The notes beneath the pieces are model-generated. The model saw nothing but the letters and a program-made list of their open reading frames with translations. It searched no databases and was not told the origin of the DNA. From Zoogloea sp. (GTDB taxonomy: Bacteria; Pseudomonadota; Gammaproteobacteria; Burkholderiales; Rhodocyclaceae), in contig NZ_JAQVCN010000001.1 of assembly GCF_028689785.1 (NCBI RefSeq), positions 124,001-188,000 of the forward strand: a stretch of 64,000 nucleotides of DNA. Direction: 5' to 3'. Every line of letters begins with the position of its first letter. Position 1 is the stretch's first letter. Both the position numbers and the translations under genes were made by a program. This document shows, piece by piece, positions 1 through 64,000 of this stretch.

Positions 1-1
1 C

Positions 2-1936
2 TACTTCCTGGGCAGCATCGTTCTGATCAAGTCCGTGGCGGTATCCGACGCCACCGTAGTAGACGGGCAACAACGCCTGACGACGCTGACCCTGCTGTTG
101 TCGGCGATCCGTGCGGCGGTCACGGACCCATCGATGCAGGCGGACATCACCAGTTGCATCTACGAAAAAGGCAGCCTGGTCAAAGGCACGCAGGCTCGTT
201 ACCGCCTGTCCCTACGCGAGCGTGACCGCGAGTTCTTTCGCCAGTTTGTTCAGCACGAGGACGGCTTTACAAAGCTGACCGCGCTCACGCGATCACTGCC
301 CGACGCGCAGGGCCGCATCCGTGCAAATGCACTGGCGTTCCAGGAGCGCCTCGGCACGCTTCCCCAGACGGAACTGTTGAGACTGGTACAGTTCGTCATC
401 ACCCGCTGTTATCTGGTCACCGTCGCCACACCCGATCTAGATTCCGCCTATCGGATCTTTGGCGTCCTCAACAGCCGCGGTCTCGACCTCAGTGCCACCG
501 ACATCCTCAAGGCGGAGATCATCGGCAATATTGCACCAGAACTGCGCGACGCCTACACGAAGAAGTGGGAGGATGCCGAAGAAGACTTGGGGCGGGAGGC
601 GTTTGGCGAACTTTTCAGCCACATCCGCATGGTGTATCGCAAGGCGAAACCCAAAGGCTCATTGCTGAAGGAGTTCAAGGAGCACGTCACCCCCTCGGCA
701 AAACCACAGGCGTTTGTGGATCGGACACTTATTCCGATGGCTGAGGCCTTCAGCGCGATCACTGGGGCAGACTACGCAAGCCAGAAACATGCGGAGGCCG
801 TCAACGAACAACTGCGCTGGCTGAACCGTCTGGAGTTCAAGGACTGGGTGCCGCCGGCGCTGGCGTTCGTCGTGCGACAAAACCAGCACCCCGAGGCGAT
901 GCTGTCTTTCTTCCTGGGCATGGAGAGGCTTGCGTATTCGATGCTGGCGCGCAAGAGCGGCGTGAATGACCGGCTGGAGCGATTCTCCGCCCTCACGGCA
1001 GCCATCGAAAAAGGCCAGGATCTCGCGGCGCCTACTTCTCCCCTCCAGCTCACACCGCTGGAGCAGCACGAGACCTTCACGGCGCTGAACGGGCCACTCT
1101 ACGAAACCCACTCCTCGCGAGCGATTGCCACGCTCATGCAGCGCCTCGACCACCTGATGGCCGATGGCAGCGCGAGCTATCAGCACGACATCGTTTCGGT
1201 CGAGCACATCATGCCCCAGCAGCCCGCGCCGAACAGCCAGTGGCTGAGCTGGGTTCCCGATCCGCAGACACACCAGCGCTGGCTCCATCGGCTTGGCAAC
1301 CTCACCCTGCTGAGCCGCAAGAAAAACAGCGCCGCCAGCAACTACGAGTTCGAGAAAAAGAAGAGCGCCTACTTCACGAAGGGCGGCATCTGCGCCTTTG
1401 CGATGACCACCGAGATCATGCAGTACAGCGAATGGTCGGAGGAGATCATGGCGCAACGCCACACGCGCATGCTCCAAACGCTAGAGGCCCACTGGCAGTT
1501 GCAAGATCGAATGAGTCGGGCTGATCTGGCCGAAACTCTGCTGCTGGAACTTGAGCAGGCCCGCGATGACCCCCTGTTCGAACTGGAAAGTGCCAAACAC
1601 GGTTTGAATGCCACCGCGCGGGAGACAGGCTCTGCGTTCATGGTTATGGCGGGCTCACAGGCCAAACTCCACTGGAACGGCCAACCCCACGGATACCAGC
1701 AACTCCGCGATGATCTACTCGCTACCGGCGCGCTAAGTCCCTCGAACGATGGCACTCACCTTATCTTTGCGAGCGACGTGGAATTTAACAGCCCCAGCGC
1801 CGCATCTGCCACCGTACTCGGGCGCCCGGATAACGGCCGCACGAGCTGGCGCCTAGCTGGCACCTCAATCACCTACGCCGCATGGCAGAACAATCTCCCA
1901 GAGGGGCAGCTTGCTTCCGGGCGCATCGAACGATAG
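2..1936 (+). CDS. GmrSD-type DUF262/DUF1524/DUF4357 nuclease-like protein, 5' end outside window
   Basis: The frame is open to the left edge and reads YFLGSIVLIKS before the first in-window GTG (35). That matches the interior of a DUF262 domain, so the true start lies upstream and the gene is partial. Visible parts in order: the DUF262 motif DGQQRLTTL (GmrS-like, nucleotide-dependent half), a helical middle, a DUF1524 His-Me finger nuclease block (SVEHIMPQ, then HRLGNLTLL and NSAASNYEFEKKK) at about residues 390-450 of the in-window part, and a C-terminal DUF4357-like domain (GSQAKLHW, FNSPSAAS, NGRTSWRL). Known GmrSD proteins are type IV restriction enzymes that cut modified phage DNA. Defence is therefore the likely role, but DUF262 proteins are diverse. 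No partner gene is visible downstream. Confidence 0.85.
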   Translation, partial: YFLGSIVLIKSVAVSDATVVDGQQRLTTLTLLLSAIRAAVTDPSMQADITSCIYEKGSLVKGTQARYRLSLRERDREFFRQFVQHEDGFTKLTALTRSLPDAQGRIRANALAFQERLGTLPQTELLRLVQFVITRCYLVTVATPDLDSAYRIFGVLNSRGLDLSATDILKAEIIGNIAPELRDAYTKKWEDAEEDLGREAFGELFSHIRMVYRKAKPKGSLLKEFKEHVTPSAKPQAFVDRTLIPMAEAFSAITGADYASQKHAEAVNEQLRWLNRLEFKDWVPPALAFVVRQNQHPEAMLSFFLGMERLAYSMLARKSGVNDRLERFSALTAAIEKGQDLAAPTSPLQLTPLEQHETFTALNGPLYETHSSRAIATLMQRLDHLMADGSASYQHDIVSVEHIMPQQPAPNSQWLSWVPDPQTHQRWLHRLGNLTLLSRKKNSAASNYEFEKKKSAYFTKGGICAFAMTTEIMQYSEWSEEIMAQRHTRMLQTLEAHWQLQDRMSRADLAETLLLELEQARDDPLFELESAKHGLNATARETGSAFMVMAGSQAKLHWNGQPHGYQQLRDDLLATGALSPSNDGTHLIFASDVEFNSPSAASATVLGRPDNGRTSWRLAGTSITYAAWQNNLPEGQLASGRIER

Positions 1937-2282
1937 GCCGAGACGCAAACGCCCCACCAGAAAATCCACTTTGGATCCGCCGTCCAATCAATATTTACAA
2001 CTCGATCTTTCCCATTTTCGCGCCCTCCAGTGCAGACACGGCTTTCGCAGGGGGCCCATCTCGAATTTCATACATCAGGCTCCACTGGCTACAACACCCG
2101 CACACCAGGAACGGATTACCCTTCCCCACAAGGGGCATCCTCCGCGGCGCGCAGTGCAGCCGCCGCGCAGACTTCAGGCACTCTTTGCAGAAAGGCCGCA
2201 CGGCCCCGTCAGGGACATTCAAGAGAGAGGGCTCCCGGCCGATAAGGCAGCATCTGGAAACCGGGATTCGCCCTCCTCTTTC
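1937..2282. other. 346-bp intergenic stretch with no recognisable gene
   Basis: The region lies between the nuclease-like gene and the GGDEF-EAL gene. An open frame continuous with the downstream gene crosses it, but its translation shows no domain and the downstream protein has a natural membrane-anchored start at 2283. I see no strong hairpin or promoter here. Confidence 0.5.
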
Positions 2283-4196
2283 ATGAAGTTCCCCGACGAC
2301 CAGGACGAGCCCGCTGCGGCCCCCGCCCCTACGTTCGGGCGGCACTGCCGCCTTCTCCTGCTCCTGACTTCGACGAGCCTGGCCCTCACCTTGGCCGGGG
2401 CACTGGCTTTCATATCGAAGGACAGTGATCTGCCGCCCTACATGCTGCTGACGGGAGCAGGCCTGGGCCTGGCCTTGGTCTCCTGCACCTGGGAGATCGC
2501 CCGGCTGCGCCGCATCACCCGGGCCCATGCCCTGGCCATGGTCGGCACCAACGACGGAATGTGGGAGTGGGACCCGATAAGCAAGGAGCTCAAGGTCGGG
2601 AAGCGCCTGTTGAACATCCTGGGCTACGCCGACAACTTTCTCGGTAACACGGGACAGTGGATCGAACTTGTACACCCGGACGACCGGGCAGGCTACAACG
2701 AGGCCGTGGCGACCCACCTCAAGGGCCTTACCCCGCACTTCTACCATGAGTACCGGGTGCGCGCCGAAGATGGCGCCTACCGTTGGCTCGCCGCCCGGGG
2801 CGTGGCCCAGCGGAATGGCCGCGGTGTGGCCCGGCTGATGGCCGGCTCCATCACCGATATCACCGAGCGCCGCGCCGACGAGGCCCGCATCCGCTACCTT
2901 GCCCACCACGACGCTCTTACCGGGCTGCCGAACCGGGGCCAGCTGATGGAACAGGCACCCCGCCTGATCGCCCGGGCCGCAGGGCGAGGCGACATGCTGG
3001 GCGTGCTGTTCGTGGACCTGGATCGTTTCAAGACCATTAACGACGCCATGGGTCACTCGGTGGGCGACATCCTGCTCAAGGGCGTGGCCCGCCGTATCTC
3101 TGAGGCCCTACGCCCCCTCGACCAGGTCTATCGCCAGGGCGGCGACGAGTTCATTGCCGTACTGCCGGAAATTCGCGGGGCCAGCGACGCGGGCCACGTC
3201 GCCGAACGCATTCTCGAAGCCATTACCCGTCCGATGCGCGAGGCCGGCCTGGAGTTGCACACCACAGCCACCATCGGCATCGCCCTGTTTCCCGCCGACG
3301 GGGGTGACACCGAGACCCTGCTGCGCAATGCCGACACCGCCATGTACGCTGCCAAGGCGCGGGGCGGGGCAAACTGCCACTTCTTCTCGGAGCAGATGAA
3401 CGAGCGCCTGCAACGCCGGGTCTCCCTGGAAGCGGCCCTGCGCAATGCCATTGCTGCTGGCGAACTGGAGCTGCACTACCAGCCCCAGGTCAGCGTCAGC
3501 GACGGCCGGGTGGTTGGAGTGGAAGCCTTGCTGCGCTGGCACCACGACGGGTGCTTCATTCCCCCTGACCACTTCATCCCGGTGGCCGAGGAAACCGGCA
3601 TGATCCACGCCATCGGCGACTGGGTACTGGACACCGCCATCGCCCAGGCAGCCTGCTGGCATGCGGAATACGCCTTGCCGCCGCGCATCGCCATCAACCT
3701 GTCGCCACGCCAGTTCTGGCATGGCGGCCTGGCGCAGGGCATCCTCCAGCGCCTGCACAATCACAAGGTCCCCCCCGAGAGCATCGAGCTGGAGGTCACC
3801 GAATCGGTTCTGATTCAGCCCGAGGGGCCGGCCATCGGCGAACTGCGTGCCCTGCGCCAACATGGGCTACACCTGGCCCTGGACGACTTTGGTACCGGCT
3901 ACTCGTCCCTGTCTTACCTGCGCAACCTGCCGGTGAATCGGCTGAAGATCGACAAATCCTTCATCTTCCCCCTCGCCGGTAGCCACACCGAGAACCCCGA
4001 AGACGCCGCGGCCATCGTCCGTGCCATCATCGCCATGGCCCACAGCCTATCCCTCTCGGTGGTGGCCGAAGGCGTCGAGACTACCGAACATCTGCACGCC
4101 CTGCGGCACATGGGCTGCGACCTCTACCAAGGCTACCTGCTGAGCCCGGCCCTGCCCGCCAGACAGTTCGCCGAGACTTTCCTGCGACCCGCCTGA
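2283..4196 (+). CDS. Membrane PAS-GGDEF-EAL cyclic-di-GMP protein
   Basis: A 638-residue dual-domain c-di-GMP enzyme. I chose the ATG at 2283 because it gives a short cytoplasmic leader followed by two membrane helices (about 22-45 and 52-72). A PAS_3-type domain follows (WEWDPISKELKVG ... DITERR), then GGDEF at residues 286-290, preceded by an RPLD inhibitory I-site exactly five residues upstream. The EAL domain starts at 414-416 and keeps NLSPRQF, EVTES, DDFGTGYSSL, KIDKSF and AEGVET. Both active sites look complete, so the protein could make or degrade c-di-GMP, with the PAS domain as input. It stands alone, and the ribosome site before 2283 is weak. An extended upstream start is possible but would add low-complexity sequence without a domain. 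Confidence 0.88.
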   Translation: MKFPDDQDEPAAAPAPTFGRHCRLLLLLTSTSLALTLAGALAFISKDSDLPPYMLLTGAGLGLALVSCTWEIARLRRITRAHALAMVGTNDGMWEWDPISKELKVGKRLLNILGYADNFLGNTGQWIELVHPDDRAGYNEAVATHLKGLTPHFYHEYRVRAEDGAYRWLAARGVAQRNGRGVARLMAGSITDITERRADEARIRYLAHHDALTGLPNRGQLMEQAPRLIARAAGRGDMLGVLFVDLDRFKTINDAMGHSVGDILLKGVARRISEALRPLDQVYRQGGDEFIAVLPEIRGASDAGHVAERILEAITRPMREAGLELHTTATIGIALFPADGGDTETLLRNADTAMYAAKARGGANCHFFSEQMNERLQRRVSLEAALRNAIAAGELELHYQPQVSVSDGRVVGVEALLRWHHDGCFIPPDHFIPVAEETGMIHAIGDWVLDTAIAQAACWHAEYALPPRIAINLSPRQFWHGGLAQGILQRLHNHKVPPESIELEVTESVLIQPEGPAIGELRALRQHGLHLALDDFGTGYSSLSYLRNLPVNRLKIDKSFIFPLAGSHTENPEDAAAIVRAIIAMAHSLSLSVVAEGVETTEHLHALRHMGCDLYQGYLLSPALPARQFAETFLRPA

Positions 4197-4359
4197 CGCC
4201 GCAAACGCAGCCCCGGATGCTGCCAAAACAGCAAACAAGGGCTGGCACCGCAAGCTCTCCCGTGGGATCGAATACACTCGACTCCACGGGCACTCCAGCC
4301 ACCCTTGACGCGATACGCTCCCGGGCGAAAGCCACTCACCCGCCCTGCACTTTGCCACC

Positions 4360-5826
4360 ATGACCCAATCCGACCACGTATTCACCGGGCTTCAGCCCAC
4401 CGCCGTCTGGCGGCACTTCGCCACCCTGTGCCGCATCCCCCGTGCCTCCAAGGCTGAAGGCCCCGTGCGCGACGCCCTGCAGAGCTGGGCCCATGGCCGC
4501 GGGCTGGCTACGCAGGTAGATGAGGCGGGTAACCTGATCATCCGCAAACGCGCCTGCCCCAGCCACGAACACGCGCCGGGCGTGGTACTGCAGGGCCACC
4601 TGGACATGGTGTGCCAGGCCAACAACGGCACCGCCCACGACTTCAGCCGCGACCCGATCAGCCCGACCCTGCGCGAGGGCTGGCTGGTAGCCGACAACAC
4701 CACGCTGGGCGCCGACAACGGCATCGGCGTAGCCCTGATCCTCGCCGCCCTGGATGACGACACCCTGCCCCATGGCCCCCTTGAGGCTCTGCTCACCGTC
4801 GACGAAGAGGCCGGCATGGGCGGCGCCCAGGGGCTTCAGCCCGGCACCCTTGAAGGGCGCCTGATGCTCAACCTGGATACGGAAGACTGGGGTGAGTTCT
4901 ACCTGGGTTGTGCCGGTGGGGTGGACGTGAATGTGAGCCGCCCCGGCACACCGGCCACGCTGCCCCAGGGCTGGGAAACGTGGTCATTGACCCTCGCCGG
5001 CCTGCGCGGCGGGCACTCGGGCGTAGACATCCACGAGGAGCGGGGCAATGCCATCAAGCTGCTGGTGCGGGTGCTACGCAGCCTGGAGCACACCCAAGCC
5101 CTGCGCCTCGCCGGCCTTGCCGGTGGCACGGCGCGCAACGCCTTGCCCCGTGAAGCCCGGGCCACCTTTGCCCTCCCGGCGGGCCAGCGCGGCGCGCTGG
5201 AAATCGCCCTCGCCACCCAGCAGGCCGAACTGCGCGAGGCCCTGCGCGGCGTCGACGAAGGCGTGACCCTGACGCTCGCCGCCGCCACCGCCAGCGAACT
5301 CATGAGCAGCGCCGACCAGGCTCTGTGGCTGGCCTCCCTGCATGCTGCGCCTCACGGCGTACGCCGACGCAGCCTCAGCGTGCCCGGCGTGGTGGAGACC
5401 TCCAACAACATCGGGGTGGTGGAACTCGGCCCGCACGCAGGCAGCTGCAACTTCATGGTTCGCTCCCTGCTCGACAGCGGCAGTGCGGCCCTGGCCGACG
5501 AAATCGTCAGCCTGTTTGCCCTGTCCGGCACCGCGGCGGAGGTATCCGGCCACTACCCCGGCTGGACCCCCAATCCGGACTCGCCGCTGCTGGCCCGCTG
5601 CCAGCGGGTGTTCGCCCGGGACTTCGGGCAGGCCTCCTGCGTCAAGGTGATCCATGCAGGTCTGGAATGCGGCATTCTCGGCGCCAGCCATCCGGGCATG
5701 GACATCGTCTCCTTCGGCCCCACCATCCGCGGCGCCCACGCCCCGGGCGAGCGGGTGGAGATCGCCTCGGTGGGCAAGGCGTGGCAGCTCCTCCGCGCCA
5801 TTCTCACCGACATCGCCACCCGCTGA
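4360..5826 (+). CDS. pepD: Aminoacyl-histidine dipeptidase (M20C)
   Basis: A 488-residue cytosolic zinc dipeptidase of the PepD family, which hydrolyses Xaa-His and other dipeptides. Full length for the family (about 485). Metal and catalytic motifs are visible: LQGHLDMVCQ, TLGADNGIG, DEEAGMGG (general-base Glu and ligand Glu), LNLDTEDWGE, the lid sequence GLRGGHSGVDIHEERGNA, and a late HAGLECGIL containing the final His/Glu ligands. A 47-nt gap separates it from the secreted beta-propeller gene downstream on the same strand, so cotranscription is possible though functionally unexplained. Confidence 0.93.
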   Translation: MTQSDHVFTGLQPTAVWRHFATLCRIPRASKAEGPVRDALQSWAHGRGLATQVDEAGNLIIRKRACPSHEHAPGVVLQGHLDMVCQANNGTAHDFSRDPISPTLREGWLVADNTTLGADNGIGVALILAALDDDTLPHGPLEALLTVDEEAGMGGAQGLQPGTLEGRLMLNLDTEDWGEFYLGCAGGVDVNVSRPGTPATLPQGWETWSLTLAGLRGGHSGVDIHEERGNAIKLLVRVLRSLEHTQALRLAGLAGGTARNALPREARATFALPAGQRGALEIALATQQAELREALRGVDEGVTLTLAAATASELMSSADQALWLASLHAAPHGVRRRSLSVPGVVETSNNIGVVELGPHAGSCNFMVRSLLDSGSAALADEIVSLFALSGTAAEVSGHYPGWTPNPDSPLLARCQRVFARDFGQASCVKVIHAGLECGILGASHPGMDIVSFGPTIRGAHAPGERVEIASVGKAWQLLRAILTDIATR

Positions 5827-5873
5827 AAGCGCGTCGATCAAGCGGCGCCGCGCTCCAAACCAACTCCCCCACC

Positions 5874-7064
5874 ATGCACCGCCCTGCCCGCCTCCTCGCA
5901 CTGGTGATCGCCCTTGCGGGTGCCAGCGCCGGCGACGCCCTCGCCACCCGCGGCAGCCGCTATATCACCGCCGGCCAGTGTGCCGGCGTGCCGGCCGTTC
6001 AACTCAAGGTAGCCAAGGGCTTCTGCGTCGGGCTCGCCGCCAGCGGGCTGGGCCTGCCGAGGGGCGTGCTGCCCCTTGCCGACGGCCGCGTGCTGATCAC
6101 CGACCTGGGCCGCTGGGACGCCCCGGCCGGACGTCTGCTGATGCTCAACCCAAGACCAGGCGGCTACGAAGCGCGCACGCTGCTCAAGGGGCTGGACCGC
6201 CCCCACGGCCTGCAGATGGGGCCAGACGGCAAGATCTATCTGGCCGAGGCCGGCCGCATCCTGCGGGTGGATATGGCGCGCCAGCCGGTCAGCACCGAGA
6301 TACTCATCGCCGGCCTGCCCACCGCCGGGCGGCACCCGCTCAAGCAGTTTGTGTTCGGCCCGGATGGGGCCATCTATGTGAACGTGGGAGCCAGCACCGA
6401 CCACTGCGAGGACGCCCCCACCCCCCGCGGCATGCGCTGCCCCGAAGCAGAGCGGGAGGCTCCCGGTGCGGCCATCTGGCGTTATGCGCATATAAACGGC
6501 CACTGGGTAGGCAAACCGTTTGCCCGCGGGCTGCGCAACAGCATGGCCCTGGCCTTTGCCCCCGACGGCAGCCTGTGGCAAGCCGAAAACAGCCGCGACA
6601 CGCTACCCGGCGGCGGCAATTCCGACACACTGCCCCACGACGAGCTCAACCGGATCCGCCCCGGCGCCCACTATGGCTGGCCCTACTGCACCGACATGGG
6701 CCGCTTCGACCCGGCCTTCACGCCGGGGGACTGCAGCCGCTACACCCGACCCGAGCGCCTGCTGCCAGCCCACTCCGCACCGCTGGGCATGACCTTCTAC
6801 ACCCATGTGGCAGCATCACCGGCATGGCGAGGCAGCCTGGTCATCGGCCTGCACGGTTATCGCCGCCAGGGCCACCGCATCATCGCCTGGCCCTTCGACG
6901 CCTCGGGCAAACCGGCGCGCAACTTCGTGGTGCTGGTGGACGGATGGCAGGCCACCGCCCGCCACCCCCTCGGCGCCCCCACCGACATCAAGACCGACAC
7001 CCGCGGCCACCTGTGGGTCACCGAAGACCGCAACGGCACGGTGCTGGTGATCAGCCCGGAGTGA
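5874..7064 (+). CDS. Secreted sorbosone/PQQ-dependent sugar dehydrogenase-like beta-propeller
   Basis: A 396-residue protein with a Sec signal peptide (RLLALVIALAGASAGDALA). The rest reads as a six-bladed glucose/sorbosone dehydrogenase-type propeller: LPRGVLPLADGRVLITDLG, PHGLQMGPDGKIYLAE, LRNSMALAFAPDGSLWQAEN, HDELNRIRPGAHYGWPYC and PTDIKTDTRGHLWVTEDRNG. Several cysteines in the exported portion probably form disulfides. The family includes PQQ enzymes, but many members have no proven substrate. I call the fold with confidence and leave the reaction open. It lies next to a PQQ-related regulon, which may be meaningful or coincidental. It converges on the sigma-54 activator gene ending at 7186. 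Confidence 0.78.
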   Translation: MHRPARLLALVIALAGASAGDALATRGSRYITAGQCAGVPAVQLKVAKGFCVGLAASGLGLPRGVLPLADGRVLITDLGRWDAPAGRLLMLNPRPGGYEARTLLKGLDRPHGLQMGPDGKIYLAEAGRILRVDMARQPVSTEILIAGLPTAGRHPLKQFVFGPDGAIYVNVGASTDHCEDAPTPRGMRCPEAEREAPGAAIWRYAHINGHWVGKPFARGLRNSMALAFAPDGSLWQAENSRDTLPGGGNSDTLPHDELNRIRPGAHYGWPYCTDMGRFDPAFTPGDCSRYTRPERLLPAHSAPLGMTFYTHVAASPAWRGSLVIGLHGYRRQGHRIIAWPFDASGKPARNFVVLVDGWQATARHPLGAPTDIKTDTRGHLWVTEDRNGTVLVISPE

Positions 7065-7185
7065 ACGGGCGCCGCCGCACTGGCCGTTGATCACCTGCAC
7101 TTCTGCCCCCTGGCAAACCAAGGGAGGCAGATCATGAGTCAAGGCGACAGCTCGAACTGCGGTACTCGGGCTTAGTCACCCATGC

Positions 7186-9225
7186 TCAGAAGCGCCCCAG
7201 CTTGCGGTACAGGGTATTGCGGCTGATACCCAGGCGCCGCGCGGCCGACGAGATGTTGCCGTTCTCGGCTTCCAGGGTGCGCTGGATCATGTCGCGCTCG
7301 ATTTCCTCCAGCCGGCCCATGCCAGCGGTGGCAACGCTGCGAGCCGGGGCTGCGGCATCTGCCTGCAGGGGGGCACGGCCAGCCTGAGGCAAGGTACAGG
7401 GCTGGGCGATCTCGCCGATCTCCTCGAAGATGTCATCCGGCAGGTGCCAGGTTTCGATGGACTCCTCGTCGTCGTCGAGCAGCGCGATGGCCACCTTGAT
7501 GACATTGTTGAGTTGGCGGATGTTGCCCGGCCAGCGGTAGTTGAGGAAGGCTTCCATAACCTTGTGGGACACCTGCACCTTGCGGTCCGGACCGGCCTCT
7601 TCGCGAAGCAGTTTGTCGATCAGACTGTCGATGTCGCTGCGCTCGCGCAGGGACGGCAGGTTGATGCACAGTCCGTTGAGGCGGTAGTACAGATCCTCCC
7701 GAAAGCCGCCGCGGGCCACTTCTTCCTTGAGCCGCCGGTGGGTGGCACAGACCAGAGTGATATCCACCGGAATGCTCTTGTTGGTACCCAGGGGCGTCAC
7801 ACAGCGCTCCTGCAGCACCCGCAGCAGGCGGGCCTGGAGGGACAGCGGCATGTCACCGATTTCATCAAGAAACAGGGTGCCGCCGTGGGCCTGCTGGATC
7901 TTGCCCACGGCCCCTTCCTTGCGCGCGCCAGTGAAAGCACCGCCGGAGTAGCCGAACAGTTCGGACTCGATCAGGGTTTCCGGGATGGCCGCACAGTTGA
8001 GGGCCACGAAGGGACCACTGGCCCGGGGGCCGCTGTTGTGGAAGGCCTTGGCAAACATCTCCTTGCCGGCGCCCGATTCGCCCTGGATCAGGATGGGGAT
8101 GTCGCGACCGAGGATGCGGGTACCCTTGTCAATGGCCGCCTGCAGACGCTCATCACCGGTAGACAGGGACTGCAGGGTGAGGCACGGCTTGGCCCCGACG
8201 GGGGTCGCGGCGGCAACGGCCTCCTGGCGGACACGACTGGCCATACGCTCACCCTTGGCATCCACCAGCACCGGTGCATTGGCCGACAAGGAACCGAAAT
8301 TGCCGCGCAGGCGCGCATAGAAACGCTCGCCGTTACGACCCGAAATGGCAATCAGTGACGAGGGATCACGGCGTGCCCGGTCAATCAGGGTACCCAGAGG
8401 CACATCGAAAAGCATGTTGTAGTGGCGCCGGGGCAGATCCTCGCGACGCATGCCCAGCAGCTCGAGAGCGGCCTGGTCGGCGCCCAGCAGGTCGCCGTCG
8501 GGGCTGATGGCCAGCAAGGCCTCACACAGGCTGCCCACGTGATCGGGGCGGGAATGAAAGCTCAGCAGGCCCTGATGGGCAAACTCGGATTCAAAGAGGC
8601 GTTTTTCGATGATTCTTGAAGACATCTTGACCAAGCCGAGGGAGTGACGCTGAAAGGCGCGGTAGTCACTGGAAATGTCCAGAACTCCCATCAGGCGGCC
8701 CTGGGCATCCTGGATGGGTGAAGCGCTGCAAGTGAGGAAGGCGTTACCTTCGAAGAAGTGCTCAGAGCCGAACACATTGACGGCGCCCCTTTCGGTCAGC
8801 GCCATACCGATGGCGTTGGTGCCGCGCTCGAACTCGTGCCAGCTGGCACCGGGATGCAGAGCCACCTGCTCGGCCCGGCTCAGGAAATCGGCGTCGCCAT
8901 AGCTTTGCAGCACCATGCCCCGGACGTCAGCCAGGATCACCATACTGTGGGAGTTGCGGATCTGCTCGGAAAGATGTTCGAGCACCGGCTGGGCATGGGA
9001 AATCAGGGTACGGTTGCGCTCCCGCGCTTCGGCTACACCGCGCACATTGGGTTCGCCAACCTCGAGTCGGGCCGGGTCCAGCCCGGCCTGGCGACACCGC
9101 TCCCACGAACGCAGCACGTTCTGGTCGAGCAGGGCCTCCGGAAGTTCGCCCCGGCCAAAATACAGCGAGCGCGCTTCCTGGAGGCTAACCGCACGAGCCT
9201 CGACACTGAAAGGAACCTGCATCAT
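7186..9225 (-). CDS. AcoR-type sigma-54-dependent activator (GAF/PAS-AAA+-Fis)
   Basis: A 679-residue bacterial enhancer-binding protein. The N-terminal half begins with the AcoR-type signature (LRSWERC) and a GAF domain (TNAIGMALTERGAVNVFGSEH), followed by a PAS-like region. The AAA+ domain has Walker A GESGAGKE, a canonical GAFTGA loop at about residues 428-433 that contacts sigma-54, Walker B GTLFLDEIGD, and R-finger-region sequence. The C-terminus is a Fis-type HTH (NISSAARRLGISRNTLYRKL). It is divergent from the pedF-like operon, whose promoter has a near-consensus sigma-54 site, so that operon is its likely target. AcoR relatives respond to small alcohols, ketones or aromatics; the effector here is unknown. 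Confidence 0.9.
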   Translation of the reverse strand: MMQVPFSVEARAVSLQEARSLYFGRGELPEALLDQNVLRSWERCRQAGLDPARLEVGEPNVRGVAEARERNRTLISHAQPVLEHLSEQIRNSHSMVILADVRGMVLQSYGDADFLSRAEQVALHPGASWHEFERGTNAIGMALTERGAVNVFGSEHFFEGNAFLTCSASPIQDAQGRLMGVLDISSDYRAFQRHSLGLVKMSSRIIEKRLFESEFAHQGLLSFHSRPDHVGSLCEALLAISPDGDLLGADQAALELLGMRREDLPRRHYNMLFDVPLGTLIDRARRDPSSLIAISGRNGERFYARLRGNFGSLSANAPVLVDAKGERMASRVRQEAVAAATPVGAKPCLTLQSLSTGDERLQAAIDKGTRILGRDIPILIQGESGAGKEMFAKAFHNSGPRASGPFVALNCAAIPETLIESELFGYSGGAFTGARKEGAVGKIQQAHGGTLFLDEIGDMPLSLQARLLRVLQERCVTPLGTNKSIPVDITLVCATHRRLKEEVARGGFREDLYYRLNGLCINLPSLRERSDIDSLIDKLLREEAGPDRKVQVSHKVMEAFLNYRWPGNIRQLNNVIKVAIALLDDDEESIETWHLPDDIFEEIGEIAQPCTLPQAGRAPLQADAAAPARSVATAGMGRLEEIERDMIQRTLEAENGNISSAARRLGISRNTLYRKLGRF

Positions 9226-9286
9226 CTCCTCCTCCGCTGATGCGGATTATCACCGGCCCTGAAGCCGATTTTATCGGTGTGTTCCA

Positions 9287-9310
9287 AAATGTAGCAAGTG
9301 GGTCACATTT
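9287..9310. promoter_or_regulatory. Inverted repeat, candidate upstream activating sequence
   Basis: AAATGT (9287-9292) and ACATTT (9305-9310) form a perfect 6-bp inverted repeat with a 12-bp spacer. It lies about 130 bp upstream of the sigma-54 promoter and 60 bp upstream of the activator start. The position fits an enhancer for the divergent activator. Assignment to this regulator is inference. Confidence 0.35.
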
Positions 9311-9440
9311 CAACAATGCGACTGCTCCACTACGACTCCTTTACAGCAAGTGTCGGGCCAGCTTATTGCATCATAAGCAAAACTGAGAAAAGGCGGCTCC
9401 ATCAATGCCCTTCACCGCCCCTCTGCCCTGCCCCCCGAAT

Positions 9441-9456
9441 TGGCACGCCCCTTGCT
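9441..9456 (+). promoter_or_regulatory. Sigma-54 (-24/-12) promoter of the pedF-like operon
   Basis: TGGCAC (9441-9446), five bases, then TTGCT (9452-9456). This is an exact match to the core sigma-54 consensus TGGCAC-N5-TTGCW with correct GG/GC spacing. Transcription would start near 9467-9470, about 65 nt before the cytochrome gene. It lies downstream of a divergent sigma-54 activator. Confidence 0.85.
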
Positions 9457-9532
9457 GAATGAGGAAGCACACGGTGGCCTGCCAACCCGCGGCCCACTCG
9501 ATGAATTCCAATCATGACCAAAGGTGATCCAG

Positions 9533-9961
9533 GTGACTGTTCAGAACTCCTCCCTTCTCCGTGCCCTTTCCGCCGCCGCCCTGACCCTGGCCACGAGCCT
9601 CGCCCTCGCCCACGGTGACGTGGTACCCCAGGCCGTCGATACCTCCTCCCTTCCGCAGGTCGGCAAGGACTGGCTGGCCAAGAACCCCTACCTGGGCAAC
9701 AAGGAGGCAATCCGCATCGGCGACTCCGCTTTCAACCAGAACTGCGCCCGCTGCCACGGCCTCGGCGCCGTCTCCGGCGGCATCGCCCCCGACCTGCGCT
9801 ACCTGCCCGCAGGCCAGGAAGGTGACGAAATCTTCTTGCAGCGCATCCGCAAGGGTGCCACCCGCGACGGTCGTGTGTATATGCCCCCGTTCGAAGGCAT
9901 CCTGAGCCAGGAAGCCATGTGGACCATCCGCGCCTGGCTGGAGACCGTCCGTGAAGACTAA
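9533..9961 (+). CDS. pedF: PedF-like cytochrome c-550
   Basis: A periplasmic monohaem cytochrome c that accepts electrons from a PQQ alcohol dehydrogenase. I use the GTG at 9533, preceded by AAGG eight bases upstream; an in-frame GTG at 9524 would add three residues. A signal peptide (LRALSAAALTLATSLALA) precedes the mature part. The haem site is CARCHG, and a Met in VYMPPFEG is the probable sixth ligand. The sequence DTSSLPQVGKDW...NPYLGN is typical of the PedF family. It is the first gene behind the sigma-54 promoter and overlaps the next gene by 11 bp. A second PedF-like gene lies at 20260. Confidence 0.85.
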   Translation: MTVQNSSLLRALSAAALTLATSLALAHGDVVPQAVDTSSLPQVGKDWLAKNPYLGNKEAIRIGDSAFNQNCARCHGLGAVSGGIAPDLRYLPAGQEGDEIFLQRIRKGATRDGRVYMPPFEGILSQEAMWTIRAWLETVRED

Positions 9962-10796
9962 TCGTCGTCACTTTCTGCTGGCCGCCGGCGCCCTGGCGCT
10001 GGCCGGCAGCCTGCCCGCCCGGGCAGACAGCCTGGAAGAAATCCGCAAGCGCGGCAGCCTGCGGGTTGCCGTCTACAACAACTTCCCGCCCTACTCCCAG
10101 CAGGGCAAGGGCATCGACGTGGAGCTTGCCGAGGCCCTCGGCAAGCAGCTCGGGATCGCCGTCCAGATCGCCGGCTACAACGCCGACGAAGACATGGACG
10201 ACGACCTGCGCAACATGGTGTGGAAGGGGCACTACCTCGGCACCCAGCCTTCCGACGTGATGATGCACGTACCGGTGGATTCCTACCTGCAGGGCAAGAA
10301 CGACAAGGTGAAGATCTTCGGGCCCTACCACCTGGAATCCATCGCCGTCGCCCGCCTTCAGCGCATCAACCCGATCCGCGGCTCGGCGGCCAACGCACTC
10401 GAAGTATTCACCCGCGAGAAGATCGGCGTGGAAGGCCGGACCTTGGCCGACGGCTTCCTGCTGGGCGCCCTCAACGGCCGCCTGCGCGATAACGTGGTGC
10501 ATTTTGCCAGCGTGGCCGCGGCAGTGGACAAGCTGAAGGCCGGCGAACTGGCCGCTGTGATGGGCTCGCGCTCGGAGATCGAGGCTGCACTGGGCAAGGA
10601 CGGCCGCTTCGTGGTCGAAGCCGTGCAGATGCCCGAGCTGAAGTTCAACCACTGGCCTCTGGGCATGGCCGTAAAAGCGGACGAAAACGCCCTCGCCGAA
10701 GCCCTGGCCGGCGCCCTCAAGGAACTGCAGAAAAACGGTACGGTCGCAGCCATCTTCGCCCGCAACGGCATCACTTACCTGGCCCCGACCCTCTGA
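9951..10796 (+). CDS. Quinoprotein-dehydrogenase-associated periplasmic binding protein (MxaJ/XoxJ-like)
   Basis: A 281-residue SBP_bac_3-type protein. The N-terminus TNRRHFLLAAGALALAGSLPARA is an export signal with a twin arginine, possibly Tat. The mature part reads LRVAVYNNFPPYSQQGKGIDVELAEALGKQLG and carries the YNADEDMDDDLRNMVWKGHYLG block characteristic of the quinoprotein-associated subfamily. Members of this family (MxaJ, XoxJ) are thought to help activate or assemble PQQ dehydrogenases, or bind cofactor, rather than feed an ABC permease; no permease is nearby. Translation is probably coupled to the cytochrome gene through the 11-bp overlap. Confidence 0.85.
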   Translation: MKTNRRHFLLAAGALALAGSLPARADSLEEIRKRGSLRVAVYNNFPPYSQQGKGIDVELAEALGKQLGIAVQIAGYNADEDMDDDLRNMVWKGHYLGTQPSDVMMHVPVDSYLQGKNDKVKIFGPYHLESIAVARLQRINPIRGSAANALEVFTREKIGVEGRTLADGFLLGALNGRLRDNVVHFASVAAAVDKLKAGELAAVMGSRSEIEAALGKDGRFVVEAVQMPELKFNHWPLGMAVKADENALAEALAGALKELQKNGTVAAIFARNGITYLAPTL

Positions 10797-10800
10797 CCCT

Positions 10801-11745
10801 ATGCGCCCAAGCCCACTGCTGCTCCCGGCCCTGCTCGCCGGCCTGATCCTGCCCCCCGACGTGCTGGCCGCGCCCTTCGCCTACGTCCCCAACGAGAAAT
10901 CTGCTTCGGTATCGGTGATCGATACCGCCACCGATACCGTGGTGCGCACCCTGCCCGGCGGCCAGCGCCCCCGCGGCATCGCCACCGACGGGAAGCACCT
11001 GTTTATCAGCGAAGCCCCAAGCAACAGCCTGGTGGTAGTCGACATCGACAAGGCCAAGCAGGTGAAGAGCATCCGCCTGGGTGAGTCGCCGGAGGGGGTC
11101 AGCGTGTCGGCTGATCACCGCCTGATCGCCGCGGCGGTGGAGGAATCCAACAGCGTCGTCGTGCTGGACGCCCGCAAGCGCAAACAACTCGCCGAAATCA
11201 AGGTGAAAGGGGAAAACCCAGAGCACGCAGTGTTCAGCCCCGATGGCCGCTGGCTGCTGGTGAGTGCGGAAAACGCCGAACAGGTAGACTTGATCGACGT
11301 GAAGGCGCGCCGCCAGGTGGGCAGCATCCCGGTAGGCAAGCGCCCCCGCGGCATCGGCTTCACCCCGGACGGCAAGCGCGCCTATGTAGCCTGCGAGCTC
11401 GCCAGCACGGTTTACGCCATCGACATGGAGAGCCGCAAAGTGATCGCCGAGATCAAGGCCGGCACCTTCTCCAACGGCGTCACCATGGCGCCGGAGGGCG
11501 GCCGGGCCTACGTTTCCAATGGCAAGGACGGCACGGTGAGCGTCATCCGCACCACCGACAACCAGGTTGAAGCCACCATTCCGGTGGGCAAGCGCCCCTG
11601 GAACATGGCGATCACCCCCGACGGCCACAAGCTTTACGTGGCCAACGGGCGCTCAAACAGTGTTTCGGTCATCGACACCCGCCGTCTGGAGGTAATTACC
11701 GAAATTCCAGTCGGGGAATTACCCTGGGGCGTGGTTATCAACTAG
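10801..11745 (+). CDS. PQQ-catabolism-associated YVTN beta-propeller protein
   Basis: A 314-residue exported protein starting 4 nt after the upstream stop. A signal peptide (LLLPALLAGLILPPDVLA) is followed by about seven YVTN/NHL-type repeats of roughly 42 residues, each with a pattern such as AYVPNEKSASVSVIDTATDTVV...GQRPRGIATDGKHLFISE, ending in GKRPWNMAITPDGHKLYVANGRSNSVSVIDT. It matches the propeller class repeatedly found beside PQQ dehydrogenase and ABC genes. The exact role (scaffold, cofactor handling or signalling) is not established. Last gene of the sigma-54-driven operon, followed by a bidirectional terminator. Confidence 0.85.
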   Translation: MRPSPLLLPALLAGLILPPDVLAAPFAYVPNEKSASVSVIDTATDTVVRTLPGGQRPRGIATDGKHLFISEAPSNSLVVVDIDKAKQVKSIRLGESPEGVSVSADHRLIAAAVEESNSVVVLDARKRKQLAEIKVKGENPEHAVFSPDGRWLLVSAENAEQVDLIDVKARRQVGSIPVGKRPRGIGFTPDGKRAYVACELASTVYAIDMESRKVIAEIKAGTFSNGVTMAPEGGRAYVSNGKDGTVSVIRTTDNQVEATIPVGKRPWNMAITPDGHKLYVANGRSNSVSVIDTRRLEVITEIPVGELPWGVVIN

Positions 11746-11829
11746 CCCCTCCAGCACCGCCCAAGCGACCGACTTCTGCACACCCATGGGCAAAACTGGA
11801 GCAATTGCTCCATCCTGGAGCAGCAATAC

Positions 11830-11855
11830 AAAAAGGCCCTCACGGGCCTTTTTGC
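11830..11855. terminator. Bidirectional intrinsic terminator
   Basis: AAAAAGGCCC, loop TCAC, then GGGCCTTTTT: a perfect stem flanked by A and T tracts. It serves the propeller gene on the plus strand and the cytochrome gene ending at 11872 on the minus strand. Confidence 0.9.
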
Positions 11856-11871
11856 TTATGTGAAGACTGGA

Positions 11872-12186
11872 TTACAGCTTGAGAATCCACTCCACCACCG
11901 CCTTCAGATCCGCATCGCTGATCTTGTCGGCCGGATGGGGAGGCATCGGGATCTGGCCCCAGTTACCGGTACCACCATGGCGGATCTTGGCGCTCAGCAC
12001 GGCCACGGCATCTGCCTGCCCCTTGTACTTGGCCGCCACGTCCTTGTACGCCGGACCGACGCGCTTTTGATCGACGGCGTGACAAGCCACGCAGCGAGCC
12101 TTCTTGATGATTTCCTCCGACGCCATGACGGGCGATACGGCAGCGAGACCCAGCGCGACAGCGCAAACCAGCTGGACAACTTTCAT
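11872..12186 (-). CDS. Small class I cytochrome c (c-551-like)
   Basis: A 104-residue precursor starting at the ATG whose complement ends at 12186, with GGAGGA nine bases upstream; an open extension to 12267 has no support. A signal peptide (LVCAVALGLAAVSPVMA) precedes a mature protein of about 80 residues with haem motif CVACH and the Met ligand in IPMPPHPADKISDADLKAVVEWIL, a c-551/c8-type layout. It is a periplasmic electron carrier, probably between the PQQ dehydrogenase/PedF chain and a terminal oxidase. It stands alone with a long upstream region that contains a sigma-54-like element. Confidence 0.9.
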   Translation of the reverse strand: MKVVQLVCAVALGLAAVSPVMASEEIIKKARCVACHAVDQKRVGPAYKDVAAKYKGQADAVAVLSAKIRHGGTGNWGQIPMPPHPADKISDADLKAVVEWILKL

Positions 12187-12611
12187 GACTATGCTCCTCC
12201 GAGTTCTGAATTGATTTTGATCAGCGAGGACGGGTCGGACTGTCCGGGAGAAAAAACCGGACGGCACGAAGCCGCCCGAAAACCGCCTTGCCTCCAGCTA
12301 TCAGCAAAAAGTGTGCAGCCCCTGAAAAAAGCGAAATATACATTTCCGTACAACAACTTAGAGGGCAACCCCGACATCCGGAGGAGCTCCTGCCGTGCTC
12401 AGGCCTTGCACACCTGCTCCATAGCGTTACGCCCGCAATGAACACTTGCTACCCCACCAGCTCGCTGCGCGCACGGGCAACTACAGCCCTGCCATGACAA
12501 CAGCCCTTGCAAACCCTTAGCTGACGGGATATCCAGACTGGACGCGGCTCGGCACATGCATATTTACAAAGCCCCTCACGCCACGGGCATGTTTCGTGCT
12601 GTTGAACCGGG
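12187..12611. promoter_or_regulatory. Divergent 425-bp regulatory region between cytochrome and activator genes
   Basis: No gene is seen. It holds a sigma-54-like element for the minus-strand cytochrome, a GTCCGG/CCGGAC inverted repeat (12242-12262) and the palindrome AGGAGCTCCT near 12380-12389. A separate sigma-54 promoter for the plus-strand activator was not found. Confidence 0.5.
12303..12318 (-). promoter_or_regulatory. Sigma-54-like promoter upstream of the small cytochrome gene
   Basis: Read on the minus strand: CTGCAC, five bases (ACTTT), TTGCT. Spacing and the -12 element are perfect, but the first G of the -24 GG pair is replaced by T, so it may be weak or false. It would give a leader of about 100 nt. 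Confidence 0.4.
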
Positions 12612-14477
12612 GTGAAAGACACGGACCCCAACGCCCCCCCCTTTTCCCCGGAAACCATCCGACGCTCCTGGGAGCGCTGCGTGGCAAGCGGACTACGACC
12701 CGACGAGCGCCTGATGGAGGATCGCGGCCACCCTGCCGGTCTGTCGGATCGCCTGGAGGCGAACGCTCGTCTGGTGACCTACGCCCAACCCATCATGGAG
12801 CATCTGCATCAGCAGATCGCCCGCAGCTCATCCACCATTCTGCTGGCCGACGAGACGGGCACCATCCTGCGTTCGGTGGGCGACGCCGACTTCCTCGAAC
12901 GGGCTGCCCGTGTCGCCCTGAAACCGGGCTACTCCTGGTCCGAAGCCGCAATGGGTACCAACGCCATCGGCACTGCCCTGGCCGAACAGCGTGCAGTCGC
13001 AGTGATCGGTGACGAGCACTACCTGGACCGCAACAAGTTTCTCACCTGCATCGCCACCCCCATCCAGGCGCCTACGGGGGGCGTACTGGGCATCCTCGAC
13101 GTATCCACAAGCGCCCGCCTGACCCAGGTGCACGCCCAGGCCCTGCTCCAGACCACCGCCGAGATCATCGAGAACCGACTGATCGAGACCGTTGCCGATG
13201 CGGCTGTGGTCATCCGCTTCCATCATCAGCCAGAAGCCCTCGCCTCGCCGCTGGAGGGCTTGGCGGTGTTCGACGAGATCGGCAACTTCCTGGCCTGCAA
13301 TCGGCGCGCCGAACGTCTCCTCGGCATTGCCGACACCCGCGTTACCCGGCCGCCCTTCTGGGAAATCTTCGAGACACGCTGGAACACCCTGCTAGACCAC
13401 GCCCTGCAGAGCAGCGCCCGACCAACCACCCTGCGCAGCCACCTGGCCCGTGAGTTTGTCGCTCACGTGCTGGTCAGCAACCTGCAGCGCGTACGCACCT
13501 CCCTAGCGGCCCGGGAGAACACCACCACCCCCAACGCCCGTAACCTGCCCACCCTCGACGACCTGGATCTGGGTGACAAAACAGTCAACCACGCCATCCG
13601 GCGCGCCCGGCGCATCCTCGGGCTGGACATCCCTTTGCTCATCCAGGGCGAAACAGGCACCGGCAAGGAAGTCTTCGCCCAGGCCTTCCACCTCAGCGGT
13701 CCGCGTCGCAGTGGCCCCTTTGTGGCCATCAACTGCGCCGCCATACCGGCCAATCTCATTGAGGCAGAGCTGTTCGGCTACACCCCGGGCGCCTACACCA
13801 GCGCCCGCAGCGAAGGCGCCCGCGGCAAGCTGCGCGAAGCTCACGGCGGCACCCTGTTTCTCGATGAAATCGGCGACATGCCCCTCAAACTCCAGGCCGT
13901 GCTACTGCGCGTGCTTGAAACCCGACGGGTCACACCCTTGGGGGGCGGGCCGGAAGAGTCCGTCGACCTGTCCCTGGTGTGCGCCAGCCACCGCTCCTTG
14001 AAGGCCCTGTGCGAGCGCGGGGAGTTTCGCCCTGATCTTTACTTCCGCCTTTCCGCCATGAGCCTTTCGCTGCCCGCCCTGCGCGAACGCAGCGACATCG
14101 ATGCCCTGGCGCGACGCCTGCTCCACGACGAATCCCCCGTGCGTCCGATCCGCCTGTCGGCCTCGTCCCTGGACCTGATCCGCCGTCATCCCTGGCCCGG
14201 CAATATCCGCCAGCTACGCAATGCCTTGCGCCTCGCCGCAGCCATGCTGACCTCCGACGAGGACACGCTGACCCCGGCACACCTGCCCCAGGAACTCACC
14301 GATGACCCGGACCTTCCCCCACCCACCCCGGCCGCCCAGAGCCTGCGCGCAGCCGAAAGCCGCCTGGTAGGTGACACCGTGGCTCGCCACAAAGGCAACA
14401 TCTCCGCTGCCGCCCGCGAACTGGGCATCACCCGCACAACCCTCTACCGCAAGCTCCGCCAGCAAGCCGCCCCCTGA
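12612..14477 (+). CDS. AcoR-type sigma-54-family regulator with altered GAFTGA loop
   Basis: A 621-residue relative of the activator at 7186. It uses a GTG start and has IRRSWERC, a GAF domain (TNAIGTALAEQRAVAVIGDEHY), an AAA+ domain with Walker A GETGTGKE and Walker B GTLFLDEIGD, and the C-terminal Fis HTH NISAAARELGITRTTLYRKL. The sigma-54 contact loop, GAFTGA in canonical activators, reads GAYTSA at residues 393-398. The F-to-Y change is tolerated in some activators, but the G-to-S change is unusual and could lessen or abolish sigma-54 activation, as in enhancer-binding proteins that act with sigma-70. Its targets are probably the neighbouring cytochrome or alcohol dehydrogenase genes. Confidence 0.88.
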   Translation: MKDTDPNAPPFSPETIRRSWERCVASGLRPDERLMEDRGHPAGLSDRLEANARLVTYAQPIMEHLHQQIARSSSTILLADETGTILRSVGDADFLERAARVALKPGYSWSEAAMGTNAIGTALAEQRAVAVIGDEHYLDRNKFLTCIATPIQAPTGGVLGILDVSTSARLTQVHAQALLQTTAEIIENRLIETVADAAVVIRFHHQPEALASPLEGLAVFDEIGNFLACNRRAERLLGIADTRVTRPPFWEIFETRWNTLLDHALQSSARPTTLRSHLAREFVAHVLVSNLQRVRTSLAARENTTTPNARNLPTLDDLDLGDKTVNHAIRRARRILGLDIPLLIQGETGTGKEVFAQAFHLSGPRRSGPFVAINCAAIPANLIEAELFGYTPGAYTSARSEGARGKLREAHGGTLFLDEIGDMPLKLQAVLLRVLETRRVTPLGGGPEESVDLSLVCASHRSLKALCERGEFRPDLYFRLSAMSLSLPALRERSDIDALARRLLHDESPVRPIRLSASSLDLIRRHPWPGNIRQLRNALRLAAAMLTSDEDTLTPAHLPQELTDDPDLPPPTPAAQSLRAAESRLVGDTVARHKGNISAAARELGITRTTLYRKLRQQAAP

Positions 14478-14576
14478 CCCCACAGGCGGGCGCCTCTGAC
14501 CCCGGGGGTGTGCCCGACGACCGGCTTCACTGGCTGTGGGATACTCCGGTCTGGATTGCCACCCGGAAAAAACGCC

Positions 14577-14948
14577 TTGAATCTCCGCCCTCTCGTCGTC
14601 TGTACAGCCCTTCTTTCCCTTTCGGCCTGCGCGCCCGCCCCCAGCCCGATACCCGCCGAAATGCAGGCCGAGTTTCAGCCTGGCATGAGCCTGGATGATG
14701 CCAGCCAGCGTCTCAGCGCGCGGGGCACCACCTTTTCTCTGAAGACTGAGGCAGAGTGCGCCGCCCTGGTGGAGCGCAGCCCCAACATCTCCCAGCTGCG
14801 ACCTCGCGGCGGCCCGTGCATCTTCGGCAAGATCCCCCTGTCGAAGACCTGGTTCGGCGGCCACACCGACGTCATCCTGCAGATCGTCTTCAGCGCCGAC
14901 AACACCCTGGCCGATGCCCACTTCGAGGAAATCGGCAGCCTGCTGTAA
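14577..14948 (+). CDS. Small putative lipoprotein of unknown function
   Basis: A protein of about 123 residues if started at TTG 14577, which places a clean lipoprotein signal at the N-terminus (NLRPLVVCTALLSLSAC, lipobox LSAC). The frame is open further upstream to 14508, but that extension looks non-coding. After the Cys: PSPIPAEMQAEFQPGMSLDDASQRLSARG, then a compact domain with a Cys pair (EAECAALVE, GGPCIFG). MSLDDASQRLSA resembles the helical repeat of small outer-membrane assembly lipoproteins, but I do not recognise a family. It follows the activator gene by 99 nt. Confidence 0.6.
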   Translation: MNLRPLVVCTALLSLSACAPAPSPIPAEMQAEFQPGMSLDDASQRLSARGTTFSLKTEAECAALVERSPNISQLRPRGGPCIFGKIPLSKTWFGGHTDVILQIVFSADNTLADAHFEEIGSLL

Positions 14949-14965
14949 GCCCCAGAAAAGGAAAA

Positions 14966-14994
14966 ACCCCGACGGGGGGACGACCGGGGTTCTT
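14966..14994. terminator. Bidirectional hairpin terminator
   Basis: AACCCCG ... CGGGGTT forms a GC-rich stem with an A-tract upstream and T-rich sequence downstream. It lies between the convergent lipoprotein and cytochrome genes. Confidence 0.7.
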
Positions 14995-15038
14995 CGATAC
15001 AGCATCCTTCACGGCCCAGGGCCGTGCGAGTCACGCCA

Positions 15039-15419
15039 TTACTTGGGCGACAGGGTCAGGATCCACTTCACCAGCTTCTTGGCGTCAGCCTCTTTGATGG
15101 CCACCTTGTTGGGGGGCATCGCCAGGCCGCTGACCTGATCCTTCCAGTGGCTGCCATAGGGGTTGGAGCCTTCCAGCACCACGCGGGTGAGGAAGGTGTC
15201 GGCGCCCGGCTTGCCCTTGTACATTTTGGCCACGTCCTGCCAGGCCGGGCCAATGGGGGCCATGCCGTTGGGGCCCGGGTTGCCGTGCTCGATGGAGTGA
15301 CAGGTCAGGCAGCCGCTCTTGGCAGCCAGCGCCTTCATGTCATCGTCCACTGCAGCAGAGGCGCTCGTCGCGGCCAGGCCCAGAGCGGCCAGCACTGCGA
15401 TCTTGCGTAAGGCGTTCAT
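15039..15419 (-). CDS. Class I cytochrome c
   Basis: A 126-residue precursor with signal peptide (RKIAVLAALGLAATSASA), haem motif CLTCH, the loop NPGPNGMAPIGPAWQDVAKMYKGKP and the Met ligand in GLAMPPNKVAIKEADAKKLVKWIL. It is a periplasmic electron carrier of the c-551/c5 type. A ribosome site (GGAGAAG) lies just upstream. It is 46 nt behind the response regulator gene on the same strand, so the kinase, regulator and this cytochrome may form one transcript. That context suggests it works in alcohol oxidation. Confidence 0.9.
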   Translation of the reverse strand: MNALRKIAVLAALGLAATSASAAVDDDMKALAAKSGCLTCHSIEHGNPGPNGMAPIGPAWQDVAKMYKGKPGADTFLTRVVLEGSNPYGSHWKDQVSGLAMPPNKVAIKEADAKKLVKWILTLSPK

Positions 15420-15465
15420 CTTTCTTCTCCTTGGCTAAAAAAGGGCTTCCATCCGTGCGAGCCTG

Positions 15466-16116
15466 TTACGCGGGGCTGGCCGACCAGTCGATCAGCCCGT
15501 AGCGCGCAGCAAGCCGCAGCAGCTTGAAATCGTTGTCGGCATCCAGCTTCTGGCGGATGGCGGACATGTGGTTATGGATCGTCTTCTGACTCAGGTGCAT
15601 GGTGCTGGCAATGGCGCCGGGCGACTCGCCACTGGCAGCCAGACGCAGCACGTCGAACTCCCGCGGGGTCAGCCGCGACAGCAGGGCCTCACCATCAAGG
15701 GCGGCACCGGCCAGGGCCTGAGCCACATCGGGGGACAGCACCCGCCGGCCAGCAGCCACATCTCGGATGGCGTCGAGCAGCTCCGCAGGCTCGCTGTTCT
15801 TGGTCAGATAACCCAAAGCCCCCACCCGCATGGCCTGAGTCACGTAGCTCGGGTTGTCATGCATGGACACCACCAGCACCCGCAAGCCGGGCTCCCGGGC
15901 CAGCATGCGGCGGATCGCGTCAATGCCACTACTGCCGCGCAGGTTCAGGTCGACGATGGCCAGATCGGCCCCGCGCTCCACCAGGCGGGCATAAGCTTCA
16001 TCGGCCGAGGCAGCCTCGCCGACAACCTGCATGCCCTCTTCTGCGTCAAACAGGCGCCGATAACCATTGCGCACCACCGCATGATCTTCCACCAGCAGAA
16101 TCCGGATCATGCCCAA
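15466..16116 (-). CDS. NarL/FixJ-type response regulator (PedR/ExaE-like)
   Basis: A 216-residue regulator. The receiver domain has the acidic pair E10-D11, phospho-acceptor Asp56 (IVDLNLRG), a Ser/Thr switch region (VVSMHD) and a Lys in GYLTKNSEP. The C-terminal LuxR-type HTH reads LTPREFDVLRLAASGESPGAIASTMHLSQKTIHNHMSAIRQKL. It follows the sensor kinase gene by 7 nt and is divergent, as a unit, from the quinoprotein alcohol dehydrogenase gene. That matches the arrangement of LuxR-type regulators of PQQ ethanol dehydrogenases in pseudomonads. Its specific target is inferred from position. Confidence 0.9.
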   Translation of the reverse strand: MGMIRILLVEDHAVVRNGYRRLFDAEEGMQVVGEAASADEAYARLVERGADLAIVDLNLRGSSGIDAIRRMLAREPGLRVLVVSMHDNPSYVTQAMRVGALGYLTKNSEPAELLDAIRDVAAGRRVLSPDVAQALAGAALDGEALLSRLTPREFDVLRLAASGESPGAIASTMHLSQKTIHNHMSAIRQKLDADNDFKLLRLAARYGLIDWSASPA

Positions 16117-16123
16117 ACCCTCC

Positions 16124-17419
16124 TCACGCCGGCCCCTGAGCCAGCGGCAGACTTAAATGCACACGCAGGCCGCCGCCGGGGGCTTCGTCCAGCCAGCAAC
16201 GCCCTCCAGCCATCTCGGCCCGCTCCCGCATACCCAGCAGACCACCTCGTGCCTTGCGCACCACGTCGGCCACCTGCCCGACACCGTTGTCACACACCGT
16301 CAACTCCACCGCCCGGCCGACCTGATGCAGTGACAAGCGGACCCGGCTGGCCACGCTATGGCGCAGCACATTGGTCAGGGACTCCTGCAGAGTCCGATAC
16401 AGGGCAAGCCCGGCGGCCGGCGGCATGGCCGGCAGGGTCGGCGGAAATTCCGTCTCAATGCCGATATCGGGCGCCCGGCCGCGCCAGCCACTGACCAGAT
16501 CGTTGAGCGCATCCACCATCTGCAGGCCTTCCAGGCCATGGGGACGCAACTGGGAAAGCAGGGTGCGCACCTGACCGATCATGCGGGTCGCTTCATTGCG
16601 TATGTCTCGGGCACTTTCCGCCAGGTCTTCCGGGGAGGCCCGGCCGGCATGGCGTTCGATGTAAGCGGCGGAAATATTGACAGCCGTCAAGGCCTGACCG
16701 AATTCATCGTGCAACTCCCGTGCCAACTCCCGGCGTTCGCTTTCCTGCAGTTCAAGCAGTTGGCGGGCGAGCTGCTGACGCGCTGCGCGGGTCTCGGCAA
16801 GCTCAGCCGACAAGCGCTCCATCGCACCGGCGATGCTGGCAAATTCCTTGAGGCGAAAAGGCGGCAGGCTGATCTTCTCCTCGCTGCGGCCAATGCGGGC
16901 GAGGCCCTGCTCCAGTTCCCGCACCGGCTTCAGGGCCCGGTGGGCTGCAAGCCAGGCGACGGCCGCCATGGCCAGGGAAAACAGCAGCAGGGTGGCGATG
17001 ATGCGTATGCCATCACGCAACACCTCGTGGATCTCGGCTCGGGCGTCGGCGCGGATCACCAGAGTGCCGTCTCCCAGGGGGATGCGACGCTCGTGGATCT
17101 CGCGCCCCTGCATAAAGTAATCCACCAGCGCCGGCAACACGCCGGCGGCAGGTGCTGCCACGCCCTGCTCCAGATTGGAGCGCTCCACGGACAGCGCAAC
17201 GTGTCGCAACTGACCACCTGCCAGCAGCGCCTCCAGCTCGCCCGCCCGCTGGCCGTCCGAAGCGCGCAGGGCCAGGATGGTGTTGACCAGACGGGTCGAG
17301 GCCTCCATTTCTTCGGCCACGTCCTCCTGCAGGGCCAGCCCCACCCAGGCAACGGTCATCGCCAGCAATGCCATGGCAAAACCGAGCACATAACCAAACA
17401 GTCTCCAGCGCAGATCCAT
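16124..17419 (-). CDS. Membrane histidine kinase, HisKA_3 family
   Basis: A 431-residue sensor. I start at the ATG whose complement ends at 17419, which has GGGAGG upstream and begins directly with a membrane helix (RLFGYVLGFAMALLAMTVAWVGLAL). A periplasmic sensor of about 120 residues lies between this and a second helix (IIATLLLFSLAMAAVAWLA). HAMP-like sequence follows, then a coiled coil, the dimerisation H-box RELARELHDEFGQALT with His237, the N-box LQESLTNVLRH, and an ATPase domain (DNGVGQ, GGLLGMRERAEMAGG). It would phosphorylate the adjacent regulator in response to a periplasmic cue, plausibly an alcohol, metal or quinoprotein state. Confidence 0.9.
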   Translation of the reverse strand: MDLRWRLFGYVLGFAMALLAMTVAWVGLALQEDVAEEMEASTRLVNTILALRASDGQRAGELEALLAGGQLRHVALSVERSNLEQGVAAPAAGVLPALVDYFMQGREIHERRIPLGDGTLVIRADARAEIHEVLRDGIRIIATLLLFSLAMAAVAWLAAHRALKPVRELEQGLARIGRSEEKISLPPFRLKEFASIAGAMERLSAELAETRAARQQLARQLLELQESERRELARELHDEFGQALTAVNISAAYIERHAGRASPEDLAESARDIRNEATRMIGQVRTLLSQLRPHGLEGLQMVDALNDLVSGWRGRAPDIGIETEFPPTLPAMPPAAGLALYRTLQESLTNVLRHSVASRVRLSLHQVGRAVELTVCDNGVGQVADVVRKARGGLLGMRERAEMAGGRCWLDEAPGGGLRVHLSLPLAQGPA

Positions 17420-17484
17420 GTCTGCCTCCCTCTTCTTGTAATAGCTCGATGAGCAGCAAGGCATGTGCCAGATCCCGGAAGAGG

Positions 17485-17511
17485 CGGGAAAACTTCCCGT
17501 CCCCGAGGGGA
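17485..17511. promoter_or_regulatory. Two adjacent palindromes upstream of the alcohol dehydrogenase gene
   Basis: CGGGAA-AAC-TTCCCG (17485-17499, 6-bp arms) is followed immediately by TCCCC-GA-GGGGA (17500-17511). They lie in the 214-bp divergent region, about 120-150 bp before the dehydrogenase ATG. They could be the response-regulator operator. The link is inferred from position. Confidence 0.4.
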
Positions 17512-17633
17512 TGCGTTCCCACGACAGGGGCCGGAGGCGCCTTCCATACTGCGCCTCGTTCCGGGCCAAGGCGCCGAATGGGAGGCAGGCCCGGAAGCAA
17601 CGAACGACAACATTCCGGAGACAAGGACTCACC

Positions 17634-19502
17634 ATGAAAAACAGACGTGTCAATCTCAAGCCCGGCCTGCTGGCCCTCGCCCTCACTACGGCCTTCGCCA
17701 TCCCGGCCCAGGCCGTCGGCACCAAGGTCACCTGGGACGACATCCGGAACGACGACAAGACCCCCGGCGACGTGCTCTCCTACGGCCTCGGCCTCAAAGC
17801 CCAGCGCCACAGCACCCTGAAGACGGTCAACACCAAAAACGTGGCCGGCCTGGTGCCCGCCTGGAGCTTCTCTTTCGGCGGCGAAAAGCAGCGCGGCCAG
17901 GAAAGCCAGGCCCTGGTGCACGACGGCGTGATCTACGTGACCGCCTCCTACTCCCGCATCTACGCCATCGATGCCCGTAGCGGCAAGCGCCTGTGGGAAT
18001 ATGAAGCCCGCCTCCCGGAGGATATTCGCCCCTGCTGTGACGTGGTGAACCGCGGTGCAGCCATCTACGGAGACAAGATCTACTTCGGCACCCTGGATGC
18101 GGGCATCGTGGCCCTCAACAAGGACACCGGCAAGGTGGCTTGGCGCAAGAAGTGGGGTGATCACAAGGTCGGCTACACCATGACCGGCGCCCCCTTCGTG
18201 ATCCAGGACCAGAAGAGTGGCAAGGTTCTGCTGGTGCATGGTTCGTCGGGTGACGAGTTTGGCGTGGTGGGCTGGCTGTTTGCACGCGACCCGGACACCG
18301 GCGAGGAAGTGTGGGCACGGCCGATGGTTGAAGGCCACATGGGCCGCCTGAATGGCAAGGACAGCACCCCCACCGGCGACGCCAGCGCCCCGAGCTGGCC
18401 GAAGGACAAGGACGGCAAGCTTACCGAGGCGTGGCATCACGGTGGCGGCGCACCGTGGCAGACCCCGAGCTATGACTACGAACGCAACATGGTCGTCGTC
18501 GGTACCGGCAACCCGGCGCCGTGGAACACCTGGAAGCGGACCCAGGAAGGCGATGATCCGCGCAACTGGCCCAGCCTGTTCACCTCTGGCCAGGCCTATG
18601 TGGACGCCAGCACTGGCGAACTCAAGGGCTTCTTCCAGCACACCCCGAACGATGCCTGGGACTTCTCCGGCAACAACTCCGTGGTGCTGTTCGAATACAA
18701 GGACCCGAAGACCGGCAAGCTGGTCAAGGCCTCCGCCCATGCCGACCGCAACGGCTTCTTCTTCGTGACCGACCGCGAGAAACTCGCAACCGGTGCGGGC
18801 TACCCCAACAAGCCCACCTCCCTGATCGGCGCCTGGCCGTTCGTCGAGGGCATCACCTGGGCCAAGGGCTGGGATCTGAAGACCGGTCAGCCGATCGAGA
18901 ACGACAACCGCCCCCCGAAGGTCAAGGATGGCGCCGAGAAGGGTGACAGCGTCTTTGTGTCCCCCCCCTTCCTGGGCGGCACCAACTGGATGCCCATGTC
19001 CTACAGCCCGGATACCGGCCTGTTCTACATCCCTGCCAACCATTGGGCCATGGACTACTGGACCGAGAACCTGACCTACAAGGCCGGTTCTGCCTACCTG
19101 GGCCAGGGCTTCCGCATCAAGCGCCTGTTTGACGACCACGTCGGCACCCTGCGCGCCATGGATCCGAAAACCGGCAAGATCGTCTGGGAACACAAGGAGA
19201 AGTTCCCCCTGTGGGCGGGCACCCTCACCACCGCCGGCGGTCTGGTGTTCACCGGCACCTCCGACGGCTATGTGAAGGCCTTCGATGCCAAGAACGGCAA
19301 GGAACTGTGGAAGTTCCAGACGGGTTCCGGCGTGGTGTCCGTGCCCATCACCTGGGAAATGGACGGCGAGCAGTACATCGGCCTGGCCTCGGGCTATGGT
19401 GGCGCCGTGCCCCTGTGGGGCGGCGACATGGCCGACCTGACCAAGCAGGTCACCCAGGGCTCGTCCTTCTGGGCCTTCAAGCTGCCCAAGAACGCGCGCT
19501 GA
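17634..19502 (+). CDS. PQQ-dependent alcohol (ethanol/methanol-type) dehydrogenase
   Basis: A 622-residue periplasmic quinoprotein of the ExaA/PedE/MxaF class that oxidises primary alcohols to aldehydes and passes electrons to cytochrome c-550. A signal peptide ([16 protein letters not shown]) precedes eight W-motif blades, for example [28 protein letters not shown]. The vicinal disulfide Cys134-Cys135 ([11 protein letters not shown]), needed for electron transfer, is present. The active-site segment reads DAWDFSGNN: catalytic Asp343 is followed two residues later by Ser345. Lanthanide enzymes (XoxF/PedH type) have an extra Asp at that position, so this is predicted to use Ca2+. GGAG lies 15 nt before the ATG. 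A strong terminator follows. Confidence 0.94.
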
Positions 19503-19510
19503 GCAAGGCA

Positions 19511-19552
19511 GCCCCGGGCCGGAACACCTCCGGCCGGCCCGGGGCTTTTTCC
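19511..19552 (+). terminator. Strong intrinsic terminator after the alcohol dehydrogenase
   Basis: AGCCCCGGGCCGG pairs with CCGGCCCGGGGCT, followed by a T tract. It separates the dehydrogenase from the downstream pentapeptide and cytochrome genes, giving independent or attenuated expression. Confidence 0.88.
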
Positions 19553-19681
19553 CTTTCCGCCCCCGTAGGGTCGAGCTTATTCGATCCGCTCACACTGATG
19601 ACCGGCAAGCCGCTGAGCACAATCCGCGGTCGAATGAACGCGCCCCCTAACGGGACGGCCGCATCCACAAGGAGTCTCCCC

Positions 19682-20263
19682 ATGCTTCGCCCACCATTGT
19701 TCGCGCTGCTGGCAGGGCTGGCCTTGATCGCCACGCCCGCCTCCGCCGCCGGCAACCCCGCCGAGCCCCAGGTTTACGGCAGTTGCGGCATGTGGCCCCA
19801 CGCCCGCTGCCGGGGCGCCGACCTGCGCCACAAGGATCTCTCCGCTCTCGACCTGGCCGGCGCCGACTTCACAGGTGCCAATCTTGCCCGGGCTGACTTG
19901 CGTGCCGCCAACCTCGCTGGCGCGATTTTTGACGGCGCCGACCTGAGCGGTGCCCGCATGGCCAAAGTCAACGCCCCAGGCGCCTCCTTCCGCAATGCCA
20001 AACTGATCGGCACCGACCTGGAGTTCGCCAAGCTGATGCGCGCCGACTTCAGCGGCGCCGACCTCACAGTGGCCAACCTGGAAGCCGCCCGCACGCCCTT
20101 CGCCTGGTTCGTCGGTGCCCGCCTGACCAACGCCAACCTGCAGGAAACCAAGTTCAACGCCACCAACCTGCGTAAAGCCAACCTGGAAGGCGCACTGCTG
20201 CGCTACACCATCTTCCCTGACTCCTCCTTCGAGGGCTGCACCGGCTGCCCCACCGACTGGTGA
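19682..20263 (+). CDS. Exported pentapeptide-repeat protein
   Basis: A 193-residue protein with signal peptide (LFALLAGLALIATPASA) and AAGGAG before the ATG. The mature part is almost entirely A(D/N)LXX repeats: GADLRHKDLSALDLAGADFTGANLARADLRAANLAG and later copies, which would form a right-handed quadrilateral beta-helix. Cysteines cap both ends (GSCGMWPHARC and GCTGCPTDW). Pentapeptide proteins are also seen beside PQQ alcohol dehydrogenases elsewhere; the function is not known. The stop codon overlaps the GTG start of the next cytochrome gene, implying translational coupling. Confidence 0.85.
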   Translation: MLRPPLFALLAGLALIATPASAAGNPAEPQVYGSCGMWPHARCRGADLRHKDLSALDLAGADFTGANLARADLRAANLAGAIFDGADLSGARMAKVNAPGASFRNAKLIGTDLEFAKLMRADFSGADLTVANLEAARTPFAWFVGARLTNANLQETKFNATNLRKANLEGALLRYTIFPDSSFEGCTGCPTDW

Positions 20264-20730
20264 CTCCCATGGCCGCCCCCCTCCTGCTTCGCCTGAGCGC
20301 CGTGCTGCTGATCCTGAGCAGCCCCGTGCTCGCTGCCGAAATTGCCGACCCCAACGTCGTCGTCGACACATCAAGCCTGCCTCCCATTGCCACCAATGCC
20401 CCTGAGGGCAACCCCTACCGGGGCAACACCCAGGCAGCCGAGATCGGCCGCACCGCCTTCAACCAGGCCTGCTCCCGCTGCCACGGCATCGACGCCATCA
20501 ACAAGGGACAAGTCGGCCCCGACCTGCTCAAGATGGACCGCTCCTGCCCGCGCATCGCCGACCCGACGGTCCGCCAGCTATGCGTGCTTGATCAGGATGA
20601 TTTTTTCATGAAGTCGGTCCAGGACGGCAAGACCCGGGTCGGCATTGTGCACATGCCCGCCTGGAAAGACGTGCTGTCACCGGCCGCCATCTGGACGATC
20701 CGTAGCTTTCTGGAAAGCCGCAGCCGCTGA
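20260..20730 (+). CDS. pedF: Second PedF-like cytochrome c-550
   Basis: A 156-residue precursor from GTG 20260, which overlaps the previous stop; ATG 20269 is an alternative. A signal peptide (LSAVLLILSSPVLAAE) is followed by the PedF signature DTSSLPPI...NPYRGNTQAAEIG, haem motif CSRCHG, an inserted Cys-containing loop (DRSCPRIADPTVRQLCVLDQ) absent from the paralogue at 9533, and Met ligand VHMPAWKD. It is the probable direct electron acceptor of the alcohol dehydrogenase encoded upstream. Confidence 0.87.
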   Translation: MTPMAAPLLLRLSAVLLILSSPVLAAEIADPNVVVDTSSLPPIATNAPEGNPYRGNTQAAEIGRTAFNQACSRCHGIDAINKGQVGPDLLKMDRSCPRIADPTVRQLCVLDQDDFFMKSVQDGKTRVGIVHMPAWKDVLSPAAIWTIRSFLESRSR

Positions 20731-20789
20731 AATCCCGGGGCGGATGGGGGATAATCCGGCGCTGTCCCGCGCCGCCCCCCGATCTTCCC

Positions 20790-21299
20790 GTGCCCTCATC
20801 ACACCTCATCCGTAGCGCCCGCCTCGCCGACCTTCCGGCCATCCTGCACATCCAGGCCCGCTGCTACAGCGCCATCGTCCCGGAATCTGCCGCATCCATG
20901 GGCGCCAAGCTGGCAGCAGCACCCGACACCTGCTTCGTCGCCTGCCAAGGTGAACACATCGTTGCCTACCTGCTCGCCCTGCCGTGGCGCTTCGACGCTC
21001 CACCCTGCCTGGATGACACCGAGTGCCGCCTCCCCGGGCAGCCCGACACCCTCTACCTGCACGACCTCGCCGTTGATCCCGGGGCCCGCGGCAGCGGCGC
21101 CGCCGATGCGCTGGTCCAGGCCTTCCTGGCTGCGCTGGCGCGCCTGCCGCTCCCCCGCGCCAGCCTGATCGCGATCCAGGGCTCGGCGCCCTGGTGGACC
21201 CGCCAGGGCTTCGCCCGGGTGCCCGTCGACGAGGCACTAGGCGCACGCCTTGCCGGCTACGGCGACGACGCGACCTACATGGTCAGACTGGCAGGATGA
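20790..21299 (+). CDS. GNAT-family N-acetyltransferase
   Basis: A 169-residue protein with a GTG start and the GNAT fold: IRSARLADLPAILHIQARCY at the N-terminus, YLHDLAVDPGARGSGAADALVQAFL as the acetyl-CoA-binding motif A, and a C-terminal motif B with WWTRQGFARV. The substrate is unknown. Its 3' end overlaps the convergent chromate transporter gene by 17 bp. Confidence 0.85.
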   Translation: MPSSHLIRSARLADLPAILHIQARCYSAIVPESAASMGAKLAAAPDTCFVACQGEHIVAYLLALPWRFDAPPCLDDTECRLPGQPDTLYLHDLAVDPGARGSGAADALVQAFLAALARLPLPRASLIAIQGSAPWWTRQGFARVPVDEALGARLAGYGDDATYMVRLAG

Positions 21300-22653
21300 G
21301 GGTCTTCACCCCGAAACCGACGAGCGCACAGCCGGCAATCACATGGATGACGCTTGCCTTGAAGCGGAACAAGGCAAGCGCTGCCCCCAGGGCGATCAGC
21401 GCCGACACCCACTCGAACCCACCGTCGAAGCCTTTCGGCCACAGAACGTGGTAGCCGAAGAACAGGGCCAGATTCAGGATGACGCCCACCACCGCAGCGG
21501 TGATGGCAGTGAGTGGCCCGGTGAATTTCAGATCATTGTGGGTCGTCTCGATGAAAGGCCCTCCCATCAGGATGAATACGAAGGACGGTAGAAAGGTGAA
21601 CCAGGTGACCAGCATGGCCGCCGTCGCCCCAGCCAGAAACAAGTTGTCCGGGCCGAATACGGCTTTGACATAGCCCCCCACGAAGCCGACAAAGGTGACC
21701 ACCATGATGAGCGGCCCCGGCGTCGTTTCGCCCAATGCCAGACCATCGATCATCTGGGTCGGCGTCAGCCAGCCATAGTTGCCGACGGCCCCCTGGTAGA
21801 CATAGGGCAGCACCGCATACGCCCCGCCAAACGTCAGCAGCGCCGCCTTGGTAAAGAACCAGCCCATCTGCGTCAGGGTATGGTTCCAGCCATAGGCAGC
21901 GGTCAGCAGCCCCATCGGGAGCAACCACAGGAGCACACCGCTCAACGCGACTTTCGCCAGCTTGTGCCAGGCGAAGCGGGCATGCTCCGGGGTCGGAGTG
22001 TCATCATCGATCAACGCCGGGCCAAAGGACTTGTCCGCGTTGTCATGCCCCCCGCCAGCCTTGAACCTGTCGGACGCCATACGCCCGCCGAAATAGCCGA
22101 TCGCAGCGGCAGCCGCAACGATGACCGGAAAAGGGACGTTGAGGGCAAAAATGGCGACAAAGGCAGCGCCGGCAATGGCCAACAGCACATTGTTCTTCAG
22201 GGCCCGGGTGCCGATACGGTGTGCCGCCTGGACCACGATGGCCGTCACCGCCGGCTTGATGCCGTAGAACAGACCTGCCACCAGCGGCGCATCGCCAAAC
22301 GCGATGTATACCCAGGACAGCCCGATCAGGATGAACAGCGAAGGCAGCACGAACAGCCCGCCGGCAACAATGCCCCCCCAACTCCGGTGCATCAGCCAGC
22401 CGATGTAGGTGGCCAGTTGCTGCGCCTCGGGGCCGGGCAGCACCATGCAGTAGTTGAGCGCATGCAGAAAGCGCCGCTCGGAGATCCAGCGCCGGCGCTC
22501 CACCAGCTCCTGGTGCATGATGGCGATCTGCCCCGCAGGGCCGCCAAAGCTGATGAAACCCAGCTTGAGCCAGAACAGGAAGGCACGCCAGAAGCTGACC
22601 TGCTCAGCACGGGCCAGCAGTGCATCAGGTTTGGCGCTGAGGTTTGAATTCAT
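21283..22653 (-). CDS. chrA: Chromate transporter, two-domain CHR family
   Basis: A 456-residue inner-membrane protein with two homologous CHR halves: GFISFGGPAGQIAIMHQELVERRRW...NYCMVLPGPEAQQLATYIGW in the first and LLTFGGAYAVLPYVYQ...DGLALGETTPGPLIMVVTFVGF in the second. About ten hydrophobic segments. Known ChrA proteins export chromate driven by the proton gradient, but many CHR members have not been tested. It is divergent from the cis/trans isomerase gene over 189 bp; I saw no chrB-like regulator. Confidence 0.9.
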   Translation of the reverse strand: MNSNLSAKPDALLARAEQVSFWRAFLFWLKLGFISFGGPAGQIAIMHQELVERRRWISERRFLHALNYCMVLPGPEAQQLATYIGWLMHRSWGGIVAGGLFVLPSLFILIGLSWVYIAFGDAPLVAGLFYGIKPAVTAIVVQAAHRIGTRALKNNVLLAIAGAAFVAIFALNVPFPVIVAAAAAIGYFGGRMASDRFKAGGGHDNADKSFGPALIDDDTPTPEHARFAWHKLAKVALSGVLLWLLPMGLLTAAYGWNHTLTQMGWFFTKAALLTFGGAYAVLPYVYQGAVGNYGWLTPTQMIDGLALGETTPGPLIMVVTFVGFVGGYVKAVFGPDNLFLAGATAAMLVTWFTFLPSFVFILMGGPFIETTHNDLKFTGPLTAITAAVVGVILNLALFFGYHVLWPKGFDGGFEWVSALIALGAALALFRFKASVIHVIAGCALVGFGVKTLILPV

Positions 22654-22842
22654 GACTCCGGGCCTTTCTCAAAGAAGGCCATCAATCCGTCGAAGATAGT
22701 GCTGGCCAGCACGCATTATGCGTTCGCGCCCGGGCCTTTCCGTCGGAGTCCTGGCTGCGCAACGCCCGTTCTGCGCAGCCCATCGGCAAGGGCGGGCAGA
22801 TTCCGGCACAATCCGCGCACCCGACCGACCTTCCCCAACCCG

Positions 22843-25188
22843 ATGCGTCCGCTTGCCCACCTGCTCTTCCTGATTCTCCTTGCCGGCTGTACCACGGTCG
22901 TCACCCGGGTCCAGCTTGACCGCGAACTGGGTCGCCCCGATCCGGCGCGCTTCGACCGACCCGCGACGCAGCCCGTCGAAGCCCCCGACTACCAGACCCG
23001 GGTGCGCCCTATTCTCGAACGTCGCTGCGTCGCCTGCCATGCCTGCTACGACGCCCCCTGCCAGCTCAAGCTGACCCGTCACGACGGCATCACCCGCGGC
23101 GCCAATCCTGACCCGGTGTATGCCGACGCCCGCCTGCTGGCCGCCAACCCGACCCGCCTCGGCTTTGACGCCGCCAGCAACGCGGCCTGGCGCGACAAGG
23201 GTTTCCACCCGGTGCTCAACGAGCGCGCATCCACCCCCCAGGCCAACCGGGACGCCAGCGTGCTGTACCGCATCCTGGCCCTCAAGCAACGCAACCCGGG
23301 GCCCGACAGCGGCCCCCAGCCTGCCGAACGCTTCAACTTCGCCCTTGACCGGCCCCAGTCCTGCAGCCGCATCGAGGGCATGGGTGATTTCGAGAAAGAG
23401 CATCCGGAATGGGGCATGCCCTTCGGCCTGCCCGCCCTGAGCCCGGCAGAGCACGACACCCTGAGCCGCTGGATCGAAGCCGGTGCCCCCTTCAGCCCGC
23501 GGGCCCCGCTGCCGCCCCAGGTGCAAGCACGAGTAGGCGAATGGGAAGCCCTGCTCAACGGCAACAGCCTGCGCGACCAGTTGGCGGCTCGCTACATCTA
23601 CGAGCACTGGTACATCGGCCAGCTCTACATCGACGATCAGCCCGACTACCGCTTCGAGCTGGTGCGCAGCCGCAGCGCCCCCGGCCAGCCCATCGACGTC
23701 ATCGCCACCCGCCGCCCTTATGACGACCCCGGCGTGGCCCGAGTGTATTACCGCCTGCGTCCCAGCGACGAGACCCTGGTGGCCAAGACCCACATGCCCC
23801 TGGCCCTCGACGGCGCGCGCCGGGCCCGCCTTAAAAAGTGGTTTTTCGACGCCCCCATCACCGTAGACCGCCTGCCCGGCTACGACCCGAAGACCGCCTC
23901 CAACCCCTTCGCCACCTTCAAAGCGCTGCCGGTGGATGCCCGCTACCGCTTCATGCTCGATGACGCCGGTTTCACGGTGATGGGCTTCATGAAGGGGCCG
24001 GTGTGCCGCGGCCAGGTGGCGCTCAACGTAATCAACGATCACTTCTGGGTGCTCTTCTACTCACCCGAGAGCGAAGTGGCCCGCGACACCCAGGGCCTGC
24101 TCGACGCCACCCGCCCCAATCTGCGAATGCCCGCCGAGGACGACAGCAGCACCGGCATCCTGGCCTGGAACACATACGCCCGAGCGGAACGCCGCTACCT
24201 GGAAACCAAGAGCAGCTACATGTCCAGCCTCCCACGGGTCAGGCCGCAGATCACCGACCTGTGGAACGGCGACGGACGCAACCCCAACGCCGGCCTAACC
24301 GTGTTCCGTCATTTCGACAGCGCCTCGGTGATTCGTGGCCTGGCCGGCGAACAACCCCAGACGGTGCTGCTGATGGGCTACCCCCTGTTCGAACGCATGC
24401 ACTATCTGCTGGTGGCCGGCTTTGACGTCTATGGCAACACCGGGCACCAACTCGCCACCCGCCTGTATATGGACTTTCTGCGCATGGAGGGCGAGGAGAA
24501 CTTTCTCACCCTGCTGCCCCTGAAGCACCGCCAGAAAGTTCTCGACAGCTGGTACCGGGGCCGGCCCGATCCACGCATCCGCCAGTTTGCCGACGCCCGC
24601 ACCTACTTCCCCGGCGAGACCGGCATGCGCTACCGCACCACGGACACCCTGGGAGAGCTTTACAGCAGCGTACACCGCTACCTGCGCCCGGTGCGCCCCG
24701 TAACTCTCGACCTTGCCCCCAACGGCCTGAAAGCCGAACAGGTGGCCCAGCTGCGCAGCCTCAACAGCATCACCGGCCGCAGCGCCTCGCGGATGCCCGA
24801 GCACAGCCTGCTGGTGGTACATAACGGCAAGGGGCCTGTCCGCGTCCTGTCCCTGCTACGCAACAGCGCCCACAGCAACGTGGCCAGCCTGTTCAACGAA
24901 GACGCCCGGCGACTGCCTGATGAAGACACCCTGATCGTCCTCGACGGCTTTGTCGGGGCCTATCCCAACGCCATCTTCCACCTGGACGCCGAGGAGCTAC
25001 CGCGCTTTGTGCGCACGGTGCACAACCTGGCCGACGACGACGACGTGCTGCGCCTCTACCAGCGCTTTGCCGTCCGCCGCACCGATACCCGCTTCTGGCG
25101 CATCAGCGACGCCATCCACGACTACTGGCAGAGCGCTGACCCCCGGCAGGCGGCCATCCTCGACTACAGCCGTCTCGACAACCGCTAA
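22843..25188 (+). CDS. cti: Fatty acid cis/trans isomerase with c-type haem
   Basis: A 781-residue protein from ATG 22843. The N-terminus is a lipoprotein-like signal (LLFLILLAGC, Cys16). The c-type haem motif C62-x-x-C65-H66 (RRCVACHACYD) is the hallmark of Cti, which converts cis- to trans-unsaturated membrane fatty acids under solvent, heat or metal stress without using ATP. The rest is full length and family-like (HYLLVAGFDVYGNTGHQLATRLYMDFLRMEGEENFL). It fits the solvent/alcohol lifestyle implied by the PQQ regulon. A GC hairpin (25195-25212) follows the stop. Confidence 0.92.
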   Translation: MRPLAHLLFLILLAGCTTVVTRVQLDRELGRPDPARFDRPATQPVEAPDYQTRVRPILERRCVACHACYDAPCQLKLTRHDGITRGANPDPVYADARLLAANPTRLGFDAASNAAWRDKGFHPVLNERASTPQANRDASVLYRILALKQRNPGPDSGPQPAERFNFALDRPQSCSRIEGMGDFEKEHPEWGMPFGLPALSPAEHDTLSRWIEAGAPFSPRAPLPPQVQARVGEWEALLNGNSLRDQLAARYIYEHWYIGQLYIDDQPDYRFELVRSRSAPGQPIDVIATRRPYDDPGVARVYYRLRPSDETLVAKTHMPLALDGARRARLKKWFFDAPITVDRLPGYDPKTASNPFATFKALPVDARYRFMLDDAGFTVMGFMKGPVCRGQVALNVINDHFWVLFYSPESEVARDTQGLLDATRPNLRMPAEDDSSTGILAWNTYARAERRYLETKSSYMSSLPRVRPQITDLWNGDGRNPNAGLTVFRHFDSASVIRGLAGEQPQTVLLMGYPLFERMHYLLVAGFDVYGNTGHQLATRLYMDFLRMEGEENFLTLLPLKHRQKVLDSWYRGRPDPRIRQFADARTYFPGETGMRYRTTDTLGELYSSVHRYLRPVRPVTLDLAPNGLKAEQVAQLRSLNSITGRSASRMPEHSLLVVHNGKGPVRVLSLLRNSAHSNVASLFNEDARRLPDEDTLIVLDGFVGAYPNAIFHLDAEELPRFVRTVHNLADDDDVLRLYQRFAVRRTDTRFWRISDAIHDYWQSADPRQAAILDYSRLDNR

Positions 25189-25194
25189 GACAAA

Positions 25195-25212
25195 GGGCAG
25201 CCGAAGCTGCCC
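25195..25212 (+). terminator. Hairpin after cti, no T tract
   Basis: GGGCAGC-CGAA-GCTGCCC is a perfect 7-bp stem with a tetraloop between two convergent genes. There is no following T run, so termination is plausible but not certain. Confidence 0.5.
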
Positions 25213-25278
25213 CGCCGACACGACCGGATGGGGAGCATGCTCATCCCTGGCCCGGTCAGGCCACTGTGGCGCATCGCC

Positions 25279-25848
25279 TCAGGGCAAGCACAGCTTGCCG
25301 GCAACGGAGGCGGGCGTACCGATACTGCTGCCCAGCACGACGAGGTTGCCGGTGACGTTGGCGTAGGCCCCCTTGCCGTCGGAGCCGGAGATCAGGATCT
25401 GCTCGGTCACGGCGCCTGTGCTCATGGCGCCATTGGCCGCCGGCTTTACCTGAGCCACGATGACATCGTTGCTGTAGAGCGCCGTACGTTGCTTGCCCGA
25501 ACCGATGTACACCACGCTGCGGGCGGTCTGGATGCTCTGCCGCGGCAACGAGGTGGCCGCATCGATCACTGCCGCAGGCGTCGCGGTGGGGCCAGTGAAA
25601 CCGACCAGCGGCTCCGCAGTCAGGCCCGCATATCCCGTTGCGGCCGGAAAGCCGACCAGGTTGAGGGCCAGGCTGAAACACTGGTTCTGGTAGGCCGGCA
25701 CCTGACTGCCCAGGGTATTGATATGACAGGCTGCATCGGGAAGCAGACGAACAGTGCCAAGCACCGGCACACAAGCCGCACTGGCAAGGCCGGGCAGCAG
25801 GGCCAGGGCGATGGGAGCAACAATGCGGAAAACAACACGGGCGTTCAT
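25279..25848 (-). CDS. Exported protein of unknown function
   Basis: A 189-residue protein from the ATG complementary to 25846-25848, with AGGAG upstream. Signal peptide (VFRIVAPIALALLPGLASA), then a mature protein rich in Ala, Val and Thr with Cys residues near both ends (ACVPVLG, DAACHIN, NQCFSLALN, and a terminal KLCLP), which suggests disulfides. I do not recognise a family. It is convergent with cti. Confidence 0.65.
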   Translation of the reverse strand: MNARVVFRIVAPIALALLPGLASAACVPVLGTVRLLPDAACHINTLGSQVPAYQNQCFSLALNLVGFPAATGYAGLTAEPLVGFTGPTATPAAVIDAATSLPRQSIQTARSVVYIGSGKQRTALYSNDVIVAQVKPAANGAMSTGAVTEQILISGSDGKGAYANVTGNLVVLGSSIGTPASVAGKLCLP

Positions 25849-26051
25849 GGGGAGGCGGTCTCCTGGAAAGATCATCGGACAACATGGGCCTACCCGGAAG
25901 CACAAAGCCACCGCGGCAGGCAAGCCGGCGTCATGATGATGGCGCGCCGCCAGTAGACGGGTCGGCACCCCGCCGAGAACGTGACAAATTTAACGAAAAC
26001 CACGCACCTGGCAGAAAGCGCACTTATCCCAGCATTGAAGCAAGCAATTTG

Positions 26052-26060
26052 TGCAGTGCA
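26052..26060. promoter_or_regulatory. TGC-N3-GCA palindrome (PhaR-like box)
   Basis: TGCAGTGCA within a GTGCAGTGCAC palindrome, about 85 nt upstream of the small ORF at 26144. It resembles the TGC-N3-GCA half-sites described for PHA-granule regulators (PhaR). Functional assignment is inference. Confidence 0.3.
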
Positions 26061-26143
26061 CCATTTCGCGCTAAGGTAAAGTCACCCTCGCCCCACGCTC
26101 ACAAGGCCGGGCCGGGCCCTTCATCTCCCACAAGGAAAACGCC

Positions 26144-26314
26144 ATGACCGCCACCCGCCCCTCCGGCAGCGACCTGCTGCACTTGATGACCACAGCCCGC
26201 CTCGAACACGACCGTGCCCTCGCCAACGGCCTGCACAGCCTCACCAATGCCCTGGCAAACCTCGTCAAACCGTCCCTGAAGGCCCGCCCCTGCCCCCTGC
26301 ACCCCGTGCGCTGA
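26144..26314 (+). CDS. Small 56-residue protein
   Basis: ATG preceded by AAGGAAAACGCC, a good ribosome site, and ended by TGA at 26312-26314. The protein is mostly one predicted amphipathic helix (SDLLHLMTTARLEHDRALANGL...SLTNALANLVKPSL) with a basic C-terminus. No family recognised. The ribosome site and leucine-rich helical pattern argue for a real gene; the bestrophin-like gene starts 73 nt later on the same strand. Confidence 0.5.
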   Translation: MTATRPSGSDLLHLMTTARLEHDRALANGLHSLTNALANLVKPSLKARPCPLHPVR

Positions 26315-26386
26315 GCCGCCTGCAGAGACGATAATCGGCCCCGCCCTGCGGGGCCGTAGTCCATTCATCCAGCCGCCCAACTGCCC

Positions 26387-27307
26387 ATGATCGTTCGCCC
26401 ACGCCCCACCATGCGCCAGCTCTTCTTCATCTGGAAGGGCTCCATCATTCCCCTGATCTTTCCCCAGGTGCTGTTCGTCACCCTGGTCGCCACGCTGGTC
26501 ACCGGCGTAGCCACCCTCACCGGCCCGCGCTTTCCGGATTTCGCCAGTGGCCCCTTCACCTTCCTGGGTATCTCCCTGTCGCTATTCCTGGGCTTTCGCA
26601 ACAACGCCTGCTACGACCGCTGGTGGGAGGCCCGCAAGCACTACGGCAACCTACTGGTGGTGATGCGCAGCCTGGCCCGCGACAGCCAGATCCTCGACTG
26701 TGATGCCGACGGCCGCCATCAGCGCCGCGAACTGCTGCGCCTCGCCACGGCATTCATCAAGGCCCTCACCGCCCGCCTGCGTGACCGCCCCATTGCCGAG
26801 GCCGTGGCAGGCGAGCTGAGCGCCGGAGAACTCGCCGCGCTGGCCACCGCCCGCAATCCGCCCGACCACCTGCTGCGCCGCATCACCGACCTGCTGCTCG
26901 ACGCCCGCCGGCCAGGCCGCCTCGACTCGATCACCTACATGGGCTTGGCAGAGCACATCAACCAGCTCACCGCCATCCAGGGCGCCTGCGAACGCATCCG
27001 CCACACCGCCCTGCCCTTCGCCTACACCCTGCTGCTGCACCGCACCGCGCACCTGTTCTGCGTGCTGCTGCCCTTTGGCGTGGTGCATTCCCTGGGCTAC
27101 GCCACACCTCTGCTGACCGCTCTGGTGGCCTACACCTTCTTTGGCCTGGACGCCCTCGGCGACGAACTGGAAGAACCCTTCGGCACCGCCCAGAACGACC
27201 TGCCCCTGGATGCAATGACCCGCAATATCGAAATAGACCTGGCCGAGGCGCGGGGGCTGAGCCCGCTCCCCGCTCCGCTGGAACCCGTGGATTTCGTCCT
27301 GATGTGA
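26387..27307 (+). CDS. Bestrophin-like (UPF0187) membrane protein
   Basis: A 306-residue inner-membrane protein of the bacterial bestrophin/YneE family. The signatures are clear: IPLIFPQVLFVTLVATLVTG in helix 1, GISLSLFLGFRNNACYDRWWEARKHYGNLL, and the late GLDALGDELEEPFGTAQNDLPLDAMTRNIEIDL. Characterised bacterial homologues form pentameric ion channels; the ion and role here are unknown. It converges on mosA, with a hairpin between. Confidence 0.9.
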   Translation: MIVRPRPTMRQLFFIWKGSIIPLIFPQVLFVTLVATLVTGVATLTGPRFPDFASGPFTFLGISLSLFLGFRNNACYDRWWEARKHYGNLLVVMRSLARDSQILDCDADGRHQRRELLRLATAFIKALTARLRDRPIAEAVAGELSAGELAALATARNPPDHLLRRITDLLLDARRPGRLDSITYMGLAEHINQLTAIQGACERIRHTALPFAYTLLLHRTAHLFCVLLPFGVVHSLGYATPLLTALVAYTFFGLDALGDELEEPFGTAQNDLPLDAMTRNIEIDLAEARGLSPLPAPLEPVDFVLM

Positions 27308-27316
27308 GGCCACGCC

Positions 27317-27348
27317 GCGCAGCGCCGCCCTCAAGGGAGGCGCTGCGC
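27317..27348. terminator. Long hairpin between convergent genes
   Basis: GCGCAGCGCC pairs with GGCGCTGCGC, and an inner CCCT/AGGG extends the stem. It lies between bestrophin and mosA stops, so it probably ends both transcripts, although no T tract follows. Confidence 0.6.
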
Positions 27349-27358
27349 AACGGAGCGC

Positions 27359-28192
27359 TCACGAAGTGCGGGCGCCGGTGTGGATCACCGTTCCCACGTG
27401 CTCGCCGCGCAAGGCTGCGGTAAGGCGGCCGGGCACCAACCCATTGACGATCTGCACCCTCTCCAGGTGACGAGCGTTGGCCATGATCTCCACCAGCACC
27501 CGATCGAAAGGCAGGGTGCCGGCAAAGCCTGCCAGCTCGGCCGCGCTGGTCTCCGGGATCAGCCGGGCCGCAGCACCATCCGGGCCATTCGGATCTGCCG
27601 TATAAAGGCCATCCACATCCTCGACGATGGTCAGCCCGGCCGCCCCCAGCGCGTCCGCCACCAGGAAGGCCCCCGAATCCGCCCGGTGCGGGGGAATCCG
27701 CGAACCAGGAAACTCATGATGGTGGTACGGCGGAAAGGCGCTGCCCACGACGGCCCGCGCGGCCGCCAGGTGGATGGCGAGCTGGTTGGCAATGGTCGGG
27801 TGTTCCACGTATGAGACGCCCTCGGGCGCCAGCAGCGATGCCAGGATATGGCCGTTCTGCCCGGCCTCGCTGGCCGCCAAGGGCGCCAGGGAGCCCACCG
27901 GCAAGCCCAGGTCGAGACCCACGCTGTACAGGTGGCGGGCACGGATACCGGCCCCGGTAAGGATCAGCAGCCGATGCTCGGGCAGCAGCTTGCGCAGCTC
28001 ATCCACGATGGGGAGGATCGCCTCGGCACCGCGATCCATGATGGCCCGGCCACCGATCTTGACGACCTGCAGCCAAGGCAGGATGCGGATCGGCCGGCGA
28101 CCGGCAACCGGTCGGGTCAGGCTGTCGTCGAGGAGCGTCTGCCGGGCAAGCGGAGAGGCAACATGCTTGATGGAATTGGGAGTGTCAGCCAT
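27359..28192 (-). CDS. mosA: Molybdenum storage protein, alpha subunit
   Basis: A 277-residue amino-acid-kinase-fold protein that closely resembles the alpha subunit of Azotobacter MoSto (276 residues). Visible matches are NSIKHV..PLARQTL at the N-terminus, [24 protein letters not shown], and the [20 protein letters not shown] segment whose histidines ligate polymolybdate clusters in the known protein, then [13 protein letters not shown]. With the beta subunit it would form a cage that stores molybdate as oxide clusters, loaded using ATP. It is second in the operon, 9 nt after the beta gene. No nitrogenase or molybdate transporter gene is present in the window. Confidence 0.93.
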
Positions 28193-28201
28193 GGCCGGGT
28201 C

Positions 28202-29014
28202 TCAGTTTGCGGTGATGATGGTGCCCACATGCTCGCCAGCGAGCGCGCGGGTCAGATTGCCGGGGACGAGGCCGTTGATGACCTGTACTTCACGCACATG
28301 GCGCGCCGACTGGATGAGATCAAGCACGGGAAACTCAAGGATCGAATCCTGCAAGCCCTTGGCCTTCATCTCGTCCACCGAAATCCGGGGGATGAAAGTC
28401 GCTCCCTTGGTCGTCTTCGGATTACCGGTATAAAGCCCGTTCTCGTCCTTCACGTAGATCATCGAACGACAACCGAACTGCTCGGCCACCAGGAAGCAGC
28501 CGGCATCGGTGCGGTAAGGCGGAATCACCCCTTCGGCCCCCGGACGTATCCACAGCTTGTAGGGAGGCATGCCGCTGAAGACCACCGCACGCACCTCGGC
28601 CAGGTAAAGAGGCACCGCGGAAAGCCCTGCCCCGTCCACCGCCGAAATGCCGTGCTTGGCCAGCAACTGGCCAAGCATCGCAGCGTTCTGGTCGGCCACC
28701 GAAGCCCCGAGCTGGGCCAGCATGCCCGCCGGGAGGTTGAGCCCGGCGGCAATCGAATAAAGGTGCCGTGCCCGGGTGCCCGCACCGGTTCCGATCAGCA
28801 GCGGGTGCTGCCGGCGCGCCACCACGATCTCATCCACCAGGGGATAGACCGCCGCCCGCCCCCGGTCGATGAGGCTCTGACCACCAATCTTGATCACACA
28901 GGCATCCGGAAGGATGCGGAAATCAGGGGCCCCGTCGGCCGCAGCCTCCAGCGCCTCATCGGTCAGTGATCGTTGCATGAGGAGCGCTTCGAGCTCCGCC
29001 GTCACCTGAGTCAT
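28202..29014 (-). CDS. mosB: Molybdenum storage protein, beta subunit
   Basis: A 270-residue partner subunit with the same length as Azotobacter MosB. Features: AELEALLMQRSLTD at the N-terminus, VIKIGGQSLIDRGRAAVYPLVDEI for phosphate binding, GTGAGTRARHLYSIAAGL, FSGMPPYKLWIRPGAEGVIPPYRTDAGCFL, and VKDENGLYTGNP. The ATG has AGGAAG six bases upstream. It is the first gene of the mosBA operon. Its upstream region carries ModE-like operators, the nearest about 110 nt from the start codon, consistent with molybdate-responsive control. Confidence 0.93.
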   Translation of the reverse strand: MTQVTAELEALLMQRSLTDEALEAAADGAPDFRILPDACVIKIGGQSLIDRGRAAVYPLVDEIVVARRQHPLLIGTGAGTRARHLYSIAAGLNLPAGMLAQLGASVADQNAAMLGQLLAKHGISAVDGAGLSAVPLYLAEVRAVVFSGMPPYKLWIRPGAEGVIPPYRTDAGCFLVAEQFGCRSMIYVKDENGLYTGNPKTTKGATFIPRISVDEMKAKGLQDSILEFPVLDLIQSARHVREVQVINGLVPGNLTRALAGEHVGTIITAN

Positions 29015-29121
29015 GGGCTTCCTTTCATTGATTCAATCCGTGTGCGGGACACATGTCCACGCCGCGCCGCCCGGAAAGGGTATGCGCCCCTCCCGCCCCG
29101 GACAACCATAGCGCCGGACGC

Positions 29122-29145
29122 CGCTATCTATCATCCCAAATAGCG
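29122..29145. promoter_or_regulatory. ModE-like operator 3, mosB-proximal
   Basis: Half-sites CGCTAT at 29122 and ATAGCG ending at 29145 form a 24-bp inverted-repeat frame. Spacing and the outer CG-TAT/ATA-CG match the E. coli modA operator. It lies about 108-131 nt upstream of mosB. Confidence 0.55.
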
Positions 29146-29215
29146 CCAACCCGGCCAGGCAGGACACGGCTTGCGGGGGCCGCTACCGCAAACACCGGGC
29201 CCCTGGAGGCTTGTA

Positions 29216-29237
29216 CCGATATAGCCGGCTATACAGC
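29216..29237. promoter_or_regulatory. ModE-like operator 1, central, shortened
   Basis: CGATATAG and CTATACAG flank CCGG. The outer sequence CGATAT...CTATACAGC is shared with operator 2 read on the opposite strand, but the core is two bases shorter than the usual 24-bp ModE box. Confidence 0.4.
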
Positions 29238-29352
29238 TCCCGGCCTTCCTCGTGCTCCGCTGCCCACGCCCCCCGCTGCAACAAACCTGTTCGATCGGTT
29301 TCAAGCCCGTTCTTCAATGCCGCCGGAAGATGGGTTCAATCGACCGGAAACT

Positions 29353-29376
29353 CGCTGTATAGTCGACTACATATCG
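29353..29376. promoter_or_regulatory. ModE operator 2, strong match
   Basis: Half-sites CGCTGTATAG and CTACATATCG around TCGA. By eye it matches 19 of 24 positions of the E. coli modA operator as I remember it, including the GTCG-CTACATA core. It lies about 130-155 nt before the DUF2325 start. Confidence 0.7.
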
Positions 29377-29507
29377 AAATACGCCAAGCTGATGCGGCCC
29401 CGCACCCCTGGGGAGCGTCCGCCGGTGTGCTCCGTCTGCAACCCACCCGTCCCGGGGCTTTGACACCCCCGGTCGGCTCTCCTGAAACACGCTGCGTGAG
29501 GCCCGTC

Positions 29508-30812
29508 ATGCATCAATCCGACAGATCCCCGCTATTCGTCACCAACAGCAGCACGACCGCTCCGGACTGGATCAATAACGCCTTCGGGCAGCCTGCTGCG
29601 CTGCCCGAAGGCAGGCTTACACCGCGACGGGCGAGGCTGCTGGAACTCGACAACCACTTTCATTGTTCGCTGATCGGCACCTGCCTGGGCACAGGCGAAC
29701 TGCGCAAGCTGGTGCCCCGCTTCACCGATATCGACCGCAAGGCCAGCGACCTCCAGATTCACCACATGGCCGTCCGCCTTTCGAGCGAGTGCCCGGCCGG
29801 ATCGAAAGCGCTCCAGAAATTGCTGGACACCCGCTACGCCCCGGAGATCAAGCGCTTCAACCGATACAAATCGGCTGACGAACTCCAGGCAGCCTGGTCG
29901 GAATGCCTCAAAGCAGGCGATGTGCCAGGTGCCTACTGGGCCCTGATGACCCACCCTGCAGCAACCGAATATCTGCGCCAGCTGGCCTTTGGCGAGGTGC
30001 ACATGCTTTCCCATCTGGTCGGGGCCGCCAATCGCGCCGACATCCACCGCCTGCAGGCCCTGGAAGACGAGAAGATCCGGCTCCAGGACAAGGTCGAGCG
30101 CCAGCAAGGCCGGCTACAGGCCCTGGCCATGGAGCGTGAAGCCCTGCAGCGCCAGGCCATGGCACGGACGGTGGCGCCGGCAGACGAGCGCATCGTGGCG
30201 CTGGAAGAGCAGATCCGTGCCTTGCACGGCGCACTGCATGCCAGGGATCAGACCATTGCCCACCACCATGCCCACACCCACCGCCTCGAGAGCGCCCTGA
30301 ATGATGCGGAGGCCCGGATTGCCACCCTGACGGCCTCTCTCCAGGAATGGAAGACGCGAGCCGACGACATGCGGGTCGAGCTGAACGCCCTCGACAGGCA
30401 CTTGTCCGCGCCTCTGGACCACCCCGCCACCACACCTGCCGACACGCCCGGCCTGAACGGCAAGCGGATTGTCTATGTGGGTGGACGCCCCCATTCCACC
30501 CAGACCATCTCCCGCTATGTCAAATCGTCAGGCGGAGAGCTGATCATCCACGATGGCGGCCTGGAGGATAGGCGCAGCCTGCTGCCCAATGCCCTGGCAG
30601 GAGCCGATCTGGTTGTCTTTCCGGTGGACTGCGTGGCCCACAACGCAGTCACCCTGCTCAAGCGCAGCTGCGACCGGCATGAGATCCCGTACCGCGCCCT
30701 CCGTTCGGCGAGCCTGGCGAGTTTCATGGCGGCCCTGAGCGTGTTCGACGCGGGCCACGCCTGCCCGCATGGCGGCGCCGGCGCAGCGCATTTCTGCCTT
30801 CATCACGGCTAG
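29508..30812 (+). CDS. DUF2325 protein with coiled-coil middle
   Basis: A 434-residue protein from ATG 29508. The N-terminal 180 residues are helical (LELDNHFHCSLIGTCLGTGELRKL, which has a His/Cys cluster). Residues about 185-300 are a coiled coil (LQDKVERQQGRLQALAMEREALQRQ). The C-terminal 95 residues are a DUF2325 domain: GKRIVYVGGRPHSTQTISRY, GGELIIHDGG, ADLVVFPVDCVAHNAVTLLKRSCDRHEIPY. DUF2325 has a Rossmann-like fold and no established activity; conserved His and Cys residues could bind metal. It is divergent from mosBA and shares its ModE-like operators, so a role in molybdenum handling or Mo-dependent metabolism is plausible. Confidence 0.8.
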   Translation: MHQSDRSPLFVTNSSTTAPDWINNAFGQPAALPEGRLTPRRARLLELDNHFHCSLIGTCLGTGELRKLVPRFTDIDRKASDLQIHHMAVRLSSECPAGSKALQKLLDTRYAPEIKRFNRYKSADELQAAWSECLKAGDVPGAYWALMTHPAATEYLRQLAFGEVHMLSHLVGAANRADIHRLQALEDEKIRLQDKVERQQGRLQALAMEREALQRQAMARTVAPADERIVALEEQIRALHGALHARDQTIAHHHAHTHRLESALNDAEARIATLTASLQEWKTRADDMRVELNALDRHLSAPLDHPATTPADTPGLNGKRIVYVGGRPHSTQTISRYVKSSGGELIIHDGGLEDRRSLLPNALAGADLVVFPVDCVAHNAVTLLKRSCDRHEIPYRALRSASLASFMAALSVFDAGHACPHGGAGAAHFCLHHG

Positions 30813-30829
30813 GCCCGGGGGCGCCCGGG
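30810..30829. terminator. GC hairpin between convergent genes
   Basis: GGCCCGGG ... CCCGGGCC immediately after the DUF2325 stop and before the VOC-gene stop at 30837. No T tract; a weak call. Confidence 0.4.
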
Positions 30830-30836
30830 CCCTCCA

Positions 30837-31208
30837 TCAGCGCGCCGGGGCGTGCAAGCCGATGCGATTGCCTTCGCTGTCGGCAAACATGGCGATGCTC
30901 CCGATCTCGGGGGACAAGGCCATTGGCGGCATCAACACCTTGCCCCCTGCGGCCTCGGCCCGGGCCAGGGGGATCGACAGATCATCACCGCCATGGAGGT
31001 AGATGACCACGCCATGATCGCCGGGCCGCCCCTGGGGACAGGCCAGCAGCGCCCCGCCAGTAGCCGGCTCGGCATACGGGAATATGGCCATCTGCATGCC
31101 TTCCATCTCCGAGAGTGTAAGCTGGACATCGAAGGTCGCTTCGTAGAAAGCCTTGGCACGGGCCAGGTCGGACACGGGGATCTCGAACCAGTTGATCAGT
31201 TTTTTCAT
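30837..31208 (-). CDS. VOC-superfamily (glyoxalase-like) protein
   Basis: A 123-residue protein from the ATG complementary to 31206-31208. It has the beta-alpha-beta-beta-beta pattern of the vicinal-oxygen-chelate fold: NWFEIPVSDLARAKAFYEATFDVQL, MQMAIFPYAEPATGGALL, GVVIYLHGGDDLSIPLARAEAAGGKVLMPP, MFADSEGNRIGLH. The enzyme activity is unknown. It is divergent from a WYL-domain regulator, and two palindromic operators lie between them, so it is probably that regulator's target. Confidence 0.85.
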   Translation of the reverse strand: MKKLINWFEIPVSDLARAKAFYEATFDVQLTLSEMEGMQMAIFPYAEPATGGALLACPQGRPGDHGVVIYLHGGDDLSIPLARAEAAGGKVLMPPMALSPEIGSIAMFADSEGNRIGLHAPAR

Positions 31209-31267
31209 GGCGGGCTCCTGAAAGACGTCATTGAAGTAATGGGAGACGCCAGTCTGCCAACCCCCTC

Positions 31268-31285
31268 CTGACACCCTTGCGTCAG
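31268..31285. promoter_or_regulatory. Palindromic operator A (CTGAC-N8-GTCAG)
   Basis: CTGACACCCTTGCGTCAG, followed by GAGCC, the same tail as operator B. The two are 54 bp apart, about five helical turns, in the VOC/YafY divergent promoter. Confidence 0.65.
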
Positions 31286-31321
31286 GAGCCCCGGGCAGAT
31301 TGGCCCGCCAGCGGAGTTATC

Positions 31322-31339
31322 CTGACAGCCTCATGTCAG
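31322..31339. promoter_or_regulatory. Palindromic operator B (CTGACA-N6-TGTCAG)
   Basis: CTGACAGCCTCATGTCAG, 10 bp before the regulator ATG and overlapping its ribosome-binding region. It suggests autorepression. Confidence 0.65.
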
Positions 31340-31349
31340 GAGCCCATCG

Positions 31350-32042
31350 ATGCGCCGTGCCGACCGCCTGTTCCAGATCGTCCTTCTGTTAGACCGGGGC
31401 CGCGCCGTCACCGCCCGGGAACTGGCCGAGGCCCTGCAGGTTTCCGAGCGCACGATATACCGGGATGTGGCCGACCTGTGCCAGGCCGGCGTGCCCATCA
31501 ACGGCGAAGCCGGGGTGGGCTACCTGCTGCGCCCGGGCTACCGTCTCACCCCGCTGATGTTCGATCCGGAGGAACTGGTGGCCCTGTCCCTGGGCAGTCG
31601 GATGGTACGCAGCTGGGCCGACCCGGCCCTGGGCCACGCTGCCGAGCGGGCGCTCCTGCGCATTGAGTCCGTGCTGCCCCGGCACCTCCGTCAGGCCCCT
31701 GGCCGGGATACCCTGCTGGTTCCCGGCTTCCACGTTCCCGACGCCATGCGCAACCCCATGAGCCTGCTCCGGACAGGGATCTCGGAACAGCACAAGCTGC
31801 GCATCAGCTACACCCGGGCCGACGGCGCCAGCAGCGATCGAATCATCCAGCCCGTGAGCCTGGTGTTCTGGGGTGGAACCTGGACTCTCGGCGCCTGGTG
31901 CGAGCTGCGGGGCGAGTTCCGCAGCTTCCGCCTCGACCGCATCGCCAGTGTCACCCCCCTGACCGAACACTTCGACAGCACCGGCATGCTCGCCCGCTAC
32001 CTCCGGGCAGTCCAGGGCGAGAGTGGCGAAGAAGCCTCCTGA
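31350..32042 (+). CDS. YafY-type HTH/WYL transcriptional regulator
   Basis: A 230-residue regulator. The N-terminal HTH_11 reads RRADRLFQIVLLLDRGRAVTARELAEALQVSERTIYRDVADL. The linker GVPINGEAGVGYLLRPGYRLTPLMFDPEEL is followed by a WYL domain (LRISYTRADGASSDRIIQPVSLVFWGGTWTLGAWCELRGEFRSFRLDRI). The ligand is unknown. It probably controls itself and the divergent VOC gene through the paired operators. Confidence 0.9.
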   Translation: MRRADRLFQIVLLLDRGRAVTARELAEALQVSERTIYRDVADLCQAGVPINGEAGVGYLLRPGYRLTPLMFDPEELVALSLGSRMVRSWADPALGHAAERALLRIESVLPRHLRQAPGRDTLLVPGFHVPDAMRNPMSLLRTGISEQHKLRISYTRADGASSDRIIQPVSLVFWGGTWTLGAWCELRGEFRSFRLDRIASVTPLTEHFDSTGMLARYLRAVQGESGEEAS

Positions 32043-32064
32043 GTCAGGGTGCGGCCCGGAACCC

Positions 32065-33720
32065 TCACTTCGCCTGCACGCCCACCCCCGGCACGCCGCC
32101 CTGGAGACAGGGCTGCGGCCCCTCCGACCACACACTGTCCGCCCCCCCCTGCCGGACGCGACGAGCCGTTGCCCTCGCCATCCAGCCCAAGGCCGCTGCG
32201 CCGACACAGGCCGTGATGTCCACCCCGAGGCTGGACAGAGAGGTATTCACCCACATGTTGAGGCCTGGGGCCACCGCAGCGAGGCCGGAGGTAAGCGGGA
32301 TGGCAAGGGCGGCCATCACCGCCAGCCACAGCAGATGCACCGCAGCCTTCGCCGCCCCCTGCAGGAAGGCCCAGACGATGCAGCCAAAGAAGGTGGTGTA
32401 GTACACCGGCAGCAGCCAGGCGTTCGCATCGCCAACAAGAGCATAAGCCCACTTGGCACCCACGATGGTCAGCGAGATGCCGCACACGCAGCCCAGGCAG
32501 ACCCCCACGGTGGCGGCCGCCATCAGGCGCACATCGCGCCGCTGCGCCGGCACTTCGCCACCGTCCCGCGGGCGCTTCCGGCGCCGGCTCTCGACCCACA
32601 GCAGGTTGCCGCTGTAGAACAGCCACGCACCGGCCAGCCCCAGCAGGAAGTACATCCACTGGACGGCGGTTCCGCCGAAAGCGGCCATGTGCAGCGCAAA
32701 GAAGCTGCTCACAAAAAGATTGGGGGTGCTCTGCCGGCCAGGCAGAAAGTCACTGTTGATCACCTTGCCGGTGTACGGGTCCAGCGCTGCAAAGCCGCCC
32801 CTCGCCCGCGGTGAGACGGCTGCAGCATCCTTGCCCCAGACCCTGACCACTGCCCGCGGCCCCGTCACCTGCTGATACTGCAGTGCCGTCGGCTCGAAGC
32901 CCGGTGCAAAAGCCTGGGCCCGGGCGATCAGCTCAAGGGGCGGCAGCATGCTGGCGGGATCTCGCCCCGGGGCAGCCGCCGCAGGCTGCTGGCGCTGGAA
33001 GGCTGTCCCCCACTTGCCGTCATGCACGAACTTGTCCTGCACGATGTAGATGCCGTCATGATAGGCAAACACCACCGCCGTCAGTGCCATGACCAGATGA
33101 AAGGGCAGGCTGACGATGCCGACCACGTTATGGGCATCCAGCCACATGCGCTTCAGGTTCTTGCCAAGCCGCAGGGCGAAGAAATCCTTGACCAGCGAGG
33201 GCAGGAGCACCACCACGCCCGAGATCAGGGCCAACGCGTAAAGAGCGGCGACCAGCCCCATCACCCAGCGGTTCGGATCACTGTCCACGGGCAGGCCGAC
33301 CACCCGGTGGAGAACGTCGATGAAGGACGCCAGTTGTGAAGGGTGGGACGCTTCGATGCGAGCCTGCCCGGTGGCATCCAGCGTTCCCACGTAATGGCGC
33401 ACCGACGACTCATCGTGGTCATCCGCGTCGGTGTCGCGCACCTGCCAGCCCATACGGCCCGGCACGTGTTCCGCGTCCCCCATGTGAATGGTGAAGTCCC
33501 GCGCTGTCGCTGGATCGGCGGCCAGCACCCCGGCGATGAGCTTCGGTGTATCAGCCAGCGGCACCATGCGCCCTGCCACGGGCGGCGAAGCCCAGGCCGC
33601 CAGGGGCTCCTTGAAGACGGTCAGCGCCCCCGCGTAGAAGGCAATGAACAGGGCCATCCCTGCGACGATGCCCGTCCAGGTATGGACCGCTTTGTAGATA
33701 CGGACAAACTCGCTTCTCAT
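32065..33720 (-). CDS. PepSY-associated membrane protein of the iron-uptake operon
   Basis: A 551-residue PepSY_TM protein. Four principal membrane spans: VHTWTGIVAGMALFIAFYAGALTVF at the N-terminus, LVAALYALALISGVVVLLPSL, HLVMALTAVVFAY, and WMYFLLGLAGAWLFYSGNLLW, with periplasmic PepSY sequence between and extra C-terminal helices. Homologues beside siderophore receptors (FoxB-like) are linked to reductive release of iron from ferrisiderophores in the periplasm. Last gene of the five-gene operon, 17 nt after DUF3649. Confidence 0.88.
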   Translation of the reverse strand: MRSEFVRIYKAVHTWTGIVAGMALFIAFYAGALTVFKEPLAAWASPPVAGRMVPLADTPKLIAGVLAADPATARDFTIHMGDAEHVPGRMGWQVRDTDADDHDESSVRHYVGTLDATGQARIEASHPSQLASFIDVLHRVVGLPVDSDPNRWVMGLVAALYALALISGVVVLLPSLVKDFFALRLGKNLKRMWLDAHNVVGIVSLPFHLVMALTAVVFAYHDGIYIVQDKFVHDGKWGTAFQRQQPAAAAPGRDPASMLPPLELIARAQAFAPGFEPTALQYQQVTGPRAVVRVWGKDAAAVSPRARGGFAALDPYTGKVINSDFLPGRQSTPNLFVSSFFALHMAAFGGTAVQWMYFLLGLAGAWLFYSGNLLWVESRRRKRPRDGGEVPAQRRDVRLMAAATVGVCLGCVCGISLTIVGAKWAYALVGDANAWLLPVYYTTFFGCIVWAFLQGAAKAAVHLLWLAVMAALAIPLTSGLAAVAPGLNMWVNTSLSSLGVDITACVGAAALGWMARATARRVRQGGADSVWSEGPQPCLQGGVPGVGVQAK

Positions 33721-33737
33721 GATTCAGACCCGACAGA

Positions 33738-34019
33738 TCAGAGCAGGTAAAAGACACCGGTGACGAATGCGCTGGCAGCACCGAGCCACAACCAGGCCCG
33801 TACGCCACTGGAGAAAAAATAGACGCCGCCGAGCACGCCGAGCCAGACCGGCGGCACCATCCACATGGCCAGCTGCCCCCTGACGCCCAGGGGCATGGCG
33901 GTATTCAGGCGAGCAAACAGGCCACTGCAGGCGAGCGCGAGGATGGCCCCCAGCACGAGGCCGGCCAGGGTCTTGGACAACCAGTCACGCTGGATGGGGC
34001 GGAGGGCTGGATCTGCCAT
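33738..34019 (-). CDS. DUF3649 small membrane protein
   Basis: 93 residues from the ATG complementary to 34017-34019. Three predicted membrane helices (LAGLVLGAILALACSGLFA, LAMWMVPPVWLGVLGGVYFF, AWLWLGAASAFVTGVFYLL). The DUF3649 family sits in siderophore-receptor operons. It begins one base after the DUF3325 stop, so translation is coupled. Confidence 0.82.
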   Translation of the reverse strand: MADPALRPIQRDWLSKTLAGLVLGAILALACSGLFARLNTAMPLGVRGQLAMWMVPPVWLGVLGGVYFFSSGVRAWLWLGAASAFVTGVFYLL

Positions 34020-34020
34020 G

Positions 34021-34293
34021 TCAGCGCCCCCGCCCCACACCCCGCAGCGCTCCGATATAGGGCAGCACGGACAAGGCCAGCATCAAGACAGTGACCAGAA
34101 CGAAGGTCGCCGTCACCGCCTGCATGCTCCGGGCAAAGCTCAGCCACCCCAGGACGATCAACACCAAGGCAAGGGACCGCGCCGGCAGGGCCGGCAAAGG
34201 CAGCAAGCGCCAGCGCTGGTTGGGCGACGCCAGATAGAGACAGGTACTCCCCGCAAGGCTTGCGAGGAGGCCGGTCAGGGTAAAGAAACTCAT
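34021..34293 (-). CDS. DUF3325 small membrane protein
   Basis: 90 residues. Three membrane helices (FFTLTGLLASLAGSTCLYLA, LALVLIVLGWLSFA, ATFVLVTVLMLALSVLPYIGAL). DUF3325 proteins are regular partners of DUF3649 and PepSY proteins in iron-uptake operons; function unproven. The start overlaps the esterase stop by 4 bp. Confidence 0.82.
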   Translation of the reverse strand: MSFFTLTGLLASLAGSTCLYLASPNQRWRLLPLPALPARSLALVLIVLGWLSFARSMQAVTATFVLVTVLMLALSVLPYIGALRGVGRGR

Positions 34294-35252
34294 TCGGAGG
34301 AATCCATCATGCCTTGAGAAGGCAGCCCTGGTGATCCGGGCTGCTCCAGGAAGAACTGCATGCCCCGACTCATCGCCGGCAGCCAGGCGGGGCCATGATC
34401 CTCGCCGGCCAGTTCGTGATAAGCCACCTTGCTCTCCCCGCCGGGCAGACGCCGCAGTTGCGCGGCCAGCGCCCGTGCCTCGGGGATCATGCTGCGGCTC
34501 CGGATGAGAGCCACGACATCGGGGGCGTAGTTGCCCTTCGGGGGGTCGTCCTCCAGGGCGCCAACGCTGATCTGCACGCGGGGCAGGCCCGCGGCGCCCT
34601 GACGGGAAGGCTGCCCTTTGACCACCCAGTGTTCGCGCCACCAGATCGATGGACTGGAGGCGATGAAGGTGGAGAAGCTGTCCGGCCGGGTCAGCAGTGC
34701 ATGCGTCACCAGCAGGCCACCGAAGGAGTGTCCGAACAGGGCCTGCCGTTTCCGGTCGATGACATAGCGCGCCTCGATCAGAGGTTTGAGCTCTCCTTCG
34801 ATGAAATCGAGAAAGACATCCGCTTCACCCCCGCCATCTGCAGCTCCGGCCCCCGTTCCACCAGGGGTGTAGTCGCGCCTGCGCGCCGCGACGTCGAAGT
34901 CCGCTTTACCCGGATAGCCGATGCCAACCACCAGAGGTGGCACATGGCCGGTCACTTCACGGCGTGCGGCGGCACCCCGTGCCAGGAAGGCCGCCACCGG
35001 AAAGGCTGCATTGCCATCAAGCACGTAAATCACCGGATGCCCCTCCGCCGGCGCGGGTGAAGACGGCTCGGCCACAAAGATCCGGTACGGATGTCCGCTG
35101 TTCCGGGCTTTGAGGTCCACCTGCCGTGCGGCGGGCAGAACCACCTCCGACCATCCATCATCCCCCCCGGCAGCCCCGGCCGGGAGTGCCACGGCAGCGA
35201 GCACCATGCCGACCAACACGCCCATTCCCACCAAGCAATCCCGGTTCATCAC
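34290..35252 (-). CDS. Periplasmic siderophore-esterase-like alpha/beta hydrolase
   Basis: A 320-residue exported hydrolase of the Fes/IroE esterase family. Signal peptide (VGMVLAAVALPAGAAGG), oxyanion region VIYVLDGNAAFPVA, nucleophile motif GHSFGGLL, a following SPSIWW, and a late acid/His region ELAGEDHGPAWLP. It probably cleaves an imported ester-type (for example catecholate trilactone) siderophore so the iron can be released. It overlaps both neighbours by 4 bp and sits between the receptor and membrane-protein genes. Confidence 0.87.
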   Translation of the reverse strand: MMNRDCLVGMGVLVGMVLAAVALPAGAAGGDDGWSEVVLPAARQVDLKARNSGHPYRIFVAEPSSPAPAEGHPVIYVLDGNAAFPVAAFLARGAAARREVTGHVPPLVVGIGYPGKADFDVAARRRDYTPGGTGAGAADGGGEADVFLDFIEGELKPLIEARYVIDRKRQALFGHSFGGLLVTHALLTRPDSFSTFIASSPSIWWREHWVVKGQPSRQGAAGLPRVQISVGALEDDPPKGNYAPDVVALIRSRSMIPEARALAAQLRRLPGGESKVAYHELAGEDHGPAWLPAMSRGMQFFLEQPGSPGLPSQGMMDSSE

Positions 35253-37414
35253 AGATCAAAGGTTGCCGAAGCCAACACCGTGCGCGGCGAACCCAGCGTC
35301 GCCATGGAATAGCTGTCGCTGAAGCTGCCGGACCAGTAGTGCTTGTCGAAGAGGTTGTTGATATTGAGCCGCAGGACCACCCGGCGCTGCTCCACGCTGG
35401 TCACATAGCGGGCGCCCACATCCACGGTGGTCCAGCTGGGGATCTGCTGCCGGTTGGCTGCATCGAGGTACTGACTGCTGGTGGTGATCACGCGACCGCT
35501 GAGGGTCAGCCCGGCGAGCCAGGGCGTATCCCATTCCCCCCCCAGGTTGCCTTGCCAGCGCGGCGCACCAATGGCTTCGTTGCCGTTGTAGCGGTCATAG
35601 GCGGTGCGGGTCTGCACGCCCCGGGTGTAGGTCACGCCGCCCAGCAACCGAACCGAGCGGGTCAGTTCGCCAAAGGTGTTCCACTCAAGGCCGCGGACGC
35701 GCTTCTCGCCCTCGTCGGTGTAGGTGGGATTGGTACTGCTGCCGATGGCCACCATGGTCGGCTTGGTGATTTCGAACAGGCTCAGCGTGTTCGCGAAACC
35801 ACCCTGAGTCCACTTTCCTCCCACTTCCTTCTGCTCGGTTTTATAGGGAGCAAAGACGAAGTTCCGGTTCGTCGCCAGGGTGTCGGAAACCGTATCCCCC
35901 CGGCTCAGCCCCTGCACATAATTGGCGTACAGGGAGATGGACGGCCCCCAGGGTTTCACCACCAGCGCCAGCGCAGGCGTGACGACGCTTTTGTCATACT
36001 TCGCAGTTGTGGCGCCGGTAGTTGCGCTGTAGTTGATGGTCTTGACGTTCTGATTGCGCACCCCAAGGGTCAGGCGGACGCGGTCATCGACGAAGGAGAG
36101 GGTGTCCACCAAGGCCAGACTGGACAAGGTCGTGTCGCTGGTCTTGGGTGCCCGACCCGGCGCCTGGGGCATTGCCAGCGTCGTCAGAGGTGTGTAGATG
36201 TTGGAGGTGACACCAGCCACCGAATTGGTGGCGGAGCCGCTCTCCTGCTCCAGGTGGGTCATATGCAGGACCAACTCATGCCCAACCCCCGCCGTCGCAA
36301 ACTGCGATCTCAGCCCTGCCTCCGACGACACGCTGTCGGTATAGGAGCGAGTACCGTTGGTGGTCGCCGTGAAATCGCCGTTGGCGGCGATGTTGCGCGC
36401 ATGGGTGCCGTTGATGAAGCCGACCGACTCAAAGTCCATCACCCCCAGCCCGGCAAAAGCCGTCACATAGCGGTTGAACTCGTACTCGGCCTTAGCCATA
36501 ACAGCCTTGCTCTCCAGTGTGCCATTGGCCCCCGGAAACAGATTCGTGCGGGGGCTGCGGGCATCGGGGATCGGAGTCGCCGCCTGGAACCAGTACATCG
36601 CCGGCGTACCGCCAGCAAACGACTCCTTGCTGTAGTAGGCATCGACCGATGCCTTGAGGGCCCGCCCCCGGTAATCGGCGGCAGCAGATACAAACTCACG
36701 TTTCTTGGACTGCCCGTCCAGATAGGTGTCCCCGTCGCTGAATGCGCCATTGATCCGCAGCCCCAGCTCCTTACCCTCACCGAAACGGCGCCCGAGATCC
36801 AGACTGGTGCCGAATTGGCTCTTGGACTGGTACCCCACCGACACCCGGCTCAAGGGAGCGTCACCCGCGCGCTTGGGCACCAGATTGATCACGCCTCCCA
36901 CCCCACCACCCGGCGGCATGCCAGTAAACAAGGCGCCCGGGCCCTTCAGCACCTCGACCCGCTCCACCGCTTCCAGGGGCGCGTGGCCACTGGGTGCAAG
37001 GCCGAACATGCCATCAAGGGCAAGCTCCGAGGCGCTCACGTCGAAGCCGCGGATACGGTAGTTCTCATAGGCATGGCCACTAGAGGTCGTGAAGCGCACC
37101 GACGGGTCATTGGCCATCACGTCCGCCACGTTTCGCGCCTGCTGGTCGGCGATCAACTCGGCCGTATAACTGGTGATGTTGAAGGGCGTGTCCATCACGT
37201 CCTGATTACCCAACCCCCCAAGGCGTGCCCCCCGGGCTACCTGACGCCCCGCCTGGAGCGCAGGCAGATCGGACGCCCGCTCCGCGTCCACCGATACCTT
37301 GACCGCAGGCAGGGTTACATCCCCTGCCCCGCCTGGAGCGACCTGCGCCAAAGCCAATGCCGGACACACGATCGTGCCGATAGCCAGCGCGACCGGAGTC
37401 ATTCGCAACGCCAT
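35249..37414 (-). CDS. TonB-dependent siderophore receptor
   Basis: A 721-residue outer-membrane receptor with signal peptide (ALAIGTIVCPALALAQ). The plug domain has DTPFNITSYTAELIADQQARNVADVMANDPSV, YENYRIRGFDVS and VERVEVLKGPGALFTGMPPGGGVGGVINLVPKRA. The barrel ends in the canonical terminal Phe-containing strand (RTVLASATFDL). No N-terminal signalling domain, so it is not a FecA-type transducer. It is first in the operon, with a Fur box 116-130 nt upstream. The siderophore is unknown, but the next gene suggests an ester-containing one. Confidence 0.92.
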   Translation of the reverse strand: MALRMTPVALAIGTIVCPALALAQVAPGGAGDVTLPAVKVSVDAERASDLPALQAGRQVARGARLGGLGNQDVMDTPFNITSYTAELIADQQARNVADVMANDPSVRFTTSSGHAYENYRIRGFDVSASELALDGMFGLAPSGHAPLEAVERVEVLKGPGALFTGMPPGGGVGGVINLVPKRAGDAPLSRVSVGYQSKSQFGTSLDLGRRFGEGKELGLRINGAFSDGDTYLDGQSKKREFVSAAADYRGRALKASVDAYYSKESFAGGTPAMYWFQAATPIPDARSPRTNLFPGANGTLESKAVMAKAEYEFNRYVTAFAGLGVMDFESVGFINGTHARNIAANGDFTATTNGTRSYTDSVSSEAGLRSQFATAGVGHELVLHMTHLEQESGSATNSVAGVTSNIYTPLTTLAMPQAPGRAPKTSDTTLSSLALVDTLSFVDDRVRLTLGVRNQNVKTINYSATTGATTAKYDKSVVTPALALVVKPWGPSISLYANYVQGLSRGDTVSDTLATNRNFVFAPYKTEQKEVGGKWTQGGFANTLSLFEITKPTMVAIGSSTNPTYTDEGEKRVRGLEWNTFGELTRSVRLLGGVTYTRGVQTRTAYDRYNGNEAIGAPRWQGNLGGEWDTPWLAGLTLSGRVITTSSQYLDAANRQQIPSWTTVDVGARYVTSVEQRRVVLRLNINNLFDKHYWSGSFSDSYSMATLGSPRTVLASATFDL

Positions 37415-37529
37415 GTTTCTTTATCTCCCTGAATGGATAAGACACTGGCTGGCGATGGCTGGCTTGTGCACAAGTCTGAGGATGCAGACCAGATCGAGCT
37501 GGAACCCTCAGAGAAGCGTCAATTTTAAA

Positions 37530-37544
37530 TGAGAATAACTATCA
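37530..37544. promoter_or_regulatory. Fur box before the siderophore-receptor operon
   Basis: TGAGAAT-A-ACTATCA matches the 7-1-7 Fur consensus (TGATAAT-A-ATTATCA) at 12 of 14 arm positions. It lies in the divergent region and could also affect the Cys-cluster gene at 37660. Confidence 0.8.
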
Positions 37545-37659
37545 TTTCAACACCGGCAACAAGTGAAGCAGACAATGCATGGCGGCAAAGCCCCTTGAAC
37601 AGCCATCAGACATGCCAGAATTCGTCCCCCATCAGAAACGAGCTATAGCGCCTGCCGCG

Positions 37660-37974
37660 ATGTCTTCCCCCAACCCTTGCCTTGACTGTGGTGCCTGCTG
37701 CGCCAGCTTCCGGGTGTCCTTTTATTGGTCGGAAGCTGAGGCCCGCGGCGTGCCGGCTGCGCTCACCGAGCAGGTCAATGCGTGGTTCAGCTGCATGGCT
37801 GGCACCAACCAGGCGCACCCACGCTGCACTGCGCTTGAGGGCCAGGTCGGCGGTGCAACCCACTGCCGCGTCTATGCGCAGCGCCCATCCCCGTGCCGCG
37901 AGGTGGAAGCCGGTGACAGCCAATGCGCAAAGGCCCGGGCACGGCATGGCCTGCCTGCCCTGTTTTGCGAATGA
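37660..37974 (+). CDS. YkgJ-family cysteine-cluster protein
   Basis: 104 residues from ATG 37660; an upstream ATG at 37579 adds 27 residues without family character. A cysteine-rich protein with NPCLDCGACC at the N-terminus, HCRVYAQRPSPCREVE and a terminal FCE, a putative zinc or iron cluster-binding family of unknown role. It is divergent from the siderophore receptor. It ends 73 nt before the iron-binding protein gene. Confidence 0.82.
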   Translation: MSSPNPCLDCGACCASFRVSFYWSEAEARGVPAALTEQVNAWFSCMAGTNQAHPRCTALEGQVGGATHCRVYAQRPSPCREVEAGDSQCAKARARHGLPALFCE

Positions 37975-38047
37975 CTTGCATTTGCAAACAGCAACAAGTC
38001 TCGATAACATCAATCGGGTTTCTTATCTTTGCAGCATCGACCCGACC

Positions 38048-39073
38048 ATGACCAAGCTGAAAACCCTTGCCGCCCTGCTGGCCGCCAGCGTCACACTGGG
38101 CAACACGGCGCTTGCCGCCGATACCGAGCTGAACCTGTACACCGCCCGCCACTACCAGACCGACGAGGCGCTCTACAGCAATTTCACCGCTCGCACCGGC
38201 ATCAAGATCAACCGCATCGAGGGCAAGGAAGAAGAGCTGCTGGAGCGCATCCGCAACGAAGGCAAGAACAGCCCGGCCGACGTCTTCATCACCGTAGACG
38301 CCGCGCGACTGGCCGCTGCCGACCAGTACGGCATCTTCGCCGACGTCGACTCCCCTGCTCTCAAGGCCGCCATTCCAGCGCATCTGCACACCAACCGCTG
38401 GTTCGCCTTTTCAACCCGCGCCCGGGTCATCGTCTACAACAAGCTCGACGTGAAGGCTGACCAGGTGCGCAACTACGAAGACCTGGCCAAGCCCGAACTG
38501 AAGGGCAAGGTGTGCACCCGCTCCGGCAACCACCCCTACAACCTGTCCCTGGGTTCGGCCCTGATCCAGCACATCGGAGCTGCCAAGACCGAGGAATGGG
38601 CCCGCGGCCTGGTAGCCAACTTCGCCCGCGCCCCCAAGGGCGGCGACACCGACCAGATCAAGGCCGTCGGCGCCGGCGAATGCGGCGTTGCCCTGGTCAA
38701 TTCCTACTACCTGGCCCGCATGTTCAAGTCCACCAAACCCGAAGACCAGAAAGCCGTGGAGCGCATTGGCGTGGTGTGGCCCAACCAGTCCAGCTTCGGC
38801 GCCCACATCAACATCTCCGGCGGCGGCATGCTGAAGACCGCACCCCACAAGGAAGCCGCGGTCAAGTTCCTGGAGTATCTGGCCTCCCCCGAAGCCCAGG
38901 ATTACTTCGCCAACGGCAACAACGAATGGCCGGTGGTAGCCGGCGTGAAAGTCTCCAACCGCGGCCTCGACGCCATGGGCAAGAACTTCAAGACCGACAC
39001 CCTGCCGGTAGGCAAGCTCGCCGACACCGTGATCGAAGCCCAGAAAATCTACGACCGGGCCGGCTTCCGCTAA
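38048..39073 (+). CDS. Periplasmic Fe(III)-binding protein (FbpA/FutA type)
   Basis: A 341-residue precursor with signal peptide (LAALLAASVTLGNTALAA). The mature protein starts ELNLYTARHYQTDEALYSNFTARTGIKINRIEG and has SPADVFITVDAARL, KVCTRSGNHPYNLSLGSALI, and the double-Tyr iron-ligand motif NSYYLARM. It captures ferric iron in the periplasm for an FbpBC-type ABC permease, but no permease or ATPase gene is adjacent, so it must work with one encoded elsewhere. A terminator hairpin follows. Confidence 0.92.
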   Translation: MTKLKTLAALLAASVTLGNTALAADTELNLYTARHYQTDEALYSNFTARTGIKINRIEGKEEELLERIRNEGKNSPADVFITVDAARLAAADQYGIFADVDSPALKAAIPAHLHTNRWFAFSTRARVIVYNKLDVKADQVRNYEDLAKPELKGKVCTRSGNHPYNLSLGSALIQHIGAAKTEEWARGLVANFARAPKGGDTDQIKAVGAGECGVALVNSYYLARMFKSTKPEDQKAVERIGVVWPNQSSFGAHINISGGGMLKTAPHKEAAVKFLEYLASPEAQDYFANGNNEWPVVAGVKVSNRGLDAMGKNFKTDTLPVGKLADTVIEAQKIYDRAGFR

Positions 39074-39101
39074 GCCTGCGCCCAACACCTGCAGCACCTC
39101 G

Positions 39102-39135
39102 AAGGCCGGGAAGTTCCCGGCCTTTACCTTTTTTG
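39102..39135 (+). terminator. Intrinsic terminator
   Basis: AAGGCCGGGA-AGT-TCCCGGCCTT followed by T-rich sequence, just after the iron-binding-protein gene. Confidence 0.85.
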
Positions 39136-39155
39136 ACGCGGCGCAGCGCACTTAT

Positions 39156-39170
39156 TGCCAATCATTCTCA
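39156..39170. promoter_or_regulatory. Fur box before the second siderophore receptor
   Basis: TGCCAAT-C-ATTCTCA, 11 of 14 arm positions of the Fur 7-1-7 consensus, about 110 nt before the receptor ATG and in an AT-rich promoter-like stretch. Confidence 0.7.
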
Positions 39171-39280
39171 TTAACATTACAATTGAAACAAGATCCTACA
39201 GGCAAGCCAGCCATCAGCTAGCCAAGCCAGCCAGCCTCAGGTCGTGAAAACTCACCAATCCATCACGAGAGGCTTTTGCC

Positions 39281-41551
39281 ATGGCTCACAAGAAGACCCG
39301 CCGCGCCGCGGACCGTCACCGAACCCCCGCCACCCTTGCTGCACCGACGCCCGAGAAGATCGTGCTGCCGCTAGGCGCCATGATGTTCGCCGCTTCCATG
39401 GGCGCCTTTGCCCAAACGCCCGCCCAGAGCGAAGAGAAGACCCTCAAGCCGGTAGTCGTCAAGGCCGACGCCGAGCGTGAGCAGGAAGGCAAGAACACCC
39501 TGCGCACCACTACCACCCGCATCGGCAAGGGCAAGCAGGATCTGCGCGACATTCCCCAGTCCGTCACCGTGGTCACTGAAAAGCTGATGGACGACCGCAA
39601 GATCGACACCGTCAAGGAAGCCCTCAAAATGACCTCCGGCGTCACCTTCCTGGCGGCCGAGGGCGGTGAGGAGGATATTCGTCTGCGCGGCTTCCCCCTC
39701 AACACCACCGGGGATCTGTTCATCGACGGCATGCGCGACCCCGCCTTCTACGACCGGGACACCTTCAACTTCGACCGCATCGAAGTGCTGCGCGGCTCCG
39801 CCTCCATGCTCTTTGGCCGTGGCTCCACGGGCGGTGCGGTCAACCAGGTAAACAAGCAGGCCCGCCTGCTCGACGAAACCCAGGTGGACCTGACCCTGGG
39901 CAGCCACCAGTACCGCCGTGTGGTGGCCGATGTAAACATCCGGACGGGTGAAGACTCAGCGCTGCGCATCAACGCCATGCGCACCCTTGCCGACAACAAC
40001 GGCGCGGGCAGCAGCCTGGACAAGTACGGTTTTGCCGCCGACTACCGCTGGGGCATCGGCAGCCGCGACGAATTCGAAGTTGGCTTCTTCTACCTGGAAA
40101 ACAACAACGGCATCAACTACGGCCTGCCCTACATCCGCAAGAGCGCCACCGATGCGAGCCTGACCACCATCCCGGTCGACCCGAAGAGCTACTACGGTGC
40201 CACCAGCGATTACAACCGCGGCTCTGCCGGCTACGCCAGCTTTGCCCACACTCACCGCTTCTCCAGCGACACCGAGCTGGTTACCAAGGTACGCAAAGGT
40301 GACTTCAACCGCGACCAACGGGCCAGCACGGTACGCATCGCCGGCGCCGCGCTGCAGCCCGGCGGCATCCTGGCCACCCGCGAGAACTTCAGCAACGACA
40401 CCGTGCTGAACCGGGGCACCCAGAACAAGATCCAGAGCATGGAGAACCTGTTCGCCCAGAGCGACCTGTCCACCAAGTTCGAAGCCCTTGGCTTGAAGCA
40501 CGAGGTGCTGACCGGCGTGGACTTCGCCTGGGAGAAGAAGATCGTCCGCGGCGCCCGCAACGCCGCTCAAGGCGGCGTCACCGTCCCCAACAAGCCCACC
40601 ACCACCGTTGGCGGCGGCGGTACCGGCTGGGTTGACGAAGACGCGCGCACCATCAGCAAAACCGGTGAGTTCGAGAGCCTGTCTGCCGGCGTGTATGCCC
40701 AGGATCTGGTCCAGGTTGCCCCCCACTGGAAGCTGCTGGCCGGCCTGCGCTACGACGCCATGTCGGCCCAGTACGACACCTTCAACCTGACCACCAACGC
40801 TATCACCAACTACCAGCAGTCGATCTACAAGATGAGCAACCGCTTCGGTGTGCTCTTCCAACCGACCGACCGGCACTCCTTCCACCTGTCCTACGGCACC
40901 TCCTTCAACACCTCGGGTGACACCTACTCCTACAGTGCGGTTAACGTGAACACCCCGCCCGAGAAGAGCATGAACGTCGAACTGGGCGCCAAGATCGACT
41001 CGGCCGACCGCCGCATGAGCAGCCGCTTTGCCCTGTTCCGTGGGGTCAAGCTCAACGAACGCAACACCGACCCGCTGCTCAACATCGCCGTGCTGTCGGG
41101 CAAGCGCCACGCCACCGGGTTTGAAACCGACGTGATCGGCAAGATCACCCCGCGCTGGGAGCTCTACGGCTCCTACACCTGGATCTGGGACGCCGAGATC
41201 GACAAGGGTGCGGAAGGTGCCGAAGGCGTGGGCCGCCGCCCGTCGCTGATTCCGAAGCACCAGGGCACCCTGTGGAGCACCTACCAAGTCACCGAGAAGC
41301 TGCGTGTCGGCGCCGGCGCCAATGGCCGCACCCGGATGACCCCCAACCGCAACCCGGCGGGCCTCTACTCCGACAGCTACGTGACCTACGACGCCATGGC
41401 CGAGTATGAAGTGCTTGCCGAGCGGCTCACCGTCAAGGCCAACTTCATCAACCTGACCAACAAGTTCTACTCCGACTCCCTGTATGCCAACGGGCACTAC
41501 GTGCCGGGCGTCGGCCGGACCTTCTACCTCACGGGTACGCTGAAGTTCTGA
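39281..41551 (+). CDS. TonB-dependent catecholate siderophore receptor (Fiu-like)
   Basis: A 756-residue receptor with a long basic N-terminus before a hydrophobic signal segment (LPLGAMMFAASMGAFAQ), as in Fiu. The plug reads DLRDIPQSVTVVTEKLMDDRKIDTVKEALKMTSGVTF, EDIRLRGFPLNTTGDLFIDGMRD, IEVLRGSASMLFGRGSTGGAVNQVNK. The barrel ends GRTFYLTGTLKF with terminal Phe. The neighbour PiuC-type hydroxylase is the usual partner of Fiu/PiuA receptors for catecholates and their breakdown products. Fur box upstream. Confidence 0.92.
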   Translation: MAHKKTRRAADRHRTPATLAAPTPEKIVLPLGAMMFAASMGAFAQTPAQSEEKTLKPVVVKADAEREQEGKNTLRTTTTRIGKGKQDLRDIPQSVTVVTEKLMDDRKIDTVKEALKMTSGVTFLAAEGGEEDIRLRGFPLNTTGDLFIDGMRDPAFYDRDTFNFDRIEVLRGSASMLFGRGSTGGAVNQVNKQARLLDETQVDLTLGSHQYRRVVADVNIRTGEDSALRINAMRTLADNNGAGSSLDKYGFAADYRWGIGSRDEFEVGFFYLENNNGINYGLPYIRKSATDASLTTIPVDPKSYYGATSDYNRGSAGYASFAHTHRFSSDTELVTKVRKGDFNRDQRASTVRIAGAALQPGGILATRENFSNDTVLNRGTQNKIQSMENLFAQSDLSTKFEALGLKHEVLTGVDFAWEKKIVRGARNAAQGGVTVPNKPTTTVGGGGTGWVDEDARTISKTGEFESLSAGVYAQDLVQVAPHWKLLAGLRYDAMSAQYDTFNLTTNAITNYQQSIYKMSNRFGVLFQPTDRHSFHLSYGTSFNTSGDTYSYSAVNVNTPPEKSMNVELGAKIDSADRRMSSRFALFRGVKLNERNTDPLLNIAVLSGKRHATGFETDVIGKITPRWELYGSYTWIWDAEIDKGAEGAEGVGRRPSLIPKHQGTLWSTYQVTEKLRVGAGANGRTRMTPNRNPAGLYSDSYVTYDAMAEYEVLAERLTVKANFINLTNKFYSDSLYANGHYVPGVGRTFYLTGTLKF

Positions 41552-41619
41552 TCCGGCAAGGGTGAGGAAGGGGTGAGCTTGATCAAGCGCAAGGTCACCC
41601 TGGGTGGAAAAGCTTGTAA

Positions 41620-41634
41620 TGACACGCATTCTCA
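41620..41634. promoter_or_regulatory. Weak Fur-like box before the hydroxylase gene
   Basis: TGACACG-C-ATTCTCA matches the Fur consensus at 10 of 14 arm positions. It lies 51-65 nt before the hydroxylase ATG. This would give the hydroxylase its own iron-responsive promoter. Confidence 0.4.
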
Positions 41635-41684
41635 AAGCAATCTGATACCACCCTCCTCACCCGCAACCCAGTGCCCCTTCAGCC

Positions 41685-42368
41685 ATGCTCCTCCAGATCC
41701 CTGAACTCCTCAACGCCGACGAAGTCCGCCAGGCGCGCCAGGCCCTCGCCGACGCCCCCTGGGCTGATGGCCGCGACAGTGCCGGCCCCCAGGCCGCCAC
41801 CGTCAAGAACAACCAGCAACTGCCCCACGACTGCGCCCCTGCCAGCCTGATCCGTCAGCTGGTATTGCGCGCCATCGACCGGCACCCCCTCTTCCTCACC
41901 GCCGCCCTGCCCAAGAAGATCTTCACCCCCCGGGTGAATCGCTACGGCGGCGACACGCCCTATTACGGCGGTCACGTGGACAACGCCATCCGCTTTCGCG
42001 CCGACACCGGCGAGCGGGTACGCACCGACGTGTCATGCACCGTTTTCCTGGCCGAGCCCAACGAATACGAAGGCGGCGAGCTGCTGGTCCAGGACACCTA
42101 TGGCGCCCGTGGCGTCAAGCTGCCCGCGGGCCACGCAGTCCTCTACCCGGGCACCAGCATCCACGAAGTCACCCCGGTCACCCGCGGCCACCGCCTCGCC
42201 TGTTTCTTCTGGATCGAGAGCATGGTGCGTAGTGACGAGCAGCGCCGCCTGCTCTTCGACCTGGACATGACCATCATGCGTCTACGCGAGAAGGACGGCG
42301 AGACGGCTGAAGCCGTATCCCTCACCGGCACCTATCACAACCTGCTGCGCATGTGGGCCGACACCTGA
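41685..42368 (+). CDS. piuC: PiuC/YbiX-type Fe(II)/2-oxoglutarate hydroxylase
   Basis: 227 residues, the usual PKHD-type length. The Fe(II) triad is visible: HVDNAI (His and Asp) and IHEVTPV (His), with [13 protein letters not shown] supplying the 2-oxoglutarate Arg. [21 protein letters not shown] is the family signature. PiuC-type enzymes are encoded beside catecholate receptors under Fur control; their substrate is still unproven but is thought to be an imported siderophore. The next gene starts 4 nt later. Confidence 0.93.
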
Positions 42369-42371
42369 GCC

Positions 42372-43496
42372 ATGAACACCCGCAACACCCTGCCCGATGG
42401 CGTGATCTCCCTCCCCGCCCATGAGGCCCACGCCCGCCAAGTGCTAGACGCCAACGCCTGGGCCTACTTTGCCGGCGGTGCGGCCGACGAGCACACCCTG
42501 CGCGCCAACCCCGCCGCCTGGGAGGCCCTGCGCCTGCATCCGCGCATTCTGCGGCCGGTGGCCGGTGGTCACACCCGGGTCAGCCTGCTGGGGCGCAGCC
42601 TCGCTCACCCCATCCTGCTCGCCCCGGTGGCCTACCAGCGCATGGCCCACCCCGACGGCGAGCTGGGCAGCGCGGTGGCGGCTTCGGCCCAGGAGGCCGG
42701 GGTGGTGCTCAGCACCCAGGCCAGCACTCCCCTTGAGGCCGTCGCCGACGCCATCCGTGAAGACGCCGACCGGGGCCCCCTGTGGTTCCAGCTCTACCTG
42801 CAACACGACCGGGGTTTCAACATCGAACTGATCCGGCGTGCCGAGGCCGCCGGCTACGAAGCTCTGGTCCTCACTGTGGACGCCCCCTGCAACGGCGCCC
42901 GGGACCGGGAGCGGGCAGCCGGCTTCCGCCTGCCCCCGGGCATCAGTGCAGTCAATCTGGCGAGCCTGCCGCCGCGCCCTGCGCGGGATCTGGCCCCCGG
43001 CCGCAGCGGCCTTTTCGACGATCTGCTCCACGACGCGCCCACCTGGGACGACATTGCCTGGCTGCAGGCCCAGACCCGCCTGCCGGTGATTCTGAAAGGG
43101 GTGCTCCACCCCGACGATGCCCTGGAAGCCGCACGCCAGCATGTCGGAGGGATCATCGTCTCCAACCACGGCGGACGTACCCTCGATACCCTGTCCACCA
43201 CCGCCGACGCCCTGCCGGCAGTGGTCGATGCGGTGGGCGGCAGCCTGCCCGTACTGGTAGACGGCGGCATCCGCCGTGGCACCGACGTGCTCAAGGCCAT
43301 GGCCCTGGGTGCCAGTGCCGTGCTTATCGGCCGCCCCTACATCTTTGGCCTGGCCAACGCCGGGGCCCTGGGCGTTGCCCACGTCATCCGCCTGCTGCGC
43401 GATGAGCTGGAGATCGCCATGGCCCTGTGCGGAGCCCGCACGTTGCAGAAGCTGCCCGACGGGCTGCTGGGCAAGCCCCTGCAGCCCGTCCGCTGA
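42372..43496 (+). CDS. FMN-dependent alpha-hydroxyacid oxidase/dehydrogenase
   Basis: A 374-residue enzyme of the lactate/glycolate oxidase family. FMN and substrate motifs: AYFAGGAADEHTLRAN, ILLAPVAYQRMAHPDGE, WFQLYLQHDRG, LTVDAPCNGARDRE, ILKGVLHPDDA, and the catalytic His/Arg segment VSNHGGRTLDTLSTTADALP, followed by VLVDGGIRRGTDVLKAMALGA. It oxidises a 2-hydroxy acid to a 2-keto acid. Cotranscribed with piuC at 4-nt spacing, so the substrate may be a siderophore-derived hydroxy acid. It converges with the chemoreceptor gene, 7 bp apart. Confidence 0.9.
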   Translation: MNTRNTLPDGVISLPAHEAHARQVLDANAWAYFAGGAADEHTLRANPAAWEALRLHPRILRPVAGGHTRVSLLGRSLAHPILLAPVAYQRMAHPDGELGSAVAASAQEAGVVLSTQASTPLEAVADAIREDADRGPLWFQLYLQHDRGFNIELIRRAEAAGYEALVLTVDAPCNGARDRERAAGFRLPPGISAVNLASLPPRPARDLAPGRSGLFDDLLHDAPTWDDIAWLQAQTRLPVILKGVLHPDDALEAARQHVGGIIVSNHGGRTLDTLSTTADALPAVVDAVGGSLPVLVDGGIRRGTDVLKAMALGASAVLIGRPYIFGLANAGALGVAHVIRLLRDELEIAMALCGARTLQKLPDGLLGKPLQPVR

Positions 43497-43503
43497 ACCT
43501 GCG

Positions 43504-45531
43504 TTACAGGCGCAGGCGGGCGACTTCCGCCTCCAGCTCTTCGGCCACGGTGAGCAGCTCCTCGGCCTGGGTGCGGTTGGTTGCCGCCGTCTGGCTGGTC
43601 TCCATCACCGATCTGGACACCGAATCGATACTGCCCGAGATCAGCTGACTGGCCTGGGTCTGCTCCCGGGTGGCGTCAGCGATGTCGGCCACCGCCGCCG
43701 AGGTCCGCTCGGCACGTTCGTGGATGGCCTCCAGGGCGGCCTCCACCCGGCGGGACACCTCTACATTGCGCCCCACCTGTTCCACCGCCCTACGCGCCGA
43801 GGTGGCAACAGAACTGACTCCCTCCTGGATGCTGCCAAGAGTGGTGCTGATCAAGGCCGCCGACTTGGCGGACTGCTCGGCCAGCTTGCGCACCTCGTCA
43901 GCCACAACGGCAAAGCCGCGCCCCTGCTCTCCCGCCCGGGCAGCCTCGATGGCCGCATTGAGGGCCAGCAGATTGGTCTGCTCGGAAATGTCACGGATGG
44001 CGTTGACGGCCTGGCGAATTTCCACCGAGCGCTCACCCAGCGCTTCCACCTGGGTGGCGGCGTCGCGCACCGTATCGGCGGTGCTGCTCAGATGGGCGAT
44101 GCTGTCATGCACGATACCCACCCCTTCCTGCACCGAAGCAGCGGTCTCCCGCGTCAGGGCCAGAGCCCGGCCCGCGTCCGTCGACACCTGCTCTACGCTC
44201 TGCCCCAGCTGACGGGTGGTGTCCGCCATGTCCCCCGCCGCGGCGCTCTGCTGGCGGGTTGCCTCACCAAGACTGCGGGACGAAGCCGACATATCCGCCG
44301 CAGTGCGCTGCAGATGGTCGCTGGTCTGACGGATACTACCCGCCAACACGCGCATGGAGTCCGCCGCACTGTTGATGCTCTGGCCGATCAGGTCAATCTC
44401 GCTGCGGCTGCCCGGCACCACCTCGGCGCGAATCGACAGATCACCGTCACCAAAACGAGACACCAGACTCGCCAGATGGGTCAAGGGGCCCAGGCGCTGA
44501 CGCAGGAAGAAGGCCAGAGCCAACACCAGCAAGGCTCCACAGCCTATCGCCAGCAGGGCGATCTGGTTGCGCAGGGCATTGGACTCTTCAACAAACTCAT
44601 CCACCCAGGACCCGGTGGCCACCAGCCAGTGGAGCTCCGGCAGCTCCCGCGCCACCACCATTTTGTCAGCCACGGCCCCGCCCTTATCCCAGCCATAGAC
44701 AAGGGTTCCGTTCCGCTTCTCGATCAGCTCGCCGATGATGCGCTGCACCGTCGGGTCCATCTCGGCCAGGGTCTTGCCCTCAAACTTGGGGTGGTAGATG
44801 AAGCGTACGTCCTTCGCATCACCCGAAGGCACCGAGATGATGTAGGGGTAGCCGGTCTTGCCGACCTTCATGGCGCCAAGCTTGTCCTTGATGATGCGCA
44901 CATTGGACTCGGCATCCACCCGCATGGTCACCGCCCCCACCACATTGCCTGCGGCGTCCTTGAGGGGCTGGGCCGCCAGCACGAACATCTTGCCATTGCG
45001 CTCCAGGGAGCCCAGGAAGGGCTTGCCGGTCAGCAGAATGGAGGGATAGTCACCATTGTTGTCCACCAGCTCGCCGTGGCGGGGGTTGCCTTCCTTGTCT
45101 TTGAGAAGAGTCGCCGCACGATAGAAGCGGTCGCCCTTGCGCACCAGAAAGGCCGGCTCCCGATCGGTATGCAGGCGGTTGTAGGCGGCCAGCACCTCGG
45201 CGTTGGCGTTCAGCACCAGGGTGCCGATGGCCAAGCCCGGCAGGGTCGCCTTGCCGGTGGGCAATTCGGGGCCGGTCAACCTGACCGGGCCGGGCATGGA
45301 TTCAACGAACTGGGTGAGCGCATCCCTGGAGCGCTTCTCCAGACTGTCCTTGGCATAGGCCAGCATGGAGATGGTCATGTCGGCCTGCAGGGAAAGGGAT
45401 TCTTCAGCCCGGGCAATGGCGTTCTGGCGGGACATGATGGCCACGGTGGCTACCAGGATGGCCACCATCAGGGTGACCCCGACGGTGCACAGCAGGACAA
45501 CCTGCCGGACGATGGGCTTGTGCTTCAGCAT
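43504..45531 (-). CDS. Methyl-accepting chemotaxis protein with Cache-type sensor
   Basis: A 675-residue chemoreceptor from the ATG complementary to 45529-45531. TM1 at about 9-31 ([24 protein letters not shown]), a periplasmic region of about 300 residues of sCache type ([32 protein letters not shown]), TM2 ([20 protein letters not shown]), HAMP, then a long coiled coil with the conserved hairpin tip [37 protein letters not shown]. It lacks a C-terminal NWETF-type CheR tether. The ligand is unknown; no che genes nearby. Confidence 0.92.
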
Positions 45532-45641
45532 GGACTTTTCTCGAAGTGGGCAAAACGCCCCCTCCGTATCGGCCCGAAAGCGCCGGAGTTGAGCCCCGAC
45601 CCGGCCGAACGCCCCGCCCAGCCTCGCGCTGCGCCGCCCTG

Positions 45642-46886
45642 CTACTCGTCGAAGGCGTGGATGAAATCGCGGATGCGGGGGTAGATCTGGCGGTCCCAGC
45701 GCTTGCCGTTGAACACCCCGTAGTGGCCGACGGACGCCTGCAGGTGGTGCTGCTTGCGGTAGGGCGCGAGCTTGCTGCACAGGTCGTGGGCGGCCAGGGT
45801 CTGGCCGATGGAGCAGATGTCGTCCCGCTCGCCCTCCACCGTGAACAGCGCCGTGCGGCGGATCGCCTCGGGTTTCACCAGGCGGCCGCGGTACTCCAGC
45901 ACACCCCGGGGCAGGTGGTATTCCTGGAAGACCTTGCGCACCGTCTGCAGGTAGAACTCGGCAGGCAGATCCATCATGGCCAGATATTCGTCATAGAACT
46001 CCTTGATGCCGTGGGCCTTCACCGTGTCGCCCTCCACGTAATGCCCGTACATCTTGCGGAAGGACTCCTTGTGCCGGTCCAGGTTCATGCTCATGAAGGC
46101 CGAGATCTGCAGGAAGCCCGGATACACCCGCCGCAGCGCCCCCTTGTAGCGCAGGGGCACCACGCCGATCAGCTTGCTTTCGAACCACTCCATGGGCTTG
46201 GCGGTGGCCAGGTTGTTCACCTCGGTGGGGTTGATGCGGCAATCGATGGGCCCGGCCATCAGGGTCATGCTGCGGGGCTGGTGGGGGTGCTTGTCCTCTG
46301 CCATCACCGCCACCGCCGCCAGGGTCGGCACCGTGGGCTGGCACACGGCCACCAGGTGGGTGTGAGGACCGAGCCAGTCAACAAAGCGGATGATGTGCTC
46401 GATGAAGGTGTCGAGATCGAAGGCGCCTTCGGACAGGGGGATGTCCCGCACGTTGTGCCAGTCGGTGACGTACACATCGTGGTCCTGCAGCAGGGTCTGC
46501 ACGGTGCCCCGCAGCAGGGTGGCAAAGTGCCCCGACACTGGCGCCACCAGCAGCACCTTGGGCTCCGTGCCGGTAGACGGCGTCTTGCGGAAACGCAGCA
46601 GGGAGCAGAACGGCGTGTTGAAGACCACCTCCTCGCTCACCGTGCAGGTGCCCGACGGCGTGTCGACAGTGTCGATATTGAAGGGCGGGCGGTGATGGGT
46701 GAGCCCCGACAAGGCCAGCACCTCGCAGGCCGCAGCGGCCTTGCGCAGCGTGCGGCTGTGAGGCCACCAGAACAGGCTGTGATGCAGCCAGGGAGCCAGG
46801 AAGCGCGCCGCGCCGCGCATCGGCGTGGTCAGGTCGGCCACGGCCTGATAGGCCTGGTAATGCAGGGCAGGACTGTTGGGGAGCAT
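45642..46886 (-). CDS. phaZ: Intracellular polyhydroxybutyrate depolymerase
   Basis: A 414-residue cytosolic PHB depolymerase of the PhaZ1 type from the ATG complementary to 46884-46886. The nucleophile is a Cys in [12 protein letters not shown], where extracellular lipases have Ser. Family blocks include [54 protein letters not shown] and [21 protein letters not shown] with the catalytic His. It mobilises storage PHB. Monocistronic here. No PHA synthase is in the window. Confidence 0.93.
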
Positions 46887-47042
46887 GATGTTTTGTGATA
46901 CGGCTGTTGGGTTCCCGATACAAGCAATAGCCATGCCGTCACAGACGCCCTTTCAGGCACGTGGCTTGCTCGCAGGCTCCTCACAACACGCACGCCCCCA
47001 GGCCCGCCGCCCCACCCCGAACGCCTTGCCGGAGAACCCACC

Positions 47043-47696
47043 ATGGCCGTCACCCTCACCCTGAGCAGCAAGAATTACTCGTCCTGGTCCCTGCGCGGCT
47101 GGCTGATGGCCCGCTTCGCCGGGCTCAGCTTCAAGGAAGAAATGGTCGAACAGGACGACGCCGGCGCCCGCGCCGAGCTCCTGCTGCTGGCCCCCTCGGT
47201 GCGCGTCCCGCGCCTGACCCACGGAGACATCTCCGTCTGGGACACCCTGGCCATCGGCGAATACCTCAACGAGCTCAAGCCCGATGCCGGGCTGCTGCCC
47301 GCCGATGCCGCCGCCCGCGCCCACTGCCGCTCCATCTGCGGCGAGATGCACTCGGGTTTCAGTGCCCTGCGCTCGGCCCTGCCCATGAACCTGAAGGCCC
47401 ATTTCCCCAAGTTCACGGTGTGGTCGCGGGCCAATGGCGACATCGAACGGGTCACCGAGATCTGGCGCGACTGCCTCACCCGCTACGGCGGCCCCTACCT
47501 TTTCGGTGCCCGGCGCAGCATGGCCGACGCCATGTACGCCCCGGTGGCGACCCGCTTCATCACCTACGACGTGCCCCTCGACGAGGCCTGCGCGGCCTAT
47601 TGCCAGACCATCATGGCCATGCCCGAGATGGGCGAATGGGTGGTCGCTGCAAAGCTCGAACCCGACGATATCGAAGAGCTGGAAGTGGAATTCTGA
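47043..47696 (+). CDS. Glutathione S-transferase
   Basis: A 217-residue cytosolic protein with an N-terminal thioredoxin-fold domain (LTLSSKNYSSWSLRGWLMARFAGLSFKEEMV, S/Y near the N-terminus as candidate catalytic residue, and RVPRLTHGDISVWDTLAIGEYL carrying the cis-Pro and glutathione-binding residues) and an all-helical C-terminal domain. Substrate unknown; probably detoxification. Hairpins follow the stop (47727-47755 and 47779-47798). Confidence 0.9.
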   Translation: MAVTLTLSSKNYSSWSLRGWLMARFAGLSFKEEMVEQDDAGARAELLLLAPSVRVPRLTHGDISVWDTLAIGEYLNELKPDAGLLPADAAARAHCRSICGEMHSGFSALRSALPMNLKAHFPKFTVWSRANGDIERVTEIWRDCLTRYGGPYLFGARRSMADAMYAPVATRFITYDVPLDEACAAYCQTIMAMPEMGEWVVAAKLEPDDIEELEVEF

Positions 47697-47726
47697 AGGA
47701 CGCTTTCGCACCGTCCTGATGCAGGC

Positions 47727-47755
47727 GCCTGCCGGTGGTGCATGGGCCGGCAGGC
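47727..47755 (+). terminator. Hairpin downstream of the GST gene
   Basis: GCCTGCCGG and CCGGCAGGC form a perfect 9-bp stem over an 11-bp loop. A second hairpin (GGCCGA/TCGGCC) follows at 47779-47798. Neither has a clear T tract. Confidence 0.5.
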
Positions 47756-47980
47756 AGGGGTCGCCCCCCGCCCTCACCCGGCCGAAAAAACTCGGCCGCA
47801 GCGCAAATTTGGCATACTCAAGCGAGATCCCGGCCCGGTAGAATCTTCGGTGACAGCCCAGATCCGGACTGTTCAAATCCAGCTCGCCCACCAGGGGCAA
47901 CGGTGCAGACCTGCGCCACAAAAAGAGCGGATCGATTCGCCCATCGACCCCAGCACAGATCCCAGCCAGAGGAAGCCATC

Positions 47981-48763
47981 ATGCACCACGGTGAAACATC
48001 CCCCCGTCCTGCCACATCGCCCAAGCCTGGCGCACGGGCCGTCGCCCTGCTGCTCGCCGCCAGCCTGTCCCTGAGCGGATGCCAGTCCGGTGGCCTGGGC
48101 GCCGCCCAGACCGGCAACGCCGGCGGCGGCACCGCCGGCAACACGTCCGCCACCCAGACCAATCCCTGGAACGCCTGCATCATCGGGGCGGTGGTCGGCG
48201 CGGTGGGCTTCACGGTCTATACCCAGTACGTCAATCGCAAGGGCGGCGGGGCCAAGTTCTCGGCCGCCGACCAGCGCAAGATCCTCGCCGCGGTGGTGCT
48301 CGCCGGCTGTGCGATCCCCGCCGCCGCAACCGCCATCGGCAACGCCTTCAAGAACGATGCCGACCGGGTCCGCCACGAAGACGCCTTCGCCCGCGCCGCC
48401 AAACGCGCCGGTCAGCCAGGCAGCAACGATCGCGAGCGTGAGCGCATCATCGAGCAGTACGAGAAGCTCCCCCCGGCCCGCAACCCGGCCGACAAGCGCA
48501 AGCGGGACGAAGAGCTGAAGCGCCAGCTGGACAAGCTCGGCACCCCGACGGTGGAAGAAACCTGGACCAGCGAAACCGGCACGGGCGGCGTGGAAATCGG
48601 CGGGCCGGTGAAAGACCCGACGGTCTCCGGGCAGGACTGCCGCTACATGAAGGAATACGTCCGCAACCCCGAAGGCCAGCAGGTCCAGAACAAGGTGTAC
48701 GCTTGCCGCAAGGGCCCGGGCGAGCAGTATGTGCGGGTGGATCCCAACATCATGCAGGGGTGA
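47981..48763 (+). CDS. Lipoprotein, first gene of a four-gene envelope operon
   Basis: 260 residues from ATG 47981, with AGAGGAAG upstream. A lipoprotein signal (VALLLAASLSLSGC, lipobox LSGC near residue 34) is followed by a Gly/Thr/Ser-rich linker, then two hydrophobic Gly/Ala segments (ACIIGAVVGAVGFTVYTQY and ILAAVVLAGCAIPAAATAIGNAF) reminiscent of a glycine-zipper hairpin. A charged helical stretch (NDRERERIIEQYEKLPP, DKRKRDEELKRQLDKL) follows, and a C-terminal Cys-paired domain (DCRYMKEYVRNPEGQQVQNKVYACRKG). No family recognised. It is followed after 5 nt by the ClpP-fold gene, so both are cotranslated. An outer-membrane-attached scaffold is a guess. Confidence 0.75.
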   Translation: MHHGETSPRPATSPKPGARAVALLLAASLSLSGCQSGGLGAAQTGNAGGGTAGNTSATQTNPWNACIIGAVVGAVGFTVYTQYVNRKGGGAKFSAADQRKILAAVVLAGCAIPAAATAIGNAFKNDADRVRHEDAFARAAKRAGQPGSNDRERERIIEQYEKLPPARNPADKRKRDEELKRQLDKLGTPTVEETWTSETGTGGVEIGGPVKDPTVSGQDCRYMKEYVRNPEGQQVQNKVYACRKGPGEQYVRVDPNIMQG

Positions 48764-48768
48764 GCCCC

Positions 48769-50139
48769 ATGGCCTTCGCAACACCCGCGCACCGCCGCTG
48801 GCAGCTCGCCATGGCCTGCCTGCTGGCCGGCGCCGCCCTGGGGGCCAGGGCCGCCGAATCCAACGCCGAACGCTTTCCCTGCCGGCAGTTCAAGGAGGGT
48901 GGCTGGGCCGTGCTTGCCCACAACAGCATCCAGGGCGAGGTCCGCTACCATGATGGCCGGGTCGAGCCCGGTGACGGCGAGCTGCTGAAACGCGCCATCA
49001 ACGCCTGCAAGCGCAACGGGCCGGTTCGGCTGGTGGATTTCAGCTCCCCGGGCGGCAGCGTGGATGAAGGGATCAAGATGGCCCTCAACATCCGTGAAGC
49101 CGGCCTGGACACGCAGATCAGCCCGGGCAGCCACTGCACCAGCGCCTGCACCTTTGCCTTCCTGGGGGGCGTCAATCGCTCCATCTCCCCAACGGCAAGC
49201 TACAACGTCCACGCTTTCAGCAGCTTCATGGCCGATCCCCAGTCCTGTAAGACGATCGGCCCCGGCAGCCTCAATGCTGCCGGCCGCGTCGCCATCGTCT
49301 ACCTCGTTGCCCTGAACCGATCGCTGGGTGCCGGTCTGTCGGAAGTTGACATCACACGTGCTTTCATCGAATACGGAAAGCGCGTCCAGTGCAACCCGCA
49401 CTCAAATATGCCGGCCAAGTTCGATCTGGCCATCCCCATGTACCTGCCGGTGGCGACCATCTTCCGCAAGGAGCTCATCCGCTTCGAGATGGAATCGGCC
49501 CGCAGCATGCTCGGCCTCGTCTCCGGCAACGAGTTCGGCAACCGCCTCCGCCACACGGCGGGTGCCTCCCCCGCGCAGCGCTACGACCGTTGCGAACAGC
49601 TGAGCACCGAGATCTACGGTCCAGACTCGAAATTCATGCGGGAGCGCATGGCCGCCCGGGACAACGTGGGCGCCCTGTTTCCCCGCTTCGAGGCCCATGT
49701 GGTCAACATGGAGATCCTTGATGCGCTGGCCGTGCGCTTCCCCGAGGTCAAAGCGCGCCTCGACGCGGTCATCCGCAAATCCGGCCAGCAGCAGTCCCTG
49801 CAGCAGTGGCGCAGCCTGCCCTTGAACAAGCAGAAGCAGACCAGGCCGCCCGCGATCCCCGAGATCGACCAGCTGGCCGCCCTCATCCGCGACGGCACCG
49901 ACAACCCACCCCCCATCATGGGCCTGAAGACACTGGAGCCGGAGAGTTTTTCCGGGGCCAAGCAGCTGTTCTGCCTGATCGAGGGCCTTGGCGATGTGCG
50001 CCTCCCGGGCAACAGCGGCACCCCGAGCTACCTGGACCGCATGTTCTCCGTGTCCATCCTCACCACCAAGGCCGTCGATCGCCAGGAGCTGCAGGCCATG
50101 GACATCATTACCGATGCGGAAGGAGGCAGCCCGCGATGA
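48769..50139 (+). CDS. Exported ClpP/crotonase-fold protease-like protein
   Basis: 456 residues with signal peptide (LAMACLLAGAALGARA). The first half resembles periplasmic ClpP-like (COG3904-type) proteins: VRLVDFSSPGGSVDEGIKMALNIREAGLDTQ supplies the oxyanion glycines, CTSACTFAFLGGVNRSI places Ser125 as the candidate nucleophile between Cys123 and Cys127, and YNVHAF places His148 as the candidate base, close to the Ser97-His122 spacing of ClpP. The second half (about 200-456) is helical and unique. The stop overlaps the next start (ATGA). A periplasmic serine peptidase or chaperone-like role is inferred from the fold; no activity is established. Confidence 0.75.
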   Translation: MAFATPAHRRWQLAMACLLAGAALGARAAESNAERFPCRQFKEGGWAVLAHNSIQGEVRYHDGRVEPGDGELLKRAINACKRNGPVRLVDFSSPGGSVDEGIKMALNIREAGLDTQISPGSHCTSACTFAFLGGVNRSISPTASYNVHAFSSFMADPQSCKTIGPGSLNAAGRVAIVYLVALNRSLGAGLSEVDITRAFIEYGKRVQCNPHSNMPAKFDLAIPMYLPVATIFRKELIRFEMESARSMLGLVSGNEFGNRLRHTAGASPAQRYDRCEQLSTEIYGPDSKFMRERMAARDNVGALFPRFEAHVVNMEILDALAVRFPEVKARLDAVIRKSGQQQSLQQWRSLPLNKQKQTRPPAIPEIDQLAALIRDGTDNPPPIMGLKTLEPESFSGAKQLFCLIEGLGDVRLPGNSGTPSYLDRMFSVSILTTKAVDRQELQAMDIITDAEGGSPR

Positions 50140-51470
50140 AACCCGCAACCCGCCTGCGCAGGCTCGGCGCCGCAGCCCTGCTCGCCGCCGTCTCATGCGC
50201 CCACGCCACCGACGCCCCAAAGAGCACGCAGCTCATCGCCGCCGTCGAGAACGTGCTCGGTGACAAGCTGGGCGAAGCGCGGGTTGAGGCCCGGGTGCAC
50301 TGGACCCAGCTCAACGCCGACGGCCTGGTGGACGCCATCGTCGTGGTGCGCAACCAGAATACCGGCGACTGTTTTCCCGACCAGGGGGTGATCTGCCAGC
50401 TGATGGTGTTCCGCGGCCAGCCGGACGGCTTCGAGCGCATCTACCGCAGCACCATCGACGAACGCGGCGTGGCCCTCGCCGCCCCGGGCGCCGCCGGCCT
50501 GCGCGAGCTCGTGCACTTCTACCGCCCCGCCGGTGCCGAGCGCGCGCCCTACGCCGTGCGCGCCGCCGAAGGTGGCTACCGGCGCAGCCCGACGCCCCTC
50601 AGCCGCGAGGAGTTCGACAACCCGGCGCGCCAGCAGCTCCAGCTGCGGGCCGATTTCGAACCCCTCGGCCCGGCTGCCACCCCGTCGGCCATGCCGGCCC
50701 TGGGGGGCACGGTGCTGCGCGCCTACGGCTCCAGCGTCCTTCCCGCCCAGAACATCCTGCGTTTCGATAAGACCGGCCTGCAGCTGATGGAGGCCGCAGC
50801 GAAGAGCTGGCGGGAAACCGAGCCCCTGCTGGCCAATCAGCTGGGCAAGCTCGCCGGGCGCCAGCTCCTCACCCGCTCCGTCACCCTCTCCTTCCAGGCC
50901 TGCAACGACTGGATCTCGATCGTCCGGCGGCGAGTGGAAGTGAGCGGCGCCGAAGACGTGCCCCTCTGCTACGAATACCTCATCCAGACCGGCGGCGAGG
51001 CCAACCCGCCTGCTGCGCTGTTCTACGCCCTCGGCTCCCTCGGCCCGGCGCTGCTGCGCTTTTCCGACCAGCCCCTGCCGCGGCAGCCCGACGACGAAGG
51101 CTTCCGCGGCTACCTGGCGGGCTACCTCGTTCCCGACCGGGAAAGCGCCCGTGCCCTGTGGACGGTGGATGGCCCCCGCTATTACCGGGAGATGGGCGAG
51201 CTGTTCATCAAGGTCACCGACACCGACAAGGCCGAGGACAGCATCTTCCGTCGCGACTTCGCCGTCCGCTTCGGCGCCATGGCCTGCGCCCTGCGCCTGC
51301 GCGACAAGGCCGCCTACGACCGGCTGCTCGGCGCCGCCGACGGCATCCGCAACGACGACGTGTTCGCCAACGGCGAAACCCGCAACGTAGCCCTCAGCCA
51401 CTGGGCCCGCAGTACCGAAAAACAATGCGCCGAAGCCGCCAGCTGGCTCAAGACCCGAGGTATCCAGTGA
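50136..51470 (+). CDS. Exported protein with a possible degenerate DUF4344-like metallopeptidase domain
   Basis: 444 residues with signal peptide (LRRLGAAALLAAVSCAHA). The N-terminal part (ENVLGDKLGEARVEARVHWTQLNADGLVDAIVVVRN) looks like a small alpha-beta domain with a Cys pair (GDCFPDQGVICQL). The C-terminal half has VTLSFQACNDWI...VPLCYEYLI, then LGSLGPALLRFSDQP. As I remember the DUF4344 family, this position reads HELGH in a similar frame, so the zinc ligands would be lost (HELGH to GSLGP). It overlaps both neighbours and is surely cotranslated with them. Function unknown; a pseudo-enzyme partner of the ClpP-fold protein is one hypothesis. Confidence 0.7.
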   Translation: MKPATRLRRLGAAALLAAVSCAHATDAPKSTQLIAAVENVLGDKLGEARVEARVHWTQLNADGLVDAIVVVRNQNTGDCFPDQGVICQLMVFRGQPDGFERIYRSTIDERGVALAAPGAAGLRELVHFYRPAGAERAPYAVRAAEGGYRRSPTPLSREEFDNPARQQLQLRADFEPLGPAATPSAMPALGGTVLRAYGSSVLPAQNILRFDKTGLQLMEAAAKSWRETEPLLANQLGKLAGRQLLTRSVTLSFQACNDWISIVRRRVEVSGAEDVPLCYEYLIQTGGEANPPAALFYALGSLGPALLRFSDQPLPRQPDDEGFRGYLAGYLVPDRESARALWTVDGPRYYREMGELFIKVTDTDKAEDSIFRRDFAVRFGAMACALRLRDKAAYDRLLGAADGIRNDDVFANGETRNVALSHWARSTEKQCAEAASWLKTRGIQ

Positions 51471-52654
51471 TGATCCGTCAAGCCCTCCTTCTGAGCACGA
51501 TCCCTGCCGCCCTGCTGCAAGGCTGCGCCTCCATCCCCCTCGAAGGCAACGAAACGGTGGTCTGCTACCACCCCAAAGCCATGGGCATCAGCGCACCCTA
51601 CGGGCAGTACGCCCTGGTCGCCAGCAACCCGCTGGCCTCATCGCAAGCCGCGCCTGTGACCACGCCGGACCTGCGCCGTCGCCTCCCCACCCCGGCAGCG
51701 CCCGGCGCCACGCCCGAGCGGGTGGTGGACCGCAGCAGCCCCGACAGCCAGAGCGGCAGCCTGTGCTTCACCCTCACCGCCTACAGCGCCCAGGCTGCCC
51801 AGAGCAGCGGCACCTGCCTCGCCGTGCGGGGCCCCCGCGGCCTGCTGCCGGTGCGTGAAGGCGCCTCGCGTTTCGGCATCACCTGGAAGGAAGCAGGCTT
51901 CCGCAACCCCCTGTGGGAACGGGCCCTGAGTGCCGAGCAAGCCGACGCCGGCAATATCCGCCAGCGCGCCGACGCGCTTGCCACCCAGGAAGACGCCCGC
52001 AGCGCCATTGAAACCCGCCGCACCGGCCTGGCCCAGCAGGGTTTCACCCGCCGGGAAGACTGCGAGCGGGACACCAAGGCCAGCCCCGCCACCCCGCCCC
52101 GGCCTGCGCTGGCCGTGGATGAAACCGTCCGTGCCGGCACCGCCCGCAGCCTGTGCGCCGACAGCTGGCGCAGCGTGTTTGGCGGCGACGCACGCAAACT
52201 CTTCAGCCTCGCCCGCATGGACGCCGACTGGACCACAGCTGCCAGCGCCCCCCGCAGCACGGACCTGCCCAAACCCGTCCAGGGCCTGCTCCCGGCCGCA
52301 CGTCTGAGCGCCTCCGACCGCGGCCTGCTCAAGAGCGCGATCGGTGACAGCGAAGCGGACGCCGACATCATCGACATCTTCAGCCGCCTCCAGACCCGCT
52401 GCGTTGCTGGCCTCGGCGAAGCCATGAAGAGCGGCTTCCAACAGTGGCAGGAACGCCAGCGCATGGCCCTGGCCGCCCCGGCGGAACGGCGCAGCGCCTG
52501 TCTGGCCCTGTTCGACGGCATGGACCGGGACCAAGCCCGCCTAGACGAGGCCACGCGTCAGATCCAACGCATCGATGCCGAGCGGGCAGCCAGTGGCAGA
52601 GGGCCCCTGACCCCGGGCAAACCCATCGACCTGCGCAACATGAGCTGTGGCTGA
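51470..52654 (+). CDS. Lipoprotein, last gene of the envelope operon
   Basis: 394 residues from ATG 51470, which overlaps the preceding TGA (TGATG). Lipoprotein signal (LLSTIPAALLQGC, lipobox LQGC near residue 20). The body has scattered Cys (VVCYHPKAMG, LCFTLTAY, SGTCLAV, REDCERD, SLCADSW, TRCVAGL, RSACLALF, NMSCG), a coiled, charged C-terminal region (ERRSACLALFDGMDRDQARLDEATRQIQRIDAERA) and no recognised domain. Found with three other exported proteins, so it probably acts in the same periplasmic complex. It is convergent with the patatin gene. Confidence 0.72.
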   Translation: MIRQALLLSTIPAALLQGCASIPLEGNETVVCYHPKAMGISAPYGQYALVASNPLASSQAAPVTTPDLRRRLPTPAAPGATPERVVDRSSPDSQSGSLCFTLTAYSAQAAQSSGTCLAVRGPRGLLPVREGASRFGITWKEAGFRNPLWERALSAEQADAGNIRQRADALATQEDARSAIETRRTGLAQQGFTRREDCERDTKASPATPPRPALAVDETVRAGTARSLCADSWRSVFGGDARKLFSLARMDADWTTAASAPRSTDLPKPVQGLLPAARLSASDRGLLKSAIGDSEADADIIDIFSRLQTRCVAGLGEAMKSGFQQWQERQRMALAAPAERRSACLALFDGMDRDQARLDEATRQIQRIDAERAASGRGPLTPGKPIDLRNMSCG

Positions 52655-52684
52655 GAGGCCCCCTTGCCCCGCCGCAGAAGGCGC

Positions 52685-53734
52685 CTAGCGGAACAGCGTA
52701 TCCACGTCCACCGACTCCCGCAGGCCCACGCTGGCCAGGTCGGCGTGGATCCAACGCGCGGCCCTGGCACGCCCCAGGTCGCGCAGCATGTGCAGGAAGG
52801 AGCGGGTAGCGTTGAGCTTGCTGGCCGTGCCGGCCTGGGCCAGCTCCTCCGCCTCGATCAGGTGAAAGCGCAGGGCCATCAGCTTGCGCTCGAAGCGCCC
52901 CAGAGGCATCCAGCCCTCCCCTTCGGCAATGTGCCGGCGGGCATGGGCGATCATGCGCATCTCCCGCAGAAAGGTGGTCGAAAAGCCCAGCTCCACGCTG
53001 CGCGCGGCGATCTCCTCGGCGCTGCGTGGCGCCTCGGGCCTCATCAACGGATTGAGCAGGATCAGCAGGATGTCCGGCGTGCTGCATTCGTACATCAGCG
53101 GATACACCGCCGGATTGGCCGTAAAGCCCCCGTCCCAGTAGGCCTCGCCATCAATCTCCACAGCGTGGTGCAAGGTGGGCAGACAGGCCGAAGCCAGCAG
53201 CGCCTCCTCGCTCAGTTCAGAGGTCTGGAACAACCGCACCTTGCCCGTGCGCACCCGGGTGGCGGCAATGAAGAGCTTGAGGCGGCAGTCGCGCCGGATG
53301 CGCTCGAAATCAAACTGGGCCCGCACCACATCGCGCAGGGGGTTCAGCTCCAGGGGGTTGAGCTGATAGGGTGAGAAGAGCCGCGTCAGCCCCAGCATCA
53401 TCGCCATGGGCGCCGGCAGCGACCCGTCCCCTGCCGGGTTGAGGCTGTGCAGCAGCTCCAGCTCCAGGGGCGTGGAATCGGCCACCGCCTCCCAGAAGGC
53501 ATGCAGGCTGGCCCGGGCGCCCTCGGCACCACCGGTGGTCCAGCCCTGGGCCAGAGCCACCGCGTTCATGGCCCCGGCACTGGTGCCGCTGACGCCCTCC
53601 AGGGTAATTCCCTCCTCCAGCAAACGGTCCAGCACGCCCCAGGTGTAGGCACCATGGGCGCCGCCCCCCTGCAGGGCCAGGCTCAGACACTTCGGCCTGG
53701 CAACTTCCTTCTTCCACCAGCGACGGATCGACAT
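52685..53734 (-). CDS. Patatin-like phospholipase
   Basis: A 349-residue protein from the ATG complementary to 53732-53734. Catalytic dyad and oxyanion hole are present: LALQGGGAHGAYTWGVLD (Gly-rich loop), GVSGTSAGAMNA (nucleophile Ser in GTSAG), and YWDGGFTANPAVYPLMYE (catalytic Asp in DGG). A lipid acyl hydrolase; the lack of a signal peptide suggests a cytosolic or inner-membrane role. A TGC-N3-GCA box lies 28-36 nt upstream. Confidence 0.9.
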   Translation of the reverse strand: MSIRRWWKKEVARPKCLSLALQGGGAHGAYTWGVLDRLLEEGITLEGVSGTSAGAMNAVALAQGWTTGGAEGARASLHAFWEAVADSTPLELELLHSLNPAGDGSLPAPMAMMLGLTRLFSPYQLNPLELNPLRDVVRAQFDFERIRRDCRLKLFIAATRVRTGKVRLFQTSELSEEALLASACLPTLHHAVEIDGEAYWDGGFTANPAVYPLMYECSTPDILLILLNPLMRPEAPRSAEEIAARSVELGFSTTFLREMRMIAHARRHIAEGEGWMPLGRFERKLMALRFHLIEAEELAQAGTASKLNATRSFLHMLRDLGRARAARWIHADLASVGLRESVDVDTLFR

Positions 53735-53761
53735 GGCTTCATCCCCTTTCAGGTGATTTGC

Positions 53762-53770
53762 TGCAATGCA
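53762..53770. promoter_or_regulatory. TGC-N3-GCA box upstream of the patatin gene
   Basis: TGCAATGCA in the context TTTGCTGCAATGCACAA. It has the PhaR-like palindrome also present at 26052. It sits between the patatin start and the divergent EamA gene. Confidence 0.35.
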
Positions 53771-53954
53771 CAATACCTGAAGGATGGACGCACAGGGGTT
53801 GCAGAAGTTCGATGTTGCCTATAAGACACGAAATGCCAGCACTGCCGTCTGCCGGGTCAATCTGTTGCCGTCAAAAACACCCTGCCCTGAATCTGTGCAG
53901 CGTCCCCCGCCCGTGCTCTACTCACCATCCGCCAGACAAGCCCATCCACGCCCC

Positions 53955-54869
53955 ATGAACACGCCCTTGAAACCTCCCCAGACGCAGCACCTGTCGGACA
54001 CCTCAAAAGGCCTGATCGCCGGCCTGCTGGTGGTGGCCTGCTGGTCCGGGTTCAACATCGTGTCGCGCTTTGGCACCAAGGGGCTGTTCACCCCCTTTGA
54101 TCTGGCCGCCATGCGCTACGGCGTTTCCGGCCTGCTCGGCGGCTTCTATTTTGTGCGGAACGCCCCTTTTGCCGACTGGCCGCGCTACCTCGCGCTCAGC
54201 CTCTTTGGCGGCCTGGGTTACGGCCTGCTCGTCTATTCCGGCTTCTCGTTTGCCCCCAGCGCCCATGCCGGCATCTTTGTGAACGGCGGAATCCCGTTCT
54301 GCACGGCCCTCCTCGTGGCCTTCACCACCGGCTTCCGCCTGCCACGCCACACCCTCATCGCCCTCACCCTGTCGGCCGGCGGGCTGCTGCTGATCGGCAT
54401 CGACAGCCTGCTGTCCCACCACGGCCGGGGCGAACTCACCGGCGACGCGCTCTTTCTTGCCGCCGCCCTGTCCTGGTCCATCTTCGGCCTGCTGATGCGC
54501 CGCTGGCAGATTCGCCCCCTGCTCGGCGTCTGCGGCATCGCCTTCTTTGCCCTGCTGCTCTACTCGCCGGTCTACCTGCTTTACCTGCCCAAGAGCCTGC
54601 CTACCGCCGGCTGGGGCGACATCGCACTGCAGTGCGTCTACCAGGGCTTCATCGCCGCCCTGCTGGCCGCCGGCCTCTACAGCTACGCCAACCAGAAGAT
54701 CGGCGCCTGCCAGGCCGCCATGATGTTGTCGCTGGTCCCGGCGGTATCCGCAATCGGGGCTTACTTCATCCTGGACGAACAGCTGACCTGGACGGTCATG
54801 GCGGGCATCGTCGTGGTTTCGGTGGGCGCCGTCATCGGGGCGATGCCGGGGCGGAGCGGAGCGCGGTGA
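53955..54869 (+). CDS. EamA/DMT-family transporter
   Basis: A 304-residue inner-membrane protein with ten hydrophobic segments in two EamA repeats: GLIAGLLVVACWSGFNIVSRFG...AAMRYGVSGLLGG and DALFLAAALSWSIFGLLMRRW, ending with SLVPAVSAIGAYFILDEQLTWTVMAGIVVVSVGAVIG. The family exports metabolites or amino acids; the substrate is not predictable. An upstream open extension exists, but ATG 53955 gives the normal length. Confidence 0.87.
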   Translation: MNTPLKPPQTQHLSDTSKGLIAGLLVVACWSGFNIVSRFGTKGLFTPFDLAAMRYGVSGLLGGFYFVRNAPFADWPRYLALSLFGGLGYGLLVYSGFSFAPSAHAGIFVNGGIPFCTALLVAFTTGFRLPRHTLIALTLSAGGLLLIGIDSLLSHHGRGELTGDALFLAAALSWSIFGLLMRRWQIRPLLGVCGIAFFALLLYSPVYLLYLPKSLPTAGWGDIALQCVYQGFIAALLAAGLYSYANQKIGACQAAMMLSLVPAVSAIGAYFILDEQLTWTVMAGIVVVSVGAVIGAMPGRSGAR

Positions 54870-54903
54870 TTGATGATCTCGATGGCGTGCAGCGGCCCGA
54901 TGC

Positions 54904-56250
54904 TCAAAACTCGGCGTGCAGTCGCATGGCAAAAAAGTTTGCCGGCCCGCGGGCCGCGTTGTACGCGGGGTTCCACATCCGCTGGTAGTCGGCGCTCAGG
55001 AAGGTGTTCTTCCAGACGCTGAGGCTGTAATAGGTCTCAAACAGTTGCTCGGGCTTGTAGTCGAGGGCCCCGTCACCGATGAAGAATGAGATTCCGCCGG
55101 CTTCCAGATACTTGCATCGGTCTGACGACAAGGTGTTGTGCGCGAGGCCGACGCCAAGGGTATCCATGCCCCGGCCCCATGCAGCCCCTTTCAGCGCAAA
55201 ACCTGCGGCGATTGAGCCGTCTGTCTCGGTGAAGGCATAGGTCTCCGTCCGACCATCTGCCTTCATGGCGCGCAGAAAGAAACCCAGGTCGTCATTGATC
55301 GCCTGCTCGATGTTGATGCCTGCGCCGTACTTGATCTTCTCCCCGTTGCGCACCGCCAGGATGGCTTGACGATCGGCGTCAGGGTTGGCCTTCAGGTAGT
55401 CGAGCGCATCCTTGAAGGATGCCAGCACGGCCCGGTTGCGCCAGGCAAGCAGGCGAACCTTGCCGGGTTGTCCGAGCAGCATGTGGGCGTGCTCCAGTTC
55501 GATCTGATCGCCGTAGTGCTTGCTGATCTGGAAATCAGTGGGCAGCATGTTCGGCACCTTCGGCCCGGTCATGCGGCCAACACGAAGCACCCAGTCATCC
55601 TGGTACCACTCGGCCGCGTAGCCCCAGCCAAACCCTCGTGCATCCGCCGCATAGTCGAACGGCAAGGGGGCCATGAAACCGGCGTTCATGAAGTGAACGC
55701 GGGGGTCCTTGGCGTAGCGGTTGTCGTCGAAGATGTCCAGCGTCGAGAAGTTGCCGACCGTCACGACCACGCGATTCTTGTCGACGCTGCCTGCCATCTG
55801 ATTCAGATCGGCTTCGACCGCCTCGTCACCGCCGCCCAGCCCCCATGTCTGGCGCAGGAACAGCCGCTGGCGATAGAGCTTGGGACGGTTGCCGGCCGTT
55901 CGTGTCAGCTCTCCGTTCGTGAAACCACCGCTACCGGACAATTCCGAGAACGGTATGCCCTGGGTGATCTCGGGGTTCAGATAGACCTCTCCGCCCTGCC
56001 ACGTACGCATTCCAAGATAGGCCGTTGCCGTGGCGGTGTAGCTGATTTCCCTCGAAGCCTGGAGACTGTTCCGCCCGCTGTACGCCGCAGGCATGCCTGG
56101 CTTCGTCTGCCAGATATAGGTTCCCTGAAAGCGAGCGGTGTGGTCCTCGTAGTCGTCACTGGCCGAATGAGCGGGGACGCTCGTGCAAAAGGCGCCGAAG
56201 ACCATGAGCAGACCCATGGTCACGGCAGGGTATGGTAGGCAAAAACGCAT
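54904..56250 (-). CDS. OprB-like carbohydrate porin
   Basis: A 448-residue outer-membrane protein from the ATG complementary to 56248-56250. Signal peptide (AVTMGLLMVFGAFCTSVPAHSA). Typical blocks of the carbohydrate-selective porin family: FQGTYIWQTKPGMPAAYSGRNSL, GGEVYLNPEITQGIPFSELSGSGGFTNGE, RLFLRQTWGLGGG, and a C-terminal strand ending in Phe (FFAMRLHAEF). It allows sugar or carboxylate diffusion. No sugar-uptake genes adjacent. Confidence 0.85.
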   Translation of the reverse strand: MRFCLPYPAVTMGLLMVFGAFCTSVPAHSASDDYEDHTARFQGTYIWQTKPGMPAAYSGRNSLQASREISYTATATAYLGMRTWQGGEVYLNPEITQGIPFSELSGSGGFTNGELTRTAGNRPKLYRQRLFLRQTWGLGGGDEAVEADLNQMAGSVDKNRVVVTVGNFSTLDIFDDNRYAKDPRVHFMNAGFMAPLPFDYAADARGFGWGYAAEWYQDDWVLRVGRMTGPKVPNMLPTDFQISKHYGDQIELEHAHMLLGQPGKVRLLAWRNRAVLASFKDALDYLKANPDADRQAILAVRNGEKIKYGAGINIEQAINDDLGFFLRAMKADGRTETYAFTETDGSIAAGFALKGAAWGRGMDTLGVGLAHNTLSSDRCKYLEAGGISFFIGDGALDYKPEQLFETYYSLSVWKNTFLSADYQRMWNPAYNAARGPANFFAMRLHAEF

Positions 56251-56619
56251 TCTTTTCCTCAAGGCAGAATCGGCCGGCCAGCCTTCGAGGGTCAATGAGA
56301 GGACGGGTCTGCGCAAACGCATGAGCAGACTCCGAAAACGGCCGCCTGGAGTGCGCTCCCCAGTGGGACGAAGCGATAACCGTCATTCAAGCAAGGGCCC
56401 ACGAGGGGTCTCCGGGAAATGAAGATCCGCGGATTTTCGCAGTGCACCATACGACAGCAAGGTTACCAAATGACGACGATCATCTGGATTCATGAGTGCC
56501 ACCCTTGCGGCAGGGGCATCTGTCGTCAGGGCGAGTTGATCCTGCCAGGGGCTCTGGATGCTTTCAACAACCAGGCGTAGTATACAAAACAGCTACAAAT
56601 CATATACAAGGTACCTGCG
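56251..56619. other. 369-bp stretch with no gene seen
   Basis: It lies between the porin start and the ParD-like gene. I found only a CGCAGTGCA element (56438-56446) similar to the TGC-N3-GCA boxes elsewhere, and the repeat-bearing promoter of the downstream pair. Confidence 0.45.
56581..56609 (+). promoter_or_regulatory. TATACAA direct repeat before the ParD-like gene
   Basis: TATACAA at 56581-56587 and again at 56603-56609, 22 bp apart (two helical turns), just before the ribosome site AAGG and the ATG at 56620. This spacing suits a ribbon-helix-helix autorepressor and overlaps likely -10 sequence. Confidence 0.5.
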
Positions 56620-56850
56620 ATGGGAATCATCAAGATTTCAGACCCTATGCATGAAAACCTGCGCCTGACCAGCGCGGCCCTGAGCCGTTCGATCAATGCG
56701 CAGGCAGACCATTGGCTGCGTGTCGGCATGCTTTCGGAACTCAACCCCAACCTTCGCTACGATGAAATCTGTCGCCTGCTTATCCAGGCCGAGCACCAGG
56801 CACATGAGGATAGCGGCCTGCCCGATTCACTGTCGGAGAAGGTGGCATGA
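56620..56850 (+). CDS. ParD-like antitoxin-family protein
   Basis: 76 residues. The N-terminus (MGIIKISDPMHENLRLTSAALSRSINAQADHWLRVGMLSE) is a ribbon-helix-helix DNA-binding motif of the ParD-like family. A second helical part (YDEICRLLIQAEHQAHE) usually binds the partner. There is no ParE toxin next to it. Its stop overlaps the start of a methionine aminopeptidase gene by 4 bp (ATGA), so the aminopeptidase occupies the toxin position. It probably represses its own promoter through the TATACAA repeats. Confidence 0.88.
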   Translation: MGIIKISDPMHENLRLTSAALSRSINAQADHWLRVGMLSELNPNLRYDEICRLLIQAEHQAHEDSGLPDSLSEKVA

Positions 56851-57683
56851 CTGGCACCAAAGCAACGCCCCTCCGCTCCGAGGCAGAGTTGGCCATGGCT
56901 CGGCGTGCCGGCAAACTGGCCGCCGATATCTTGTCCATGCTTGCCGAACACGTTAAGCCAGGCGTCACGACCAATGAACTGGACAAGCTATGCCATGACT
57001 ACATCGTCAATGTGCAACGCGCAATTCCGGCCAACGTCGGCTACCACGGCTATCCCAAGACGATTTGCGCGTCGGTCAATCACGTTGTTTGCCATGGAAT
57101 ACCTTCCGACCGGAAGCTGAAGAATGGCGACATCGTCAACATCGACGTCGCCATCATCAAGGATGGCTGGTTTGGCGACACCAGCCGCATGTACTTCGTT
57201 GGAGAACCGGGCATTCTGGCAAAACGGCTGGTTCGTACGACCTATGAGGCGATGCGGGCAGGCATCGAGCAAGTGCGCCCGGGCGCCACCCTGGGCGATG
57301 TCGGCCACGCGATCCAGACTGTTGCCCATCGCGAAGGATTCAGCGTTGTTCGCGAGTACGGTGGCCATGGAATCGGAACGGTATATCACGATGAACTGCA
57401 TGTTCTGCACTTCGGAAAACCTGGCACAGGCTTGAGACTTGAGGCAGGCATGGTGTTCACCATCGAACCGATGCTCAACGCCGGAAAAGCCGACATCAAG
57501 CATCTGCCAGATGGCTGGACTGTCGTCACCAAGGATCGGTCGCTCTCGGCCCAGTGGGAGCACATGGTGGCGGTCACCAGAAACGGCTTCGAGGTGCTTA
57601 CACCCTGGCCGGATGGCTATGGGGATTACGCCGCGATCACGTCGTTTCCCGAGGAACCAAGCACTGCCGGGGAGCAGAACTAG
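56847..57683 (+). CDS. map: Type I methionine aminopeptidase, coupled to a ParD-like gene
   Basis: 278 residues, slightly longer than E. coli Map (264), with a C-terminal extension (GYGDYAAITSFPEEPSTAGEQN). All five metal ligands are visible: IDVAIIKDGWFGDTSR (two Asp), GGHGIGTVYHDELHVLHFG (His), TIEPML (Glu) and QWEHMVAV (Glu); the substrate-binding His is in NHVVCHGIPS. It lacks an N-terminal zinc-finger extension. It removes initiator Met from nascent proteins. A housekeeping map is normally next to rpsB or secY, so this is probably a second copy tied to its antitoxin-like partner. Confidence 0.92.
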   Translation: MTGTKATPLRSEAELAMARRAGKLAADILSMLAEHVKPGVTTNELDKLCHDYIVNVQRAIPANVGYHGYPKTICASVNHVVCHGIPSDRKLKNGDIVNIDVAIIKDGWFGDTSRMYFVGEPGILAKRLVRTTYEAMRAGIEQVRPGATLGDVGHAIQTVAHREGFSVVREYGGHGIGTVYHDELHVLHFGKPGTGLRLEAGMVFTIEPMLNAGKADIKHLPDGWTVVTKDRSLSAQWEHMVAVTRNGFEVLTPWPDGYGDYAAITSFPEEPSTAGEQN

Positions 57684-57877
57684 GCATGCTGCGATGTGGC
57701 GCGGCTTGGCCTGGCCGCTGACGTATTCAAATCGTTCCGGAGAACGACCTCGAAGTACGGACATACGTGGGCCGGTCGATGCCGAAACCCGCCGCTCAGC
57801 CTATTCACACAATTTGGCCTGCGCTGATCCTCAGCACATTTTCAAACTGCCTGGCTGCAACGGCGGGTCACCCGCCC

Positions 57878-58867
57878 TTAGCGATTGACGTCGACGATCA
57901 CGCGGCCGCGAATTTCACCGTTGATGAGCTTCGCCGCTGTCGGAATGGCGTCAGCGAGTGAAATCTCGGTGCTGATCATCTCCAGCTTGGAAACATCGAG
58001 ATCGATGCCCAGGCGACGCCAAGCCTCAAGGCGATCCGGGCGCGGACACATCACGCTGTCGATACCGGCCAGCGTCACGCCACGCAGGATGAACGGCGCC
58101 ACCGTCGCCGGAAAATCCATCCCGCCGGCCAGCCCGCATGCGGTCACCACGCCGCGATACTTGGTGGTGGCGCAGATGTTTGCCAGGGTGTGGCTGCCGA
58201 CGACATCGACCGCACCGGCCCAGCGTTCCTTGCCCAGCGGCTTGCCCGGCGACGAGAAATCCGCACGATTGAGCACTTCGCTGGCACCCAGACGTTTGAG
58301 GTAATCGGCCTCTTCGCTCCGTCCGCTGATGGCCACCACCGTATAACCGAGCTTCGTCAGGACCGCGGTTGCCACGCTGCCAACGCCACCGGCTGCGCCA
58401 GAAACGACGATTTCTCCGTGCTCCGGCTTCACTCCATGGCGCTCCAGCGCCAGTACGCACAGCATGGCGGTGTAGCCGGCGGTGCCGATCGCCATGGCCT
58501 GTTGCGGCGAAAACTGCCTGGGCAGCGGCACCAGCCAGTCGCCCTTGAGACGTGCCTTCTGGGCGAGACCACCCCAGTGTCCTTCGCCGACGCCCCAGCC
58601 GTTAAGCAGCACGCTGTCGCCCGCCTGGTAATCCGCGTGGGTGCTCGATTCGACGGTGCCAACCAGATCGATGCCCGGCACCATCGGAAAGCGTCGAACC
58701 ACCGGCCCCTTGCCGGTGATGGCAAGACCGTCCTTGTAGTTGAGCGTCGAGTGACTGACGCGGACGGTGACGTCACCCTCGGGCAACTGCGCGTCGTCAA
58801 TGTCCCGGAGGTTGGCGCGGTAGCCGGCGTCATCCTTCTCAATCAGAATGCCTTTGAACATGTTCAA
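57878..58867 (-). CDS. acuI: Acryloyl-CoA reductase-type MDR oxidoreductase
   Basis: 329 residues, YhdH/AcuI subgroup of the medium-chain dehydrogenases without the structural zinc. Motifs: [47 protein letters not shown] loop [29 protein letters not shown], and [50 protein letters not shown]. AcuI reduces toxic acryloyl-CoA with NADPH. It is downstream of an operator matching that of the divergently placed TetR gene. Both genes are on the minus strand with 44 bp between. Confidence 0.9.
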
Positions 58868-58880
58868 CTCCTTTACAATT

Positions 58881-58895
58881 TAGACCGATCGTCTA
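58881..58895. promoter_or_regulatory. TetR operator before acuI
   Basis: TAGAC-CGATC-GTCTA is a perfect 5-bp-arm palindrome 14-28 nt upstream of the acuI start, next to TTTAGACCGA. The same sequence with one core change and one arm change occurs before the regulator gene. Confidence 0.8.
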
Positions 58896-58911
58896 TTAAA
58901 CATTAAAAAAA

Positions 58912-59556
58912 TCAGGCCAATTGCAGCCCGGTGAAAAATCCACGTGCAAAGATATCGAGCGGCTTGGCACTCCGTTCGAGTTTGGCGCGCAAGACCGCAC
59001 CTTCCCAACCGATCCAGAAAAAGCTGGCTTGTTGCGTGCAATCCACCGCGGCAGGAATCTGGCCAAGTTGTTGCGCTGCTTCGAGACAACGCGCCAGGCG
59101 GCGCTCCCAATCGTCAAACACGGCGTTGAGACGCTCCCTGAAGTTATCAGGCAAGGCTGCCATCTCCTGGCCGAGATTGCCGATCAGGCAGCCGCGGCGG
59201 AAATCGTGCCGCGCCATTCCGGCCTGTGCGTCGTCCACAAACGCCCTCAGGCGATCGAGCGGTGTCATTGATTCGTCAATGAAATGGCGCTCCAGCTTGC
59301 GCGCAAAGTAGCTCGCGTAACGATCAATCAGCGCAGCCCCAAAAGCTTCCTTGCTATCGAAGTAGTGATAGAAGGACCCCTTCGGCACACCGACCCGCTT
59401 GAGCACTTCGTCAATGCCCGTCGCCGCAAACCCCTTTTCGGTGAGCACCTCCAGTCCGGCGCGAACCAGTAGCTCCCGAGTGTCGAGCGTGCCTTCGGGC
59501 CGCTTTGGAGGGCGGCCACGCTTGCGGGGAGGGGAATGCTGTAGTTCCATGGGCAC
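58912..59556 (-). CDS. acuR: TetR-family regulator (AcuR-like)
   Basis: 214 residues. HTH: TRELLVRAGLEVLTEKGFAATGIDEVLKRVGVPKGSFYHYFDSKEAFGAALIDRY, preceded by a basic Arg/Lys/Pro arm (KRGRPPKRPEG). The C-terminal ligand domain (DDAQAGMARHDFRRGCLIGNLGQEMAALPDNFR) is of the TetR_C type seen in AcuR, an acrylate-responsive repressor. Its own promoter and that of acuI carry matching operators, consistent with autorepression and control of acuI. The effector is inferred from the pairing, not shown. Confidence 0.88.
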   Translation of the reverse strand: MPMELQHSPPRKRGRPPKRPEGTLDTRELLVRAGLEVLTEKGFAATGIDEVLKRVGVPKGSFYHYFDSKEAFGAALIDRYASYFARKLERHFIDESMTPLDRLRAFVDDAQAGMARHDFRRGCLIGNLGQEMAALPDNFRERLNAVFDDWERRLARCLEAAQQLGQIPAAVDCTQQASFFWIGWEGAVLRAKLERSAKPLDIFARGFFTGLQLA

Positions 59557-59560
59557 ATAT

Positions 59561-59575
59561 TAGACCGACCGTCTC
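59561..59575. promoter_or_regulatory. TetR operator before acuR
   Basis: TAGAC-CGACC-GTCTC, 5 bp before the regulator start. It differs from the acuI operator at only two positions (one in the core, one at the arm end). Confidence 0.75.
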
Positions 59576-59712
59576 ATTTAATGCAAGCCCCCTCTGTCAT
59601 CGTGGCTCCAAGGCGAGAAGACAGTCGCGGTCATCTCGGAACCAACCCTTGTAAACAACGAGACTCGAACAGCAGCAACGAGGCGAAACACGACGATTGC
59701 AATTATCCTAAA

Positions 59713-59750
59713 TTATCGCTAAAGCAATAATTTATCGAGATTACGATAAA
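59713..59750. repeat. TTATCG repeat cluster in AT-rich spacer
   Basis: TTATCG at 59713-59718 and 59732-59737 (19 bp apart), with the inverted form in TTTATCG-N6-CGATAAA (59731-59750). It sits in an unusually AT-rich stretch between the AraC gene stop and acuR promoter. Confidence 0.5.
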
Positions 59751-59766
59751 AGCCAATAAACAAGGC

Positions 59767-60543
59767 TCACCCTCCGCGCAGGCCCCCGGGCGTCACGCCA
59801 AACAGCCCCCGAAACGCCGCGATAAACGCCGATGGCGATTCATAGCCATGGGCCATGGCGACCTCGGTGACGCCCACGCCGGCCTGCAGGGCGTCGAGGG
59901 ACAGCACCAGACGCAGGCGCTGGCGCCATAGGCCAAAGCCGAGCCCGGTCTCTTTAACGAAGAGGCGGGCCAGGGTGCGTTCGGATGCGCCGACGTGCCT
60001 GGCCCAGTCGTTCAGGCTGCGGGGGTCGGCGGGGCCTTCCTGGAGGGCGTTGCAGATGGCAACGAGGCGGCGGTCCTTGGGCAGGGGCAGGCGGAAGCCG
60101 CCCCGACGCAGCACGGCCAGCTCATCCAGCAGCACTGCCACAAGGCGACCGGCGGGGCCCTGCTGGTCGTATTCCACGGGCAGCTCGCCGACGCGCTGGA
60201 CCAGCTCGGCGGCCAGGGGGCTCATCTCCATCACACAGCATTCGTCTGGCAGGGCGGAGGCCACCTCGGGGGCCACATACAGGCTGCGCATCTCGGCGCG
60301 GCCGCGGTTGAGCACCTGGTGGGGTACGCCGGGGGGGACCCACACCGCAAAGTGCGGCGGGGCCACGTAGTCGCCCATGGCGGTGCGCACCCCCAGCACG
60401 CCGCTGCTGGCGTAGGAAAACTGGCACCACGGGTGGGTGTGCTCTTCGGTCCACGATCCGGGCGCGAGGGCTTCGTGCCGGCTGAAGAGAGGGCGCGGCA
60501 GGCTCGTCATGGCCGGCACGAGGCGTTGCTTGGGCTGCATCAT
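59767..60543 (-). CDS. AraC-family regulator with cupin sensor
   Basis: 258 residues. N-terminal cupin (HEALAPGSWTEEHTHPWCQFSYASSGVLGVRT...VWVPPGVPHQV), C-terminal double HTH (LNDWARHVGASERTLARLFVKETGLGFGLWRQRLRLVLSLDALQAGVGVTEVAMAHGYESPSAFIAAFRGLFGVTPGGLR). It is divergent from a sodium-bile-acid-symporter-family gene and probably controls it; the ligand is unknown. Confidence 0.9.
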   Translation of the reverse strand: MMQPKQRLVPAMTSLPRPLFSRHEALAPGSWTEEHTHPWCQFSYASSGVLGVRTAMGDYVAPPHFAVWVPPGVPHQVLNRGRAEMRSLYVAPEVASALPDECCVMEMSPLAAELVQRVGELPVEYDQQGPAGRLVAVLLDELAVLRRGGFRLPLPKDRRLVAICNALQEGPADPRSLNDWARHVGASERTLARLFVKETGLGFGLWRQRLRLVLSLDALQAGVGVTEVAMAHGYESPSAFIAAFRGLFGVTPGGLRGG

Positions 60544-60647
60544 GGTCGTTTTTGTCTGTCTGACGGTATCAAGTGGCGATATGTCGATAGATGGACAGAG
60601 CGACTGCCCCTAAAGTTGCCGGCATCGATCACAGCCTTATCGTCATC

Positions 60648-61658
60648 ATGGCCCACCCATCACCCTCCCCTTCGGTTTTTCGGCGCAGCCTGGGCTGGCT
60701 GCACAAGGAGTGGTTTCTGGTGGGCATGCTGGCGGCGGTGGCCCTGGCCACCCTGCAGCCCGACCTGGGGCGCAGCGGCGGCCTGCTGCATGCCGAGCTT
60801 GTCACCAAGCTGGGCATCGCCATCGTGTTCTTTCTGCATGGGCTGGGGCTGTCATTTGCCAGCCTGCGCCAGGGGGTGCTCAGCTGGCGCGTGCACCTGG
60901 TGGTGCAGGCCATGACTTTTGCGGTGTTTCCGGTCACCTGGCTGGCCGCCGATGCGCTGGTGGGGCGCTGGCTGCCCCCCGACCTGGCCCTGGGTTTCTG
61001 CTACCTGTGCGCCCTGCCCTCCACCATCTCGTCATCGGTGGCGCTTACCGGCCTGGCCCGGGGCAATGTGCCGGCGGCGATTTTCAACGCCACCCTGTCC
61101 AGCGTGCTGGGGATTGTCATCACGCCACTGCTGGTAGGCCTGCTGGCCCGGGTGGACGGGCAAAGCCTGCCCTTCATGGAGACGGTGATAGGCATCGCCC
61201 AGCTGCTGCTCCTGCCCCTGGTGCTGGGCCAGTTGGCGCGGCCTCTGCTCCATGCCTGGCACCACCGCCACAAGCGCCTCACCACCCTGCTCGACCGCTG
61301 GGTGATCTTGCTGCTGGTGTATTCGGCCTTCTGCGATTCGGTGGCGGGCGGCCTGTGGCGCGACAATGGCGTGGGCACGCTGCTTGAAGCAGCGGTGGGG
61401 GCTGGCGTGCTGCTGGTGCTGGTGCTGGCCCTTTCAACCTGGATGGCGCGCCGCCTGGGCTTCAGCACCGAAGACGAGATCACCGCCGTGTTCTGCGGCT
61501 CCAAGAAGACCCTGGCCTCGGGCGTGCCCATGGCCAAGCTGCTGTTCGGCGCCAACCCGGCCATCGGGCTGATCATGCTGCCCATCATGTTCTATCACCA
61601 GATCCAGCTGTTTGTATGCGCGCTGCTGGCCAACCGCTACGCCCGACGGCGGGATTGA
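60648..61658 (+). CDS. SBF-like (YfeH-type) transporter
   Basis: 336 residues from ATG 60648, the shorter of two candidate starts. About ten membrane helices; landmarks are LGIAIVFFLHGLGLSFASLR, LGFCYLCALPSTISSSVALTGLARGNVPAAIFNATLSSVLGI and VFCGSKKTLASGVPMAKLLFG, the bile-acid-sodium-symporter-related motifs. Substrate not known. The divergent AraC-family gene probably regulates it. Confidence 0.88.
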   Translation: MAHPSPSPSVFRRSLGWLHKEWFLVGMLAAVALATLQPDLGRSGGLLHAELVTKLGIAIVFFLHGLGLSFASLRQGVLSWRVHLVVQAMTFAVFPVTWLAADALVGRWLPPDLALGFCYLCALPSTISSSVALTGLARGNVPAAIFNATLSSVLGIVITPLLVGLLARVDGQSLPFMETVIGIAQLLLLPLVLGQLARPLLHAWHHRHKRLTTLLDRWVILLLVYSAFCDSVAGGLWRDNGVGTLLEAAVGAGVLLVLVLALSTWMARRLGFSTEDEITAVFCGSKKTLASGVPMAKLLFGANPAIGLIMLPIMFYHQIQLFVCALLANRYARRRD

Positions 61659-61719
61659 CCCCACCGGGGGCGTGGGGCCCTTCTTGAGCGGCGGAGGGAG
61701 TTCGAGCTGCTGACAGGGC

Positions 61720-62634
61720 TCAGGCGGCCGCGTTCATGCCGGTCTGCTCAAACCACTCCTCCAGAAACTCCACGCATACCTTGACCTTGGCGGACACCGA
61801 CAGGCGGGAGGGGTACACGGCCCACACGTCGGCCTGCTGGTAGTAGGCAGGGAGCACGGGCACCAGAAGGCCGGATTCGATCTCGCGGGAGACGTCCCAG
61901 GTGGAGCGCAGGATGATGCCGTGACCATCAAGGGCCCACTGACGGACGATCTCGCCGTTGTTGGCCGACAGGGGGCCGCTCACCTTGATGGAGGTGAGGC
62001 CCTCGGGGCCGGCGAGCTCCCAGCGGCCGAAGTCCTGATCACGCTCGCGGATGGGGATGCAGCGGTGGGCCTTGAGGTCATCCAGGGCGCCCGGCGTGCC
62101 AAAGCGTGCCAGATAGGCCGGTGAGGCGCACAGCACGCGGCGGTTGCGGGCGATGCGGCGGACAATGACATTGCTCTCGTGGACCCGGCCGATGCGGATG
62201 TCGAGCTGGAAGCCCTCCTCCACCAGGTCCACCAGCCGGTCGAAGAGCTCCACCTGGATCTCCAGCTGGGGATAGCGGATGGCCAGGGCCGACAGGGCCG
62301 GAGCCAGCCGGCTGCGGCCAAAGCCGGTACTGCTGCAGATGCGCAGCAGCCCGCTGGGAGCAGCCTTCTCCCGGGAGATGGCCTCCCCCATCAGGTCTAC
62401 GTCCTCGAGAATGCGCTGGGCCCACTGGGACACGATCTCGCCCTGGGCGGTGAGGGACACGCTGCGGGTGGTGCGGTGAAACAGGCGCTCGTGCACGGCG
62501 GCCTCAAGCAGGGCGATGCGCTTGCTCACCACCGCCCTGGAAACCCCGAGCTCCCGGGCTGTTTCGGTAAAGCTGCAGTGCCGGGCCACCACGCAGAAGA
62601 GGCGCAAGTCATCCAGCAGGGGATTAATGTTCAC
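61720..62634 (-). CDS. LysR-family regulator
   Basis: 304 residues. N-terminal winged HTH: LLDDLRLFCVVARHCSFTETARELGVSRAVVSKRIALLEAAVHERLFHRTTRSVSLTAQG; C-terminal periplasmic-binding-type effector domain (GLLRICSSTGFGRSRLAPALSALAIRYPQLEIQVELFDRLVDLVEEGFQLDIRIG). Divergent from the TSUP-family transporter gene, probably its activator. Confidence 0.92.
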   Translation of the reverse strand: MNINPLLDDLRLFCVVARHCSFTETARELGVSRAVVSKRIALLEAAVHERLFHRTTRSVSLTAQGEIVSQWAQRILEDVDLMGEAISREKAAPSGLLRICSSTGFGRSRLAPALSALAIRYPQLEIQVELFDRLVDLVEEGFQLDIRIGRVHESNVIVRRIARNRRVLCASPAYLARFGTPGALDDLKAHRCIPIRERDQDFGRWELAGPEGLTSIKVSGPLSANNGEIVRQWALDGHGIILRSTWDVSREIESGLLVPVLPAYYQQADVWAVYPSRLSVSAKVKVCVEFLEEWFEQTGMNAAA

Positions 62635-62736
62635 GATTCGTGTTCACGGAACTCACATTAGGGTAGATTGTAAATATTTTTCGACACCTTAAGCTGGCCA
62701 GACCTGTATCAATCCCCAATGTCGGAGCGCTGCCCC

Positions 62737-63516
62737 ATGCCCCCCATCACTTTCTCTGATCTTGCGCCCATGCTGGTGCTGGGCGCGGCCCTGGGGCTGT
62801 TCGGCGGCGTCTTCGGCATCGGCGGCGGCATCATCGCCATTCCCGTCTTCGTGCTCGGCTACGGCATGGATCAACCCCTCGCCCAGGGCACCGCACTGGT
62901 GATGATGGTGCCCAATCTGCTGGTGGGCTGGTGGCGTTATGCCCAGCACCATCCGGTACCGGCACACCGTGCCATCGCCATCGGGGTCATCGCCTGCGTC
63001 ACCACCTGGTTCATGGCACGCTTCGCCAATGCCATTTCTCCCAAGCTGCTGCGCCTGGCATTCAGTCTCTTTCTGTTGGGCATGGCGGTGCAGATGCTGG
63101 TGCAATTGCGTCGGTTTCAGCCCCAGGCGGACTCCCCGGAACGCCTGGACCCGCGTCTGGTACCTCTGGTCGGGCTGGTCGGTGGAAGCAGCATGGGCTT
63201 GCTCGGGATCGGCGGGGGGCTGCTCGCCACGCCAATCCTCACTGGCCTCTTCGGCCTGCGCCAGACCGTCGCACAAGCCTTCTCGCTGGCCTTGGTGGCG
63301 CCCAGCTCCGTCGTCGCGCTACTCACCTACTCAGGCGCCCAACGGGTGAACTGGGCCATGGGCCTGCCCATGGCAGCCAGTGGCCTTCTCACCGTATCGG
63401 CCGGCGTTGCCCTGGCTCATCGCCTGCCCGAGCGCAGGATGCGCCAGGCCTTTGCGTGGATGCTCTTTTCGACCGCTCTCTGGCTGCTCCTTGAGCCCCT
63501 CGTGCATCGGTTCTGA
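62737..63516 (+). CDS. TauE/SafE (TSUP) family membrane transporter
   Basis: 259 residues from ATG 62737, which has GGAG nine bases upstream; ATG 62719 would add six residues. Eight hydrophobic segments. Two TauE repeats are visible: MLVLGAALGLFGGVFGIGGGIIAIPVFVLGYGMDQPLAQGTALVMMVPN and LVGLVGGSSMGLLGIGGGLLATPILTGLFGLRQTVAQAFSLALV. The family exports sulfite, sulfoacetate or related anions; substrate unknown. Confidence 0.88.
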   Translation: MPPITFSDLAPMLVLGAALGLFGGVFGIGGGIIAIPVFVLGYGMDQPLAQGTALVMMVPNLLVGWWRYAQHHPVPAHRAIAIGVIACVTTWFMARFANAISPKLLRLAFSLFLLGMAVQMLVQLRRFQPQADSPERLDPRLVPLVGLVGGSSMGLLGIGGGLLATPILTGLFGLRQTVAQAFSLALVAPSSVVALLTYSGAQRVNWAMGLPMAASGLLTVSAGVALAHRLPERRMRQAFAWMLFSTALWLLLEPLVHRF

Positions 63517-63666
63517 ATACCGGAGCATGTGTCGGTCCCGCGATATGCTCCCCTGCCCCGCAATAGTCAGGACCAGACTCCCGGAGACAGGATGACGCTC
63601 GGTTGCCCAAGATGCACCGGGCGTCGTAGCATCGGTTCGAATGCGCCCCTTCGCAGGAGAACAGAA

Positions 63667-64000
63667 ATGAAGTTTCGCCCCGGCATGTTGTGCCCCACCG
63701 CCGTCTTGTGTGCGCTGGCCTGTCTTTCCGCCACGGCAAATGCGGAACAACCGTACTTGTTCGAGCTGCTGGGAAAACCAGCCTATTCCAAGTCCTGGAA
63801 TACCCTGTTTGCAGGGGAAAGGGATGTCGACAGGTGGCTAGCCAGATACGCGAAGACAAAAAATGGCCCTGCTACGCCGGGAAAAAGCGTTCAACTGGGA
63901 GGAACCACCTACCAGATCAACATGGTCTGCAAGACCCACGAATGCGGGAGCAACCAGTTCTTCGTCTTGTTCTCTCAGGATGGGCGAAAGGCCTGGGGCC
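63667..64000 (+). CDS. ivy: Ivy-type lysozyme inhibitor, 3' end outside window
   Basis: ATG at 63667 with AGGAGA upstream; the frame runs off the right edge after 111 residues. Signal peptide (LCPTAVLCALACLSATANA), then EQPYLFELLGKPAYSKSWNTLFAG and INMVCKTHECGSNQFFVLFSQDGRKAWG. The CKTHEC loop corresponds to the CKPHDC loop of Ivy, which plugs the active site of c-type lysozyme; two residues differ (P to T, D to E) but the His and the disulfide Cys pair are kept. Periplasmic protection from lysozyme is the likely role. Confidence 0.82.
   Translation, partial: MKFRPGMLCPTAVLCALACLSATANAEQPYLFELLGKPAYSKSWNTLFAGERDVDRWLARYAKTKNGPATPGKSVQLGGTTYQINMVCKTHECGSNQFFVLFSQDGRKAWG

Follow-up and report, generated by a model that had tools for sequence, protein, structure and literature searches.

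Four linked genes of Zoogloea sp., here designated A to D, make up a genuine set of envelope genes that is sparsely distributed; its A-B core is conserved and C is dispensable. No description of this set was found among the titles and abstracts searched in the open-licence literature. Our main reading, to which we give a probability of roughly 45%, is that the operon encodes an envelope proteolysis complex in which B would be an outer-membrane-anchored periplasmic ClpP-like peptidase, A its core partner, and C and D added adaptors. The fold, location, activity and complex formation that this reading entails, as well as any role in envelope defence, are what we infer from the genes and their relatives. 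All coordinates refer to the window, the whole 64-kb stretch of DNA that was analysed.

Operon organization and genomic site

The four genes span positions 47981–52654 in the order A-B-C-D (Table 1). All four predicted products have exported-looking N-termini, with signal-like stretches in B and C and lipoboxes in the other two (all by eye). A and B are separated by a gap of 5 nt, B and C overlap at ATGA, and the C-D junction reads GTGATG, so that D could start at either GTG 51467 or ATG 51470. The reading frames bear out an initial sequence-only reading of this region, which had described a coupled four-gene layout encoding exported proteins, two of them lipoproteins, with no recognised function: none of the four products passes a named-family cut-off in Pfam or NCBIfam, and a PADLOC scan of all four returns nothing up to E 1. 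Its description of the proteins as Cys-rich holds only mildly (5 cysteines in A, 9 in B, 7 in C and 9 in D).

Table 1. Features of the operon and its borders in window coordinates.
Feature	Position	Strand	Description
Extra stretch carrying the operon	47697..52684	.	Between GST-like and patatin-like genes
GST-like gene	47043-47696		Neighbour of the operon (name by eye)
Gene A	47981..48763	+	260 aa lipoprotein, lipobox LSLSGC, Cys34 (by eye)
Gene B	48769..50139	+	ATG start, 456 aa, putative exported ClpP-like serine peptidase homologue
B codons 123-127	49135..49149	+	Motif C-T-S-A-C, predicted nucleophile Ser125 (49141-49143) flanked by two cysteines
B codon 148	49210..49212	+	Predicted catalytic His, Ser125 +23 residues
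Gene C	50136..51470	+	444 aa exported protein, no family match; ATGA overlap with B
Gene D	51470..52654	+	394 aa second lipoprotein, lipobox LLQGC, Cys19 (by eye); no family match
Patatin-like gene	52685-53773	-	Neighbour of the operon (name by eye)

Comparison with a second Zoogloea genome (G010) gives dN/dS values of 0.115 for A, 0.270 for B, 0.239 for C and 0.138 for D, against 0.077–0.211 for five flanking genes; B and C are slightly higher, but all are well below 1, so A to D look like real genes evolving under purifying selection. A promoter scan predicts a single site, within D, and none upstream of A. Terminator prediction yields seven sites against 3.9 expected, every one on the minus strand, and neither Rfam families nor tRNAs are found in the window.

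Among 23 Zoogloea genomes the GST-like gene is found in 10, the patatin-like gene in 22, and both in nine. The two genes are adjacent and lack the operon in seven genomes (G001, G005, G009, G011, G017, G018 and G022), where their matches are spaced 61–375 nt apart, and the operon splits the pair in the window genome (G000) and in G010. The operon is therefore an additional block at a single site common to two Zoogloea species.

Distribution of the four parts

B is present in four of the 23 Zoogloea genomes and the complete A-B-C-D set in two, G010 being the second Zoogloea with all four parts at the same place. Genomes G006 and G004 carry another version, A'-B'-D', in which A' and B' are joined by ATGA and B' and D' overlap by 14 nt; C was not found anywhere in the sequence of either (genomes 80–82% complete), and A' of G004 is truncated by a contig end. 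All four parts are also consecutive in G347, a genome of another family, in the order C''-D''-A''-B''. Complete sets thus occur in three genomes of two families, and in each of them C and D may overlap by GTGA.

The links between Zoogloea and G347 are found in both directions. BLASTP with the window proteins matches C (1e-12), A (2e-8) and D (0.007) of G347; a search of 4,816 reading frames with profiles from the four-part Zoogloea clade finds the G347 proteins, A at 7e-10, C at 3e-9 and D at 3e-5; and the reverse search from G347 to Zoogloea gives 1e-11, 3e-10 and 1e-7 for A, C and D, respectively. The Zoogloea D profile nevertheless gives 9.8e-8 for L011, an unrelated stretch that is out of frame, and so ranks it above D of G347. 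Between the two Zoogloea versions the D matches range from 9e-5 to 0.005 and unrelated frames fall among them (0.001–0.002); A matches at just 0.003–0.05, with an unrelated frame at 0.009. Because unrelated frames score among the true candidates, low E-values for A and D are not safe alone, and the links also lean on gene position, the lipobox and conserved cysteines. The L011 match itself, in G119, lies out of frame within a formate-dehydrogenase-like gene (name by eye) and is spurious; D matches in G450, G522, G057, G476 and G446 (E 0.002–0.006) were discarded as weak. The D search of the order sample used a Zoogloea-only profile, which did not recover D of G347, a genome believed to be in that sample.

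A B profile matches 22 places in 20 of 399 genomes of the order. An A-like stretch lies directly upstream of B in four further genomes, three of one genus (G578, G518 and G450) and one of another family (G693); contig ends cut A in G450 and B in G518, and A of G693 is in frame over its C-terminal part only. Neither C nor D was found near A-B or elsewhere in these four genomes, three of which are 84–88% complete. B-like genes commonly stand without A, C or D: none of the three lies near B at 18 further loci drawn from 297 Zoogloea-family genomes (the upstream side is cut in G740). The family of G347 (four genomes) contains no second D, and in a class sample of 248 C is found in G000 only.

In a tree of 35 B domains, the eight A-linked rows cluster together, apart from the 25 that lack A (support 89/82), and none of 500 shuffles clusters as strongly, a result that near-copies inflate. 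Support for the group is 88/88 in a 37-row tree, which comprises 46 loci minus seven without the motif, G776 (whose motif match is false) and G518 (truncated at a contig end); the 35-row tree also omits the long-branch G610 and G588 and leaves G740 and G037, whose contigs start near the gene, ungrouped. The loci were gathered with profiles partly built from the tree's own rows.

These distributions bear on the proposal that tight coupling implies a four-part complex of fixed stoichiometry, which is not supported: C was not found in G004 and G006, nor C and D in the A-B genomes, and lone B relatives are common. The conserved-neighbourhood check suggested with that proposal shows the parts side by side again in several lineages, although the wide B family often lacks them. 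If homologues occurring apart from each other count against a functional set, then B is no strict partner across its wide family, but its A-linked branch passes.

The ClpP-like protein and its putative partners

B matches a 'protease' family in PHROGs (E 1.9e-5), its best NCBIfam match is ClpP-related (E 0.071; 13.1 bits against a cut-off of 120), and no Pfam family is found in it up to E 10. The top PDB match of a B profile is PH1510-N (E 0.027), whose catalytic Ser97 is in register with Ser125 of B (register counted by hand). Ser125 follows an SPGG Gly-rich stretch, in the place expected of a nucleophile, and both Ser125 and His148 are invariant in an alignment of five B members; the same alignment has no invariant Asp as a third catalytic residue. 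From these matches we infer that B is ClpP-like by fold. Predicted models of B and C, each from a two-row alignment, have mean pLDDT values of 36.2 and 34.8, and that of B is unusable.

The motif C-x-S-[A/S/G]-C is present in 39 of the 46 loci that encode a B-like domain; six have C-x-T-[P/L]-C and one is unclear (by eye). All six of the Thr-containing loci are outside the A-linked branch, and the Ser together with the His at +23 is kept in eight of eight A-linked rows; B of G518 has the Ser and its sequence ends short of the His position at a contig end. The sequence-only reading had proposed a ClpP-fold protein bearing Ser and His that serves as an inactive peptidase partner. The two residues are present, and the fold is argued from sequence, short of curated cut-offs. 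The inactive label is not supported as a default, since both residues of the ClpP-like site are conserved, and B may be active as a peptidase.

Most of the 46 loci share with B the pattern GG...CxS[AS]C...GG...H of an exported ClpP-like 'putative periplasmic protein' family, which we take to be COG3904; members outside the A-linked branch have no adjoining A, C or D. PH1510-N, an NfeD/STOPP membrane serine protease, uses a Ser97-Lys138 catalytic dyad (PMC3795559). It differs from B in that its Lys is at Ser +41, whereas the His of B is at +23, and the match between them has an E-value of just 0.027.

A consists of two hydrophobic, Gly/Ala-rich, Cys-bearing segments and a C-terminal portion in which a pair of cysteines is conserved, and Cys 66, 110, 220 and 242 are invariant besides the lipobox (four-row alignment). 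It is a putative diverged glycine-zipper lipoprotein, the family being so named because A of G578 and A of G518 are above the Pfam cut-offs for both PF13488 and PF05433. Window A differs from such lipoproteins in falling below the Pfam cut-offs, including these two, and in the cysteines within its two segments. Homology to them is stepwise, from window A to A of G347 (the BLASTP match above) and from there to the frame with A of G578 (8.6e-5 to 1.2e-4).

C and D pass no curated Pfam or NCBIfam cut-off, and profiles of either retrieve nothing from the PDB up to E 10. PHROGs gives no match for A, C or D up to E 0.1. The invariant cysteines are 79, 87, 256 and 431 in C (three rows) and, besides the lipobox, 116, 198, 229, 311, 344 and 393 in D (five rows).

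The G347 operon sits between alpha-2-macroglobulin and pbpC (PBP1C-type) genes on one strand. The upstream frame is 2,033 codons long and towards its C-terminus matches bMG10, a bacterial alpha-2-macroglobulin domain (1.6e-32); the downstream gene has Transgly, Transpeptidase and BiPBP_C domains. An alpha-2-macroglobulin gene, yfhM, often shares an operon with pbp1C, and both are proposed to function in periplasmic defence and repair (PMC4498604). The pair flanks C-D-A-B in G347, unlike the window, where neither gene was seen beside the operon (by eye), and this context, from one genome, is only a lead.

Candidate mechanisms

In the envelope proteolysis reading, B would be exported to the periplasm, where it would take up the fold of a ClpP-like serine peptidase whose active site is Ser125-His148. 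The residue following the lipid-bearing Cys predicts the destination of a lipoprotein (the +2 rule), and because Gln and Ala take this position in A and D both are expected at the outer membrane, where they would tether B. A would be the core partner, and C and D would be added components with a possible part in choosing or supplying the substrate.

Two known systems offer a parallel. CtpA-LbcA of Pseudomonas aeruginosa is a periplasmic serine protease with an outer membrane lipoprotein adaptor (PMC8764530), as proposed here for B and the lipoproteins. Prc-NlpI of E. coli is described as a periplasmic serine protease likewise tied to such an adaptor. The operon would work like CtpA-LbcA, yet would not be a member: Pfam searches find no S41, PDZ or TPR domain in the window proteins or in the scanned relatives of C, D and A, and B is placed outside the CtpA family because S41 and PDZ domains were not found. 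Nor do these systems have a counterpart for two lipoproteins plus C. The arrangement described in PMC12419801 also differs from the operon.

The conserved cysteines would also fit a non-enzymatic role, in which B is a ClpP-like scaffold and the proteins form a disulfide-linked envelope assembly. Their number beyond the lipobox is even in A (4), C (4) and D (6), and the six CxT[P/L]C relatives indicate that the B family tolerates loss of the site; these relatives are outside the A-linked branch, however, within which the Ser and His are retained throughout, and we regard such an assembly as unlikely. We are similarly doubtful that A and B alone are the functional pair, with C and D being envelope proteins of the same transcription unit that share no common mechanism. 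The four A-B genomes without C or D, and the two Zoogloea genomes in which C was not found, are what this predicts, with the completeness values given above, but weak matches aside C and D are found solely alongside A and B, in two families and in differing gene orders, which is a limited test.

Patchiness of the set, present in full at one site in two of 23 Zoogloea genomes, missing there in seven and scattered elsewhere, recalls a mobile or competition cassette, such as an exported toxin with lipoprotein immunity, and B relatives do occur on plasmids (54 records) and in one phage. We consider this explanation very improbable. None of four plasmid or phage B relatives examined has an adjoining A, C or D, C is not found on plasmids, and pattern scans of viral contigs reveal no relatives of B, C or D. 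Repeats within 47600–52800 do not link the two borders of the operon, no mobile gene was seen alongside it (by eye), and neither the PADLOC search nor the PHROGs search with A, C and D gave a match.

A more elaborate form of the envelope proteolysis reading, which we hold to be a long shot, is that an ATP-free, outer-membrane-tethered ClpP-like peptidase would clear trapped or damaged proteins received from two new adaptors, beside alpha-2-macroglobulin and PBP1C, and that its nucleophile, placed between two cysteines (CxSxC), could be turned on and off by the periplasmic redox state.

ClpP-type peptidases are known chiefly as cytosolic ATP-driven machines. An exported ClpP-like branch with an intact Ser-His site would offer an experimental handle on envelope proteolysis, and one of its sub-branches travels with a putative glycine-zipper lipoprotein and, in some genomes, also with two families that lie below all cut-offs (C and D). 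The set may represent a new player beside the alpha-2-macroglobulin/PBP1C pair, and its recurrence in a few other genomes suggests an undescribed cell-envelope machine.

Genomic settings of the operon genes

In a genome of another family (G347), the operon has the order C-D-A-B and shares its strand with both flanking genes, one for an alpha-2-macroglobulin and the other of PBP1C type. The A gene that precedes B in G693 is apparently split over frames, with an in-frame match for the C-terminal part only. At the empty operon site of the Zoogloea genome G017 (L041), a longer gap of 375 nt separates the GST-like and patatin-like genes and contains a large inverted repeat whose arms resemble GTCGGACTGAAGTCCGAC.

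Elsewhere in the window, what looks like an alcohol-oxidation cluster was noted by eye only; it would comprise several small genes resembling those of c-type cytochromes, a large gene for an exported dehydrogenase-like protein, and two long genes that resemble regulators.

Coordinates of features
Feature	Source	Position
CxSxC codons of B	window	49135-49149
Cytochrome-, dehydrogenase- and regulator-like genes	window	9500-20730
A gene preceding B	G693, L080	4340-4860
C-D-A-B operon and flanking genes	G347, L142	4717-17758
B relative, annotated putative periplasmic protein	Agrobacterium phage Atu_ph08, L097	1371-2021

Active-site motifs of the exported ClpP-like family

In six relatives of B (L122, L129, L130, L131, L134 and L135), CxSxC is replaced by CxT[P/L]C. 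By eye, the His is also missing from five of the six, so these relatives probably form an inactive sub-branch. The CxSxC motif, in which two Cys flank the predicted nucleophile, is present at 39 of the 46 loci of the family, and an active site of this composition may possibly be under redox control.
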